DNA of 64,000 bases, taken from positions 62,001 to 126,000 of the forward strand of contig JAJOHG010000051.1 of assembly GCA_021029095.1 (NCBI GenBank). Reading direction: 5' to 3'. The translations under genes and the position numbers were made by a program. Below, piece after piece: positions 1-64,000 of this stretch; the stretch's first letter is position 1; each line of letters starts with the position of its first letter. This stretch comes from Phellopilus nigrolimitatus (taxonomy: Eukaryota > Basidiomycota > Agaricomycetes > Hymenochaetales > Hymenochaetaceae). Below the pieces are notes generated by a model. The model did no database searches. It worked only from the letters and a program-made list of their open reading frames with translations, and had not been told where the DNA came from.

Positions 1-3000
1 CAGTTTAAAGTCCACCCTTTTCTTTATATTTATAGTAAAAATCGAGATCAAGACCTCCTTCCGCGGTCCCGCAAATACCGCGAAGTGTCTCGATTCTAGC
101 AGCCACGTAAAAAGAGAAAGATAGTGAAGATCGTGCGAGAAGTTCCTCAAATAATTGCGCCCTCGATATACGCGCTACTTTCTTTTGCGCATCGATGTTC
201 CGCCATAATCCGGCCTGGTCTGGATGGGGAGACCCATACACAAGCGCCCTAGCAAGTTCTAATCCAATTATCCCCCCTTAGGTCCTTCAGGTCCCAGATC
301 CCTGCAATTTGCGGACTGCTTGCTCGAGGAGCAAGCGTTAAATTTTCTCTTCCTCTACCGTCCGTCGTGTACGGAGCTTGGTGAGCAGGCAGCTCATAAT
401 GCAGCATCGACAGTAGCAAACACGCTCGGAATGTCTTAAGGTTCGCTGATTCTGGTGTACATGCGTAAGCTGTGAAGCTTGTACAGCGTGATTCTTCCCG
501 TTCCTTCTTTTGTGCTTCCTCCTTTGAATAATGTCTCCATGACCTGGAAATTGGGCTTCGCATGTTGGCTCAATTGAGTCACTGCGTTCTGTATTCTGGT
601 ATCGTTAGCAGCATTTATCTCTACGTGTTTTGAGATCTAAGTTCTCGAGATGTCAGCTGTGACGCGGCTCGGCGCAAACGGTTCCCCCGAGGCGCAGGCA
701 TGCCGGTCGCCAGACGACCGCTGGCGCTCTTTCCCCTCTCAGTGCTCACGTTGGCCTGTTTTGTATTTTACCGCATTCCCCCCTTCCTTCTTATCACAAT
801 GAATCTGAAGAAAAAGAGCAAAAAGAGCCTTCTTCTCGATTCTCCACATGTCCAATCTGGCGCCATCACCAATCATCCAATCATCATCCTGTTTCAATGC
901 CATCATCGCCGCCGCCACATCTAGTATGTCCCACGACGGACAGGTGAAATCTAATTTGCTTCCATCTGATGGATAGCACGAATAGCACGGGATCGACGCT
1001 CATTAACTGGAATCCGAGCCTATGAGAATGGACAAGGATGAAAACGAAAATACACATATGCGCATGGCGCTGGCGTCCAGCGCTCACATGTCGCAGCCCG
1101 GAACACAACGACGATAACTCTCGGTGACATCGGGTCCCGTTTCCCGAAGAGGTGAATTTTATTCACATGCACATGAACGAATGAACGCGCAGCTGCGTAA
1201 CGACGGAGTTTATTGTAAGAAATAGGCTTCAAGCTGAGTCAGGAAGCATCGCACCAGAAAGCATAGAAGTAGATGGTATCGTGTCGTTCTGCGTGGTTCT
1301 CTATGTAATTACTGATTGCATCTGGTACATTTGAATCTTGGGATCTTGCGAGGGATGGGGTCTCTTGATGAAGGACACCGCCACGCCCTGTTCCGCGTTC
1401 CGCTATACCCCTCGCTGGACCCTCTTAGACCGCTTCGCTCGCGCTTAACGCGGTCTGGGGAAGTCGGAAAAAAGTGGTTTGTGAAATATGAGTCGTCGCG
1501 TAGCTTCTTACGGAGATTATTGTGCGATCACGCTAATGCCGTATTCGCGGGTCCGTGTACGTTAGTCAGGCTGACTTTGGAAAGAACATAAAGAGGGCAG
1601 TAAGTCAAGTATAGGATATCTCTTGCGAGCTGTGCACGTCAGAAGCCAGAGAACGCACGTATTGCGTCGGAGCTTCCGAGCACATGAGCATACCCTGGGC
1701 GTCTGAATATGCCAGCGTATTGGCGAGAAATACAATATTGTACATTGCATTTCTTTGAGAATGTAGACATTTTCATACCGCGTTGGCAGGTGTTCCGAAT
1801 GCGTTATCTGCGTACGGGCAGACGGATCTGACTGGAAGCGTCGGACATCATCCATCGTCCCTGCTAGGTTGCCGTAAGACTACAGACCGAGGACGACGGG
1901 ACTGAAACTGTGGCGGCGTTATGATAAGCTTTCTAGACGCTTAAAAAAGCAGATGGATGCATGGAGGTTCCCTAAGGTGGTGGGAAGTTTTGCGGAGATT
2001 GAGAACCGCCGTGAATGGTCGAGGACCAGGGGAGCGACATCGGCGGCAGCTGTAGCGAGCTTGCTCGATTCAGGCCTGTCCGAGATTGGGGAAGAGCAGA
2101 AGAGTAGAATAGGAGGAACTGGAATTGACCGCTTGTAGCAGTTATGTGTATTGATGATCAGTCTAGAAGCGGCATGTCCCACCGGATGGCCATCTGATTG
2201 CCGCCGCGATGGAACCCTGCCGTCCACGGTGCGTGGAAGCGCCGCCCGAAAATGGTGGTAGGAGTTTGATTCGGAGTTTTATTTCCAGAAATGGCGATGA
2301 TGAAAAACTGCATGCCGAACAGGGCGACTGGGGTCGCCGAAAAACCCCGCGCACCTTTCAGAGACGAGCTCGGTGTCCACGCCGTCCCTGCATCGCTCCT
2401 CGTCACCATAGCCGCCAATGCGCTCTGCACGTCGGTGAGTGTTTTACTCGCCGCCCTAGTCTCCGTCGCCGCCGACGTCGGTGACGGCTGTCAACATGCT
2501 CTAAGCGACGACGCGTCGCGACCCGCGTCACGTCGCCTACGCGTCCGCCATCACTCTTTTTCTGCTCCGAAGCCGCTGACTTTCACTTGTTTGATCTGCA
2601 TGCTGACGGTGGGCCCGCCCTGTCTTGCCGGCAGGAGACAGCGCCATCAGAGCGAGCCATTGCCCGAACGGCCTTCCCAAGAGTCCCCGGACCCAGACAC
2701 GGACAACGACCTTGCTGCGTCCCATCAGGACCCACATGTTCCCCCTCGACCCGCAGCTCGAGCAAACGTCCCAGAAAAGATCGGGAGTTGCGTTTCCTTT
2801 AACCCCCACATCCGCCGCTGGGGAAGCTGAGCGCGCGATGGCGACCGCGTCAGGGACCACCAACGACCGATGTACCCCATCTGACGGCGAGCAGCTGCGT
2901 GCGTCTGAGGTGAGCCCAACAAGTTTCTTCGAATCCTCCTTCCGGCACAGCATCTCGATCCTGATCATCACAACACACCACAACGTTTACCAAACCCTGT

Positions 3001-3064
3001 TTCTCGAAAATACATATTAATATGTGATTCCTTCGTACATGGATAGACTACCAGCCCAGTTAAA
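1..3064. other. No gene supported; 5' flank of the GATA factor gene
   Basis: Open frames here are short and lie on both strands. None shows a recognisable domain, a consistent exon-intron chain or a convincing start. A minus-strand frame at the left edge (about 5-241) could be the end of a gene outside the window, but nothing identifies it. The 2.3-3.0 kb part is GC-rich, which produces overlapping spurious frames. It probably includes the promoter and 5' UTR of the gene starting at 3065. Confidence 0.5.
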
Positions 3065-4719
3065 ATGAGCCACCACGCCAGTATCAACGATTCCTCAATC
3101 CACCCTCCTCCCTCTGACGTCCCCGTCAACGATCCATCATCAGCCGACAACGTAAGGGTGTCTTCAACGCACGCTAACGGCTCATCATCATCCTCGTCTG
3201 CTTTTCGCGCTATGTCCCACCGCGTCGAGAACGTCCCCATTCGCCCCCGGTCAGTTTCTTCGCATCTTGACGCATTGACGTGCACTACTGATCTCCTGTT
3301 ATTTTTCTCCTTCCCCCATCATCATCATCATCTTTTCGCAGGCACTTCCAGGACCCGCACTTCCACGACACGCACGCTGGCCACTATTATTCGACGCATC
3401 CCTCCCCGCCTCCTATCACGTCTTTAACTCACTCCCCCTCTCTCTCCTCCGATCGCTCATCTGTTTCTTCCCCCGCGCCGACGATCCTCCCTCCCCTCGC
3501 ACATCCGGGACAAATCCAGACACAACACTATCTCTCCAGTAGCGCTCATCGATACCCCTCCGCCGCTCAGCCTACGTACCATCATTCACACTACTACCCA
3601 AGCACTGTCGCCCCGCCCGACGTGTTCGCCACTCCCGTACAACCATACGCACACAGCTACGCAGGCAGCTACGCGCCCCCACCAGCGCACGTACCCTTCC
3701 ACCATACGACGGACATGTCCTTCTCGTCTTCGCAGCAGTACGCCGCAGGCTCATACGCGACCGTCGGACCGATGTACTCGCACGGCGGCCACGGCGGCGG
3801 TGGTTCGGGCGGATTTACACCTATTTACACCGACGACGCTTCTACTAAACTCAGTGACCGCGTTAGGCGCCGCTGTTTCAATTGCTGCACGACCGATACG
3901 TCTACATGGCGCAGATCAAGCCTAAACCCTGGAAAAGTGGTAAGTATTTTTCCGCGGGTTTTTCGCTTTCTTGATTTCACTTCTACCCTCGTTCGTTTAC
4001 CCCTGTTCATTCATTTAACACTCATTAATTTCGATCGAGCCCTCTCATTCCGCTTTAGCACCATTGCAATCTGTTGCGCCACATGCGCTCATCTTCTGTC
4101 ATACTGACCCTTTTTTTCCTAGTTATGCAACAAGTGCGGACTCTTTGAGCGGACGCACTCCCGCCCGCGACCGGACCAGTTTCCGCACAAGCGCGCCCCG
4201 CTTCAAATTCCTACACACAACTCCGGACATGAGGCTGGGCAGGCATCGAGCGCCTCCAGTCACGCGCAAAGTCAGGCCCAGGCGCAGCAGCCACACAGCC
4301 TCCCGCCGACGACAACGCACCCCTCTCTAGGCGCAGCGTACAACCACCCGTCTGCGCTTCCGCAGATTCAGGAGTGGCTCCGCCCGGGCGCTGCGCCCAT
4401 CGCCGGGTCTCCGTCATCCAGTGGTTCCGCAGGTCCGAGCAGTAGGGCTGCATCCGCGTCCTCCGCGGTTGACAGACACCCGCGCGGGGGGACGTCAGGC
4501 GCAGATACCAGGTCTCCGCAGGGGCTCAGCGCGCGCCTGCAGAAGCGCTCCGACTCGGTGGCCTCAGATATGCTGGGCACGCCACCACGCCCAGCCCAGA
4601 ACCTTACGCCTTCGCCGTCCCCCCCGCCTGAGACCGCGCGTCCGAGTGGGGCCATGGGTACTGCGACGGGAAGCCCACGTATGTCCCACGGGCCAGGGAC
4701 GGACACTGGGAAGCCGTGA
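3065..4719 (+). CDS. GATA-type zinc-finger transcription factor
   Basis: Predicted nuclear DNA-binding protein of about 459 residues in three exons: 3065-3249, 3342-3939 and 4123-4719. All junctions are GT-AG and keep the frame. The start has a good context (AAAATG). The finger spans the second intron: CFNC, then TDTSTWRRS, then LCNKCGLFERTHSRPRP. This gives a C-x2-C-x19-C-x2-C spacing, as in a common basidiomycete GATA class, followed by a basic tail. The N-terminal 260 residues are rich in Ser, Pro, His and Tyr. The C-terminal 160 are low-complexity Ser/Pro/Gln. Both are typical disordered activation regions. The first intron contains a CAT repeat. A GTGAGC donor overlaps the stop codon at 4716, so an alternative 3' end cannot be excluded. 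The family assignment is firm. The regulated pathway (nitrogen, light, iron or development) cannot be read from the sequence. Confidence 0.9.
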
Positions 4720-7635
4720 GCTAAGCTGCGACGTGGCCTCGGGCGTTCCATGACACACGGACGATTGCCTCTGCTTGATCATCCGCTCCATTCGTACCCC
4801 GCGAACTCCCCGACGTTCGCACTTCGCAGAAGCAGAAAGTAAACTTCCCCACATAATGTGCCGGGGAGTGAAGTAACCCTAGACGGACTGCTGTAAAGCG
4901 TACGAATGAAGGAATGCCTTGTCCGAATTTCTGATATTTTGTTGCGTCCCCCCTTTCTTGCTTTTTTGAGTTCCTCCCCTTGCACGGCAACCGGCTTCCC
5001 GCGCGCTCGTTTGCTTCGTGACTGTCTGCTTTGATTCAATATATTCTTCTTAGTGCTGTTAGGCTTGTTTCAGTATGGACTTCTTTTTTCTCCCCTTTTT
5101 TCCCTTCGCTGTTTATTATTTTTCTTGTTGCTTTTCGCTGCTTCTAGCTTCTGATAAAACTTGCTGTCCAGAGCGTCGCCTTCTGCCTTGCTTCTCCTCG
5201 CCCCCCTTTTCCTCTTTTCCTCTGACGTCTACAAAATTGTGTCCTACTCGCTCGCCGACTGCGAACCCCCGATGTATTGCTATCTTCTCCGTTGTCGCTC
5301 AGAACTGCTTCCGGATTTCTATCTATATATTGCTTGAGCAAACTCCAATTGAGGTCTATCTGGATTTCTTTCTGTTTTCTTTTTTTCTATCCAGGAACAC
5401 CAGGGAACGCCGCCGCCGCCGCCACTGCCGCAACAGGACACGCAAATTTCAATCACTCGCGGGACTTCCTAAGCAAATGAATTAGAAGAAGAAGTTGATC
5501 TGGGTGAAGACGCGGGAAATTTTTAGCTGTGGCTACTTGCAGGCGCGTTCGACTTCGCCGGCGCTAGAAATCTGATTATTATTCAATTTCTGAATCTCGG
5601 TCCCCCTCTTTCTGCATGTCCTCGAAGCGCATACACAGCTCACCCTAGTCTCCAGCTTTCTTCAGTGCTTCTGGCTTCGTGGCGTCAACTTACGCGCGCG
5701 TTTGCCGCTGTTTACGCGACTCCTGTAGACTTCCATTGTCATCGATATGAATGTAAGTTGGAATCTAATTTGGCATTCGTTTCACGGAGTCTGCTGTACG
5801 CCGAATTGAGCTCTCTTTTTGAAATTCGGATATACCGTTACCATGTTCTCGTACAGCGAACTGAAGGTTGCCTGCTTACATGTATACGAAGGACATGTGT
5901 ACGGCATGTACAATTAAGCTGCCGCTTCGAGGCGTTTCACTGCTCCCGTGAACATTTTACTGATCCGCTTGAGATCATTATTATGTATATACGATCTGAG
6001 GTTATCGCGCTTTCAATGCAGGCAGTCTTCGCTCTCGACTCTTTTCTCGGTGGTCTCTACACACTAGCCAGTTGCCAGGGATGGACCCGGTTGGTGGGCA
6101 AAATAGGTAGATATATTTCTCAAGGCGATCCCATTACCGGTGCCGCTGCCCCGCGTCCGCATGTGACTTATCTACCCTCTAGAGCGTCCATTGCAATCGA
6201 CCTGAATCGCGTGCCTCTACCCCTGCTCGGTGGTTTGCGTCCAACTCTGCCGGAGGCATTCTGAACTTTACTCCTATTTTTTCACTCCTCGAGCCTCGCC
6301 TTCCATTGCTTTCGATTTTGGAGCATGGAGGCAACGTGTCAAAGTCTCTCCTCTTTCCCCCTGCCCTTCCGTCCCCCTCCCTTTCCCCTCTGCACTGAGA
6401 GCCTGACTCTCGCGCTCTTGCCGTAACTATTGGTCAGCCTTCATATTTACTGACGTTTTTCTGACATTGTCCTACACGATCATTTCTCGTCCTGTGCTTT
6501 AAAATCAGCTCGTAATCACACGGGTAATTGTTTTGCGGAGATTTTGTGCCAGTTATCAACGGAGGTATGCACGGTGTTCGACCGCGATTACGTTTCCGCA
6601 AGAATTAACATCATCCCACGTCAGTAATCCTTGGCTCAATTTCTAATATGAAATAGGCGAGCTTTCCGGCAAGACGTGTATTAGACTCAGAGCTCGATAC
6701 ACTTAACAGCTATATATGCGCCTTTGTTGTGGTCTGTGATGGAGCGACAACAGAATATTCCGCTGCTTTCAGCCGCGAGTGTCTATTTAATGCGCCTCTC
6801 GAATATGTAGCCCCGAGTTCGCTGTCATCAACCGCAATCCGCAGTACCTACTTCATATATTGAAAGGTATCGTGATCTCGTGATATTGAATGTATGACTG
6901 TGAGACAGCAGGTATATCTTTCTTGTTTTTTAGATTTTCGTGTGTAAAGAAGACCCAAATATTTCATGGGAATGACTGCCGAGACGCCGCTTACGGGGAC
7001 CCTGCTTACGCATCGCCAACTTGGGTCGTACACATAGCCACATTTTCACCCAAGTGCGCCCTCAATCCTCGAAAACTAACCCCGCATCGATTTTGCACTT
7101 GATGACTTTCCAGTCTTTTGTCGGTCTTGAGATCTTTATCTCTCCAAATACTTGGAAATCGTGAAGCGCAGGTAACTCCTTCAATAGTCCCGCCTGTTTG
7201 GTACGATGGCGCGTTCCCCTATCGGGCTTTTTTCTCTCTCCTCCACCTCCCTTCGTCTGTTATACTCGTCATAGTTTCTCAAGACCATCTTGAAAGAATC
7301 GACTGGACTGCGGACTCGTGAGAGCAGAACTACATCTCCTGGACTACGATAGCTCTTCTTTGCTGTGAGGCAGTGGCGATTGACCAATACGAGCCAACGC
7401 TGACTGAAGAGTGGTACTCTCGAAGCCCTTTTCCCCCGCTTCACGAGACTTGGAGCACGACGGCTACTGCGTGTGCGGTATTTTTATCATACGTATGAGC
7501 TATGATTGGCGCTCCCGATGCTCTGGTATCGAAGCGGGACCATCGTGTGGTGCTATGAGCTTGCTGCTATAAGGTGCATCCCAACCTCACTGCGCACTTC
7601 ACTCTCACACTAAACTCCCTTCCCCTATCGCAAGC
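4720..7635. other. Intergenic region without a supported gene
   Basis: Pyrimidine-rich stretches and short frames on both strands. The longest frame (5665-6264, plus, 199 codons) has no recognisable domain, an odd composition and no neighbouring exons. A GCC-repeat stretch near 5405-5490, preceded by a pyrimidine-rich AG, reads like a small exon but cannot be linked to a gene. The first part probably holds the 3' UTR of the GATA factor. The last 100 bases hold the promoter of the cupredoxin gene. Confidence 0.5.
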
Positions 7636-8530
7636 ATGTTCGCCTTCACTTTCCTCGCCGCTGCTGCTTTGGCTGGCATCGCTGCTGCACAAAATGTTGT
7701 CGTATGTCTATTCAATCTTAACTCCGTGACGTTCCCTGATTGACAAGGCCTTTTTTGAAGCAAATCCAAGTAGGCACAAACGGATCTAATCCTTTCATCT
7801 TCTCGCCAAACTCTGTCACGGCCTCGAACGGGGACGTGATCATGTTCACATTTTCTGGCGCGTACGTCTATTTTTGCACATGTCTTTCGAAGTCCCAACA
7901 ACAATGTGCCCTCGTATAACAGTCCCGGAAATCACTCCATCACTCAGTCTGCCTTTACCGATCCCTGTGACCCGCTCGGGAATGGGTTCGACTCGGGAAA
8001 CGTCCTCATTCCAATGGGAGCCACCTCCGGCTTCCCTACATGGAACCTCACGATCACAAATGACTCCTCACCTATCTGGTTCTTCTGCAAGCAGCTCATA
8101 CCGGCGCCACACTGCGATGTCGGCATGGTCGGTGCAATCAATGCGCCTACGTCGGGAAGCAACACGTTTGCGGCATTCCAGGCCGCGGCCATGAGCCACG
8201 TTGGAAACTCCGGTGTATGTGATTCTCACTTTGAAGATCAAAGCTGCTTTCCGGTTCATTTTTACGCGAGAAGACGAGTCTATATTGACGAGTTCCGTTT
8301 CACAGCAATCTGTTGGATTCCTCGTTGGCCAAGGAGCCTCCGCCTCCGCTCTCCCAGGACCTCTCTCTGGCAGCATCATGGGCTTCGGTCAACCCAATCC
8401 TACCGCCACGGCCCCGTCGATCGTATCACCCGCCGCGTCCAGCACATCCAGTAGCAGCGCAGCGCTAGGCCTACACGCGAGCGGCGTTGTGGCCATTTTA
8501 GCAGCATTCTTTGGCATCGTTCTTGCCTAA
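7636..8530 (+). CDS. Extracellular cupredoxin-like protein, GPI-anchored
   Basis: Four exons: 7636-7701, 7761-7861, 7923-8214 and 8306-8530, giving about 227 residues. A signal peptide (MFAFTFLAAAALAGIAAA) is followed by one plastocyanin-like domain. The likely copper ligands are visible: His in PGNHSITQ, Cys in WFFCKQ, and His and Met in PAPHCDVGM. The WFFCKQ...HC..GM block is the signature of fungal secreted serine-rich cupredoxins. The C-terminus is Ser/Ala-rich and ends in a hydrophobic tail, as in GPI-anchored wall proteins. For intron 2, an AG after only 31 nt was passed over for one at 7922. This gives a normal 61-nt intron and restores the expected family sequence. Such proteins sit at the cell surface and may bind copper. 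Their role in the wall, in development or in wood decay is not settled. Confidence 0.9.
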
Positions 8531-9260
8531 GTGACTGGGTTGGAAATGTAGAAATTCCCTGTTCCTCTTTCCGAGAAAACGAATGTTTTAACTTCACTGT
8601 CTCGTCTTGCAAATTCCACGTTATCGCTCTCGAAAGATGCCGTAAGTACATGCCACTACTGGACACTGAAATATGATGTCACCATATATTTCTTATTCTA
8701 TTTTAATTATGTTTCGCCCGACACTTGCTTTTACACCCATTCCGTATAGCGCAGAATCTTTCGCCTTTGATTTTATCCTGTCTTTGTGGTGATTACCTAA
8801 AGCCAGTAAGGAAGATGCTCGCTAGATGCATCGCGTCAGCATAGACTTGTAATTGGTTTAGTTGTGCTCATATATTCGCCTCCGTTCATCCGGATCCGCT
8901 TTTAACGTAGGCGTCATACGTCTACTGGCAATGATCTGATTTTACATGTGTTGTTTTCAGAGAAATGCCGGAACTCACAAGTCTTTTCCCCCTTCTTTTT
9001 GTGATTGAGCAACTTACTCTGCGATTTATCTATATAGAAAGTTTCGAAGCTCTTGAGCATTCCGTCTTTCCCTTACAACCATTCCTCGAGGAATGCTCGG
9101 TCGATAGAACACTTTTCGAGTTTCTCAACTCTGCATGAGAAGAAATTAAGGTGCGAAGGGTCTAAGATATACTGCGGTGGTGCATTAATCCTGAAAACCA
9201 GAGCAGAACGAATCCATGAAAGTGAAAAAAAAAAAATGATAAAGAATGATAGTGTTCCTG
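8531..9260. other. Intergenic region between convergent genes
   Basis: AT-rich spacer between the convergent cupredoxin and Zn2Cys6 genes. No ORF, RNA gene or repeat of note was seen, apart from a short A-run near 9225. It presumably holds the two 3' UTRs. Confidence 0.6.
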
Positions 9261-12200
9261 TCAAAAGCCAAGCTGCTGTATGAAACTGTGCCACGTCGAG
9301 TCCAAGCCTTGACTGCCCAGTGGGTACCCGACGAACGCATCGCCTGTGAGCCCAAGTGATCGAGGGAAAGATTCCCCGCAACTCTGCGGGTCCGCTAGCG
9401 CAGATGATGTCCCTTCGCTGGAACCAAATGATAATGGACTCGTGCGCATCTCCCGAGCGTCCCACCCTGGGCTCATTTGGCTACTCGGGCCGGGAGAGAA
9501 GCTCGCATGCACAGTCTGCTTTCCGGCAACAGAAGCGGGTTTGCGCGTTCGTCGCGTGCATAAGTGTGTTTTACCACAACAGCGGTCGAGCTCGCTCGCG
9601 CTGCTCATGTCGTTGGCTTCCGATGCAGGTATAGGGATGGGCGGTGCAGCTCGTCCCAGAATGCGCAGCCGCGTTCGATCGAGCTCGGCACGAGCCGCAT
9701 GTCTGAGTCGTTGCGTTGGCTCCTAAGATGCTCTTGAGCTGACAAGATTTATTCTTCGTGTAGTGGTTGGACTTACCAGAATCCTCAGTGCAGTCCGGTT
9801 TGTGGCGGATGCTCTTTGTAGGACGGAGCAGACGGTGTCCAGCTTTTCCATTGCTGGACGCGCGAATTCTGAATTTGGGCAGCGGGCCACCAGGAGGCAC
9901 ATGATAATCTGTATGACAGAGCAAGAACGAACAGTAAGCTAGCCATCAGCGTTATGTACACGAGTCCAACTCACTGTAGACGAAACGGAAGCTGAAAACC
10001 AGCCGCTCATCTTCATCGAAACATCAGGACACTTCAACACCAAAGAAAGCGCTGAGAAAATGAACTAGATAAAGTTATAGAAATAGACTACCTGCTGGTA
10101 AATCCAGTCCAACCCTTCAATCAATCGGTGTGCACTCTCAAAGCAAGCTTTCACTGATTGACCGTACTTTCGTTTTGCTGTATCATGAGGACTATCGGAG
10201 AGTCCGTCCACCAAGAAACCACGATGGAGATGTAATAGTACTAAAGATTGATAGGTAAACTTCCTTTTGAGGGATATAATATCGCACACCTGTTTCTCGA
10301 AGCTGCAAGACGCACCATCGTCGCACCTTTATCAGTGATGCAACCTGCGGGCCTTCCGATGCAAATTGCTCCGCAGACCATTCCGGTTCTTTAAAATCGC
10401 GTACCTGTTTGTCGAGAGCGAGCACGGCGGAATAAGAGGGGGCTTTTACGCCAAACGCCTCCTGCCTGACTTGTTGTACCAATCGGGTAAATTGAACAAT
10501 CCACGCGTGATCTGCGAGAAAGAGGACGAAGAAAGATAAGCGGGAAAAGTCAATTGTTTGATTGATCACGCAAAGCACTTGCACGAAGAATGACCCTCGT
10601 CAAAGGGTTGAGAAGTCAAATCATTAGGGAGCGGGCAGTCTATGTAAGCTTCAGGTAGCAAAGGCGGTCGGCCATATCGAAGACTCTTCATGAGGACTGA
10701 TGTCAGCGTACTATTTATGATCAAGAGTGTGCGAAGATCGTACGGTCATAGCCTCCATGATGTATAGCTGCCAAAATGCCGAGTGGCGACGCTGGCTTAT
10801 ACATTGGTCTAGTTTCCAGCGTGAGCTATCACGATCTGTCCAGTGGCGGGTATGTCAGACGCTAAGTATACGATTCTTTTAAAATGCACCGAAAAGACAT
10901 ACGGAGACCCATCTGAAGACACAAGCGTGCGAAAGGGTATAAATTTGTGAGTTGATTAACCTTCCGGAAGAATGAATACGTCTGCACTTACACTCAAGCC
11001 CATTTTGTTCGCAACACCCAGCATAACCCAACCCTGCTCGTGTCCTTGTGGAGAGTCGCTATGCTCTAGATAGAACGCAACGTGCAACTTCGCGTCCCGT
11101 AAATCCAATGCTTTAAGCACAAGTTAGAAGAAAAGGGTGAAACATTATCTCGCTTACGATAGTCATAACCGAGTATACCGTAGTTTCGTGGACAGACGAC
11201 TTAAAGGAGAGAGCGACCCGTGCAAGATGGTAATAATCGTCTGCCTCTGGATTGTACGGGGGTCGCGAGGAGTCGAAAAGCGCACCGAGCGAGAATATGG
11301 CAAACACAAGCGCGAGTCGGTGTGGACAAGTGTATGGAGTATCTGCCCAAGCACGATTAGGGAGATGGTAAACATGCGCTATAATAACTAAGCTCAGCAT
11401 CTCGAAACAATAATTTTCTACATCATCCGATATTAATTACCAATGAATTCATCATATAGGGCTTCGCGCGAAACAAATAAGCATCTATCCAGCAGTGTGT
11501 TAATTGAGTTTAGAAGAAGAAACATGACAGGCGGTCGTAGAAAGATGCGACTTACAGCCATTTCGCATAATTGAGGTACACTTCGCATAGCGAGTACGCC
11601 TCATTTAGGTCAGGTAAGAAACTGAGGACAGTCTCCTCGATGGAGTCGTCTGAGGGTGGTGCTTCTGGCCAGGTATAATTATAAAATTCTCGCGGAAGCC
11701 GTCCGAACTCGACACCGTCATCACTGTCCGAATCCTTGTCTTCGTCATGACGGGAAGATCCTAAATCGGTTCAAGCGTAAGGTGTGCTTACATTCAAAAA
11801 GTACTTCAGCACAATGAGTTATCCGTGTAAGGATTCGAGATGAGCCACAAAGTGCTCACATCAGCTCGCGCAGTCTGACCGAGGAAGCTTGTCTCTTCAT
11901 TTGCGCCAATGAACAAAGTTCCTGTCAAACCAGATATTCAGCAATGGTCACATGAGGTTAAAAGTAATCATAAAGTACCGGAAGTGTCGAGCGGGCTTTC
12001 GTCTTCCTCCTCCGCATTCGGTCGGCTACGCACTGCAACGTTGACGTCCCGTGGTTGAAGAACAGGGATGGCTTGGAAAAGAAGATCGATCGATTGGTTC
12101 GTTAATAACGGGTGTGGTTGCGAGGAAACCGCCGCCTGCGCTGTTCTTAAGGCATCTTCTAGTAGCCGAATACGCTCAAGCAGCGCCTCGATCTTGTCAT

Positions 12201-12667
12201 GGAGTTCTTCTGTGTCCGCAAGGATCATTCTGCCGAAGGATGAGCCAAGAAAAGCCGCTTTGAAATGCGGAGATACATACCGGTTATGCTTGCCAGTGGT
12301 CAGAGTACCTACAAGGTTAAAGTAGCTCGAATCTTACGAGCAGTTGAGGCTAGTCTTAAAGCATACCGTCTGGACAGATTGCAGCACATCCGCGCTTCGT
12401 GCAGTTCTCACACGGATGCTATGCAGTCAATCAGAGCGTTAATTTGAATTTCGGAAAGGGTTCCGGGTGCAGCACGAACTCTGCGGTCACATCTCATTTT
12501 CAGTCTGAAAAGAGCGAATTGCGAACAGAGGGATGAGTATCTGATATCCCGGTGTACAGGCATACGGGTAAACCGGGCTGCGAGACTCACCGGCGGCATT
12601 CGGCACAGGAAACCGGGACACGCCCAGGACGTTTTCTCGGCTTTGGCTCGCCATCGTTCGCCTTCAT
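9261..12667 (-). CDS. Zn2Cys6 transcription factor with fungal_trans domain
   Basis: Nuclear regulator split into well over a dozen small exons; the phases were followed from the start at 12667 to the TGA at 9261. The first exons encode a binuclear zinc cluster: SCAECRRLKMRCDRR, then HPCENCTKRGCAAICPDG. A linker follows (TLTTGKHNR) and then a coiled coil (LHDKIEALLERIRLLEDAL). The middle domain matches the fungal-specific regulator fold, with blocks such as LALVFAIFSLGALFDSSRPP, YYHLARVALS, GLHRDSSRWKLD and SLRYGRPP. The C-terminus (9.3-9.7 kb) is low-complexity Ser/Pro. Two exons are tiny: 12 nt at 11792-11803 and 10 nt at 10903-10912. Both are needed to keep phase and family sequence. One donor near 10.6 kb, between the conserved DEGH and HAWIVQ blocks, is uncertain. 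The target genes are unknown. It lies about 20 kb from the peptide cluster, too far to assume a link. Confidence 0.88.
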
Positions 12668-13356
12668 TTACCTGAACTTGGAGACCTTTCTACAGTATGT
12701 CTTTCGTCAGGCGAGGAGATTCTGCTGATTGACTAAGGTCGGAGTAAAAGAGAATGAATGTATCGCCGCATACCGCATGATGGAAAGCCGGTGCTTTACC
12801 AACAGCTGATGCATCAAACGAGCACGACTAAAAAGGCAGGTTTCGTTACATGACGCTGAGTTATTAGCCGACCGAGCACTTATCGTCTCGCTTTTTCTCG
12901 CCAAAGCCCTCAAACTTCATAGTCGACGCGCACGACACACAAAACCTGACGTTTTCGCTGCTGTTCCCCTCTGAACTAACCGAAGGCGATGAACGATTGC
13001 CAGCACGAAGCATTCTGATCTTGAGCGCTCATGATCATCTCGTGGCTCATCATGATATGGCACTTCGTTCATCTCATTAAGCTGTTCATTCTCTCCTTTA
13101 ATGGGCACACGGGGATTGGAATCTGTCAAATTTCAACCCAGCTAACTGTCAAATGCGAAAACACTTGCGCGCTCAATATCTCGAAACTTCTGGATCGATC
13201 TTCAATCACGCCACTGACCCGCCGATACCACTGCTCACAAGTTCTAGGGTAGTCCATATTAATCCGGAAATGCGGTAATTAGTATTCAGATTATACATTA
13301 GTGAAGTTTGCGTTGACTTGAATCATCGTTGATTCGTATCATTTCCGTTGCAACAG
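12668..13356. other. Intergenic region, promoter side of the Zn2Cys6 gene
   Basis: Short frames only, on both strands. A minus frame at 12917-13129 is rich in charged residues but has no exon partners or domain. Nothing further can be supported. Confidence 0.5.
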
Positions 13357-14471
13357 TCAACGCGTGGCTTCTCCTGTCCCGCGATTAGAGGGCTCTGAAC
13401 ACGTCGACGTCTTCGACGCTCCTCTACGTCTATTTTTCGAGTTCCTCGTCCACCAGCTTGTCGCCCTCGGCTCCACGATCTCAAACCCAGCCGGAATCCA
13501 CGAAGCTCGCTTGCTATTCCTGCCGTCTGGTCCAATACGAGCAAGGCGACGCGTAAGGCCCGTCACGCGTTTCCACGCGAGAACAAACCGACGGAAGAAC
13601 GAGTTCTGGACTCGTGCGAGTTCTTCTTGTGAACCACAGTCGCTCAGAGAAGCAAGGCCCATGTGCTGTTGCGATTCGTGCTTCTCGAAAGACGGCGGGC
13701 GTTTTGACGATACAGGATGTTGAAAGGACGCGGGGCGTTCGGAATCGGATGCGGAAGTTTCAAACGGAGATCCTGGGAGGTCCTTGCTCTCGAAGGAGCA
13801 ACGAATGGTAGTCCAAGATGTAGTCACGGGTGTGTCAGCTTGAGTATCGCTCTCACCACCAGGGAAAGAATCTCTGAACACACGTGGCGAGCGTGTTCGT
13901 GCTGCCTCTTCGCCGGCCCAGATGACAAGTTCGGGAACAGGATCCGGCGAGTCGCTATCCAGCGCGTCGGAAATTGACGTGACAAGTTCAGGCGCTGCGT
14001 GGCTCTCGTCGGCGTATGTGTGCGGGTGAGTAATCTTGATTTTACTTGGTGCTCGATTTCTATAAGTGGGTCGAGCCGAGTTCGACTTCCTGATGGTGTG
14101 AAAACTAAGCGATACAAAGAGCAAGTAGTATTCTGAAGGGAAAGCTTACTTCAAAGAAATTGCAGGGAATAACGTGCTGTGGACCTTGAGACGGCACACG
14201 CTGATTTGCATCTTGGCTTTGATGATTTCGAGGATACGAAGCGATGTAAGGCAATATCGTCAACGTTGAGGATTTTGTTGCAACTGGCAATGAGAAGGAA
14301 TTGCGAGAGCGCGTCCGTGCTGTCGTCAGAGATGAGAGTGACCTGGAAGGAACAACACGCTGTAGAGTGCGAATTTATATCATCTTGAAGCCACAGTCCA
14401 CACGCAGTCCACTTGTGGCGAACATGTCAGCCACAATGTCTAAGTGATCGATAAGCAAATCGCCGCTACTG
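13357..14471 (-). CDS. Unrecognised protein, at least three exons; 5' end unresolved
   Basis: A long terminal frame ends at a TGA at 13357-13359. It joins upstream by a plausible intron (acceptor CTTAG) to an exon reading LISDDSTDALSQFLLIASC and NVDDIALHRFVSS. That exon joins by a 59-nt intron to one reading LLIDHLDIVADMFATSGLR. All phases agree, which supports a real gene. The C-terminal 240 residues are Ser/Pro/Glu-rich, then basic (RRFVLAWKRVTGLTRRLAR), and probably disordered. I do not recognise the family. The start lies above about 14470, and exons further upstream are likely but could not be fixed. Confidence 0.45.
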
Positions 14472-15449
14472 AATATTATATGTACGTGTTGGATAGGCCA
14501 AAAGGACAGAGAACAAAGTTCTCGACACCCGGCCTTTCTCAAAACCCCTATGATACTCATTGAATACATCGTATTTCTCGGAATGTCCTCCTTTGCGAAA
14601 CTTCAGGACCAAGACAAAGCCGGCTACTCAATGGTGAATTTGGCGAACAATCTGAAACGTTGCCAGCCAGACAGAGTGATCGCAAAGCTGGACCACTGCT
14701 GTATCTGGAGGATCAGCTTACGTCCTCGAACAGGTGGATAAAATGGAAGCGTGAAGCTTGAAATTTCAGAAGCAGGAGGACCGCAACTATGAAAACCGGG
14801 TAAACGAGCCCGTTGCTGTTGTGTTCAGGATAACAAAAAGCAGAGGCTCAGTTGTTTTCTATTGCCAAATTGTACAGGTCTCTATTCTCTTTTCTCTTGG
14901 CCATATATTTCCAATGTGCTTATTCTACATAATCATGTATTGTATGCACAAATTGCTATTTTTATAGCTCCCCCCTCTCCGCCACCCATGCACTATTGCA
15001 CTTCCATGTTGTTTTGGTACTTTTTGGTTTTATGCTATCTTGCCTCACCAGGGGGAGGAACAGAATCTAAGCCAAGGCCTGCAGTGAATGCCTGCAGTGT
15101 TATTTCCAATACCCAGTGGATAGTTCTTGCAAAAACATATCTGATTCTAGCTGTACACTTTCTATTCTGCCATCAAGCATGGAACTCAATGGGCTCTTAT
15201 TTCTACTTCACTCCAAGAAAAAGACACACAGTAACATAATCAATACAGCCCTCTCAGCAGTTCTTCCTGCACAAAATTAGAGTAGAGAGCTCTACCAGTA
15301 TCACACAATGACTCAATGAAGAATTGCAATTTGGAAGATATTTGTTACACATGATAACAAACAATAATCTAGCAGACATCAAATCATAGCTTCAAGACAA
15401 CTGAAACTCAAGCAAAAGCAAGGCATCCATTATGTCAAAACTATCAGAG
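14472..15449. other. Unassigned sequence, entry to an AT-rich island
   Basis: May contain 5' exons of the unrecognised minus-strand gene just before it; for example, open minus frames near 14.6-14.7 kb. From about 14.8 kb the base composition turns clearly AT-rich. No convincing coding exon is visible until the TPR frame. Confidence 0.4.
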
Positions 15450-16727
15450 TCAATTTCCTTCCAGGCCTTCCAACAATGCCTTTGCTTCCTTGTAATATCT
15501 ACTCACTAAACCAGGACAGATTGACAGGTACTTCTCCAGTATGGTGATGCTCTCCTGCAGATACATTCCTGCTTCTTTTCCCTGCCCAAGTTCCTTGAAA
15601 ATCCTTCCATTGGTCTTCAATGCCTCTCCAAGGCCAGGTTCATATGTATTTGGGTCCTGCATGGTAAGCTGTCTTAAAAGCTGTACTGACTCTTGAATAG
15701 CACTGAGCAACTCCAAATTTTGGCCATTATTAGACAGGCAATTAGACAGGTTGTTCAGTGTCATAGCCAGATCAGAGTCAGAGGTCTGTCTGAGAAGTTT
15801 TACTGACTCCTGAATGGCACTAAGAGCCTCATGGTGCCGTCCAATTCCAGACAAGGAAAGAGACAGAGTGTCCAGTGATCTTGCAAGTTCAAGCTCATAA
15901 TCCTCTGGGCTTTCCTGTGCAAGCTGTGTGTAAATATGTACAGCCTCCTGGCTGGCAATCATGGCTTCCTGATACTGTTCAATTTTACACAAGGAAGCAG
16001 ACAGGCCATTTAGTGATATTGCAAGTTTAACCTTGTGTTGTTCTGGGCTTTTCTCTACAAGCTGTCTGGAAATTTTAACAGCCTCTTGGATGACAATAAT
16101 GGCCTCCTGGTACTGTTGAACATTGGACAAGTAAAGAGACAGATTGCTCAGTGATATTGCAAGCTCAGACTTGTATTGTTCTGGGCTTGTCTCTGTAAGA
16201 TGCCTATATACCTTTATAGCTGTCCTGCTGGCACTAAGAGCCTTTTGGTATTGTCCAGTTTTGGCAAAGAAAAAAGGCATTAAATCTAGTGATAGTGCAA
16301 CTTTAGGGTCATATTTCTTTGGGTTTTGCTCTGCAAGTTGACTGTAAAGCTGGACAATTTCCTGGTTGGCAGTAAGAGCTTCCTGGTACTTCTCAGCTTC
16401 CCAAGCATCAGAAAGTTTAATCTTAAGATTTTCAAGTCTGCAGTTAATCTCCTTTGGGGTTTGCTCTGTTTCCTGGATGGAACCATCCAGTGTACTGTGC
16501 AGTGACATGCTTGACATCAGGTGAGATCTAGAAGAGCCAGTGAGAAAACTGTTTCCTATACTTTGAACAAATATGGATTGGAGACTTACTATGAACACAG
16601 GTGGTGAATTCGAGTTCCAAAGACGTTGTGAGAGATATAGTATCTGGATCCTACACAAACCTAGCTTATATACATGACAACTATTAATAGCAGCAGTTGT
16701 CTGAGTTACATTTTGCAAGCAACACAT
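15450..16727 (-). CDS. Tetratricopeptide-repeat protein, possibly a detached NLR-type tail
   Basis: One uninterrupted frame of up to 425 codons. From about residue 95 onward it is built of six or so TPR units of about 44 residues. Examples are YQEALTANQEIVQLYSQLAE, QEAIIVIQEAVKISRQL and EALSAIQESVKLLRQ. Each is followed by a block such as LAISLNGLSASLCKIEQYQE. This TPR type forms the C-terminal part of many fungal NB-ARC or NACHT proteins and of kinesin-light-chain-like proteins. No nucleotide-binding domain precedes it here. The N-terminal 90 residues look non-native, so the true start may be an internal Met (several lie near 16500) or the gene may be a 5'-truncated relic. Codon use and base composition are AT-rich, unlike the neighbouring genes. 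Possible function is protein-protein interaction only. Confidence 0.7.
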   Translation of the reverse strand: MCCLQNVTQTTAAINSCHVYKLGLCRIQILYLSQRLWNSNSPPVFIVSLQSIFVQSIGNSFLTGSSRSHLMSSMSLHSTLDGSIQETEQTPKEINCRLENLKIKLSDAWEAEKYQEALTANQEIVQLYSQLAEQNPKKYDPKVALSLDLMPFFFAKTGQYQKALSASRTAIKVYRHLTETSPEQYKSELAISLSNLSLYLSNVQQYQEAIIVIQEAVKISRQLVEKSPEQHKVKLAISLNGLSASLCKIEQYQEAMIASQEAVHIYTQLAQESPEDYELELARSLDTLSLSLSGIGRHHEALSAIQESVKLLRQTSDSDLAMTLNNLSNCLSNNGQNLELLSAIQESVQLLRQLTMQDPNTYEPGLGEALKTNGRIFKELGQGKEAGMYLQESITILEKYLSICPGLVSRYYKEAKALLEGLEGN

Positions 16728-17602
16728 TGCTGGTCAGTTCTTTTGCAAGGTAGTTTCTATGTGAATTACAATGCTGGACTGTACAGATACAATGGTAACA
16801 CAATGCAGGCATTGTTGCATCTTCAATGTTTGTCTTAGTAACATGTAAAATAGCAATGGTGCTAGAAATTTGGCATAGAAACAGTAAGCCTACAATGCAC
16901 ACAGAAACTGCTTTGGACATATGTGTAGGTTTTGAGCAAATAAATATACATTTTAAGCATTTTATACCTTATTTGGTATCCATATTATTGCCAGATCTAG
17001 TAGGCAATCAATACCGTAAGAATATGTACATGACCTGACTTCTACCTTGGAATGGTATGACCCTGAATGCTGTGCTTGCTGACTCTGCCAAGAACTTCAT
17101 TCACAAAATAAATAAACAAAATAAATAAAAACAGGGAAAGGCATGCACATGTTTAAATAGTTAATGGAGCAAAATAGTATGAGTTGGACTGCTGGTTTGT
17201 AGTCTGGATGTTTGTGATGCTCCTTCTTTTCTTTAGGAAGGATCCAACGGGGCTTCGGCATGGTGCATCAATTTAATGTACATTCGTGCCATAATGCCAT
17301 ATATGGCTGTATAAAATATGAGCCATACCATATGCCACCTCTAAAACCCAAGATACGGCAGATTTTCATACACTGCGGGCATCCACTTAGAACACCCCCA
17401 TGGTGAGTCAATTAGATGTTTTATTTAATTGTGGCTTTCTCCATGCAATATAGTTTTACACTTTTGGTCACTTTTATCCAAATCATGGCACTGGTTGGGG
17501 GCTCACCTCAAGCTTGAAAAGTTGTGTAGCCCAGCTGTCATGTCATGTGCTCACCTGGTTAAAATAGAAATGAAAACAAGCATGCGTCCTTCCATCCCTT
17601 AG
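16728..17602. other. AT-rich intergenic sequence
   Basis: No coding frame with identifiable features. Contains AT-rich simple stretches (AAATAAATAAA near 17110). Part of the AT-rich island. Confidence 0.55.
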
Positions 17603-17684
17603 GGTGAGATGGCCGAGCGGTCCAAGGCGTCAGACTAAGGATCTGATCTCTTCGGGGGCGTGGGTTCGAATCCCATTCTCATCA
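17603..17684 (+). tRNA. tRNA-Leu (anticodon AAG)
   Basis: An 82-nt class II tRNA folds cleanly by eye. The acceptor stem is GGTGAGA/TCTCATC with discriminator A and one G-T pair. The D arm carries an A-box (TGGCCGAGCGG). The anticodon arm is TCAGA-CTAAGGA-TCTGA, giving AAG. A long variable arm (around TTCGGGG) marks a leucine tRNA, and the T arm holds a B-box (GGTTCGAATCC). There is no intron. Two decayed partial copies follow within 200 bases. Confidence 0.93.
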
Positions 17685-17717
17685 TGAGTTTTTGATGTTT
17701 TATGTGTTTTATGTGTT

Positions 17718-17790
17718 GGATCCAAGACAAGGATCTAATCTCTTTGGGGGGGCATGTGTTCAAATCCCACTCTCATCATGAGTTTTTGAT
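17718..17790 (+). pseudogene. Decayed tRNA-Leu copy 1
   Basis: Retains the 3' two thirds of the upstream tRNA-Leu: an AAGGATCTAATCTC anticodon/variable segment, a mutated T arm (GTGTTCAAATCCCA) and the CTCTCATCATGAG 3' end. The following GTTTTTGAT flank is shared with the intact copy. The acceptor 5' half and the A-box are lost, so it should not be functional. Confidence 0.7.
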
Positions 17791-17805
17791 TATTATTTTT
17801 CTCCC

Positions 17806-17882
17806 ACAGACCATGCAGTAAAGGCATTAGACTAAGGATCTAATCTCTTCAGATGTGTTTGAATATTACTTTTATCACACAG
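17806..17882 (+). pseudogene. Decayed tRNA-Leu copy 2
   Basis: Recognisable by GGCATTAGACTAAGGATC followed by TAATCTCTTC, matching the anticodon arm and variable loop of the intact tRNA-Leu. The T arm is degraded (GTGTTTGAATATTAC) and the variable arm is shortened. It is more diverged than copy 1. Confidence 0.6.
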
Positions 17883-18731
17883 TTGTTCACCAGTCAATGA
17901 CTTAGCAAAATTGCAGATGGTAGTTCAGTTAAAACAGCTTCATTTTGTACCCATTAAAGTAAACCAGCCGAGAGTCAAAGCCTGGGGCTCTGGGTTTGTT
18001 GGACTCTCTGGGCTCGCTGCTTAGTGACATTTTGAAAGAGGAAGTGGCATTTTCTTTTAAATATAAGATGACAGTTTAGATGTTTCAAGGGTTTAAATAA
18101 CTACAGATTTTTGTTTGCTACATGGATAGGTTTACTTTGAAGCTGTATATTTTAAAATGCATCAGGGGTGTGAAAGTTTCCAATATTGTAGGACTGCTAG
18201 TTTAAGGGATTTTTGGGCTGTAATCACTGCTTTGAGGCTGTATTTTTGGTATCTTTGCACTGTTTCTGCTTTTGGAAGTGCATTTGGGATCTTACAGTCA
18301 CACTGTGCTGCAGTTTTCATTTTAGCACATTTTTGTGGCATTTTTGACTTCTCTCATTTCACCTCTCGAAGTCTGGAACACAGCATGATATGCCCTACTC
18401 TGTTACAGAAAACAAGAGAAAACAACTCGGAATTGTGCTTTATAGGTCAGTGATTCATTGACCGATGGTGAGTCATTGACCAGTGAATCACTGTGAACTT
18501 TTTACTTTTTCAAGCTCTTTACAGGAGTACTTCTTCTTTTCTAACTGTTTTCACAATACAGTCTCTATTGACAGCATGAGAGGAGGGTCAAAAGTGGATC
18601 AATGTACATGTTTCGATATGGTTAGTACACAGGATGGCAGTTTGTAGTTGATCGGTAAAATACAACATATCACAGCATATTAAGCAGACCCACCTGCTGC
18701 ACTGGAATCGAATCTCACTTTCGTCAAGATA
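17883..18731. other. AT-rich spacer with one perfect hairpin
   Basis: No coding frame with features. Near 18449-18492 the 10-mer CAGTGATTCA and its exact complement TGAATCACTG flank a core that contains TCATTGACC twice. This could form a hairpin, a dyad binding site or a transposon end. Nothing distinguishes these. Confidence 0.5.
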
Positions 18732-19904
18732 CAGTTGATTATCTCATAACGAATTGGCTACTAATGCATAAACCCGCTAATGCATAGAAAATGGCGGGGA
18801 CCGACACCGTCCCCGCCAAATATGCCAAAAAATCTACTATCGAATAATGCATAAGAATTTTGGCCGTATGCATTACAGTGCGTGAAGGCAAGAAGTAACA
18901 ACCCGGCAAGCTCTGAAAACCTCTGGTTTCTAGCCTCGCTGTATCATATGGCTAGCCTCATTAAGAGTTGATTCGGATAGGGATAAACCATATCTTCAAC
19001 GCCTGTTGAAGAGTTTTATGAGTTGCTGAAAAACAAAAATATTGACTGAAAAGTTTGAAACAAGTACTATATATAGTAATGATATGTAGCAGTTTACCAT
19101 ATTTAGACTGTATTACATAAGATACTCGCTTAGCTTAAATGAAAATCCGCCCTGAAGTAAGGTATGATGATGTTTATACACTCCGTTCGACCATTTTATG
19201 GCTTGTATAGGCTTATTTGAGATATGTACAGATGTAACTGTTTATTATTTATTTATTTACTTATTATTTTTTTCAGCGAAAATTTTGAAACATTATTACC
19301 AAAAACGGGAAACTGCATAAATGTGCATATCTTTCTTACTTCTATTACAAAATTTCAACCAGAATTTTTGAACCCGCAAAATTTGAGGCTGTATGCAGTT
19401 GCAAGGTCTTGCCTTCACGCACTGTAGTAAATTTACTATTTTGAGGCAATTTCCATTAGCAAATATCAAAAATCAGCCAAATCGGCTACGCTTTGATGCT
19501 CGATGGCGGCCTCGATGTGATCCCGACACAGTTCTGACAGCCAGCATGGCAAAAAATAAAGCAGCAACAGCTGAGACGCATGCGTAGCCACTTGTGGCGT
19601 CTCGATTTGGCTTCCCATAAACAGGTTACTCTCGACTCACTCAAAATTCGCAGTCCATGGACACTTCTTGAGCTCATTTATACATGGCTTGCAATGTTTA
19701 ACTTCTCTCAAATACTCAATTGTCTTTTTCAATGGTTGCGAAACCTCGCAAAATCGGATTATGGTTGATTCGCTTTTTGAGCGTGACAAGAGTACAGTGT
19801 ATGTCACATATGCATCACATGTACGTGACATATACTACTGCATACGATCTACTAATGATAGGAAATTTGGGGACGGACCGGATTCGTTATGAGATAATCA
19901 ACTG
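18732..19904. mobile_element. Non-autonomous Tc1/mariner-like (pogo-type) TIR element
   Basis: Perfect 23-bp terminal inverted repeats start CAGTTGATTATCTCATAACG at the left and appear as the reverse complement at the right end. The element is flanked on both sides by TA, the target duplication of the Tc1/mariner superfamily. Length is 1173 bp including a second nested element, so about 620 bp when the insertion is removed. No transposase frame is present. It would depend on an enzyme encoded elsewhere. Its right end lies only 50 bp beyond the stop codon of the dihydroorotate dehydrogenase gene, within or next to its 3' UTR. Confidence 0.85.
18876..19424. mobile_element. Second TIR element nested inside the first
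   Basis: A 549-bp segment with 17-bp terminal inverted repeats (CAGTGCGTGAAGGCAAG at the left, its complement at the right) flanked by TA on both sides. It lies wholly inside the larger element. Its TIR sequence differs from that of the host element, so the two belong to different families, both with the TA target rule. No transposase is encoded. Confidence 0.82.
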
Positions 19905-19954
19905 TATTGATTTCCTGCTTTTCCTTTATACGAAGTTCGGGAGTTATGTCCAAC

Positions 19955-21665
19955 TCATACTAAGGTACCGGACGTCTCTTCTAATACAGAAGAATCCTGG
20001 GCCATTTTCTTCCCAAATGTCTCCAGCTGTTCTTTGATCGAAAGCGCCTCCTCAATCAGTGTCTGCAGTCCTGACTCTGCACTTGACTTGGGCACCTCAA
20101 TCGGCTGCCGAGCAGCCAGTTCCCCCACCGCCTTCTGTACAACCGCTCTCCACGTCGTCCCCTCGAGTGCGAGCGCGTCCGCGAGCTCGTCCTTGATGCG
20201 CCGGCACGCTCCGACACCATCGTACCCGAAGCCCGTGTACAGCTGCACGGCCGACGCGCCTGCGCGCGCATAGTCGAGCGCGTCAGCGCCTGTGGAGATG
20301 CCCCCACAGCCTATGAGGGGCACAGACTCCGGGAGGTGCGCGCGAAGAGTGCGCAGAGCTCGGAGAGTAAGGGGTTTGAGAGGTGAGCCGGAGAGGCCGC
20401 CCGTCTCCGTTTTGCGGGCTGCAATGAGGATTGAGCGGGAGTAAATCAAACGGCATGTAAAATATCTCACAGTCTGTGAGTCCCAGAGGACGCTGTACGG
20501 TCGTGTTGCTCACAATCACGCCGTCAACTCCTGAAGACGCCTTGACTGCCTCTGCAACGTCCTTCAACTCAATTTCGGACAGGTCGGGCGCGATTTTCAG
20601 TACGATACGTGGTCTGCGCGCCGTCAGTGTCTGAGCCGACAGCGGGAGCGCTTCCCGCTCAGCCGTTATCCCCGCGAGCAGCTCCTCTAACAGCCCGCGG
20701 GTCTGCAGCCCCCGGAGGCCCGGCGTGTTCGGACTCGACACGTTTACGACAAGTACGTCTGCGTACGGACCGAATGTCTTGATTCCGTTGAGGAAGTCGG
20801 TGATTGCGTCCGGGGCGGATGCCTTGTTCTTTCCTAAATTTATCGCGAGGAGCGCGTGCGGGCGCAGAGAGGCGTGAGCCTCAGGTTCAGGTGCGGGGCG
20901 GTCGGCAAAGATTTTGGGCAGGCGCGCACGCAGACGAGAAAGGACCGACGTAGCGCCTTCAGACGGGAATCCATAGCGGTTGATCATAGCTGAGTCGTCA
21001 GGAAGGTGGAAGACGCGGGGAGTTGGGTTTCCTGGCTACGAGTCCGTTTAGCGACGTGCTCTAGAAGGGGAACGAGACGGGAGCCTTGCCTGAGGCTTCG
21101 GCGTAACACTGCCAATTTCAACCCATCCAAACCCAAGATTGAATAATCCTGCAATAAGCTTACGGGTCGATATATATTACGTGCACACATGAAGAAGCAC
21201 GCACCGTCAATGGCTTCGCCGTTCTTGTCAAACCCTGCTGCGAGTCCGATTGGGTTCGAAAGCGTTTCGCCCCATAACTGCGACCCCAGGTTATATATGA
21301 ATATAAGCCGTTTCTCATGCCGAACATTCACTGCATACCTCTGTGCTCAACCGCCCGTCGTCTACGCCCATGTCCTTCGGCGCCAGCCCACTTCTCAAAA
21401 CTTTCACAGCAACCTTATGCGACATCTCCGGATCCAAAGCATACCGCATGAGCGGAGTGAAGAAGTAGCGATGAATTGCAGACCGCGAGTCGAAGTAGTA
21501 CACGGCAAACAGAGTACCAGACACCAGGATGGCAGTCGTCCCCACCGCACGCCGCAGCGTGTTCACAGATCGATTAGATGATGAAGAGAGCGGGCGGGTA
21601 TGCCCGGGTAGACGAGCCTGCGCGAGCTGTCGCGCCGCTTGACGCGATGCCGCGCGAGAGAACAT
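19955..21665 (-). CDS. Dihydroorotate dehydrogenase, mitochondrial class 2
   Basis: Oxidises dihydroorotate to orotate in pyrimidine synthesis, passing electrons to ubiquinone at the inner mitochondrial membrane. The N-terminus is an Arg/Ser-rich presequence followed by a hydrophobic segment (AVGTTAILVSGTLFAVYYF), as expected of class 2 enzymes. Family blocks follow in order: NPIGLAAGFDKNGEAIDG, WVEIGSVTPKPQ, INRYGFPSEG, INLGKNK, NVSSPNTPGLR with the catalytic Ser, KIAPDLS, SNTT, GLSG, GCGGI and YTGFGYDG for FMN and phosphate binding. It has five or six exons. The intron at 21036-21089 uses a GC donor (GCAAGG) with a normal AG, and only this splice gives the family sequence PKPQPGNP. The frame looks intact. 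Confidence 0.93.
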
Positions 21666-22121
21666 TGCGCGCTCTTTCCGTTGAATGTGCACGACGTCAA
21701 AAGGCGTTCCGGGAACTTTTGCCGAACTGCCTATTCTGGATTCGTACAACCTTCCTTTTCTTCATCTCTCTTTTGCTTTTCCCGTGGAAAATAATAATCA
21801 ATCTGCTACATGTAATGCTGCACAATGGGCTGGATGGCTTCAAAGGCCGCATACCACCAACGAGACGATATCACCGACCGATGACAAATTGGCTTCGTAA
21901 ATACATTGGAGAACACATGGTGTAGTCTGGGCGCTCAAGGAACCTTAGAACCGCATGCCTTCGGAGTCATCAATTGTCCTGAGTCCCCTTGTATAACTTA
22001 CAAGGTCAGTTCAATTCAATTCAGTTCGCTGCGATAAGCTTGCTGTCCGCATTGCTCAACATCACCAACGACTCGGACAGCTTTACAGCAAAAGACCTAT
22101 CACTGGCACGTTCAGGGCGCA
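21666..22121. promoter_or_regulatory. Divergent promoter region
   Basis: About 456 bp separate the divergent starts of the dihydroorotate dehydrogenase and carboxypeptidase genes. It must hold both promoters. No specific site could be assigned. The sequence just upstream of the carboxypeptidase ATG is not shared with the second copy of that gene. Confidence 0.5.
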
Positions 22122-24297
22122 ATGAAGTTTCTCTACTCCTTGTGTTCGCTTGTCTTGCTTGCTGGTGTCGCAAGAACTCTCGTCGATTCGCCTGGACAGA
22201 GTGTATTCTCAACCAGCAGGCACGGGTGTGTGAAGCACCACCACTACACGGAATCGACTAACTATCTGATGTCTGGCATACCAGGTCTCTGGAACTTACG
22301 ACCGTCTCGTCCGACCATTTTACGACTTTCTCTCATCCTGCGTTCCCCGGCAGAAGTGCTCGAATTAAGAAATCCAACTTCTGCGACGGCAACGTCGCGT
22401 TCGTGTTGTTTCCGCCCTCGTCAAATGCAGAATTTACCAATAATCTTCATCCTCGACAGCTCGTACACCGGATACATCGACGTTGGAGCCAAGCACCTTT
22501 TCTTTTATTTCTTCGAGAGCAGAAACGACCCGGATAATGATGACGTCCTTCTGTGGACCAATGGCGGTATGTCTTCCACGTGCGTTTTGAGTTTTATTCA
22601 TTTAATTCTTTCTGAAGGACCTGGCGGTTCGTCCTCAATGGGCCTCTTCTTAGAGCTAGGTCATTTCTCTAGATTTTTACGGTACTTGATGAAGGAAGCT
22701 AATGTCAAAATACAGGACCATGCAATATCGTTTCGCCAAACAGCACAGAATATAACCCATACTCATGGAATTCAAATGCGAACATATTCTTCATTGACCA
22801 ACCTACTGGTACCGGATTTTCCTATCACGAGTTCGGTGACATACCCGTACGCGACTTGACTATAATTCATTCCATCTGCTTACGCTCCTATTGAGCAGTC
22901 TACAACTGAGGAAGCCGGGAACGATATAGCACGATTCATTGCTGCTTTCTTTGAAACGTTCCCCAAGTTCAAGGGCCGCAACTTCCATCTGACCGGCGAA
23001 TCTTACGCAGTACGTCCAATGTCCTAATTGAAGCCCGTTTGATATGATCTCGAATATCTCTAATCGACCTAGGGACGTTTCCTCCCCGTTTATGCCGCTG
23101 CTGTTTATGACCATAATGAAGTCCTCGTTTCAAATGGATTTACCCCGGTGAACTTAAAATCCGTCATGATCGGTAAGTATATTCTTGTAAATTGTTAAGT
23201 CAGGTTATCAACAGACGCCCATATAGGAAATGGGGCGACAGATTTCTTCTAGTGCGTTGACATTAAACGAATTATTTCTTCGTCTAAGGTCTATCTAGCC
23301 TCGTGCGTTCGTACTACGATATGCAATGCACGGCGGCATCGGTTGCGCCTGTTCAAACAATCAGGTACTTAATTTCAAACTTTTCAGAAGTACAGAATCC
23401 CGCTGATGGTAAATAGTGCGTGTGTCCGCATGAAGCAAATCGTGAGTCCTTTCTCATTCATTGGAAGGCAAGTATGCATATCTGAAGCATTCCCTGAATA
23501 TGTGCTTAAAGTTACCTCGCTGCGAGAGGTGGTCCAAGAAAGCTTGCATAGACCATTTCGACCTTATCGATTGTAACGCAGCGTTCAAATTCTGCTCCGA
23601 AGAGATGATGCCATATCTCGAACTTGGTACTCAACCCACCGCTCCTGTGAAGGAAGACCAGCGCTCATCGAAATTCAGGCTACAGCTACTACGACATGTC
23701 GAAGAAATGCGATACTAACACAGACTGCTACCCAGGACAATTGTAGGTCATTCCGTTTTCTTGAATGATCTTACAGGACTAAATTTGAGTGGCAGTGATA
23801 TTGTAGCCTACCTCGATTCGCCCGAGGTACGAAAGATGCTCGGGGTGGACCACGCATTCGGCAATTTTACCAATATCGCCATGGATGTGTACGACCGCTT
23901 CTGGGCAAGCGGCGACCCGCTGCACCAAACTCAATTGTACATCCCAGAGCTTCTTGCGCGCGGCGTGAAGGTGCTTATCTACGCAGGCACCTACGATTTC
24001 ATCGCAAACTGGGTTGGAAATGAGCGGTGGACGCTAGACATGGACTGGGCGAATAAAGAAGCATTCGCAGGCTCGCCGTTGACGGAGTGGTTCGTGAATG
24101 GGGAGCCGGCAGGGAAGACGAGGGCATATGGGAACTTTACGTTCACGACAATTTATGGCGCGGGCCATTTGGTCTGTCTTTTGTGTTTATTCTTTTTTGA
24201 TGGAATAGCTGATTACCTGCATTCGCAGGTTCCGCATGATAAGCCTGTCGAGTCTTTGGAGATGCTAAAACGTTGGCTCGCAGACAAACCCATGTAA
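22122..24297 (+). CDS. Secreted serine carboxypeptidase, S10 family (intact copy)
   Basis: Releases C-terminal residues from peptides in an acidic compartment or outside the cell. A signal peptide ([17 protein letters not shown]) leads into a typical S10 chain. The family block SNFCDGNVA joins [20 protein letters not shown] across an intron, followed by [17 protein letters not shown]. The nucleophile motif is GESYAG, the Asp region is [19 protein letters not shown], and the catalytic His is in GAGHLVPHDKP. Exons include 22122-22303, 22354-22398, 22460-22566 and several more. Introns are about 50-60 nt and all phases work, including an acceptor in GTGGCAG near 23794. It is the intact partner of a broken inverted copy at 45.4-47.5 kb. 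The paralogues diverge abruptly upstream of the ATG. Confidence 0.88.
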
Positions 24298-24455
24298 ATG
24301 TTTGCCTTCCGGGATTTCGACTCTTCTGTTTGGCCAAATCAAGCGCCCTGACTCGAAGAGATATATGTACAACTACGCTATGCAACGTCTTCCACGCCGT
24401 TTGAACTCGATGGGACTGTTCTTTGTCGAGTTCAGAATCGGCCTGCGGCCGTGTC

Positions 24456-24848
24456 CTATTTTGTCCTACCTGAGAGCTTCAAGGGTCGGAGAAAATGCGT
24501 ATGCTTATGAGTCTTTTTTTCTTTCGAAGACCAGTCAATCCGCGTAAAACCGATCGCATCGGTGTTTCGTCTTTTGAGAGCAATCTTATCCAAGTCTTCG
24601 CACCACGGACATACGTTGGAGCACGAAGGACACCACAGGTAACTCTTTCCGCTGAGTGAAAGTACCTCGGGGGATTGCTCGAGCCATGTTGCGTATAGCG
24701 CAGCCGCCACGGTGTGTTGGATCTTCCTCATAAAGACGATGTCCCAATCGATATACTGGATTTTGGAAGGGTCAAAGTCCTCATTTGCATCCGGTTGTGG
24801 TAGCGGGCAAGCACGAATAGGTTCGGCTAGCATTTGATCATTCGGCAT
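24456..24848 (-). CDS. Small conserved ORF with a Cys cluster, unrecognised
   Basis: Up to 130 residues starting MPNDQMLAEPIR, with KIQYIDWDIVF, TVAAALYATWL and a cysteine cluster WCPSCSNVCPWCED that could bind zinc. The inverted copy at 44854-45165 keeps the first 90 or so residues, and a third decayed copy lies beyond the F-box gene. An intron near the LSLSG segment is possible, because the two copies lose colinearity after the Cys cluster. Not recognised. It may be a fragment of a larger gene family spread by duplication. Confidence 0.45.
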   Translation of the reverse strand: MPNDQMLAEPIRACPLPQPDANEDFDPSKIQYIDWDIVFMRKIQHTVAAALYATWLEQSPEVLSLSGKSYLWCPSCSNVCPWCEDLDKIALKRRNTDAIGFTRIDWSSKEKKTHKHTHFLRPLKLSGRTK

Positions 24849-25711
24849 CCCTCTTTGAAAATTCCCCGCCTAACCAAGCACCAAACCGGACCACTGTTCT
24901 CGCAGTAAAATCATGTGCACTACGTTGCATGTTGCAGGAAAGACCGACAAATTCTCTTCAATTCCTCTTTCTGTGTCATGCCGGCCGCGTACATCATCAT
25001 GCTTTGACAACTCCCTCCTAAACTATTTCTGTTTTTGTAATCTAGGTATTCAGGAAGTGTTTTCTACTCGGGTTGTGCAACTCTCAGTGAGCCTGGTGTT
25101 CTGATTACCAATGTACCAGTAACTGGCTCTACAGTCATAACCGTTGGGCATAGTTTTGTGTCCTTGAGGATGTCTGCATGTATTGAAAGCTTATTTGCCG
25201 GTTGCGTGCCCGAGCAGAAGAGCTGGTAGCACAGAACAAAGCCATCATGCAGCATGAACATGTGCCCTGTATGTGACCAAGTGGCGAGGCAAAGTTGCAA
25301 ACAGTAGTGATAACTTTGTAACCATTGAGTAGCAATGTCACTGTATTGCCAACTGTTGATCTGATTATTTGCAATGCACATAATGATTATCATGCCACAA
25401 AGTTCCAGAGTGTAGCATAGAACAAACGTTATTCTCTGTTCTTTAACCCTAATTTTACAATTAAACTTTGAAGAATCCAGATAGGGGTAAAGGTAAAACA
25501 AAAATAGGAATTGGATCGCTGTGTAACATGTCACACTCACACTATGCATTCCAGCACGCAAAGGATGTGCGTTAGGACTTCCAGTTCGTTTGGTGCAGTG
25601 TGTACTATTTAATGGGGGTGGACGGGTTTCTGGTACAATTTGTACTATCTCCTTCCTTTCTGTCTCCTCTCCTTTCACTCGTTTCACTGGCACGTTCCAA
25701 TTCACTCGTTT
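24849..25711. other. Non-coding stretch shared by both duplication arms
   Basis: About 860 bp without a supported gene. Long tracts (for example around 25200-25450) align almost base for base with 44180-44530 in inverted orientation, so they were part of the duplicated segment. The last 100 bp hold the F-box promoter. Confidence 0.6.
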
Positions 25712-27405
25712 ATGGAACATCGCCAATTAACATCGCCGACGCGTCTACCCAATCTTCCTGTTGAATTGATTGTTCACATCTTCTCGTTTTGCAGCTTTGA
25801 TGATGTCAGGAATCTAGGTCGTGTAAGTCTTCCCTTCCGTCATCTGCTTTGAGTAGTTTAACACGATATACATCCCTAGACCTGCAGATATTTACGCAAT
25901 CTACACAACGCACGCCCAGTCTGGATCTCGTTGCTTCGAAATCTGGACATTGATCAAGCACCTGCGATTCCCCCATACTTGCGACTCGATTCTCTCTCGA
26001 CTAAAGAACTAAAAAAGACTGTCATCAAAGCCATACGCACTTCTGACACCTGGCACTCTCACGAGACTCTCCGTGTGTCTCGAATTATGGAGCTGCGCAT
26101 TAATAATACTGCTGACCCTGCCAACTTGGACGATATTGATCCTCGACTTCTTCCTGGAGGTCAGCATGTTCTTCTTAAACGTCGCGGACGGCTGGAACTG
26201 TGGTCGACCAACTCTGGCGAGCTTGTCTGGACTGTCCCTGCAGATGAAGAAAATCACGGTTGCATTTCATTTGATTTTGAGCTGGTTGAAGACGGCAAAA
26301 CACTAATGGTCGCAGGCGTGTTTCGCGACAAAGGCTCTTCGACAAATTCGACGATAATGTGAGTGCTCGTTTTATTGGTATTTGATAGGGAGAATCGAAC
26401 AGACATTTTGCATCTGTCAGCAGCTACGCTCGCGTTTTCTCCTATGACTTTGAGAGGAAAGAACCCAGGCCCATAATTGAACGTGTACTTCCTGCAACCG
26501 AGCTAACCCGTTTGATGATCCGAGGGGACTTCCTTCTCGTTCATAGTACGCATAAATTCCATGTCCTCCTTGTGAACTGGAAGACACAATCGTCTGTGAT
26601 ATTGAGTTACTCAGACCAGAGCGTAAGCTGCTTTCGTCATTAGCGTCTTGTCTTTCACAACTCACATTGCTGCTAATAGGGACGGGTAGTAAATGCACCC
26701 ACGGCTCTCGTTGGAGACCAGCACATCGTCGTCGCTCTCGACATCAACCCGCTCTCGCTTGTCGCACTGCCGCTCTCCTCGCTCGCCGGCCGCTGGTCGC
26801 AGAGCGCGCACCATGCCGAATGGGAGGTCATTACGATCGTTCCCGAGGCGCTGTGCAAACAGCGAGGTGGCGGCGCTGTTCTCCAGCTGATGCCGTCCGG
26901 GGTGTATGCCGTCGGTGCTGGGCCGTCGGTGCTCGCGCTCCATGCTTTTTCGCCCTCCTGGCGCGGTGCCGACGCACCCATGGAAATCCATATTGTTGCG
27001 TATGAACGCTCACTGGACCACCAGGGGACAAAGCGCCTCCACTCGTACCGCGTCCAGCTGTCGCGCGTCGCGGAGGCCGCGCGGGGCAACGCTCCTTGCT
27101 GTCAGCCGGCGGACAGCACGGTGTCAGACGGGCAGTGGCGGCTCGCGCTCATCGCCCAGCGCACCACGAGCACGAACTACGTGCCGTCAAATTCACACTG
27201 CATTATGAACTCAGGACGCATGCTCTCTGTGCTGGAAAAGCTTGTTTGCTTCTCACTCTTCCCGGGCGCGCTGTTGCCGGTCAAGATTTTAAACCTAGGC
27301 ATGAATACCCGGCCGGAGGAAGAATCGACGTCTGCCTCCGTTGAGCCATGGAGCGGTGCACTTACCATTGGGACACCGGGGCTAGTGAGGATAGTCCATT
27401 TTTGA
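25712..27405 (+). CDS. F-box protein (duplication arm 1 copy)
   Basis: Probable substrate adaptor of an SCF ubiquitin ligase. An N-terminal F-box is clear (LPVELIVHIFSFCSFDDVRN, continued after an intron as LGRTCRYLRNLHNARPVW). The rest, about 450 residues, is a beta-rich region with segments such as HVLLKRRGRLELWSTNSGEL and FLLVHSTHKFHVLLVNW. These suggest a degenerate beta-propeller, as is usual for mushroom F-box proteins that carry a quinoprotein- or WD-like C-terminal part. Four exons with GT-AG introns; the last runs from about 26681 to a TGA at 27403-27405. The reading frame is intact. A closely similar intact copy is at 42277-43968. The target is unknown. Confidence 0.85.
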
Positions 27406-27819
27406 GCATCTGGACGTATAAACACTGTACATTATATACCGTGGAAAATGATGAGATATCTCTTGAATTTGTAGGATCTGATGAATGCTTAAGCTTGCTA
27501 ACGAAGCCGCAGAAAATATTTACGGCACGTATCTCGTAGACCGCTTTTCAGAGATCTCGCGAGTTTTTATTGTGGCTTTCTTGCGAATGTCGAAAAGAAG
27601 ATACGAGTGGTAAGAAAACGCTATCATCGGGCTCTCAGCCAAATGATCTCTGGGGATGTGCTGCACAGCACGTCCGTGATCATGAACTCTTTCAGCATTT
27701 TATAGCTTTCGAGCTCGAGTAGCTTTACGCTGAACACTGGCGAATGCGTCCAATTTCGTCAAGCGTTATCCGTAGAACCACGCCGCACGTTTTGGTTGAG
27801 CCCTCAGTCGATATACCGG

Positions 27820-28040
27820 ATTGCGGGCGAGCCGAGACGAATGTCGCTGTCATAGACTTATTTGTACCGGAGGCAATAGCTTTTCTCGCCTGAATCATGT
27901 TCAAAGATCATATCCCGGTCGCGGCAGTGGGAAAGCACAAAAAGGTTCGGTAGCATTCAGTACTCGGTGTACTTCTTTTTCAGCCCAACCCAGCACTAGA
28001 CTAGACCGCTGTTCTGGTACACATACCTTCGGTATCCCAC
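27820..28040 (-). pseudogene. Third, decayed copy of the small Cys-cluster ORF
   Basis: Scattered similarity to 24740-24900: CGATATACCGGATT, then CCCGGTCGCGGCAGTGGGA, AGGTTCGGTAGCAT and AGACCGCTGTTCTGG, in the same order and spacing as the intact copy. Stops and indels interrupt the frame. This implies an older tandem duplication next to the F-box gene, before or independent of the inverted one. Confidence 0.55.
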
Positions 28041-29785
28041 AGAAAGCGGACAGTCTTTTTCGGTTCCTCGAGGAGTAGCGCTATGCAGCAGGCGCACATC
28101 TTCGTGTAAAAAGTCTCTCGCCATGTCGCACCAAAGTATACAATTTAGGACCAGTGTCCGTTTTACGAATAAGCCGTCAGGAGTGTATTGAGTCCCCTTG
28201 CGAGATTAGACGCCGTCCAGGAGGAAAATTGTAGCCATAGTCCTGGCGGGAGAAAAGAATATTGAATTAAGGATTTATAGGATGCACACGTCTACTTTTA
28301 CCGCTGCAAAGATCACTACGAGCTAGAAGTGTTGGTGAACATTGGATGGCACGGTTGGGGTGGCAATGGCGCCCGCGCTCTCATGCTGGGCATGTTACAT
28401 GTCGTACTGACACATGTGGATAAGTCGACGACAAAGATCAACCGCGCATCGAGCGTCGAGCCAAAGAGCACGGAAAGTCGTCGAGCGAGTGGCGACGGAA
28501 AAAACGGCTGTGAAGAGCAGCATCACGGAGAGAAGGAGTGAATCATCATGCGAGTAAGTAGGTACGGCGAGTGAAGCAAAGTGCGCCAGTGGCGACGACC
28601 GCAGTGTAAATTAGTGTAATTGGGGGGGCTATAGTTGTCGATGTTCGGGTCAGGTTTGGGTCAGGCTGACCCCGAACCGGACCAGTTCTGACATTTTGGC
28701 CGACCCTTGACCCGAACTTGTCATGATCGGTTCGGTTCGAGGGTCGATCCCTCTGAATCTGGAAATTCTATATAAACTTAAAATATTGCACTATAATCGT
28801 GCACGTGACATTTATTCGGATTTACATAAACAAGAATTCAAAATTACTGCAGGCCACACAACTCCGATATCAAAAATTCTGAACGATGATTTGGATTTGT
28901 TATAATAGTGCAGGAAGGCTGCTCTAATAACTGCATAAGAAGCGGTAGTCTGCTTGTCTGCCTATTCAAGTGGAAGATTTGATACTTGTTTACCTACGCA
29001 TTTCCTACCATATATTTTAGATTCCCTTTATGATCTCCTTTTCCTGACTCGTAGTTATTGTCATCGTCAATCTCTGGATCTCCGAGGCCGATCGAGATCC
29101 TAGAACTAAACACATCACATGAAACTTGTGCACCAGCCACAACCGCCGAAACAGAAACGCTCGCTCTCATCGCTTGACAGCCTGGGATCGCCGGCACCCG
29201 CATTGATATTCACAGGTACAGCATATATAGTATCTGCATTCATTCTGAATACACTCGGCTAGTTGTCAATTCATATTTACATCTAAGAGCCTACAGACAG
29301 CCTGATGGTGTCCTGACTTTTGATCCTGCAGGCTGCCTCTCAGTCGGACCGTAAAATTCACCGACCAGCCGCTATTCAGTCCCCGCGCCCAGTAATGCGC
29401 GCCCATCTATATCATAAACGTTTCGCAAACACGATGTCATGGTATCTTTATGGTTATACATTTAGTACAGCGTCCGAAAGAGTGTAGGACAGATGAAGGA
29501 GTGGATGGTGGGGAAGTCAAGAAGTAAGTGCATGACCAAGACACGGAGATGACTACAGACAACAGTAGGTCTTTTGGAATACATAGACGCACAGAGTGAA
29601 CATTCGGAGGGGAAACGGAGTAAAAGGAAGAGCGTGCCAGGCTTCCAAGACCATAAAAACACATAATGTTAGGTAGTCCGCGTCAATTGATTCGACAAGA
29701 GAACAAGGATAGACAGGAAGATTATAAATATTATACAGCGTGGCCGGTCTCAATGATTCTCGACAATTTAATCTGCAGTGCAATG
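28041..29785. other. Intergenic region without a supported gene
   Basis: No domain-bearing frame. Near 28635-28735 the sequence is a cluster of imperfect GGGTCAGG / CTGACCCGAACC-like motifs with dyad character, suggestive of a worn repeat. The rest is featureless to me. Confidence 0.5.
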
Positions 29786-31321
29786 TTAGCGCAAAGCCAC
29801 CGTGTCTGTAAACTTGCTTACAGAGTCGGACATCTCGTGGTGCTCGCTACCTTCCTTGTCCTCCGCGATCTCGTCCTCAAACGGGTGATACTTCCAGCCT
29901 CCATCCTCAGACCTCGGTTCGTAGTATCTCGCTGCCGACCCCGCAGAGAAAGAGCTTTCTGTTTGGTCGATGCTCCCTGTCGTCTCCATCTGCGAGATCG
30001 TCACTGTCACGGGCCGCGGCGGACGTGGGTAGTTGCGGTGGAGCGGGTTTTTCACGTTCGCCGTTAATGAATTTCGGTGCTGGCGGTCATGACCACTGCC
30101 TTGACCGGCAGCAGCGAATGTAGATAGCATGGCGTCAGAGCTGTAGGTCACAGCATCTGTGGAGAGACCGAGGCCAACGCGGACTATGATCAGAGAGAAC
30201 ACAACGCCCTATACAGGGGTTAGAAACGTAAAAAAACACGTTCCAAAAGAAAAGGGGCTTACTATGACTTGAGTGACCCCATCAAGAACGATGTACTGTG
30301 CGAAGCTGCCACTCAGATAGAGCGAAAGCAATATGATGAGACAAGCAGAATAGGCGGAGCCGGACTCGATGATGATCATCGCCGCTGGGAAAACGCTCGG
30401 TCCGGCTCTCACGGCGCCCTGCAGCCTCCTATGAATCCAGAAGATGCGCGCAGCGATAAGAACTATGTAAACGAGGCCATAATTAGTCAACATTTCTGGG
30501 GTCGGACGGGAGAGGACTAACGGGTGCAGGAAAAGTTCGTGAAAAGCGTAAGTGAAAAGAATGAGACGATCCAGTCCTGAAGCTCGCTGATGAATACTGG
30601 GGCGGTCGGGGAGGCCCGAGCGAAGCCTTGTAGCGCCCCAATGCCGACACCTTGGCACATCAGTCAATTCGAGAAAGTAAGAAGACGAGAAACGACCGAC
30701 TCACCTATACTTGCGATGAAACAGATGAGAATTGGTCCGTATATACGCTTGTCTCCCGAGTAAATCAGGTATAAGCGATAAAGCTAACAAGCCCGCGTCA
30801 GCAAGTAATTCAAACTTGAAGTGAAAAGAGGGTGGTAGAAAAAGATACGCACCATGAACCCATCCCCAACCAGAGTCTGCATGCAGTACGCCGTGCTTTT
30901 GAGTGCATATATGGGCGTGTTGACCATAGACAAATATTTCACTGTGTTTTCTTCGTCCAAATATGCGGTGAGCACTCTTCGGAGATCTGCCGCAACGTGC
31001 TGGCAATAGTTAGGGAAAAAGTCTTGGTAAGAGCCGGGATTAAACGTGGATGGTTTTAGCGTGGACGCACCACGGTAGCGAGGATGAACATGACGATCGA
31101 GACGATCAACATGGGCCTGTTGACGTGCTCATTCTTGCCCTTCTTTTTGAATAGCAGGACATAGACTGATAATGAGAACAAGAACGTGAAGAACCCTACT
31201 CGTCCGAATCAAATGTGAGCTTTGCAAAAATATAGTTAACGGTTGCTGAATCCTGCTCACCATATAACACACACTCTACGAAGATGGAAACGAGCGTCAC
31301 CTCGTCGATGCCGATGGCCAT
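29786..31321 (-). CDS. Multi-pass (7TM-like) membrane protein, Agaricomycete family
   Basis: Start at 31321 (MAIGIDEVTLVSIFVECVLY), stop TAA at 29786. Exons read in order FFTFLFSLSVYVLLFKKKGK, MLIVSIVMFILATVHVAADL, MQTLVGDGFMV, YRLYLIYSGDKRIYGPILIC, GVGIGALQGF, LTNYGLVYIVLIAARIFWIH, IIESGSAYSACLIILLSLYL and FSLIIVRVGLGLS. Together they give about seven hydrophobic spans, with the conserved DGFM and W-H-R type loops of a large mushroom family of unknown function. The C-terminal 110 residues are hydrophilic and Ser/Glu-rich, presumably cytosolic. Six or seven short introns. It is the first gene inside the spacer between the two duplication arms. Nothing in the sequence says whether it belongs to the peptide cluster. 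Confidence 0.8.
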
Positions 31322-32669
31322 GGCCGCTAAATAGAATCGAAGGAAGGGGAAGGAGGAAGAGAAGGTTAAAAAAAGGTGTGAATACGGTGCTACTTTTTAA
31401 GAAACCGCTGCAGCGCCTTCACGCGCGGTTCCTTTGATAGTGCGATCGTCTTCTTCCGACCGCTTGTGACGGCAAACAACCCCAATGTCAGTTATATCCG
31501 CGGTTTACATGAGGCGCTTGGAGACGGTTGCGTAAGCCGTGTCCGCCATATCGGAGGAAAATCACAAGATGGCATCACAGCATCAAGATATAAACGCTGA
31601 ATCATGCATGCACGTATGTGAGATCGATTTGAGCGCTGCTTGAACAGTGAACATTTGAATGTGCTTCTTGTCGCTGCTTTTCCCGCCATATACATGCGTT
31701 CGCTTTGTCAGGGACGAGCGGAAGCAAATCTGTGTCGTTTCATCTTCTCTCTTTCTGACCGAAAGGGAAGAGGAGACAAGAAGATTCTGTACAGTAGTAT
31801 ACGGCTTTCCTCCGCCGAGAGAGAAGGAAACGGGCATTGATCCTCTTTGGTCTCGGTGGAATCAAACGGAGACACTACCGCCACGATGATTAGCCTTACT
31901 TTCCTTATCACTTCTCTATCAAAGGATGATCTTCTGTCCGTGGCTAGGCTTTTCCACGTGCCTCGGAGTCCCGGAAAGTGGGAAGTCGTAAATTCCGTAA
32001 GCCTGAAAGACAGGCCACTCAGATTTCTCGCTTGCGACCCTTTGCTGTAGATTATGTAGTTCAAATACTGAAATGAAGGAACGTTACGAGCAGTCATGAG
32101 CAGGGTTGAAGGTAGATCAGGGGCTAAAGAGCATAAAAGTCTAACTTTCGCGCTCTCAGTCTTGCGTGTCGAACCGTGTCAAGCTTTGCTCGCTCGATCA
32201 TGACGTTGATCGTTCCCGCGACCTTCAAAACAGTTCCCATCCGAATTCGTTCAAGGTTACTTGTTCAGAATCCGGGTTGAAACATCTTCATTGTTGGGAA
32301 TAAGACCACGGCCTTCTTTGACACATGCTTCCACAAAGCAGGTAGCCAAAGTGGGTCCGGACACGAAAAGAAAACACCCTAGGCTCTGAACGACAATGCA
32401 TTCAGATAGGCTCCCGTCTTGCTGGTACCTGCAGAGATCGCATCGAACGGCCATTCCCATGGCTGCCTTCCATCAAACAAGTTCTCCCATGAAGACTCCC
32501 CCTTGTCTCCGCCCATGAAAATTATCTGGATACATTTGTAAATACACATATACATACAGATTCTACGGGCTTGCCAGAAATGAGTATCGGATAACGAGAG
32601 CAATTTGCATGTGAAATTTGTAGACTCATTATCTTGTCCAATAGCTTACTGATGTCTATCGCACTGCGC
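31322..32669. other. Intergenic region without a supported gene
   Basis: Short frames on both strands without exon structure or recognisable motifs. The right end holds the 3' UTR of the transporter gene. Confidence 0.55.
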
Positions 32670-34830
32670 TCACCGTCCCTCAGGCTTGGCATCTTCTTTA
32701 TGCCGCGAGGAGAGCCACCCCGCGACCCCTAGTGCAAACGCGCCCGCACACATGCACACCTATTGAATGTGAGAATATCGTGTGTTCAATGAGATATCCC
32801 GAACGCTCGAGTGGTTACATCAAAAAGACAGGAGAAAAGGCACGCACTCCACAGAAAACAGCAGGCCTGACCCAGAGGTTCTGCGATGTCAAAAGCGCTC
32901 CTGTGATTGGCGGGCCTACAGAACGAACAAGGTGCATTGTTAGAGTTACCCTCATCAAGAGAAGAGAAGAGCATGAAAAAACGATAGGTTGATCCAAGAG
33001 CATACCTATCAAACTTCCAATTCCTAAACAATCCGATCCGTAAAGAACGCGACAGTGAGTATACCTCCGTGGAAAGGGCCCGGAGAATCACGCACCGCCA
33101 ATACCGAAGCACACGCCAATGCGTGCTCTACATCAAAAAAGAGGGGGAGAAACGACGGAGGTTGGTTGAGTATCACGCAATTATCAATCTTCAACTCACC
33201 CTACTTCCGATACATTTTTCGAGAGGTTGGCAAGCATGGGCCCGAGGAGCGAGATGCCTATATACCCGAGAACAAAATCGGAAGTGAGCTCCTCTCGTTT
33301 GGATACACAACGCGACGGAGGATATAATCGGCACGCACATGCTCCGGAGAAAAACCCATATAGGACGGCCATGACTACGCTGCCTGCCGCATCGGTGACA
33401 GCGACCATGGAGAAAATGAGCACACCACACGCGAGCGTGCATGGCACGATGAGATTAAAGACGCCCGTTCGGTCGACGATGATCGTCGGTAAAACCCGGC
33501 CGAACGCGCTCGAGCCGTTGAGGATTGCAAGCTACAAGCCCAGTGAGTTCAGCGCATTCTGTAACCAAAAGCCAGGTCCACAGACCGTGTAGAACGCGAG
33601 GGTTTGGTCTACGCCGTGATCGACCGCGTCGAGTTGGAGGTAGAAAATGGGAAAGAATACGGCGGTGATGAGGAGGAACGTGCCGGCCGCCGCGACGACG
33701 TATGTCCGGTCCTTGAAGAACACACGCCAGTACGCGATCTGGTGCGACAGCTTCTTGCTCTGCGGGGGCAAGCGCGTCGTCATGAGCGCGTTCGCGACGG
33801 CGAGTAGCGCGAGATTAAGGAACGCGCTACAGCGCACGCCCCAGGCGAAGCCGAGGCTGCCGTGGATGAGTTTGTTGAGCATGATTGGGTGGACGACGCC
33901 CCCAAGCGAGGATGCGGAGGCGACGACGCCCATCACGAGCGAGCGCCGCCGCTTGAAGTGGTGGGCAACGACGCCCAGAGCCGGGACGTATGTCGATCCG
34001 ATGGCGATTCCGAGTCCGATGCCTTGAGCAAGGAAGAGCTGGTATAATGCAGTTAGGACGTGCATTAATTTGGCTTCGCAGGACTAAAATATATGACTGA
34101 CCTGGTACCATTTCTGTGGTTGCGAGATAGAAATCATGAAGAGACAGAAGACAAACAATACTGATCCCGCAAACATGACTTGACGACTGGAATGAAATAA
34201 TCAGTTCTATGGATATAATGCAAGGATTGGTTTTCACTGACAAGTAGCCGACATCCATGGCATATCCAGAAAATATTCCAATGCTGAATAGACAGAAAGT
34301 CTGTGCACTTCCGATCCAGCTTGATATCTTTCTTAGTATTGAACCATTCATCAAACACGAGAGGAGCTACCTAATCGCTGAGGATGATGAATGGTTGAGG
34401 TATTCGCGGACATAAAAGTCTGGTCGTTTCAAAGTTAGTCTCTGAATGATTCGGAATTTTGCTGAGCAGCACGTACCTTCGTAGACACCGAAACTATTCA
34501 CATAGCTATATTTCGTGGTAGTCAGCGCCCCAATGCTCCCATGCTCTCCAAAACGTCAGCACTTGCCCAGATGTACAGAACACGACTAGATATCTGCGGA
34601 TGAGCCAGATCAATCGTCTCTCAGGATAAGCGTGTGTCCGTGACTACTCACGCGCCCACCAGCGTCGACCAGGCCTGCCACCCGCCATCAGGTATCACGA
34701 CCTCCGCTGCTGTAGGATGTGGACGTTTCGCCTCCATGTCGTCAGCAGATTTTTCGTCCAACCCATCAGCGCCCCTCTCAAGCTCTCGAACTCTAAGGGT
34801 ATCGACCGAATCGCGTGGTGAGGAATCCAT
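32670..34830 (-). CDS. MFS transporter, monocarboxylate-porter type
   Basis: A 12-TM permease of the fungal monocarboxylate/MCH class in the plasma or an internal membrane. About ten exons. The N-terminus is hydrophilic, followed by IPDGGWQAWSTLVGA, the hallmark of this class, then YVNSFGVYEDFYV, SWIGSAQTFCLF, LAQGIGLGIAIG, VVAHHFKRRRSLVMGVVAS, GVVHPIMLNKLI, a long cytosolic loop, FYTLAILNGSSAFGR, GFFSGA, LLGPMLANLSKNVSEVGARI and GPPITGALL. One intron (34506-34566) has a GC donor. An 18-nt exon is needed near the GPPITGA block. The frame appears intact. It lies about 500 bp from the peptide-precursor gene in the same orientation, so it could export the peptide product, but this is inferred from position only. 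Confidence 0.87.
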
Positions 34831-35326
34831 GGTCGTCGTCGGCAGCGTCTTGCAGTCACCTAGCGCAGGATGTAAAAACCGCAATCAGCATGAAGTGTCA
34901 GGGTTTTATACCGGTTCCCCCATTGCTGTGATCTGTGCTTCGTAAATTAGGCGTGCTTGGACATCAACTAAATGCGATCGGAATCTTCTGATAAGTACGG
35001 CGCTAGCGGCCCCTTGAAGGTATCATGTTCAGAGTACAAAACATCAATCAATCGTATTCAAGCACATGTATGCATGTACCGGCCCTAAACAGCGGCCGCT
35101 ACTCGAATTTCGAAAACATAGTATTCTCTACGCAAATACTTCGCTTTCTTCCCGGGAACCATCAGGATCCCAGCCTAGAGTTACAGAGAATACATACCCG
35201 CTTGGGAAAACATTCCAGACACGAATAAAATTACAGAACAAAGGCATGATCATCCGATCCAATGTTAGTCATTTTATGAGCTGGACGGCCGCGCTTCTGA
35301 AGAAATACTTCTTGCACTGAACCGGC
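34831..35326. other. Short intergenic spacer
   Basis: About 500 bp between the transporter start and the precursor stop, both genes on the minus strand. It should contain the transporter promoter. No feature stands out. Confidence 0.5.
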
Positions 35327-36160
35327 TCATGCCCTGAAGTCCTTCTCCAGCTGTGAAGGCTCACGCTTGAAGTCCTTCTCGAGGTCTGAGCTCAGCATCA
35401 GTACAGCGCCTCGCAAAAGATGAACCATAAAGGATGCTCACCATTCCTCTTGAAGTCCTTCTCGAGCTGGGCAGGTTCGCGCTTGAAGTCCTTCTCCAAC
35501 TCTCCACGCTTGAAACTCTTCTCGAGCTGGGACGCCTCGCGCTTGAAGTCCTTCTCTAACTCTGAACATATCGTTAGGGCGTAGCTCTCATCGAGAAACA
35601 AAGGCGACTTACCGTTCCTCTTGAACGATTTCTCGAGTTGCGTGGGTTCGCGCTTGAAGTCCTTCTCAAGCTCGTTGCGCTTGAAGCTCTTCTCAAGCTG
35701 AGTCGGCTCGCGCTTGAAATCCTTTTCCAACTCTAGAGAACCATCAGTACAGAACTCTTATTGGATAGCGAAGACAACTTACCATTCCTCTTGAAGTCCT
35801 TCTCGAGTTCTGAGCGCTTGAAGTCCTTCTCGAGGTCTCCGCGCTTGAAATCCTTCTCGAGTTCTGGATTACGTCAATATACAGCTTTCAAAAGGTGGCG
35901 GAGACGTGGCGACTCACCATTCCTCTTGAACGATTTCTCAAGCTGCGTAGGTTGACGCTTGAAGTCCTTCTCGAGCTCCGAGCGCTTAAAACTCTTCTCC
36001 AGTTGGGAAGGTTCGCGCCTGAAGTCCTTCTCGAGCTGAGAAGGCTCGCGTTTGAAGTCTTTCTCGAGCTCGGAGCGCTTGAAATAATCCTCGAGTTTGG
36101 AAGGCTCGCGCCTGAAGTCCTTTTCGAGCTCAGAGCGCTTGTACCCGTATTCGATGGATT
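35327..36160 (-). repeat. Alternating coding repeat (27 and 33 nt units with KR)
   Basis: DNA-level tandem repeat encoding the peptide units of the precursor. A 27-nt unit (7-mer plus KR) alternates with a 33-nt unit (9-mer plus KR). It is interrupted only by phase-1 introns of 45-57 nt. On the plus strand it shows as recurring CTTGAAGTCCTTCTCGAG. Synonymous differences between units are frequent, so the peptides are conserved beyond what recent DNA duplication alone would give. Confidence 0.85.
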
Positions 36161-36327
36161 CTGCATTTCCGCTCAGTTCGATACAATATACGCGATCGAA
36201 AAAGACGATGCATACCGGAACGCTTGAAGCTCTTCTCGAGCTGGAGACCGTTAGCCTCGGGCACCGGGCTCGCGAGGACGGCGGTTGCGAGGAAGAGCGT
36301 GGCGGCTAGGAACTTGAGGTACTGCAT
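35327..36327 (-). CDS. Kex2-processed repeat precursor (secreted multi-copy peptide precursor)
   Basis: Six exons (36216-36327, 35918-36160, 35783-35863, 35613-35732, 35442-35561, 35327-35385) encode about 244 residues. The first exon gives a signal peptide (MQYLKFLAATLFLATAVLA) and a short pro-segment. After that the whole chain is about 22 peptide units, nearly all bounded by KR or RR, the Golgi Kex2 signal. Two unit types alternate: a 7-mer of consensus [SNG]-E-L-E-K-D-F and a 9-mer E-P-x-Q-L-E-K-S/D-F. An early unit ends IEYGY and another EDYF; these are the only two with Tyr. The last unit lacks a dibasic end. All five introns are phase 1 and split the same codon at a unit boundary, so exons are multiples of the repeat. 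Processing would release many small acidic peptides with a C-terminal aromatic residue. The UstYa genes next door suggest modified peptides. A signalling-peptide role is the alternative. Confidence 0.85.
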
Positions 36328-37553
36328 GTTAAAAGAGGAACGCGCGGGAAAGTGTCGAGAGGCGAGTGGGCTGAAGGATGGGATGGACCTTGTCCTTTAC
36401 TCTTTGGCTTCCGGATCGCCTGACCTTTTAAGCAAACACGCTCAACCACATCGATCGCCAATTTCCTGGCTGATAGCTCGCATATGCTATTACCTATTCA
36501 CGTGGCGACCGTATCGTCGCGTATATGTGCAGGCGCTACCGGCTCCGTAGCGCTTGCTCGTCCGTGATCATCTTTGCAGAGGCTACAGCTAGTCCTTACT
36601 TTTCGGAGGTAACGATCCATCAGAGCACGCCTTTCTCTGCTGATATCTCATTGTTGTTTTCGAAGATGAGAGCAGTTCTACACCTCGTGCGCGCGCGCAC
36701 CGCCACTCATGGCTGTGAATGAATTGTAATAGCGCTCAGCGCACATAGAAGTCGGGAAAGAGCGGTGCGGAGGCATTCTGGACTACGTGCAAATTCTTTC
36801 CATCAGATCCAAGAGAAGAGGATAATTGGCTGAAGGCTTGCTTGCCTACTTGGCATGAGCTGGATTATCAAAACTGCAATATCAAAAATGGTTTGAAGAA
36901 CGAATAAGCGAAAAGAGGAGCAGGCTCAGCAGAGAGCGGGCGAGTCGCCGATGTGTGATTTACGTGCTGCATTTCCTTTCTGGGCCGCCGACGTGCCGAT
37001 CCTCCGTTATCATATCTACCTTACGTAGATCTACCGTTACACGTTCCGCAAGGCTGTGTAGCGACCGTGGACAGGTTGACAGCTGAACTTAACGTCTATC
37101 TGCCCTCGTGGCGTCGTTTGTGGCTGCAGAGCGATTGCTTGACAAGACCAGTATCCTGTTCATATCCAGTCAAACATTGCTTTGATTTGACGAAAGCATG
37201 CAAGCATGGCGAGTAAAGGCGAGTTCACGAACTGCGATGATATCGCGCAACCGATGGGGGAACAACCCCAACGTTGCTGCGTATTTTAGCCTGTGTCTGA
37301 TCTTGGTCGGCCGATTGATGCAGCTGTTCGCATAAACGATGTACGTACATGTACATATTAAATTGTCCATGGACCACGCGCTGCGCTGCTGTAACCCGCC
37401 CCGCGTAAACCACTTGGACAACGGTCGGAGATCACTCTCACCTACCGACGAAATGCTTCGAGGGTCTGCATTCACAATCTAGATCGTGAAGTTGCAGAAA
37501 CCAGCTTTTCCCCAGCTCTGCGACCGGAACTGTCCTCCCCGTTCGAGCCCGCT
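36328..37553. promoter_or_regulatory. Divergent intergenic region between precursor and UstYa gene
   Basis: About 1.2 kb between the divergent starts of the peptide-precursor gene and the first UstYa-like gene. It presumably carries both promoters and would allow shared control. No coding frame with features and no defined binding site was recognised. Confidence 0.5.
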
Positions 37554-38327
37554 ATGCTCGTGAAGCGCGACACTTTCTGCGAGGTGCTCATCGTGCTCTG
37601 CGCGGTGGTCAACGCATACCTCTTTGCGGGCCGCATCTGGCGCTCATACTCCTACGCGTCTCTCAAGCACACAGAGTCGGACGCCTATAGTAAGCACCAC
37701 TTTTCGTCTTACCCGCGCGCTGGTCTCACAGATGCCCTCGTCGCCTCAGCATACGCCGGCGACGACTACCCGGAGCACCTCCCACTCCCACAGCCCACGC
37801 GGCCCGCCGCGCCCGTCTCCTTCTCGCTCGCGCCCGACGCGTTCCCGATCTCAGGCCCTGGCGCCGCCGCACAGTGGGCGTCCATCTACCCGCCGGGGTA
37901 CGGCTTCGTGCGCATGGGACGCGCCGCGCGCCTGCTGTGCGTCGCGCAGTTCCACCAGCTGCACTGCGTCGAGAAGATGCGCATCTACCTCGACGACCCG
38001 CTCGGCGCCGGCGCGCACCTCGGCTTCGCGCACCAGCAGCACTGCATGAACTACCTGCGCCAGCTCTTTCTGTGCGCCGCGGACCGCACGCTCGAGTCGC
38101 TCGAGCCGCGCGACGTCGTGCTCGCCGTGGGCTCGGACGGCGGCGTGGACCTCGACGAGAAGCACGATCTGGCGACGCGCAGCGGGCCGGGCGTTACGCA
38201 TATGTGCGGCGACTCGAAGGTACTGTACGAATTCGTGGGCGACAACTATGCGAATTGGAAGGCGGCGTGGAATATCAGCTCGCCGTTCGACGCCGAGGGC
38301 GATGAACACGCAGGCCATAGCCAATAG
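37554..38327 (+). CDS. UstYa-like (DUF3328) membrane-anchored oxidase candidate
   Basis: About 240-257 residues. One N-terminal hydrophobic anchor (EVLIVLCAVVNAYLFAG) precedes a lumenal domain. Both family HxxHC motifs are complete: HQLHCVEKMR and, about 30 residues later, HQQHCMNYLRQLFLC. A C-terminal block with CGDSKVLYEFVGDNYANWKA matches the usual C-D-W...Y..V..NY..W ending. UstYa proteins catalyse oxidative cyclisation, hydroxylation or related steps on ribosomal peptides in the ustiloxin, asperipin and cyclochlorotine pathways. A 42-nt in-frame stretch (about 37690-37731) has GTAAGC and CACAG ends and could be an intron; the protein reads through either way. The start at 37554 is the first Met before the anchor. 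It faces away from the precursor gene across a 1.2-kb shared upstream region. Confidence 0.88.
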   Translation: MLVKRDTFCEVLIVLCAVVNAYLFAGRIWRSYSYASLKHTESDAYSKHHFSSYPRAGLTDALVASAYAGDDYPEHLPLPQPTRPAAPVSFSLAPDAFPISGPGAAAQWASIYPPGYGFVRMGRAARLLCVAQFHQLHCVEKMRIYLDDPLGAGAHLGFAHQQHCMNYLRQLFLCAADRTLESLEPRDVVLAVGSDGGVDLDEKHDLATRSGPGVTHMCGDSKVLYEFVGDNYANWKAAWNISSPFDAEGDEHAGHSQ

Positions 38328-38514
38328 AAGCTTTCTGTGTATATGTATGTGTGAAGACGAAGCGAGGTACCATAGCTCATATTCGATGACTTCGATTCTT
38401 GCGTACTAGGATCTGATGAAGTAGTTGACAGGCATGGGAGAAATTGAATAAATTGATATAGCGATTCCTCGGAGACAAGTACAGCGAGCAGGCAGTCGTT
38501 GATACTAAGATACA

Positions 38515-39685
38515 CTATACCCTATTCATATCGAGGGCTTCTGCACAATCGTAATGGCTTGGGGGAAAAAAAGACAGTCAGATCACACCCGAAGAAACCC
38601 GCCAGGGAAAAACGCCGACTCACCCATCCGCGGCGTCGTCTCGGGCTGCTCCTGCCAGAACTCGACGGCGCACTCGTCGGCGGCCTCCGTGGGGCACGCG
38701 AGCTCGAACATATGCAGCGTGCCCGTGCGCCCGCACGCGAACTCCGCGCTGTGCGCGCGATGGGCCTGCTGCACGACGAGATTCGAGAGCAGCGCCGTGC
38801 GCGCGGGGCGCGTCGCCCACGCGAGCCGTCGCGTGTCGAGCTCGCCCGCGGACGCGTCGAGCTCCCACACCTCGAGGTTCACGAGCTCACGCGCGAGTGA
38901 CAGCGTGCGGTTCTGCGCGTGCAGCAAGGCAGGATCGGGCATGGCGCTCGCAAGGGAGCAGCGCCCGAGATTGTAATCTTGCACGCGGATCTGCATGATC
39001 ATCGACACCTGTGGTTCGCGAATCCAGCGCCGGCGCCCATGCCAGTTTAGAAGCCAGTAATCAAGCCAGAAGAATGTCAGAGCATGAGAAAGCCAGTCGC
39101 TGGGAAGCGGAAGAAGGAAGCGCGGGCTCACGTCTTTGTTGATGATCACATGCGGCTCGCCAGGCGAAACGAGCCCGTTGAATGTGATGCGTGCGCGCCC
39201 GTCGCTGGGGAAGACACGCTCGGGCTCCGCGCGGCTGACGGGCGCGAACACGTGTGGGAAGATGTGGAGCGCCTCCGGGAGCGCGTCCCGCGCTGTGTCC
39301 CGGTCGACGCGGTCGAGCCCGATGTACATGTTAGGCCGATACAGCGTGTTGGCGCGCGCGAGGCGTTCAGCGCGTGTGGGGACATGGGGGGAGGGTGCGA
39401 AGGCGCTTGAGGGGACGAGGTGCGGGAAGACGATGTTGAGCACGGCGAGGAAGAGCGCCGCGGCCGAGCAGATTTGGACCCATAGGGGAGCGGGCTTTGA
39501 GGACTTGGTCGTAGCTGGACAAACAGTAGTAAGTATGGTAAGGCACAAGGCGCGGGTGCTCTAGACTCACCTGCATCATACGAGTCGGGGTCGTCGATGA
39601 AGACCTCCCCGTCGCCATCGAGTGACTTGCGCTCGTGCGCAGCGTCGTGAGTCGGCAGCAGCGAGTATTGCTCGTCCGTCGACAT
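38515..39685 (-). CDS. Membrane-anchored protein with C-terminal beta-sandwich-like domain (But2-like?)
   Basis: Four exons from ATG 39685 to TAG 38515. A 40-residue cytosolic head (MSTDEQYSLLPTHD) precedes one TM segment (ICSAAALFLAVLNIVF). The extracytosolic part contains LYRPNMYIGLDRVDRD, ARITFNGLVSPGEPH, MIMQIRVQDYNLGRCSLA, LEVWELDASAGELDTRRLAW and GTLHMFELAC. I recall this layout from mushroom proteins annotated with a But2 C-terminal domain that often sit beside UstYa genes; the recollection is moderate. The 126-bp intron after HVIINKD keeps the frame if retained. The last exon adds only about eight residues. It converges on the first UstYa-like gene, with 187 bp between the stop codons. 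Its function is unknown; a partner or scaffold for the UstYa enzymes is a guess. Confidence 0.6.
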
Positions 39686-40397
39686 TGGTATCAATCCAGC
39701 TTTAGCAGAGAGGAAATTAGATTGATACCATCCTCAGTCCTCACAGCTCAATCCCCCAAATGGGACGCAGGTAAGTAGATCATAGCATCTGATGATGGCA
39801 GGCTGGTCGTATCTGGTTCTGCGGGTGATCGGAGGCAGAATGATGGTAACGATGTGCACGCTTAGATAGTCGAGCCGGGATGTACGGCCTCAACGATGCG
39901 GTACGCACGGCGCGGCTTGTGGAAGAAATTATGAAGCCGCCACCGCTACCATAGACCCATTCGGACTACGCCTGCGTGCTTCAAGCATATGGTATACCGT
40001 CAGCTATATGTAATCATTCATATGTCAAACTCCCGTGTGTACCATAAAGCACTCAATCATCTCATTTTTCACCCGCAGTAGAAATTCGCAAATGTGACGA
40101 ACATGGAAAGGACATGCATTGCAAAGTCAATGCAAAGCTTACCTTGAATTACACCTGATAATTGCCTTGTCAAGCATTAGCAAACTCCAGTATAGCTAGG
40201 CTCGCCGCCACTTCGAAAGCGCTCGAACAGTGGCGGACGGTGGCGGCGGTCGGACTCACGGCAATTCCCCTTGTAGACTTTCCTAGCTATATAACACCAG
40301 TGCTGAAAGAAATTCCTTCTCATTACCCCGCCCAAAGTCCTTGCTCACGAGCCTATAGTGTAGCTCCTAGTTTATCATTCTCTGAGCACTGCACAAG
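39686..40397. promoter_or_regulatory. Divergent intergenic region
   Basis: About 710 bp between the divergent starts of the membrane-anchored protein and the RidA-type gene. AT-rich in the middle. No ORF or specific site is supported. It must contain both promoters. Confidence 0.5.
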
Positions 40398-40910
40398 ATG
40401 CCGGAATTTGTCTACACCAAGGACGCGATCCAGCCCATGGCTGTCTTTTCGCAGGCGGCGATATCAGGCAAGCATGTCTTCGTGTCTGGAAACATCGGCT
40501 GCAAGAAGGACCTCAGTGGCCTTGTGTCGGGGGACGTGAAGGAGCAGACGGTGCGCGCGATACGCGATTCTACCTTAGCTCTCTAACGACACCCATCTAA
40601 TCCTGATTATACAGAGAGCGGCGTTGAAAAACATAGAGGTCGTCTTGAAAGCGTCTGGATCCGGGCTGGAGCACATCGTCAAGGCGAACTGCTACCTGAA
40701 GAATATGGACAGGGACTTTAAACCTATGAACGAAGTTTATATAGACGTGCGTAATATTCTTCCCGTCGTCTTCGTGGCTTGCTGAGACCTGATGGCCATC
40801 TCGTGCAGTTCTTTGAAAAGGGCAAGATGCCCGCTCGTACGTGTGTCGGCGTCGCGAGTCTGCCATTGGGCGCTTCTGTTGAGATCGAGTGCATCGCAGA
40901 GATCCCTTAG
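40398..40910 (+). CDS. RidA / YjgF / UK114 family protein
   Basis: Three exons (40398-40550, 40615-40746, 40809-40910), about 128 residues, normal for the family. RidA proteins deaminate reactive enamine/imine intermediates released by PLP enzymes; some family members act in natural-product pathways. Conserved blocks: YTKDAIQPMAVFSQA, VFVSGNIG, NIEVVLKASGSGLEHIVKAN, YLKNMDRDFKPMNEVYID, PARTCVGVASLPLGASVEIE (the Arg is the substrate carboxylate contact) and CIAEIP at the end. The protein looks intact. It lies between the two UstYa-like genes, so a role in the peptide pathway is possible. A housekeeping function is equally likely. Confidence 0.92.
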
Positions 40911-41248
40911 CAGCTTTTAAGTCGCCAATGAAGTCTGTAGATCCGTTGTAAAACAGCTTGTTGTAAACTAACTGCGACGGCGAGACGAGACGAAAGAATG
41001 AATGATTTGACCAACGTCTGCAAAACTGAAGCTGTAATTCGTTGCTTTCTCCATTTCCCAGACCGTCAGAGCTACATTTTCTGTACACTCGACCTACATA
41101 TTAACATTTACACATTTTTCACGGAGCTCAAGACGACCTGCCATATCTCGCGGGTTTCGATCAATAATAAATCCAATGTCGAGACCTGTCAGCCAGTTTG
41201 AAGACGTTCACGAGGACGCTAGCAACGCCCGCCGTACATAGCCGCACA

Positions 41249-41936
41249 TCAGACCAGCAGCTCCGGCCGCGCGTCCAGCTCTTCCCGCGCCCACTCGTCG
41301 AAGTTCTCCTCCGCCGCTCCCCACACCTGCTCCCAGTCCGCGCAGTCCGTGCGCGTCGTGTACGGCAGCACCGCGCGCCCGCCGTACTCGCTGCGCACCA
41401 TCTCGAGGTGCGCGTCCGCGGCGCACACGATCGACTCGCGCAGGTAGTTCAGGCAGAAGTGCGCGCGCGCGCCCGGCGGCGTCGCCGGGTCGTGTGCGCG
41501 CGCCATCACCTCCGCGCGCACGACGCCGAGGCACTCGAGCTGGTGAAACATCGCGAGGCGGAAGGGCCGCCCGTCGACGTGTACGACGCCCCGCCCGCGC
41601 GGCAGCGCGGACGCCCACTCCGCCGCGCCCGCGGCCGTCTCGAGGCGGTAGTGCACGCTCTCTTCGGGTGTCAACGCTGCGTTGCGCAGGCCCTCGACCG
41701 GCCAGACCTCAGGAATACCACCCTCTTCTGTGTATAAATATAAGAATGACAGACGAGCGCAATATTGCGTGAAAACATTCACGTTGTGCGTTGGCTTGTC
41801 TGCGGTGGAATCGCGACAAGACCGATGCAGTATCTGCGTCCGAGAGGAGGTTGAAGAGGGTGAAGAGAGCGACCACCGCAGCGAGCACGGCACGGTTCTG
41901 CGAATGGCGTTTGATGAAGGCGGACGCGTTCACCAT
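41249..41936 (-). CDS. Second UstYa-like (DUF3328) protein, degenerate His motifs
   Basis: Two exons (41783-41936 and 41249-41727), about 210 residues. The N-terminal anchor is AVLAAVVALFTLFNLLSD. The family fold is clear from WPVEGLRNAALTPEESVHY, FRLAMFHQLECLGVVR and ARAHFCLNYLRESIVCAADA, and from the C-terminal DWEQVWGAAEENFDEW. Both HxxHC motifs are altered. The first reads HQLEC (the second His replaced by Glu). In the second the spacing gives RAHFC (both His positions replaced). It may be a non-catalytic partner of the complete homologue at 37.6 kb, a variant enzyme, or a decaying gene with an open frame. Its sequence is GC-rich and otherwise constrained, which favours a functional protein. 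Confidence 0.82.
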
Positions 41937-42276
41937 GGTGTTCAGCGTAAAGCTACTCGAGAGTTACAAAGTGCTGAGGAAGAGATCATGATCACGGACA
42001 AGCTATGCAGCACATCCCGCAAGAGATCATTCGGCTGTGAGCCCAGTGATAGCGTTTATGACCCTGATCTTCTCTTTAACAACGGGGTTCATCATTCACA
42101 AGAAAGCCACAGAACAAATCGCAAGATAAATGAAATGTGGTGTACGAGATACTTCTCAGATTCGAGCTCGCAGACTTTGTAAGAATTTCTGCGATTTTGT
42201 GGCAAGTTTAAGCTTTATAAATTCGAGAGATACCTGGTCACTGTTTTTCGCAGTATATACATCCAAATATTCTTCA

Positions 42277-43968
42277 TCAAAAATGGACTATCCTCACTAG
42301 CCCCGGTGTCCCAATGGTAAGTGCACCGCTCCATGGCTCAACGGAGGCTGACGTCGACTCCTCCTCCAACCGGATACCCATGCCTAGCTCTATAATTTTG
42401 ACCGGCTGCGGCTCACTCGGGAAGAGCGAGAAGCAAACGAGTCTTTTCCACACAGAGAGCATGCGTCCAGAGTTCATAATGCAGTGTAAATTTGACGGCA
42501 CGTAGTTCGTGATCGTGGTGCGCTGGGCGATGAGCGCGAGCCGCCACTGCCCGTCTGACACCGCGCTGTCCGCCGGCTGACAGCAAGGAGCGTTGCCCCG
42601 CGCGGCCTCCGCGACGCGCGACAGCTGGACGCGGTACGAATGGAGGCGCTTTGTCCGCTGGTCGCTCAGTATGTGTTCATACGCAACAATATGGATTTCC
42701 ATGGGCGCGTCGGCACCGCGCCAGGAGGGCGAAAAAGCATGGAGCGCGAGCACCGATGGCCCAGTGCCGGCGGCCCGTCCCTCGGACGGCGCCAGCTGGA
42801 GAACGGCTCCGCCACCTCGCTGTTTGCACAGCGCCTCGGGAACAATCGTAATGACCTCCCATTCGGCATGGTGCGCGCTCTGCGACCAGCGGCCGGCGAG
42901 CGAGGAGAGCGGCAGTGCGACGAGCGAGAGGGGGTTGACGTCGAGGGCGACGACGATGTGCTGGTCTCCAACGAGAGCCGTGGGTGCATTTACTACCCGT
43001 CCCTATCAGCAGCAATGTGAGTTGTGAAAGACAAGACGCTAAAGACGGGAGCAGCTTACGCTCTGGTCTGAGTAACTCAATATCACAGACGAATCTGTCT
43101 TCCAGTTCACAAGGAGGACATGGAATTTATGCGTACTATGAACGAGAAGGAAGTCCCCTCGGATCATCAAACGGAAGAGCTCCGTTGCAGGAAGTACACG
43201 CTTAATTACGAGCCTGCCTTTTTTCCTCTCAAAGTCATAGGAGAAAACACGAGCGTAACTGCTGATATATTCAAAATGTCTGTTCAATTGTCACTATCAA
43301 ACACCGACAAAATGAACACTCACATTGTCGTCGAATTTGTCGAAGAGCCTTTGTCGCGAAACACGCCTGCGACCATTAGTGTTTTGCCGTCTTCAACCAG
43401 CTCAAAATCAAATGAAATGCAACCGTGATTTTCACTATCTGCAGGGGCAGTCCAGACAAGCTCTCTAGAGTTGGTCGACCACAGTTCCAGCTGTCCGCGA
43501 CGTTCAAGAAGAACATGCTGACCTCCAGGAAGAAGTCGAGGATCAATACCGTCCAAGTCGGCAGGGTCAGCAGTATTAATGCGCAGCTCCATAACTTGAG
43601 ACACACGGAGAGTCTCGTGAGAGTGCCAGGTGTCAGAAGTGCGTATGGCTTTGATGACAGTCTTTTTTAGTTCCTTGGTCGAGAGAGACTCGAGCCGCAA
43701 GTATGAGGGAATCGCAGGTGCTTGATCAATGTCTAGATTTCGAAGCAACGAGATCCAGACTGGGCGTGCATTGTGTAGATTGTGTAAATATCTGCAGGTC
43801 TAGGGATGTATATTGTGTTAAAAATACTCAAAGCAGACGACGGAAGGGAAGATTTACACGACCTAGATTCCTGACATCATCAAAGCTGCAAAACGAGAAG
43901 ATGTGAACAATCAATTCAACAGGAAGATTGGGTAGACGCGTCGGCGATGTTAATTGGCGATGTTCCAT
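42277..43968 (-). CDS. F-box protein (duplication arm 2 copy)
   Basis: Paralogue of the gene at 25712-27405 with the same exon pattern. The F-box begins MEHRQLTSPTRLPNLPVEL and continues IVHIFSFCSFDDVRN. The later parts (HVLLERRGQLELWSTNSREL, FLLVHSTHKFHVLLVNW, PSVLALHAFSPSWRGADAP) differ from copy 1 by scattered substitutions only. No stop, frameshift or splice-site loss was found, so both F-box copies appear usable. Differences cluster mildly in the C-terminal third. As for copy 1, the likely role is substrate recognition in an SCF ubiquitin ligase. Confidence 0.83.
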
Positions 43969-44853
43969 AAACGAGTGAATTGGAACGTGCCAGTGAAACG
44001 AGTGACAGCAGAGGAGACAGAAAGGAAGAAGATAGTATAAATTGTACCAGAAGCCCGCCCACCCCCATTTAATAGTGCATGCTGCACCAAACGAACAGGA
44101 AGTCCTGACGCACATCACGCAAAGGTGCGAGCTGGAATGCATAGTGTGAGTGTGACATGTTTCAGAGTGATCCAGTCCCTATTTTTGTTTTGTCTTTGCC
44201 CCTGTCTGGATATTTCGAAAATTAATTGTAAAATTAGGGTAAAGGAACAGAGAATAATGTTTGTTCTATGCTACACTCTGGCATGATAATCATAATGTGC
44301 GTTGCAAATAATCAGATCAATAGTTGGCAATACAGTGACATTGCTCATGAATTGTCAGCTCAGTGGTTACAAAGTTATCACTACTGTTTGCAACTACTGT
44401 TTGCAACTTTGCCTTACCACTTGGTCACATACAGGGCACATGTTCATGCTGCATGATGGCTTTGTTCTGTGCTGCCAGCTCTTCTGCTCGGGCACGCAAC
44501 CGGCAAATAAGCTTTCAATACATGCAGACATCCTCAAGGACACAAAACTATGCCCAACGGTTATGATTGTAGAGCCAGTTACTGGTCCATTGGTAATCAG
44601 GCACCAGGCTCACTGAGAGTTGCACAACCCGAGTAGAAAACACTTCCTGAATACCTAAATTACAAAAACAGAAATAGTTTAGGAGGGAGTTGTCAAAGCA
44701 TGATGATGTACGCGGCCGGCATGACACAGAAAGAGGAATTGAAGAGAATTTGTCGGTCTTTCCTGCAACATGCAACGTAGGTGCACATGATTTTACAGCG
44801 AGAACGGTGGTCCGGTTTGGGACTTGGTTAGGTGGGGAAATTTTCGAAGAGGG
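43969..44853. other. Non-coding stretch shared with duplication arm 1
   Basis: Aligns in inverted orientation with 24849-25711. Long identical tracts include the one around GTTGGCAATACAGTGACATT. No gene supported. Confidence 0.6.
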
Positions 44854-45165
44854 ATGCCGAATGATCAAATGCTAGCCGAACCTATTCGTGTTTGCCCGCA
44901 ACCGCAACCGGATGCAAATGAGGACTTTGACCCTTCCAAAATCCAGTATATCGATTGGGACATCGTCTTCGTGAAAAAGATCCAACACACCGTGGCGGCT
45001 GCGCTATACGCGACATGGCTTGCGCAATCCCTCGAGGTACTTTCGCTCCGCGAAAATTACCTGTGGTGTCCTTCGCGCCCCAACGTATGTCCGTGGTGCG
45101 AAGACTTGTCAGAAGATTGCTCTCAAAACACGAAACACCGATGCGATCGGTTTTACGCGGATTGA
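44854..45165 (+). CDS. Small Cys-cluster ORF, arm 2 copy
   Basis: Begins MPNDQMLAEPIRVCP and keeps KIQYIDWDIVF, TVAAALYATWL and WCPSRPNVCPWCED, so the cluster has lost one Cys (S-R-P replaces S-C-S). After the cluster the frame differs from the arm 1 copy, implying an intron in this area or an indel. Function unknown. Its conservation over both arms suggests it was part of a gene when the duplication occurred. Confidence 0.4.
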   Translation: MPNDQMLAEPIRVCPQPQPDANEDFDPSKIQYIDWDIVFVKKIQHTVAAALYATWLAQSLEVLSLRENYLWCPSRPNVCPWCEDLSEDCSQNTKHRCDRFYAD

Positions 45166-45409
45166 CTGGTCTTCGAAAGAAATAAAGACTCGTAAGCATA
45201 CGCGATTTCTTCGACTTCTTGGAACTCTAGGGCCGAGCGAAATAGGATAAAGTAGTTGCTGGCTGATTCTGAAGGCGAACTGAAGAACAGTCCTTCGAGT
45301 TCAAACGGCGTAAATAGACGTTGCATAGCGTAGTTGCACATATATTTCTTCGAGTTAGGGAGCTTTGATTTGGCCAAACAGAAGAGTCGAAATCTCGGAA
45401 GGCAAACAT

Positions 45410-47529
45410 TTACATGGGTTTGTCTGCGAGCCAACGTTTTAGCATCTCCAAAGACTCGACAGGCTTATCATGCGGAACCTGCGAATGCAGGTAATCAGCT
45501 ATTCCATCAAAAAAGAATAAACACAAAAGACAGACCAAATGGCCCGCGCCATAAATTGTCGTGAACGTAAAGTTCCCATATGCCCTCGTCTTCCCTGCCG
45601 GCTCCCCATTCACGAACCACTCCGTCAACGGCGAGCCTGCGAATGCTTCTTTATTCGCCCAGTCCATGTCTAGCGTCCACCGCTCATTTCCAACCCAGTT
45701 TGCGATGAAATCGTAGGTGCCTGCGTAGATAAGCACCTTCACCCCGCGCGCAAGAAGCTCTGGGATGTACAGTTGAGTTTGGTGCAGCTGGTCGCCGCTC
45801 GCCCAGAAGCGGTCGAACACATCCATGGCCATATTGGTGAAATTGCCGAACGCATGGTCCACCCCGAGCATCTTTCGTACCTCGGGCAAATTGAGGTAGG
45901 CTACGATATCATTGTCATTCGATTCTAAGTCCTGTAAAAACATTCAAGAGATCAAAATTATCCTACAATTCTAGTGGGTAGCAGCCTTTGTCTGTGTCGC
46001 ATTTCTTCGATAGGTCGTAGTAGTTGTAACCTATATTTCGATGAGCGCTGGCCTTTCCTAGCAGATGAGTGAGTCGAAGTACCAAGACTGATATATGGCA
46101 TCATGAGCTTTTCATTGCAGAAGTCGAACGCTGCTCTACAATCGATCTGATCGAAATAGTCTATGCAGGATTTCTTGGACCACCTCTCGCAGCGAGGTAA
46201 CTGCAGGTATGAGAAGTGCTTGAGATACGCGTAATCAATCTCAAAGGAGCGAAAGGGAACTAACAATTTGTTTCATGCGGACACACGTACTAAAGGTCGT
46301 CAGCGAAAAGTTAGGGCCGTCCTGGTTTATTAAGGAGATACCTAATTTGTTGAACAGGAGCAATCGATACTGCCGTGCATTGTATGTCATAGTAAGAGCG
46401 TAGGAGGCTACATGGATGTAAGATAAGGATTTATTTCGTTGAATGCCAACGCACTAGAAGAAGTCTGTCGCCCCATTTCCTACCTCGGCATCAGTTGCCA
46501 ACTTCGTTCAACATTTATAACGTAAATATTCTCACCTATCATGACTGATTTCAAGTTCACTGGACTAAACCCCTTCGAAACGAGCATTTCGTTCTGGTCA
46601 TAAACAGCAGCAGCGTAGACGGGGAGGTATCGTCCCTAGATTAAAGATCTCAATGTCCAAGACCACGTTCAATTGATAGGTGGGATGTACTGCGTAAGAC
46701 TCGCCAGTCAGATGTAAGTTTCGGCCCTTGAACTTGGGGAACGTTTCAAAGAAAGCAGCAATGAATCGCGCGATATCATCTCCGGCTTCCTCAGTTGTAG
46801 ACTACTCAATAGGAGCGTAAGTAGACGTCAAGAATTATAATCAGGTCATGATAGGCTGGTCGATGAAGAATATGTTCGCATTTGAATTCCATGAGTAAGG
46901 GTTATATTCTGTGCTGTTCAACGAAACGATATTGCATGGTCCTGTACTTTGGCATTAGCTTCCTTCATCAAATATTGTAAAATGGTATTTAAAAAAGGAC
47001 CTAGCTCTAAGAAGAGGCCCATTGACGACGAACCACCGGGTCCTTCAGAAAGAGTTTAACGAGTAAAATCTAAAACAGTATGGAAAACATACCGCCATTG
47101 GTCCATAGAAGGACGTCATCATCATCCGGATCACTTCTGCTCTCGAAGAAGTAAAAGAAAAAGTGCTTGGCTCCGACGTCGATATATCCGGTGTACGAGC
47201 TATCGAGGATGAAGATTATTGGTGAATTCTGCGTTTGACGAGGGCGGAAACATCACGAACGCGACATTGCCGTCACAGAAGTTGGATTTCTTGATTCGAG
47301 CACTTCTACCGGGGAACGCAGGATGAGAGAAAGTCGTAAAATGGTCGGACGAGACGGTCGTAAGTTCCAGAGACCTGATATGTCAGACGTCAGACAGTTG
47401 TCGATTCCGTGTAGGCGGTGCTTCACACACCCGTGCCTGCTGGTCGTGAACACGTTCTGTGACCCGACAGATGCTCTTGCGACGCCAGCAAGGAAGACTA
47501 GCGAGTACAGGGTGTAGAAAAAGTTCATT
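45410..47529 (-). pseudogene. Serine carboxypeptidase S10, broken copy
   Basis: Paralogue of 22122-24297, starting MNFFYTLYSLVFLAGVA. It keeps most family blocks, including [19 protein letters not shown] and GHLVPHDKP. Around 46830-46860 about 45-50 bp are missing compared with copy 1. The loss removes the [11 protein letters not shown] segment and the 5' splice site that follows it, so the frame runs from FFIDQP into a TGA. A second defect lies at about 45920, where the acceptor used by copy 1 (GGCAG) reads GACAA, leaving no in-phase splice. The 3' end, from [12 protein letters not shown] on, is otherwise well preserved, so inactivation looks recent. Confidence 0.82.
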
Positions 47530-48016
47530 GCAACCACAAAGACGTCAAAGACAGTTGTCTGCTGCAGGACCGTCGCTGCGGATGTTGAACAATGTAGAGA
47601 ACAAGCTCAGCACACCGAATTCGTAAGTCATAGGTGTCGATTTTGGATAATCAATGACTCCCGAGTTCTCAGCTGCGGTTCCTTGTGCGCGATGGGCGCC
47701 CAGACTGAACCATGTGCTCACCAATGTACACAACAGAAAGTCTACATGATCGACATGGACATCCAAAAAAGGAAATACACTGGAAAACTTTGGTTGTGGG
47801 CCATTGCTGCGCATGGCATGTTACGATTCCTTTTTTTTTTTTTATAATTGTACCATTTGCTTTAGGTAGCCCTGTAAAACAAACAGGAAATTCAACCATT
47901 TTCAACCTCTTTTCTTCAGTCAAAAATCTATTTTCATAATTATGTATGTACATCATGTCTATCTATGCGACATGTATCCACTTTTTGCGCTCAGAGTTAA
48001 CGAAATCAGAGCATAC
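47530..48016. other. Junction sequence between duplication arm 2 and SNF5 remnant
   Basis: AT-rich, with a T-run at about 47830. No coding frame with features. It separates the start of the broken carboxypeptidase from the truncated SNF5 remnant. Confidence 0.5.
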
Positions 48017-49673
48017 CTTGATGATGATCCGCATCTCCTCGTACATCTTATCCTCATCCACCTCGATCATCTCGACGTCCACCGACGAGTCCTCATCGAG
48101 CGACGCCCGCACATCCTTCGCCGCATCCTCGGCCGACGCAAATTTGCGCCTTTTTTGCACGACCCTGCGGCTCCGGCACACTCTGCAACAGCGCGTGCGT
48201 GCGGACGTAGCCGTCCTTATTGCGCAGACGCTTCCGCCAGGACGCCCACCACTCCGCATCGGGGACCTGCAGGGTCCCACGCGCAGCTTCCAGCGTGCTC
48301 TCCGTTGGCACGACGGACACGTCATTGCTGGCCAGCTGCTCCTGAATCGACTTGGTGATGGTTGCGTGATAGCTCGAGGAAAGGCCATAGTCGTCTATGA
48401 CCGACTGCGCGAAGACTTTGGGCGTTATGATCGGGTCTGTCAGCAAAAATAATAAGCGAGATCAGCAAAAGAAAAGATCAGAATGAGACTGCTATGGTTT
48501 CGCACCATTCAAGTTCCACACAAACGTAGCACAATATTTGAGGCGCTCGACATCGAACTCGAGACGTATCGGAGCGAGCTGCTCCACGCGTTTCGCCTCG
48601 CCCAGCTTTACTTTCCCGGAGTGACGCACTTGAGGAACTTGACGTACTCAACGGAAGCGTGTGGAAAGACGCGCTCTGTTGAGCTTTACCTCAGGTGGCC
48701 CAATCCTTGTCCATGTCCGTGTCCGTGTCCGGGAGCCAGATAGAGTATAGAGAATGCGCCTCAGACGTGAGGTGCTGACAGAGCGCGGGAGTATCGCAGG
48801 GAAGTGAATGACGCAGGTGGCGCGGGATGTGTGCTTGGTCCGGTGAGCATGCTATTCCCGGAGGACGGAGCGCCGATGGCGTGCGGCAGAGGAAGGGAAG
48901 GCAGGGTGAGAGTGTCGTCTTTGTCCGTGCTGAAAAATGCAGGCTCTCGGAAGATGAGGCGGTCGGGTCACTGGGATGGGAGCGTGCGACGACGCCGTCG
49001 AGAGGAGGGGCGCAAAAACGGTGCACACGTCGGCGGAAGGAGGGAGCACGCGTGTTCGTACCGTTCGACCTTGGTGATTTGCGCGCACAGAGACTGCAAC
49101 GACTCAGCGAGGTCGGCATGAGAACTGTGCGGTATACATTCAACAAGTTGAAAGAAAAATTGAAGAAAATCTGCTGCTTACCGCTCAGCGCGCTCCGCGC
49201 GTGCCTCAGCGTCGAGGACGGCCCTCGCGGCGCTCTCGAGCACTTTGGATTCCGCTCTCATGTCTTTCTCCCTTTCCCTCTCTCCATTGGCCTTCTCTCC
49301 GTTCACGTTTGGGTCAGGAGAAGCGCGAGAAGGCAAGCCTTGGACCGACGCCAGAAGGTGCTCGGCCCTGCGCGACGGTAAGCTCGCGACAGAGTGCGTC
49401 CGCGTCTGCAAGCGCGGAGGAAAGAAGCAGCGCTAGTTGGGAGGGAGACTGGGCAGCGGTAAGTTGGTGAGGAGCGGGGACGAAGTTGAGCTTGAATGCA
49501 AGGGCTTGGGAGAGGCGGAGGAGCCGGGGCTACCGGCGACGGCGGACGCTGTTGAGGTGGGTAAAGCCGTGTGCGAGAACGCCGGAGGCGGGGACGCTAG
49601 AGACGGCCTGGCGCTGCATCAGCAGTTGCTGTTGTTGCTATGCAGCAAGCGCGATCGCCTTGCGTTCCTGCAT
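48017..49673 (-). pseudogene. SNF5/SMARCB1-family (SWI/SNF or RSC subunit) pseudogene, 3'-truncated
   Basis: Core SNF5 sequence is unmistakable. It reads EQLAPIRLEFDVERLKYCA and TFVWNLN, then after a 64-nt intron DPIITPKVFAQSVIDDYGLS and SYHATITKSIQEQL. WWASWRKRLRNKDGYVRTH and DEDKMYEEMRIIIK come later. Three kinds of damage are visible. There is an in-frame TAG at 49638-49640 inside a Gln-rich N-terminus (QQQQLLMQRQ). A frameshift lies at an A6 run near 48152-48157. The second SNF5 repeat is absent: the last exon ends at an intact donor (48017) with nothing recognisable beyond. The stretch 48750-49170 could not be assigned. SNF5 is essential in chromatin remodelling, so a full gene should exist elsewhere in the genome. 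Confidence 0.75.
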
Positions 49674-51050
49674 GGCCCGCATTTACTGCGGCTGGCTTAA
49701 ACTACTCGTGTCTGTAGTACAGACACGAGCTTCCAAGCCAGCTTTTTTCTTCTTCTTTCGGGTTGAGGGTGTGCGGTCGGGCGGCGAACATTAGGGAGGG
49801 TGGCGGCGAGGACATCGGAGGGTGGCGGCGAGGACGAGAGCGGCAGCGGGGACGAAGGAAGAGGGCGGCGGCGTGAACGACGAGGACGAGGTGATGGCAG
49901 CGGCGGCGGCGACAATGACGATGACATGAGAATGGTGGTGAAGAAGAAGAAAGGACTTAGGCAATTTCGAAGTCCGAGGCTCAAATTTGCTGTCACCAGA
50001 GCAGTGCCCAGCCGATCCGCTTTTACATATCACTCAGTCATATATATGCAAAAACAATTACATGGCTGTATAGCTTAGACATGGGCCTTCATAATAAAAA
50101 ATAAATCAAGCTTTTATATGCAGAGGGAAAAGAAAGAACTGTTAGATACGAACCGGAACGCTCAGGAGGAAAAGTGTGACGCGTGGCGGTGTCGTGTGGC
50201 TGTGACCCCTCCCCATTATAAGGCATAGATTCCCACACTGTTTGTACACTTTTCGACTACTTTGTACACTTTTTTGTAATTGTGACCGTGACAAACCTGC
50301 ACAGCCACTGGGGGTGAAAACGTAGGAGTGGAAAGGACGATCCCTTCCTTACGTCAGGAATCGTAACTTGCAGACATGTACATACGCACCACCACCCTCT
50401 GTCCTGTGCTTGATACAAGATCAAGTCATAATGTGTTTAATCCTAATATAATGTGTTTAAGGACAAGAAAAGTGTGCAAATTTTGAAGTAGAGGGAGTCG
50501 TTTCCGAGGCTGATAACCTGTTTCCTTTTTCGGATGTCCAGGTCGTTGCATCTTATTATTATCGAGGAAAAAGTACTCGCTGGATGCCCCGCGTCGTACT
50601 GTAAATGGACGCAGAGTATTTACTTCAGAAAGTCGTGGTCTCCCCTGCGGGTCTGTCATCAACCATTCATGTAGCTGCTCGAATAGAAAGATTTGTTTCC
50701 CCCCACAAACCCTTCTCAGCTTCTATGCGAATAATCTCCTCGAGAACCGTCAACTCTGAATATCAGAATACATCACAATTCGATCAGAAACTGTAAACAT
50801 GTAGTACAACATTTAAAATTCAGAAGAGTACGAAACGACAGCCTCTCCGGAATTGTGCACCTTCTGTTTTACGAGAAATCAGAAAATCAGATCAGGAGAA
50901 TTATAGATAATTGGAAGTAATGCGAACCTCTAAAGTCACTGGATTTTAGATTAATATCACCGAGATCGTTGGTAGTCAAATATGCATGCCAACTAGAGGA
51001 CGAAACAAATTAGGGTGACGTCGATCTCGTACTTGAAGAGGTCTATATGC
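49674..51050. other. Intergenic region without a supported gene
   Basis: A GC-rich purine/pyrimidine-biased stretch at 49790-49930 gives long artefactual frames. Near 50240-50270 TTTGTACACTTTT is repeated twice, and near 50430-50460 TAATGTGTTTAA is repeated twice. No gene is supported. Confidence 0.5.
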
Positions 51051-53928
51051 TCACTTCTTCGTAATGCGCCCTTGAATTTGCGCGTCTGCAATTAGCTGGA
51101 CCGCAATCCGCTGTACTTCATTGGCTACGGAACGAACGCCGTAGTTCACGTCATACGCGGACGCAAGCTTCTGTACAACTAGTTAAACAAAACAGTCAGT
51201 TCGCATTTTTTTTTTTTGCGAAAACAGAAAGGCAGTTCAACGCGCACCTTCATTCGCCCAACTTAGTTTGATTGCATGCTTCTCCTGTGCACGCCTCCTC
51301 CAGATATCCAGCTCGCCCTTGATGACGGTGCCGATTTCTTCCTGGCTGAGCGGCAGGAACACGACGAACTGGTTGATGCGTCCAAGGAACTCGTCGCGCT
51401 TCAGCTCGCGTTTGAGGATCGGGTGGATTGAGCGGTTAAACTGCCCAACAATACGCATGTACTCCTCCGGGCGGCCCTGCGCCTCCGTCTCCGCGACGAG
51501 CGCACGCAGAAAGGGTGCTTTCTCCTTGATTTCGTCCGATGCAAGGTTCGAGGTCATGATGAAGACTGCGTCTTTGCAGTAAATCACGCCGCGCTGTTAA
51601 GAAGTGTAAGAAACAGTCAGACTGGCGACATACATAGAGGCGGACCTTCGAGTCGGTAATGCGCCCGTCGTCGAAGACTTGCAGAAAGACGGTGAGAACA
51701 TCCGGATGCGCCTTTTCGATCTCGTCAAGAAGCACAATGGCTTTGGGGTTCTTCCTCAGACGCCTGGTTAGGAATCCCTCATCATCGTAACCCTGAAGAC
51801 TCAACTAAGCCAAAAATCAAATTGTCAAGTGCAATAGTGTACGAACCACGTAACCCTTCGGTGAGCCTTAAGAAAATCATCATACACCTTTCATTACCAT
51901 TATTTCCAGAAGAACGTTGATGTGCTACTCACCTGTGAGGTTCGCAACCGTATGCTTCTGCTGGAACTCGCTCATATCGATTCGCACGAACCCGAACGAC
52001 TGTTCGATCTCATTGACCGTCTTACCCTTATCCGTCGCGAGACCGTCCTTGCCATGGAGGTGCAGAGCCACCTGCTTAGCGAGCTCTGTCTTTCCGACAC
52101 CGGAGCTCCCAAGGAAAAGCATGACGAGCGGGCGATCTGGATCGACCCATCCGTTCTCGCGCAGCCGGATTGCGTTCGCGACAGAACGGATAGGCCCGCG
52201 TTGCCCGATGAGCTTCTCGCCTAGGACGACTTCGAGCGGACCTTTGGAGTTCTTTTAAGAGAAGTAGGGTATACGGAGGAGAACGTCACATACGAGGCTT
52301 GGGGGGCTCCTTCTCCGGCTGTTTTTCTTCCTCGTCGGGCTCTGACTCACTTTCTCCCTCGTCTTCGTCAGAGTTACCTGACTTCGTTGAATCATCCTTC
52401 GCCTTTGTCTCGTCCGGTTTTTCGCTGCCTTCGTCGTTTTCCTTAGCTGCATCCGCCTCTGCCTTCTTCCTCCTCTCGTCCTCCTCGCACTGGCGTTTGT
52501 GCTCGGCTGCGTCCGCTTCTGCCTTCTTCCTCTTCTCATCCTCCTCGTCGCGCAAGCGTCTGAACTCAGTTTTGACGTAATTGCCGTTCTCTCCACGCTC
52601 GTAAATAAGCTCTTCTGGGGTCCGGCCTTTAAAATCCTTACTCTCCCAGACCGCACCGGCCTTGAACAGGAGATCGATGATTTCCACGTTCCCCGTGAGG
52701 CACGCGTAGTGCAGCGGCGTCGCGACCTTAACGTACTGGTGCGGGAACCTCGGCGGCGCGAAGGCATTGTGCGAAGCCTCGCCTGTGTAGTCGTCGCGCC
52801 CGTCGCGCTTGTTGAGCGTCGAGGGCGCCGTGGAGATGAGCAGCGCAACGAAGCGGGGGAGTTGCCGGATGACGGCTAGATGGAGGAGCGTGTAATTGTG
52901 GCTCGTGAATTTCGATGCGAGTTCAGGCTTTTTCTGCAAAGCGCTGCAATACGTCTGTCAACAGCATACAGCTAGAATGCTTGAGAGGCACTCAACGTTT
53001 CGAAGCGTTCAAATTTATTTTCTCTAATCATATCAGCAAGGCTGCCAACCGTGTTGGAGTCTGAAATAAGATACAGAGGTTTTATGCATTAGAAGAAAGC
53101 AATACATAGCAGGACATTTATCAGTTACCAGCATAATGCTCCTTGCGCTCACGCCACTGCTCAAACAGCTCATGGTATGCAGCCAAGACATCCACATGGA
53201 GGCGCACATCGAAGTAGTCCACCGGCGCCCGACCTTTGTCGTCCACGGCGTAAAAAGCCGCGTCGCGCTCCAGGAGCTCCTTGATAATATCGATATTTCC
53301 GACCATGCACGCGTAATGCAGGGGTGTGGCACCCTTCGTGGTAGCTCCGGTGCAGATGCCAAGCTCCTCGTCGCGCACAAGTTTGTTACAAGTGTCAGAT
53401 GTAGATTTATCAACCACGCAGACGTCGATGCCTGGCTGAGCGAGCACGAGCTTGACGATGTCCACATTTCCGGATAGGACTGCCGCGTGTAGAGGATACC
53501 ACAGCGCGTCGTGACGCGTTTTCGCCAGGCAAGGCGCGGCATTCAGTGCACTTCAAGAGGTTCGTGAGCGTGAGATGGTCTAACTCCTTGCGCATAACTT
53601 ACCGAGACACAAGCTCGACATCGCGTTTAACGATCGCTCTGCACAAACCGCTTATAGCACTGACCCAGGGCTCTTCAGGCTTTTCAGAGTGAGCTTGCTC
53701 CGAGTTTTGAGTGAGAGGGTTGTCTTTCTCATCTCTATCCTTCGACACGTCGACTTGCCTCTGAACGGATGCCTCACGAAGTTGAGCTTGCGCCTGTTCG
53801 AGGCTGGTCTTGCCAATCAAGAGCGAGTACACGAGGAGTATCAAATCGTTGAGAACAGCAAAGACGAGAACAGCGCGCTTGGACACGGCATGGTGCATTC
53901 GCTCGCTGGCGGCAGTAGGTGAGCTCAT
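51051..53928 (-). CDS. Ankyrin-repeat AAA+ ATPase, CLPB/Skd3-like
   Basis: Predicted Hsp100-type disaggregase. The start Met is at 53928 and a hydrophobic segment ([20 protein letters not shown]) lies near the N-terminus. Ankyrin repeats follow in two blocks: [38 protein letters not shown], then [19 protein letters not shown] and [20 protein letters not shown] charged linker rich in KKAEADAA and Glu/Asp comes next. The single AAA+ domain has [12 protein letters not shown] (Walker A), [15 protein letters not shown] (Walker B), [16 protein letters not shown] (sensor 1) and a ClpB C-terminal domain with [15 protein letters not shown] (sensor 2 Arg). The order ankyrin then one AAA+ matches mitochondrial CLPB (Skd3). 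Here a TM-like segment replaces an obvious presequence, so the membrane location is uncertain. The last exon ends at a TGA at 51051. Confidence 0.85.
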
Positions 53929-54427
53929 GGTTGAGTGCAAGAGTTGTGTTGTCGCTGGAGTGCTTTCTCAACTAGATTATATATGCTGGGAAGCACGGTG
54001 GCTGGTGGCTTAAGGAACGTGGCATTTGAGGTAATAGCTGTGCTCGAGTCAGCCACAAAGACGTGGTGACTAGGATAATAGAAGATTAAAAACGCGTGCC
54101 AGGGTAAAGTCCACTGGGTAACTGGTTTGTATTGTTCTCGTCGTGATCATGAGTCATGTCCGAGTGGTCCATGCATTATACTGTAACAATTTTCAAGCAA
54201 GTCGAGAAAACCTGGCCTGTAGCTTGTCGCAGACTCAGACATACGGGAGCCAAAAAGACTCAGAACTTGAACGTGAGGCAGAAAGAACTTCATATGTCTA
54301 CCCGATAAGTACTAGTATAACCTATAAATGGTATATTGAGGTATACATATTGTAACCCCATATACCCACAAGCAGACAACTAGTAAGACTTGACCACATC
54401 TAACGCAACCACCGCAAGGATTTGACG
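53929..54427. promoter_or_regulatory. Divergent promoter region
   Basis: About 500 bp between divergent starts of the AAA+ gene and the coatomer epsilon gene. No specific element could be named. Confidence 0.5.
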
Positions 54428-55535
54428 ATGGACTCATCAGATCTCTATCATGTCAAACAGCAATTCACGTTAGGCATGTCTATTCGTCTTCGTGAATAGG
54501 AAGAAAAAGTGCTCAATTTTCTTGTTTGTACCTCAGGCGCGTACAAATCGCTCGCCGACCTCGCACTTCCCGACGCGTCTGCACCGGATCACACCTCCTT
54601 TGTGCTCTACAAGGCGCGCGCACTCATCGCGCTCGGCCAGGCCAAGGCAGCAGAGGCGCTCATTCCAGAAGACACAGAAGCATTTCCGCTCAAGGCCGCG
54701 CGCGCGCTCGCGGCAGCCGTCGATGGCGATGGGGACTCGGACGCCGCGCTAGAGACTCTGCGTGACCTCTGCGTGGAAATCGACGGCGAAGATCTCGGCG
54801 CAGCAGAGAAGTGGTACGTACGCGTGCTGGCCGGTACCGCGTTTGCCCGTGCAGGCGAGGTCGAGGAGGCGCTGGAGACGCTTGGCGTGGGCTCGAACAA
54901 GGAGAGCCTCGAAGCGTGCGTGCACTACCCTTAACTATTCTCACTTAATATTTATTCGTGAGCGGATAGAGTGTCGCTCGTTGTGCAGATCTACCTTTCG
55001 CTCGCACGCGCGGACCTTGCCAGGCGGGAGTACCAGCGTGCGCTCGCATGGGCGGAGGACGACCTCTTGCTGCAGTCCATCGAGGCTGCCCTCGGGCTGG
55101 CCACCGGGGCAGACGCCTACGCAAACAGCGCGTCGTACTATACCGAGCAGCTCGGAAACCCCGCTCTGTCATCTTCGCATCTGCTCACTTCGCGCGGGGT
55201 CGCGCGGCTGCTACGTGGTGAAGTGCATGAGGCGCGGTCAGATCTCGAAGAGGTGCTGAAGGGTGCGGACGCGGACGATGAAGAGGCTCTAGGAGCGAGC
55301 GTGGTGGTCGCTGGGCTGGGCGCTAACAAGAAAGGGGAGGCTGATGAGTTGTTCAGGTAAGCCAGGATTGACATTTGAATTTGCTCTCATCAACGATGTC
55401 GCATTTTCTAGCCAATTGTCCACAAAATACCCTACAAACCCGCTAGTTCTCGAAGCGCAGGAGAAGAGCGCGCTCTTCGACGAGTGTGCTGCGAAGTTCG
55501 AAATTCCGCCTCTGGCAGTACCGACTCGAGCTTAG
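54428..55535 (+). CDS. Coatomer epsilon subunit
   Basis: Subunit of the COPI coat for Golgi-to-ER and intra-Golgi transport; a helical TPR-like solenoid of about 300 residues. Exons 54428-54473, 54537-54915, 54969-55356 and 55412-55535. It begins MDSSDLYHVKQQFTLGAYKS, the conserved epsilon-COP start. DHTSFVLYKARALIALGQ follows, later AYANSASYYTEQLGNPALSS, and it ends YPTNPLVLEAQEKSALFDEC. The first intron has a GC donor (GCATGT, 54474); only this splice joins FTLG to AYKS in phase. A partial copy of the last exon and 3' UTR lies 5.7 kb downstream. Confidence 0.92.
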
Positions 55536-55999
55536 CATCCCTCTCCATTGGTTTATTTTGGTTGATACAGTTGTTTATATTGCACAGGAATAAGAATCGT
55601 AATTCAGACAACCGAAGGCCAGACACTGCAATAAGTCTCAGATCCCTCCAACTTGCTTAGTGTTCTTTTGTGATTCTGGCCAACGTCAGTGACCATATTA
55701 GTCTGACGACGGCAGTTGCTTTGGCATCCATAAAGCAAGATGTAGATGCCGTCTAGTGCATGACATGATTCCATATAGACCGATCAATTGAAGCGAATAC
55801 TATGTCCTACAAAACAGTGAAGGCGGAACCGCTGGGGTGGAACGATGAGCGGGCTGCAAAAATTGTTGCGCACAGCGATGTTCGAAGACCCTACCTCGTT
55901 TCGGCACTGAAAATTTTTTGTAATGAGGTTGGAGTGAGATGGGAGTTATTGAATAAACAAATAGAGCAAACACTCCAAATTAATTATTCTGTGTGCACC
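55536..55999. other. Intergenic spacer between convergent genes
   Basis: AT-rich, presumably the two 3' UTRs. A plus-strand frame starting at 55802 runs antisense into the oxidoreductase gene and is a shadow. Confidence 0.55.
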
Positions 56000-58075
56000 T
56001 CAATGACCTCCATTCAGCAGCTCCGCGCACTTCTCTCCCACCATGACAGACGGAGCTTGGAGGTGCGTAGCAAGAATCTGAGGGAAAATGCTACTGTCTG
56101 CAACACGGAGGCTCCGTACTCCATGGACACGAAGGTCGTCGTCGACGACCCCAGGAGCGGGATCGTTCTCAGGTGCCATCCTACAGGAAGAAGAGTAATG
56201 GTATGTCGTCCTGACCCATTTCTTGATGTATGCATCAAGATCGGCATCCGAATCGCTCGCAGGAACACGATAATCCGTCATCGGATACCCGTCTTTGCGC
56301 ATCTGCTTGGCGAGCGCGAGCGAGAGACGCAAGGACGCCCGGAGCACCTTCCAATCTTCGGGAGCCGCCAGCGTGCCAAGCTCACACTGGAGAGGATCAT
56401 TTGGGTTGCTCGAAGCAAGGCGGATTGTCCCAGTTGACTGGGGTCGGAGGAGTACATTGAGGAAACCGAAAACACCGTGGCTCTTGTCGAACGGCACTCC
56501 TGTGCCATCGTACGCGATCTGAATAGCAAACGATTTGCGTCTGAAATGATGTTCGGGACATATTTGAATTAGCTTACGGGAATGATCTCAATGTCAGGTA
56601 TGTTTGCTGGGTCTCGCGCATTGAGTTGTAACGCGCTTGCGTGTAGGTTCGACTCTGCATCCAGCAAGTCGGATTTTACAAAAATGCCTGATTCGAGGAC
56701 GGGCGAAAGGAGAAGTCCGGTTCCGCGAGTCATGTACTTCACGAATTCTCGCATAAAAGTGAAGAACCGCTTTTCGATACTGAGAAGCGAATCTTCCATT
56801 GGGACCTGGAAGACAATCGGCACGGCAAGATGATCTTGCTAAGGGAAACGATGAGGATCGTGTAATTGCTCAAGTGATATCCGATGATACATACAAAATG
56901 CGATCCTACACCTGGAAGATCCTTCATGACCGGGATACCAAGAGATTTTAGATGGTCTTGCGGGCCTACACCGCTTTACATGTTCCATGTGAATATCAGA
57001 ATGTCATGATAAGAAGAAGTACGAACGAACCTCAGCTGGAGAAGTTGCGGATTGCCGAAGGGTCCGCTACAAAGAATGACCTCTCGCTTCACAGATACGT
57101 ATGATGTCCGCGAGGTAGAAAATGCAGACTGAAGATAAACACCCTTAGCGCGCGGTATGCCTTCCGAGTCGGATCCAGGCGCGATGTCGATTTTAGTCGC
57201 GATCGTCCCGGTACATATCGCCAGATGAGACTTGCGCGAAAGAACCAATTTAAGTGGGAGAAACGCGGCGAATGACGAATTCCTATAGCCATTTTGATTG
57301 ATCGTAAACTGGGCTTTTCCAAATCCCAATGCCGGGCTACTGGACGAATTCATGTCACCGATAGACGGTAGGCCGAGCTTTTTCCCAGCTTCGAAAACAC
57401 TAATAGAAGGGTGAGCAGGTAGTCTAATGCACTAAGAAAGAAATTCTACCGAGTCGTAGTCGGAAAATATGTTATATCGTGACTGCGCGTCGTCCATTCA
57501 CCTGCGCAAATAAGAATTTAATCATTTAGTCATTTGAACAAGTAGTGAGTGCTTACCATCACGGCCTCGCTCGGGGCCAGCAGCGTTATCCAAATTACGC
57601 TCGCCTTTCTTGAACAAAGGTAGCACATCGTCGTAGCTCCACCCTTTTCTGCCCGCAGCACTCCAGGCGTTGTACTCCGCAGCAATACCGCGCGTGTACA
57701 GCATGGAATTAATTCTTGAGGTGCCACCCAGCACCTTCCCGCTATACAGCTGCTGCGTCCGTCCGTCAACGAACTTCTGTGGCAGACTGTCTCGCTTATA
57801 CGTTCGCGATCCGTCGGAGGCGAAGTCCGTGGAAAACAGGGGGACTCGAGACGCCCAGGTATCGGCGGCTAGGCCTCTCTCGACCAGAAGAACTGAAACG
57901 GATGGGTCGCTGCTCAAGCGATTGGCAAGCGCGCAGCCAGCGGTTCCTCCGCCTAAGACGATCAGTTGTTTTCTTTGCCAACAAAAATGGAGAGCTCACC
58001 GATTATGATATAATCATATTCTTCCGCCAGAGACTGGCATGTAAGTTCAGGATACGATGAGGAGAAAGGCCACAT
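56000..58075 (-). CDS. GMC-family FAD oxidoreductase (aryl-alcohol oxidase / choline dehydrogenase type)
   Basis: Flavoenzyme that oxidises an alcohol, with oxygen or a quinone as acceptor. About seven exons from ATG 58075 to TGA 56000. The N-terminus reads YDYIIIG, then after an intron GGTAGCALANRLSSDPSV and LLVERG, the FAD-binding Rossmann motif. GKVLGGTSRINSMLYTRG is GMC signature 1, and FGNPQLLQLRSGVGPQDHL is signature 2. The C-terminal catalytic segment is YHYSSSCRM (catalytic His), then LRVADSSIFPQILATHLQAP with the second His. No signal peptide is evident, which argues against a classic secreted aryl-alcohol oxidase. All splice phases traced were consistent, so the gene looks intact. 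Substrate unknown. Confidence 0.88.
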
Positions 58076-59210
58076 AGCGCTGCGATTTTATACAACGTGA
58101 GACGTGGACGTGGATAAAATGCGTACTTCCGTTCGTGCTTATAATCAGTTTTAATAAGGTCGAAGTTTGGTGGCCGGCGTCCTCCTGCTAAATATACCCG
58201 AGCCTTCTTGATAAATGCAGACGAACGAACTATCTTATAAGAGATGGTAGCCTTATAGTAGAATTCATCTGGATAATAAGGCGAGAAGCCTGTTCTGAGT
58301 GAAGTTTGCATCCGAAGTTCACTTCCGATGCTGATATTTTCGTATGATTTGATCACAAGTTGTTACCAACAAATGTTACATGTAAAAAAATTCGTTCATC
58401 ACCAACAATGGAAGAAAGATTGTCAAATATTACAAAGTTACGGACCTCCAAAGCTTCGTGAATCTGCGCATGGTGGACTGTCTTGATGATCTTCACGCAT
58501 TTGGCAGGCTCGGATTTAACCGTTCTATTTTGATCTCCGCATCAAATGATAGATAACCTTGCGGTGCGGTCTGGATCCAGCGCGCTGTGAAGCAGTGTAA
58601 GTACTTCGGCTAACACTACATAATCATTGGTCCGCTTTTTTCTGTCTTACCTAGGCCCTTCAACAAAGGACACGCTCTGGGCGATATTTGATGCCGAGCT
58701 TGACGAATAATCTTAGGTCTCAGGTTCTCAAGCCCGCTATTCGTGCACAATCGATCTTGTCTTGTCTTGTCGTGTTTCACTTTGTGTGTGAAAAACTCAG
58801 ATTGCCATCATATGGCGATTTTCAAGCTATACCGACTAACGCCACATTCCCAAACTGCGCCTTAGCTGTCTTATGGATACTCTACACTGGCTCGTTTGAT
58901 CGGAACAATGCGGCCGTTCATTTTGCTTGATAGGAAAGTAGGTTTAGAGGCGGTTCCCAGCCACTGCCCGGTCGTTCGACCCCCTGACTCCACCCTTCTT
59001 GACGAGGGTTGAGAAGCACTGATGAACTCAGTCCTACAGAAGACAACCCATCGCTAGCGAACCTATGACTAGCGGCGTCCCCTCTATACTTAGTGTGAGC
59101 ATTCTATTAATTATGATCAACTGTGAAAGTGAAGTTTTATAAAGTATGCGCTAATCTTTGCCATTTGGCGCTTGCCCAGCCTAACGTCTACAACCCTGCA
59201 GCCTACGGAT
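58076..59210. other. Intergenic region without a supported gene
   Basis: A plus frame at 58688-58930 contains a hydrophobic stretch but no exon partners or family match. The rest is AT-rich. It contains the promoters of the flanking divergent genes. Confidence 0.5.
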
Positions 59211-60469
59211 ATGTCTGCTGCAGCGAGTCTTCCTCCGCCTCCGCCTCCGGGCCTGAATTATACTGCGGCGATTAAACCATCCCTGACTTTCATCCTCGTT
59301 ATGACACCTTTGGGATCCATGATAGTGCCGATCATCATCCTACTTTTTTTCTTTTCTAGCCCAGTGTCTCGCTCTCTCCCTATATTCTACCTAAACATCT
59401 TTGCATGCCTCATCGGATTGCTCGAGGCATTTCTCAATGGTGCCCTCGAAGTAAAACAAATTCTTTACCCGACAGAAACTATTCCACAGGCTCTTTTCCT
59501 TGCAACGATCGCTAGCGTGGTCCTGTCTCCCGTCATTATCGACTCGATTCTTCTCATACGAGTCCTCGCCTTCTACCCAGCTCGTACGTCGCCATTACGA
59601 GACCGGATCAAAGTGCTCGTCTTCCCCGTCCTTGTGAAATGCGGCAGATTCATCGTCGTCGTTTTGTACCTTCATAGCTTTACTGTGGAGTCTAAAAACG
59701 TTGGGAGTGTTCTCTTAGTTGGGACGGTATCTTGGTTTAGGAATCCCTATATCTTGACAGAGTGGGTCCTTCAGATGGTGGATAACTCGTAAGCCTTATT
59801 TTGTTTCCTGAACGACGAAATATATATTTATTTGAATCCAGATATTCGTCACTCTTCTTCTTGTACAAGTTACGCCTATTTGACAAGTTTGGTAGAGCAG
59901 GATGGGTTGACCGACACCGTGTGTGCTCACGATTCTCGTATATAAATGGTGTATTGACGTTCCTGTCCTCAGCTACTGTGCTCACTCGCATCCGCGGGCT
60001 CTTCTACATTGCACTAGGGAATTTCGTCTTTCCCGTCATCCTAAACATCGCACAGATTGTGCTCATTTCCTCTGACCGATCGTTTCTCGACGGAACGTAT
60101 GTTCTGGTGGTCAACAACTTCGTGACCATCATCGGTGTCGTCTTCGCGACAATCTGGACCAGTGGACAGTCGTGGAATCGCTCGACCTTTGGCAGCACGG
60201 GCTCGACTTGGAACCAACAGGAGAGCGACAAATTGAGCACCCTTCAGCATTCTGGGGCGTCGCGACAGGCGCGTATCAGGCTTCCCAACGCACGGCCTAT
60301 CGCATCGAGTCCTCGCATCTCCTCGAAGCCGCGCGCAAATGCCGGCGGGTATGATGATGGTTCCAGCATTGAAATGAATGAGACTCGACTTGGGGATTAT
60401 GATGGGTCAAGAAACTCTCTGAACAAAGGAGAAAGAAGCCTGATAATGGAAGGTCGCTCGCCAGTGTGA
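59211..60469 (+). CDS. Seven-transmembrane protein, Agaricomycete family
   Basis: Start Met at 59211 (MSAAASLPPPPPPGLNYTAA). Exon 1 runs to 59788 and exon 2 from 59842. A 54-nt stretch ending at the CAG of TCCTCAG near 59972 may be a further in-frame intron. Hydrophobic spans: FILVMTPLGSMIVPIIILLF, FYLNIFACLIGLLEAFLNG, LFLATIASVVLSPVIIDSIL, VLVFPVLVKCGRFIVVVLYL, a span around the intron, FYIALGNFVFPVILNIAQIV and YVLVVNNFVTIIGVVFATIW. The N-terminus has an N-glycosylation site (NYTA). The C-tail of about 100 residues is Ser/Arg-rich. The layout is receptor-like (N out, C in), matching an expanded mushroom family without known ligands. Not a Ste3-type pheromone receptor by sequence. Confidence 0.78.
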
Positions 60470-61239
60470 AGGAGATTTTCAGATACTCTCCTATGCCGCA
60501 TGGTTTTCTCTCGTCATCTTCTCTGATTATTGTTCGTGCTTGTGCAAGTGAATTTTCCAGAATCACGTATACGCATATTTTTATTCCTCTCTTTCTTTCT
60601 TTCCAACATGGCTTGCCTGGCTTCCGATGATCGTTGTACAGGCGTATATTCATCACGTAAAACGTACGGTCGTTCAAATGTATCCAAGGTACTTAGTACG
60701 TGTATCTAAGCCGTTTAGTCCACTGTATTAACCAAGCCGTTTTGGCTCGCTTTGCGAAGTCGAGAACAGTCTCCTAGTGAGTGGACCGGGTCCACACCTA
60801 AGGAGGATGAATTTCATTCTAGATACCACGAGAATTTACGGTCTGGAAAATAAGGTGCCGGTTGAAAATGGCTGCTGAGCGTATCAATCTTTTGTGCAGA
60901 TTGAGGGAAAAAGCATATAGCTGGCTATATTGATGTGCACGCTCATCAAGTCATTCGTTCGGCAATCAGCAGACGCACGTGGCAAAGGACCATACAGTGA
61001 ATTTGCAAACTGCGCGGTGCTCGAGCAGCCATATTTGCTTATTTCGTACATCTGCTGCTGCACGGCAAGGTGCATGATGTGTAGATTGATCTCAGGGGAG
61101 AAGGTTTCGAAGCCGGATCTTTCAGTGGACGACCACGGAGAAGCGCAAAGTGCGACCAGAGCGTGGTACCGCTGGGCACTGACTGTTCTGGTGAGTCATG
61201 ATTCAGGAACTAGTTGTTCTCGTGCTTTCTTGGAAGAAT
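60470..61239. other. Intergenic region without a supported gene
   Basis: No domain-bearing frame. A plus frame at 60930-61349 overlaps a coatomer fragment in a different context and is probably spurious. Confidence 0.5.
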
Positions 61240-61380
61240 CACACTCGAAATACCTGCGCATTCGCTTGTCCTCGAAGCGCAGGAGAAGAGCGCCCCTCCA
61301 AAGAAAACGCTCGAAACTCAAAATTCTGCCTTTGGCCGTTTCTAGTTAATACAGCTTGTCTACAATGCACAGGAACAATA
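61240..61380 (+). pseudogene. 3' fragment of the coatomer epsilon gene
   Basis: Matches the last exon of the gene at 54428-55535: CTCGAAGCGCAGGAGAAGAG is identical. It is followed by diverged equivalents of the final codons and by a 3'-UTR match (ATACAG...TTGT...AATGCACAGGAA). Indels break the frame. Same strand as the parent, 5.7 kb away. Confidence 0.75.
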
Positions 61381-62914
61381 CTGACTCGTTTATCGGTGCA
61401 CAATTCGATGCAGACCGAGACGGGGCAAGCCATATCAACAAGTTAGTTAAGAAAAGAAAAAGGTAGGAAATCAAAGCCGGGAGAGACAACTTCGGAGGCT
61501 TGGTTAAGGTTGATAACAATGTCAGGTACAATCAATTTTGCCTTTTCCCATGAACAAGTCATTTCGCTAATTACTCCTGTGATAACGTGTCTTAGTATGC
61601 CGGGTTTATAACGCACTTCTATCACAGAATGAACGTAGGGTCTATCTAAGAGATCAGACCTCAAAGACGCCGTCTCACGTTCTAATTTAACGGTATCCTG
61701 AATGCGACGCAAGCATGTTCACTGCGTCCATTATGATATCTGCAACAGTCCGGGTATCTTCTGTCTCCTGCTGGAACGGAGCTTCGAAGGTCCATACTTC
61801 TATGTGATACCGTGGAACCATTTCTTTGATTGTTGGTGATGATCGAACTTCCTAGTTAAGTGGCGACGCTGCAAATCTGCGGTCAAATCATACAAAACTT
61901 CACGGAAGCGATAAACTATTGAAATACAACCTCAATCTCCCCTCAAGCGAATTCTATGTGATGGCCGCGGAAAACTCCTAATGGAATTCGGCTTATGCAC
62001 ACTTGGGTAGGAGAACATGTCGATCATTAAACTCTGATTTCATGCTTTGGAAACGCCAACGAAAGTGCTCAACGTTGCAGCTGTAATGCCAAGCTTAGCT
62101 GGCATGTCCTTCTTTTTTCAGCTTTGATGATCAACGAGCGCGAAATCTGAAAAGCAGGACGTGAGAATACCCAGTAAAAAAGGCGCTGATGCTGAACATC
62201 CTGATTTTCAGTAGTCCAGCATCCTAATGAAACGTCCAACGAAGTTCGCACAGTCGCAAGATATACGTTATCTAGGTTTCGCAAAATGCCATCTTTCGGG
62301 TGCTGTCTGCGTTTTTTATTCTGGTTACCGGCGGTCTTAGAAGCCGTAATGCTAGCCTACGGCCCAATGGCTACGATTTACCTCTGCATTTCATAACGAT
62401 ATGTTATATGTATGTGCTGCCACTGGAAGCATCTAATTCACTTGCCCAGATGGTGTATGTTGCTCGACATTGTCCGTGTTCAGGCCGCTGATTTTATAGA
62501 ACTTAGCGTCAAGAAGCCCACCGTCGTATTCGGGCTTGTCCTAGTTCATGTGGGTACTTATATCCACCGACCGGGGACGGTGGGCATCGGGGACGGTGGG
62601 TACAGCGAGAAGCGAATTTCCTGTTAGCTTAATCTTACCATTATAATAGGTTTACGAACACGCATGATAATCTCACTTTGGGATTGCGCACTGCCGTTCA
62701 CAGCTCAGTTCGTTTAGCCCGAGAGCTTCGCAAAACAAGACCATCACGTACCGCCATGATCGCATGCGTTCGAATCGATCTTTTATTCTCGTTGCGCCCA
62801 AATGACTTCAGTCCGTTTGCTGAAGTATAAATACACATCATGATGTTGTCTGTATCGGCATGACTCCCATAAAACTCAGCATTAGTTGTGCACTATCGCT
62901 AGCAGCATAGGAGA
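61381..62914. other. Intergenic region without a supported gene
   Basis: Short frames only. A direct repeat of GGGGACGGTGGG lies near 62573-62600. Nothing else was identified. Confidence 0.5.
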
Positions 62915-64000
62915 ATGTTCGACCCTTTGAGCCACGGTTCTTTACAGCTTGCGCTGCCAGTGCTTGCCTTGACCTTATTGGCACAAAAACTAATGGTTTG
63001 CATCATATCTCGTGCCCGAACCTATAGCCCTAACACACTCTGCGAACATACAGAAGCATCGACGAACCGACAAGACATCTTGTCCCCCAGTCGTCCAGAT
63101 TTCTGTACTTTTTTCCGAATATCGTTTGACCTTCCCCTTGTTAATTTAAACTAAATCCTAGGCAGAAGAGATTTTCCTTAACCCACGAGCGGCCTATGAA
63201 AATGCTCTCAAGGATTTCGGGCATATCGTTGCTGTTCAACGGAAGGGAAGGGTGAGTGATCCTAACAGCACTCAATGGGGCCCGTGTATTGCGGAGACTT
63301 TGTATCTGATTTCATCGAATTCCAGCTTGAATACATCGTTGATGATACACTAACACATGAGGTTTTGACATCGAATTCAGCCTTTAGCTTCGAGGAGGGC
63401 ACTGCTACCGTACGTAGACGCAATACATATCCCGCATTGCTACTAAAAATAAAATAAAATCTAGATCCTCAACCTGCATTACTTTTATAGGCTTTCTGGA
63501 TCCTTTTTCGAGGATCTCGACGACCTCGTGCGCAACGGGATCGTTGCGCGAATGTCATTGATTGTAGAACAAGGTGAGTTTATCTTCGAGAATGCAAAAT
63601 GTTTACGAAGCTCATGATCGCGCCTTCAGTGTTTCCGATTTTCTTGAGGCACACTAGTGGACTTATGGGATCAACGCACAATAAAACGAGCTCCGATAGT
63701 CCTGCTCTACCTGTGGATATCTTTGACCTTGCGCATAAGAGCATCTCTGAGGCTATGACTCTTACAATTCTGGGACCCGTGCGTCATTTACTAATTTTAC
63801 TGATAGTGAGGCTTGATAATGTTTCTCTAAGAAATTCGTCACTGAAAGGAATCTCGCCATCGTCGAGAAAGTCGCTAAAGAGATCGCCGAACTCACCGGC
63901 TTGTACCAGAACAGGTCCTTGTGGGCGCGTTCATTCCCCGGCGTGTGGAAACTAGTTACATGGTAAGTCAGTGTGCAAGCACTCGCAAGACATTAATCTG
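62915..64000 (+). CDS. Cytochrome P450-like gene, 5' part only (cut by window end)
   Basis: Begins MFDPLSHGSLQLALPVLALT, an N-terminal membrane anchor. Later exons read AEEIFLNPRAAYENALKDFG, then LEYIVDDTLTHEVLTSNSAF, ILNLHYF, FFEDLDDLVRNGIVARMSLI, VDIFDLAHKSISEAMTLTIL and EIAELTGLYQNRSLWARSFP. Introns are short GT-AG and in phase where checked (for example at 63253 and 63575). The order fits the N-terminal half of a basidiomycete P450 family that I recall. The heme Cys motif and the I and K helices would lie beyond 64000, so the assignment is not proven. The exon between 62996 and 63170 is the least certain. Confidence 0.55.

What the first reader, a model, noticed from the sequence alone, without database searches (positions are those of the whole stretch)
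32670..41936. Candidate ustiloxin-type RiPP cluster in a basidiomycete
A Kex2-repeat precursor sits within 6 kb of two UstYa-family (DUF3328) genes, an MFS transporter and a single-pass membrane protein of a type I associate with UstYa genes. In ascomycetes this combination makes cyclic peptides (ustiloxin, phomopsin, asperipin). To my knowledge such pathways are characterised from ascomycetes only. The cores here lack Tyr except in two units, so any cyclisation would involve Phe, Lys or Glu, or new chemistry.
Basis: inference. Interest (0 to 1): 0.92.

Follow-up and report, generated by a model that had tools for sequence, protein, structure and literature searches.

The report
Mushroom peptide cluster with putative receptor
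A wood-rotting mushroom carries, at more than one place, a gene set that would cut a repeat protein into many short peptides and oxidise them with a copper-type enzyme, next to a gene for a membrane protein that could be their receptor, which would make the unexplained pheromone-like peptides of mushrooms testable.

Summary
The window (Phellopilus nigrolimitatus by near-identical proteins) holds an intact six-exon Kex2-repeat precursor (KEP1, 35327-36327 -), a canonical UstYa gene 1.2 kb away, a second UstYa with a degenerate metal motif, a But2-like single-pass protein and an MFS transporter. A third locus (C401) has a different KEP, two UstYas, a But2-like gene and a distant 7TM relative. 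UstYa1-like and 7TM-like genes appear to share a contig in 3 of 6 other named species. The precursor is as much alpha-pheromone-like as ustiloxin-like: all 9 longer units start with a Ste13-type dipeptide, so all 20 regular units would give heptapeptides of type xxLEK[DS]F. Tyr is in 2 of 21 units; no methyltransferase or tyrosinase was detected (tyrosinase test inconclusive). Best reading: a Ste13-type KEP whose Phe-ended heptapeptides are oxidised by UstYa1 and serve as a secreted signal. KEP plus UstYa in basidiomycetes was already counted in print; the 7TM link and the Ste13/Phe design I did not find there. No chemistry is shown.

The parts
29786..31321 (-). putative seven-helix membrane protein (7TM), 7 exons, 387 aa; no Pfam or NCBIfam family
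   Evidence: (public model P0017 differs by one residue)
32670..34830 (-). MFS transporter, 13 exons, 452 aa
   Evidence: MFS_1 8.4e-27
35327..36327 (-). Kex2-processed repeat precursor (KEP1), 6 exons, 244 aa; 20 of 21 units have the form ..LE[K/D]xF, 19 of them followed by a dibasic site, the last by RA
37554..38327 (+). UstYa1 (DUF3328), intron 37690-37749, 237 aa, both HxxHC motifs intact
38583..39685 (-). single-pass membrane protein with But2-like domain, about 294-307 aa (end of last exon uncertain)
   Evidence: relatives beside UstYa pairs at C401 and C334
40398..40910 (+). RidA-like protein (Rid family), 3 exons, 128 aa
41249..41936 (-). UstYa2 (DUF3328), 2 exons, 210 aa, degenerate motifs HQLEC and RAHFC
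22260..27405 (.). left arm of a long inverted repeat around the cluster; holds an S10 carboxypeptidase-like gene
42277..47399 (.). right arm of the inverted repeat; second S10 carboxypeptidase-like copy

Best explanation
The locus makes a secreted oligopeptide from a Kex2-repeat precursor. Shown by sequence: signal-like N-terminus, dibasic sites, 20 of 21 units with Leu3, Glu4 and Phe7 (counted in the last 7 residues before the dibasic site), and an X-Pro/X-Ala dipeptide on all 9 longer units, so that Kex2, Kex1 and Ste13-type trimming would turn both unit types into one heptapeptide class, [S/N/T/G/A][E/Q/D/K]-L-E-K-[D/S]-F (one unit LEDYF). Inferred: in the Golgi UstYa1, a canonical two-HxxHC (binuclear copper type) enzyme, oxidises the core, most likely at the invariant Leu/Glu and the C-terminal Phe (as victorin is closed between a C-terminal Phe and an inner Leu); the But2-like protein and the metal-poor UstYa2 act as membrane partners; the MFS exports; the product works as a signal between hyphae or to other organisms rather than as a mating pheromone. 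The neighbouring seven-helix protein is the candidate receptor (about 0.35 on its own).
For: All 7 genes align to the other haplotype (C88) without stops or exon indels (splice sites not checked one by one). Within-genome replicate: KEP2, 7TM, MFS, UstYa1 and RidA at C555:51.3-62.7 kb and C109:3.3-14.1 kb, in another order, paralogue dN/dS 0.13-0.24 for the four non-KEP genes. KEP2 (C555 copy) keeps the plan: Glu4 and Phe7 in 7 of 7 units, Leu3 in 6, and EP, EA, EA on its 3 longer units. Diverged third locus C401: another KEP ending LMDF, two UstYas, a But2-like gene and a 7TM relative at 24-33%. UstYa1-like and 7TM-like genes on contigs of equal length in 3 of 6 other named species (S. vaninii with tags 4037/4040, G. 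androsaceus 20,978 bp, D. bispora). All six metal ligands invariant in the 15 aligned members, two of them from this species; substitution of these residues abolished CctR activity (PMC12435403, passages). Leu3 is written with five different codons in KEP1, so identity is selected, not only recent copying. Proprotein-convertase P-domain and DPPIV_N matches exist in the genome. 7TM: seven hydrophobicity peaks and N-out/C-in charge pattern.
Against: No transcript, peptide or enzyme data. KEP peptides found so far in mushrooms, Ste13-type ones included, are linear (PMC9769878). UstYa-linked KEPs are usually Tyr-rich (65.6% of repeats, PMC7329392); here Tyr is in 2 of 21 units. Three other UstYa loci showed no KEP and no 7TM, though only about 3.4-5 kb on each side was read, less than the 9 kb between KEP2 and its UstYa. 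Two 7TM relatives away from UstYa (C555:112k, C622:40k; 7 kb each) have no KEP. The C109 copy of KEP2 has lost one dibasic site and one core Phe, so that locus may be decaying, and the KEP scan missed that copy. The window and the C555/C109 locus stem from one duplication and are not independent. No structure could be computed; a first hydropathy script with a higher threshold did not flag helix 3; no match to known receptors in Pfam or PDB sequences.
Confidence: 0.55

Rival explanations
1. Ustiloxin-like defensive cyclic peptide: the cluster is an ordinary dikaritin-type RiPP pathway whose product is a toxin or antifeedant, with Phe instead of Tyr, and the 7TM is an unrelated or self-sensing neighbour.
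For: KEP, canonical UstYa, second UstYa and MFS; victorin shows Phe/Leu closure (PMC9233826, passage); DUF3328 is the class-defining enzyme in the newer definition (PMC12048977, passage).
Against: Ste13 dipeptides on 9 of 9 longer units; Tyr nearly absent; no methyltransferase match at the locus for two families; 7TM co-duplicated and apparently linked in other species.
Confidence: 0.25
2. Linear Ste13-type KEP peptide, as SGVAADW in Pleurotus; the UstYa genes beside it act on something else.
For: Same precursor plan and length, acidic-aromatic C-terminus, and such peptides were detected linear in mushrooms (PMC9769878). P-domain and DPPIV_N matches present. Other UstYa loci without a KEP nearby exist.
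Against: KEPs turned up at 3 of 6 sampled UstYa loci, while the same scan found none outside these in the fetched stretches (it missed one known copy, on C109); UstYa1 keeps every metal ligand.
Confidence: 0.17
3. Chance or segmental co-duplication: unrelated neighbours copied together.
For: C555 and the window are paralogous segments, so they are not independent; MFS genes are common and not enriched near KEPs (PMC7329392).
Against: Gene order and orientation are reshuffled yet the five genes stay within about 11 kb; C401 is a diverged locus with the same kinds of genes; cross-species UstYa-7TM linkage.
Confidence: 0.03

Closest known systems
Dikaritin (ustiloxin, phomopsin, asperipin-2a, victorin) pathways of ascomycetes
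   Same: signal-bearing multi-core precursor with Kex2 sites, UstYa (DUF3328) enzymes, MFS; victorin also is closed at a C-terminal Phe
   Different: basidiomycete; Tyr nearly absent; Ste13 dipeptides; no methyltransferase or tyrosinase detected (the latter inconclusive); 7TM, RidA-like and But2-like genes in the set; second UstYa lacks the full copper motif
Alpha-pheromone-like, Ste13-signature KEPs of Agaricomycetes (Pleurotus KEP 1091723, SGVAADW)
   Same: X-Pro/X-Ala after dibasic sites, heptapeptide, C-terminal Asp-aromatic
   Different: those peptides were found linear; the main text of that paper does not contain UstY, DUF3328, receptor or GPCR (term search); here two unit types converge on one heptapeptide class and UstYa is adjacent
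Basidiomycete KEPs with DUF3328 nearby (Umemura 2020, 103 of 1680)
   Same: the KEP-UstYa combination itself
   Different: counted there; this precursor found no match among the candidates scored from public proteins, and 7TM, RidA and degenerate UstYa partners are not in the passages I saw (its tables were not read)
Ascomycete alpha-factor with its Ste2 receptor
   Same: Kex2/Kex1/Ste13-type precursor and a seven-helix candidate receptor
   Different: the 7TM matches no Pfam receptor family, and a UstYa enzyme is involved; basidiomycete mating pheromones are a-type (PMC9769878)

Membership tests
Kex2-processed repeat protein (KEP) | secretion signal and several similar units separated by dibasic sites | tested here: met
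   the signal was judged by eye from the N-terminal hydrophobic stretch, no signal predictor was run
Ste13-type (alpha-pheromone-like) KEP | X-Pro/X-Ala dipeptide after the dibasic site | tested here: met
   9 of 9 units of the longer type (EP 7, QP 1, EA 1); the 11 shorter units have none
Dikaritin / UstYa-RiPP | DUF3328 protein with two HxxHC motifs beside the precursor | tested here: met
   UstYa1
Dikaritin / UstYa-RiPP | multiple DUF3328 proteins | tested here: met
   two; UstYa2 lacks full HxxHC motifs
Dikaritin, original five-gene definition | tyrosinase in the cluster | tested here: inconclusive
   no Tyrosinase match in the whole genome, but the 14 control genomes were silent too; not among the 25 families listed for 91 of 136 window ORFs of 110 aa or more
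Dikaritin, original five-gene definition | methyltransferase in the cluster | tested here: not met
   Methyltransf_25 and Methyltransf_11 match 28 and 15 places in the genome, none in the window, at C555:51-63 kb or at C401:41-51 kb; other methyltransferase families not tested
Dikaritin / UstYa-RiPP | aromatic core residue for cross-linking | tested here: inconclusive
   Phe7 in 20 of 20 regular units, Tyr in 2 of 21 units; Phe suffices in victorin by PMC9233826 (passage)
Dikaritin / UstYa-RiPP | oxidatively modified or cyclised product | not testable with these tools
   needs mass spectrometry
G-protein-coupled peptide receptor (for the 29.8-31.3 kb gene) | seven membrane helices, N-terminus outside, C-terminus inside | tested here: inconclusive
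   seven hydrophobicity peaks, the third weak (1.08); K/R 5.0, 2.8, 2.9 in loops 1, 3, 5 against 1.9, 1.2, 0.1 in loops 2, 4, 6 over 60 of 91 relatives, loop borders set by eye; helix 3 not flagged; structure prediction never ran
G-protein-coupled peptide receptor | homology to a known receptor family | tested here: not met
   no Pfam receptor family in 60 members, no PDB sequence match, none in NCBIfam

The most novel reading that the evidence does not exclude
A widespread mushroom signalling module: a UstYa-modified, Phe-ended heptapeptide (alpha-factor-style precursor) sensed by a physically linked, previously unclassified seven-helix receptor family, with several peptide-receptor pairs diverged together in one genome. 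It would be a chemically modified counterpart of alpha-factor/Ste2 that uses none of the known basidiomycete mating-pheromone parts.
Probability: 0.3. Interest if true: 0.88.

Novelty: new variant of a known kind. Interest (0 to 1): 0.62.

Why it matters
Basidiomycetes carry many alpha-pheromone-like KEPs although their mating pheromones are of the other type, and no function is known; knockouts of six KEPs in Coprinopsis showed no apparent phenotype (PMC9769878, Discussion). A locus that ties such a precursor to a UstYa enzyme and a candidate receptor gives a concrete ligand, enzyme and sensor to test. If the enzyme acts on these nearly Tyr-free cores, it would extend UstYa chemistry to Phe/Leu/Glu heptapeptides in mushrooms and could explain products missed by searches for unmodified masses.

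Tried and rejected
Precursor homologue search: the 8000 candidates sharing most words were scored, none at E<=0.01; the query is of low complexity, so this is weak evidence of absence. UstYa1 in IMG/VR: nothing. Two Pfam calls failed on wrong frames and one RidA model was off by a base; corrected. CtsR and other Pfam matches of the precursor look like low-complexity noise and were dropped. PDB matches of the UstYa profile: the 60 shown of 98 are almost all antibody light chains or fragments, at E 0.028 or worse, taken as chance. A repellent-type (Rep1) structural protein was set aside because the units are short and highly charged (inference). A mating-pheromone role was set aside on PMC9769878's statement that basidiomycete mating pheromones are a-type. 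S10 carboxypeptidases in the flanking repeats were considered as C-terminal trimmers, but no copy matched in the fetched parts of C555, C109 or C401. A laxer KEP scan gave false hits; the stricter one gave only the KEPs and other-frame readings of them, and missed the C109 copy. A script for two-site KEPs crashed, so weak KEPs in L042, L044, L045 were sought only with three or more dibasic sites. In the dN/dS script exons were carried over by alignment; inserted bases (61 in the 7TM, 66 in the C109 MFS) and gapped codons were left out.
Full report
What is there. The window is G000:C457:62001-126000 of a 56.4 Mb assembly that looks like two haplotypes (paired contigs such as C457/C88). Public proteins on a contig of the same length (221,050) name it Phellopilus nigrolimitatus. 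Seven gene models splice into open frames: 7TM 31321..29786, MFS 34830..32670, KEP1 36327..35327, UstYa1 37554-38327, But2-like 39685..38583, RidA-like 40398-40910, UstYa2 41936..41249. The final UstYa1 model is identical to the public one and the 7TM differs by one residue. The But2 match is weak.

The precursor. KEP1 has five introns, all phase 1; the four inside the repeat split the second codon (Glu/Asp) of a unit, so the gene seems to have grown by copying exons, now of 81, 27, 40 and 40 residues. Of 21 units after the leader, 20 have a regular length. Counting the last seven residues before the dibasic site, Leu3, Glu4 and Phe7 are present in 20 of 20, Lys5 in 19; Leu3 uses five codons. 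Eleven units are plain heptads; nine have two more residues in front, and in 9 of 9 these are EP, QP or EA, the Ste13 signature. Removing them gives heptads again. The odd unit is SESIEYGY; the last ends FRA without a full dibasic site. Against the other haplotype KEP1 differs at one core residue and two leader residues.

The replicate. The same genome has a paralogous set at C555:51.3-62.7 kb and on its partner C109:3.3-14.1 kb: KEP2, 7TM, MFS, UstYa1 and RidA. Identities to the window (C555) are 87% (MFS), 78% (7TM), 76% (UstYa1) and 81% (RidA) with dN/dS 0.13-0.24 over both contigs (exons carried over by alignment, gapped codons left out). But2-like and UstYa2 gave no match there. In the window the order is 7TM, MFS, KEP, UstYa1, RidA; at C555 it is KEP, 7TM, MFS, UstYa1, RidA with 7TM, MFS and UstYa1 turned round. 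KEP2 (119 aa) keeps Glu4 and Phe7 in 7 of 7 heptads and Leu3 in 6, and EP, EA, EA on its three longer units, one of which ends KHKR; Lys5 is not kept. The C109 copy has lost a dibasic site and one Phe, and one EA is VA.

The third locus. On C401 (partner C169) a short KEP of 83 aa has four units ending DLKKLMDF, the last ending in F-stop. It lies 2.3 kb from a UstYa, with a second UstYa, a But2-like gene between them, and a 7TM relative at 24-33% identity. I read six UstYa loci: three have a KEP and a 7TM (window, C555, C401); in three neither was found (C101, C334:437k, C334:1411k). But there only about 3.4-5 kb on each side was read, and KEP2 lies about 9 kb from its UstYa, so these negatives are weak for the KEP; for the 7TM the whole-genome search lists nothing near them either (best candidates only). 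One further UstYa place, C334:504k/C252, has a stop in its frame and was not read. With about 5.3 KEPs per basidiomycete strain (PMC7329392) in roughly 28 Mb per haplotype, a KEP within 10 kb of a given gene is expected in about 0.4% of cases (my arithmetic); window and C555 count as one event.

Beyond the species. Of six other named species with a UstYa1 relative, three have a 7TM relative on a contig of equal length: Sanghuangporus vaninii (tags 4037 and 4040), Gymnopus androsaceus (20,978 bp) and Dendrothele bispora. For the other three (Amylostereum, Hermanssonia, Hypsizygus) no 7TM relative is in the list of 91. Contig identity is inferred from equal length; their DNA could not be read, so a KEP there is untested.

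The enzymes. Of 16 UstYa1 relatives I aligned 15, two from this species (P0016, 144 aa, dropped); both HxxHC motifs are invariant. In CctR, substituting these histidines and cysteines abolished activity; the enzyme binds two coppers per monomer and works as a dimer (PMC12435403, passages). UstYa2 has HQLEC and RAHFC, lacking 3 of 4 histidines; the C401 partner has HQLQC and LTDHC; a relative at C334:1411k shows HALEC and HFC in two different frames, its model unresolved. UstYa2 is still under constraint between haplotypes (5 synonymous, 3 non-synonymous changes). A canonical UstYa, a But2-like gene and a metal-poor UstYa-like sequence occur together at the window, C401 and C334:1411k: probably a working trio, perhaps with the poor copy as a dimer partner (inference).

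The membrane protein. 91 proteins match at E<=0.001; the named ones are mushroom-forming fungi as far as I recognise the names (no taxonomy look-up). No receptor family of Pfam matches in the 60 of 91 aligned, and no PDB sequence. Averaged over the 60, hydropathy has seven peaks above 0.6 and positive charge lies in loops 1, 3, 5 and the tail, as for an N-out, C-in receptor; helix 3 is weak and was not flagged at a stricter threshold. The fold is untested, since structure prediction was always busy.

How it may work. Shown: gene structure, repeat design, constraint, linkage. From established knowledge of these families: Kex2/Kex1/Ste13 processing; P-domain and DPPIV_N matches exist here. Inferred: oxidation by UstYa1 at Leu/Glu/Phe; export; signalling through the 7TM. 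RidA may clear imines formed by oxidation; this is speculation, and other RidA genes exist in the genome. Dikaritin partners: two methyltransferase families match 28 and 15 places elsewhere, none at these loci; tyrosinase is inconclusive because the control was silent too.

Compared with print. KEP plus DUF3328 in Basidiomycota is known as a count, 103 of 1680, and 17 of 76 KEPs resembling putative basidiomycete pheromones had DUF3328 nearby (PMC7329392, passages). Basidiomycete KEPs with STE13 signatures are described (PMC6339444, passages). Sixteen UstYa-like genes are noted in Pleurotus, six developmentally expressed (PMC8893723, passages). Ste13-type KEP peptides such as SGVAADW were detected linear in mushrooms (PMC9769878: outline, passages, Introduction and Discussion). 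I saw no characterised basidiomycete UstYa product and no KEP-UstYa-7TM link in ten searches of an open-licence library only; most hits were seen as listings.

Verdict. Real cluster, partly as read: a new variant that merges an alpha-pheromone-like precursor with UstYa enzymes. Interest 0.62; if the 7TM is the receptor, 0.88.

Noticed in passing
window 22260-27405 and 42277-47399: Cluster bracketed by arms of a long inverted repeat (77-99% per block), each with an S10 carboxypeptidase-like gene (C-terminal exons 89-92% identical); seen on both haplotypes.
   Followed up: partly
G000:C401:42045-42355 (L043), allele C169:1683-1990: A third, short KEP with core DLKKLMDF beside two UstYas, a But2-like gene and a 7TM relative.
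   Followed up: yes
G000:C401, about 42.95-43.2 kb (L043), upstream of KEP3: A reading frame that looks like an alpha/beta hydrolase (judged by eye from the translation).
   Followed up: no
G000:C334:1411k (L045) and C334:437k (L044): Two similar UstYa loci; L045 also has But2-like and HALEC-type UstYa-like sequence, L044 only weak remnants of the latter.
   Followed up: partly
window 36327-35327: KEP introns lie at one position in the repeat and all in phase 1, which suggests growth by intron-bearing exon duplication.
   Followed up: partly
G000:C608:104-106 kb and C622:38-40 kb: Methyltransf_25 matches lie about 2 kb from two 7TM-family places that have no UstYa match.
   Followed up: no
window 19958-21346 and 15453-16733: Dihydroorotate dehydrogenase-like exons and a TPR protein outside the cluster.
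   Followed up: no
L026 3880-3356 (C109): KEP2 allele with a lost dibasic site and an altered core; possible decay on one haplotype.
   Followed up: partly
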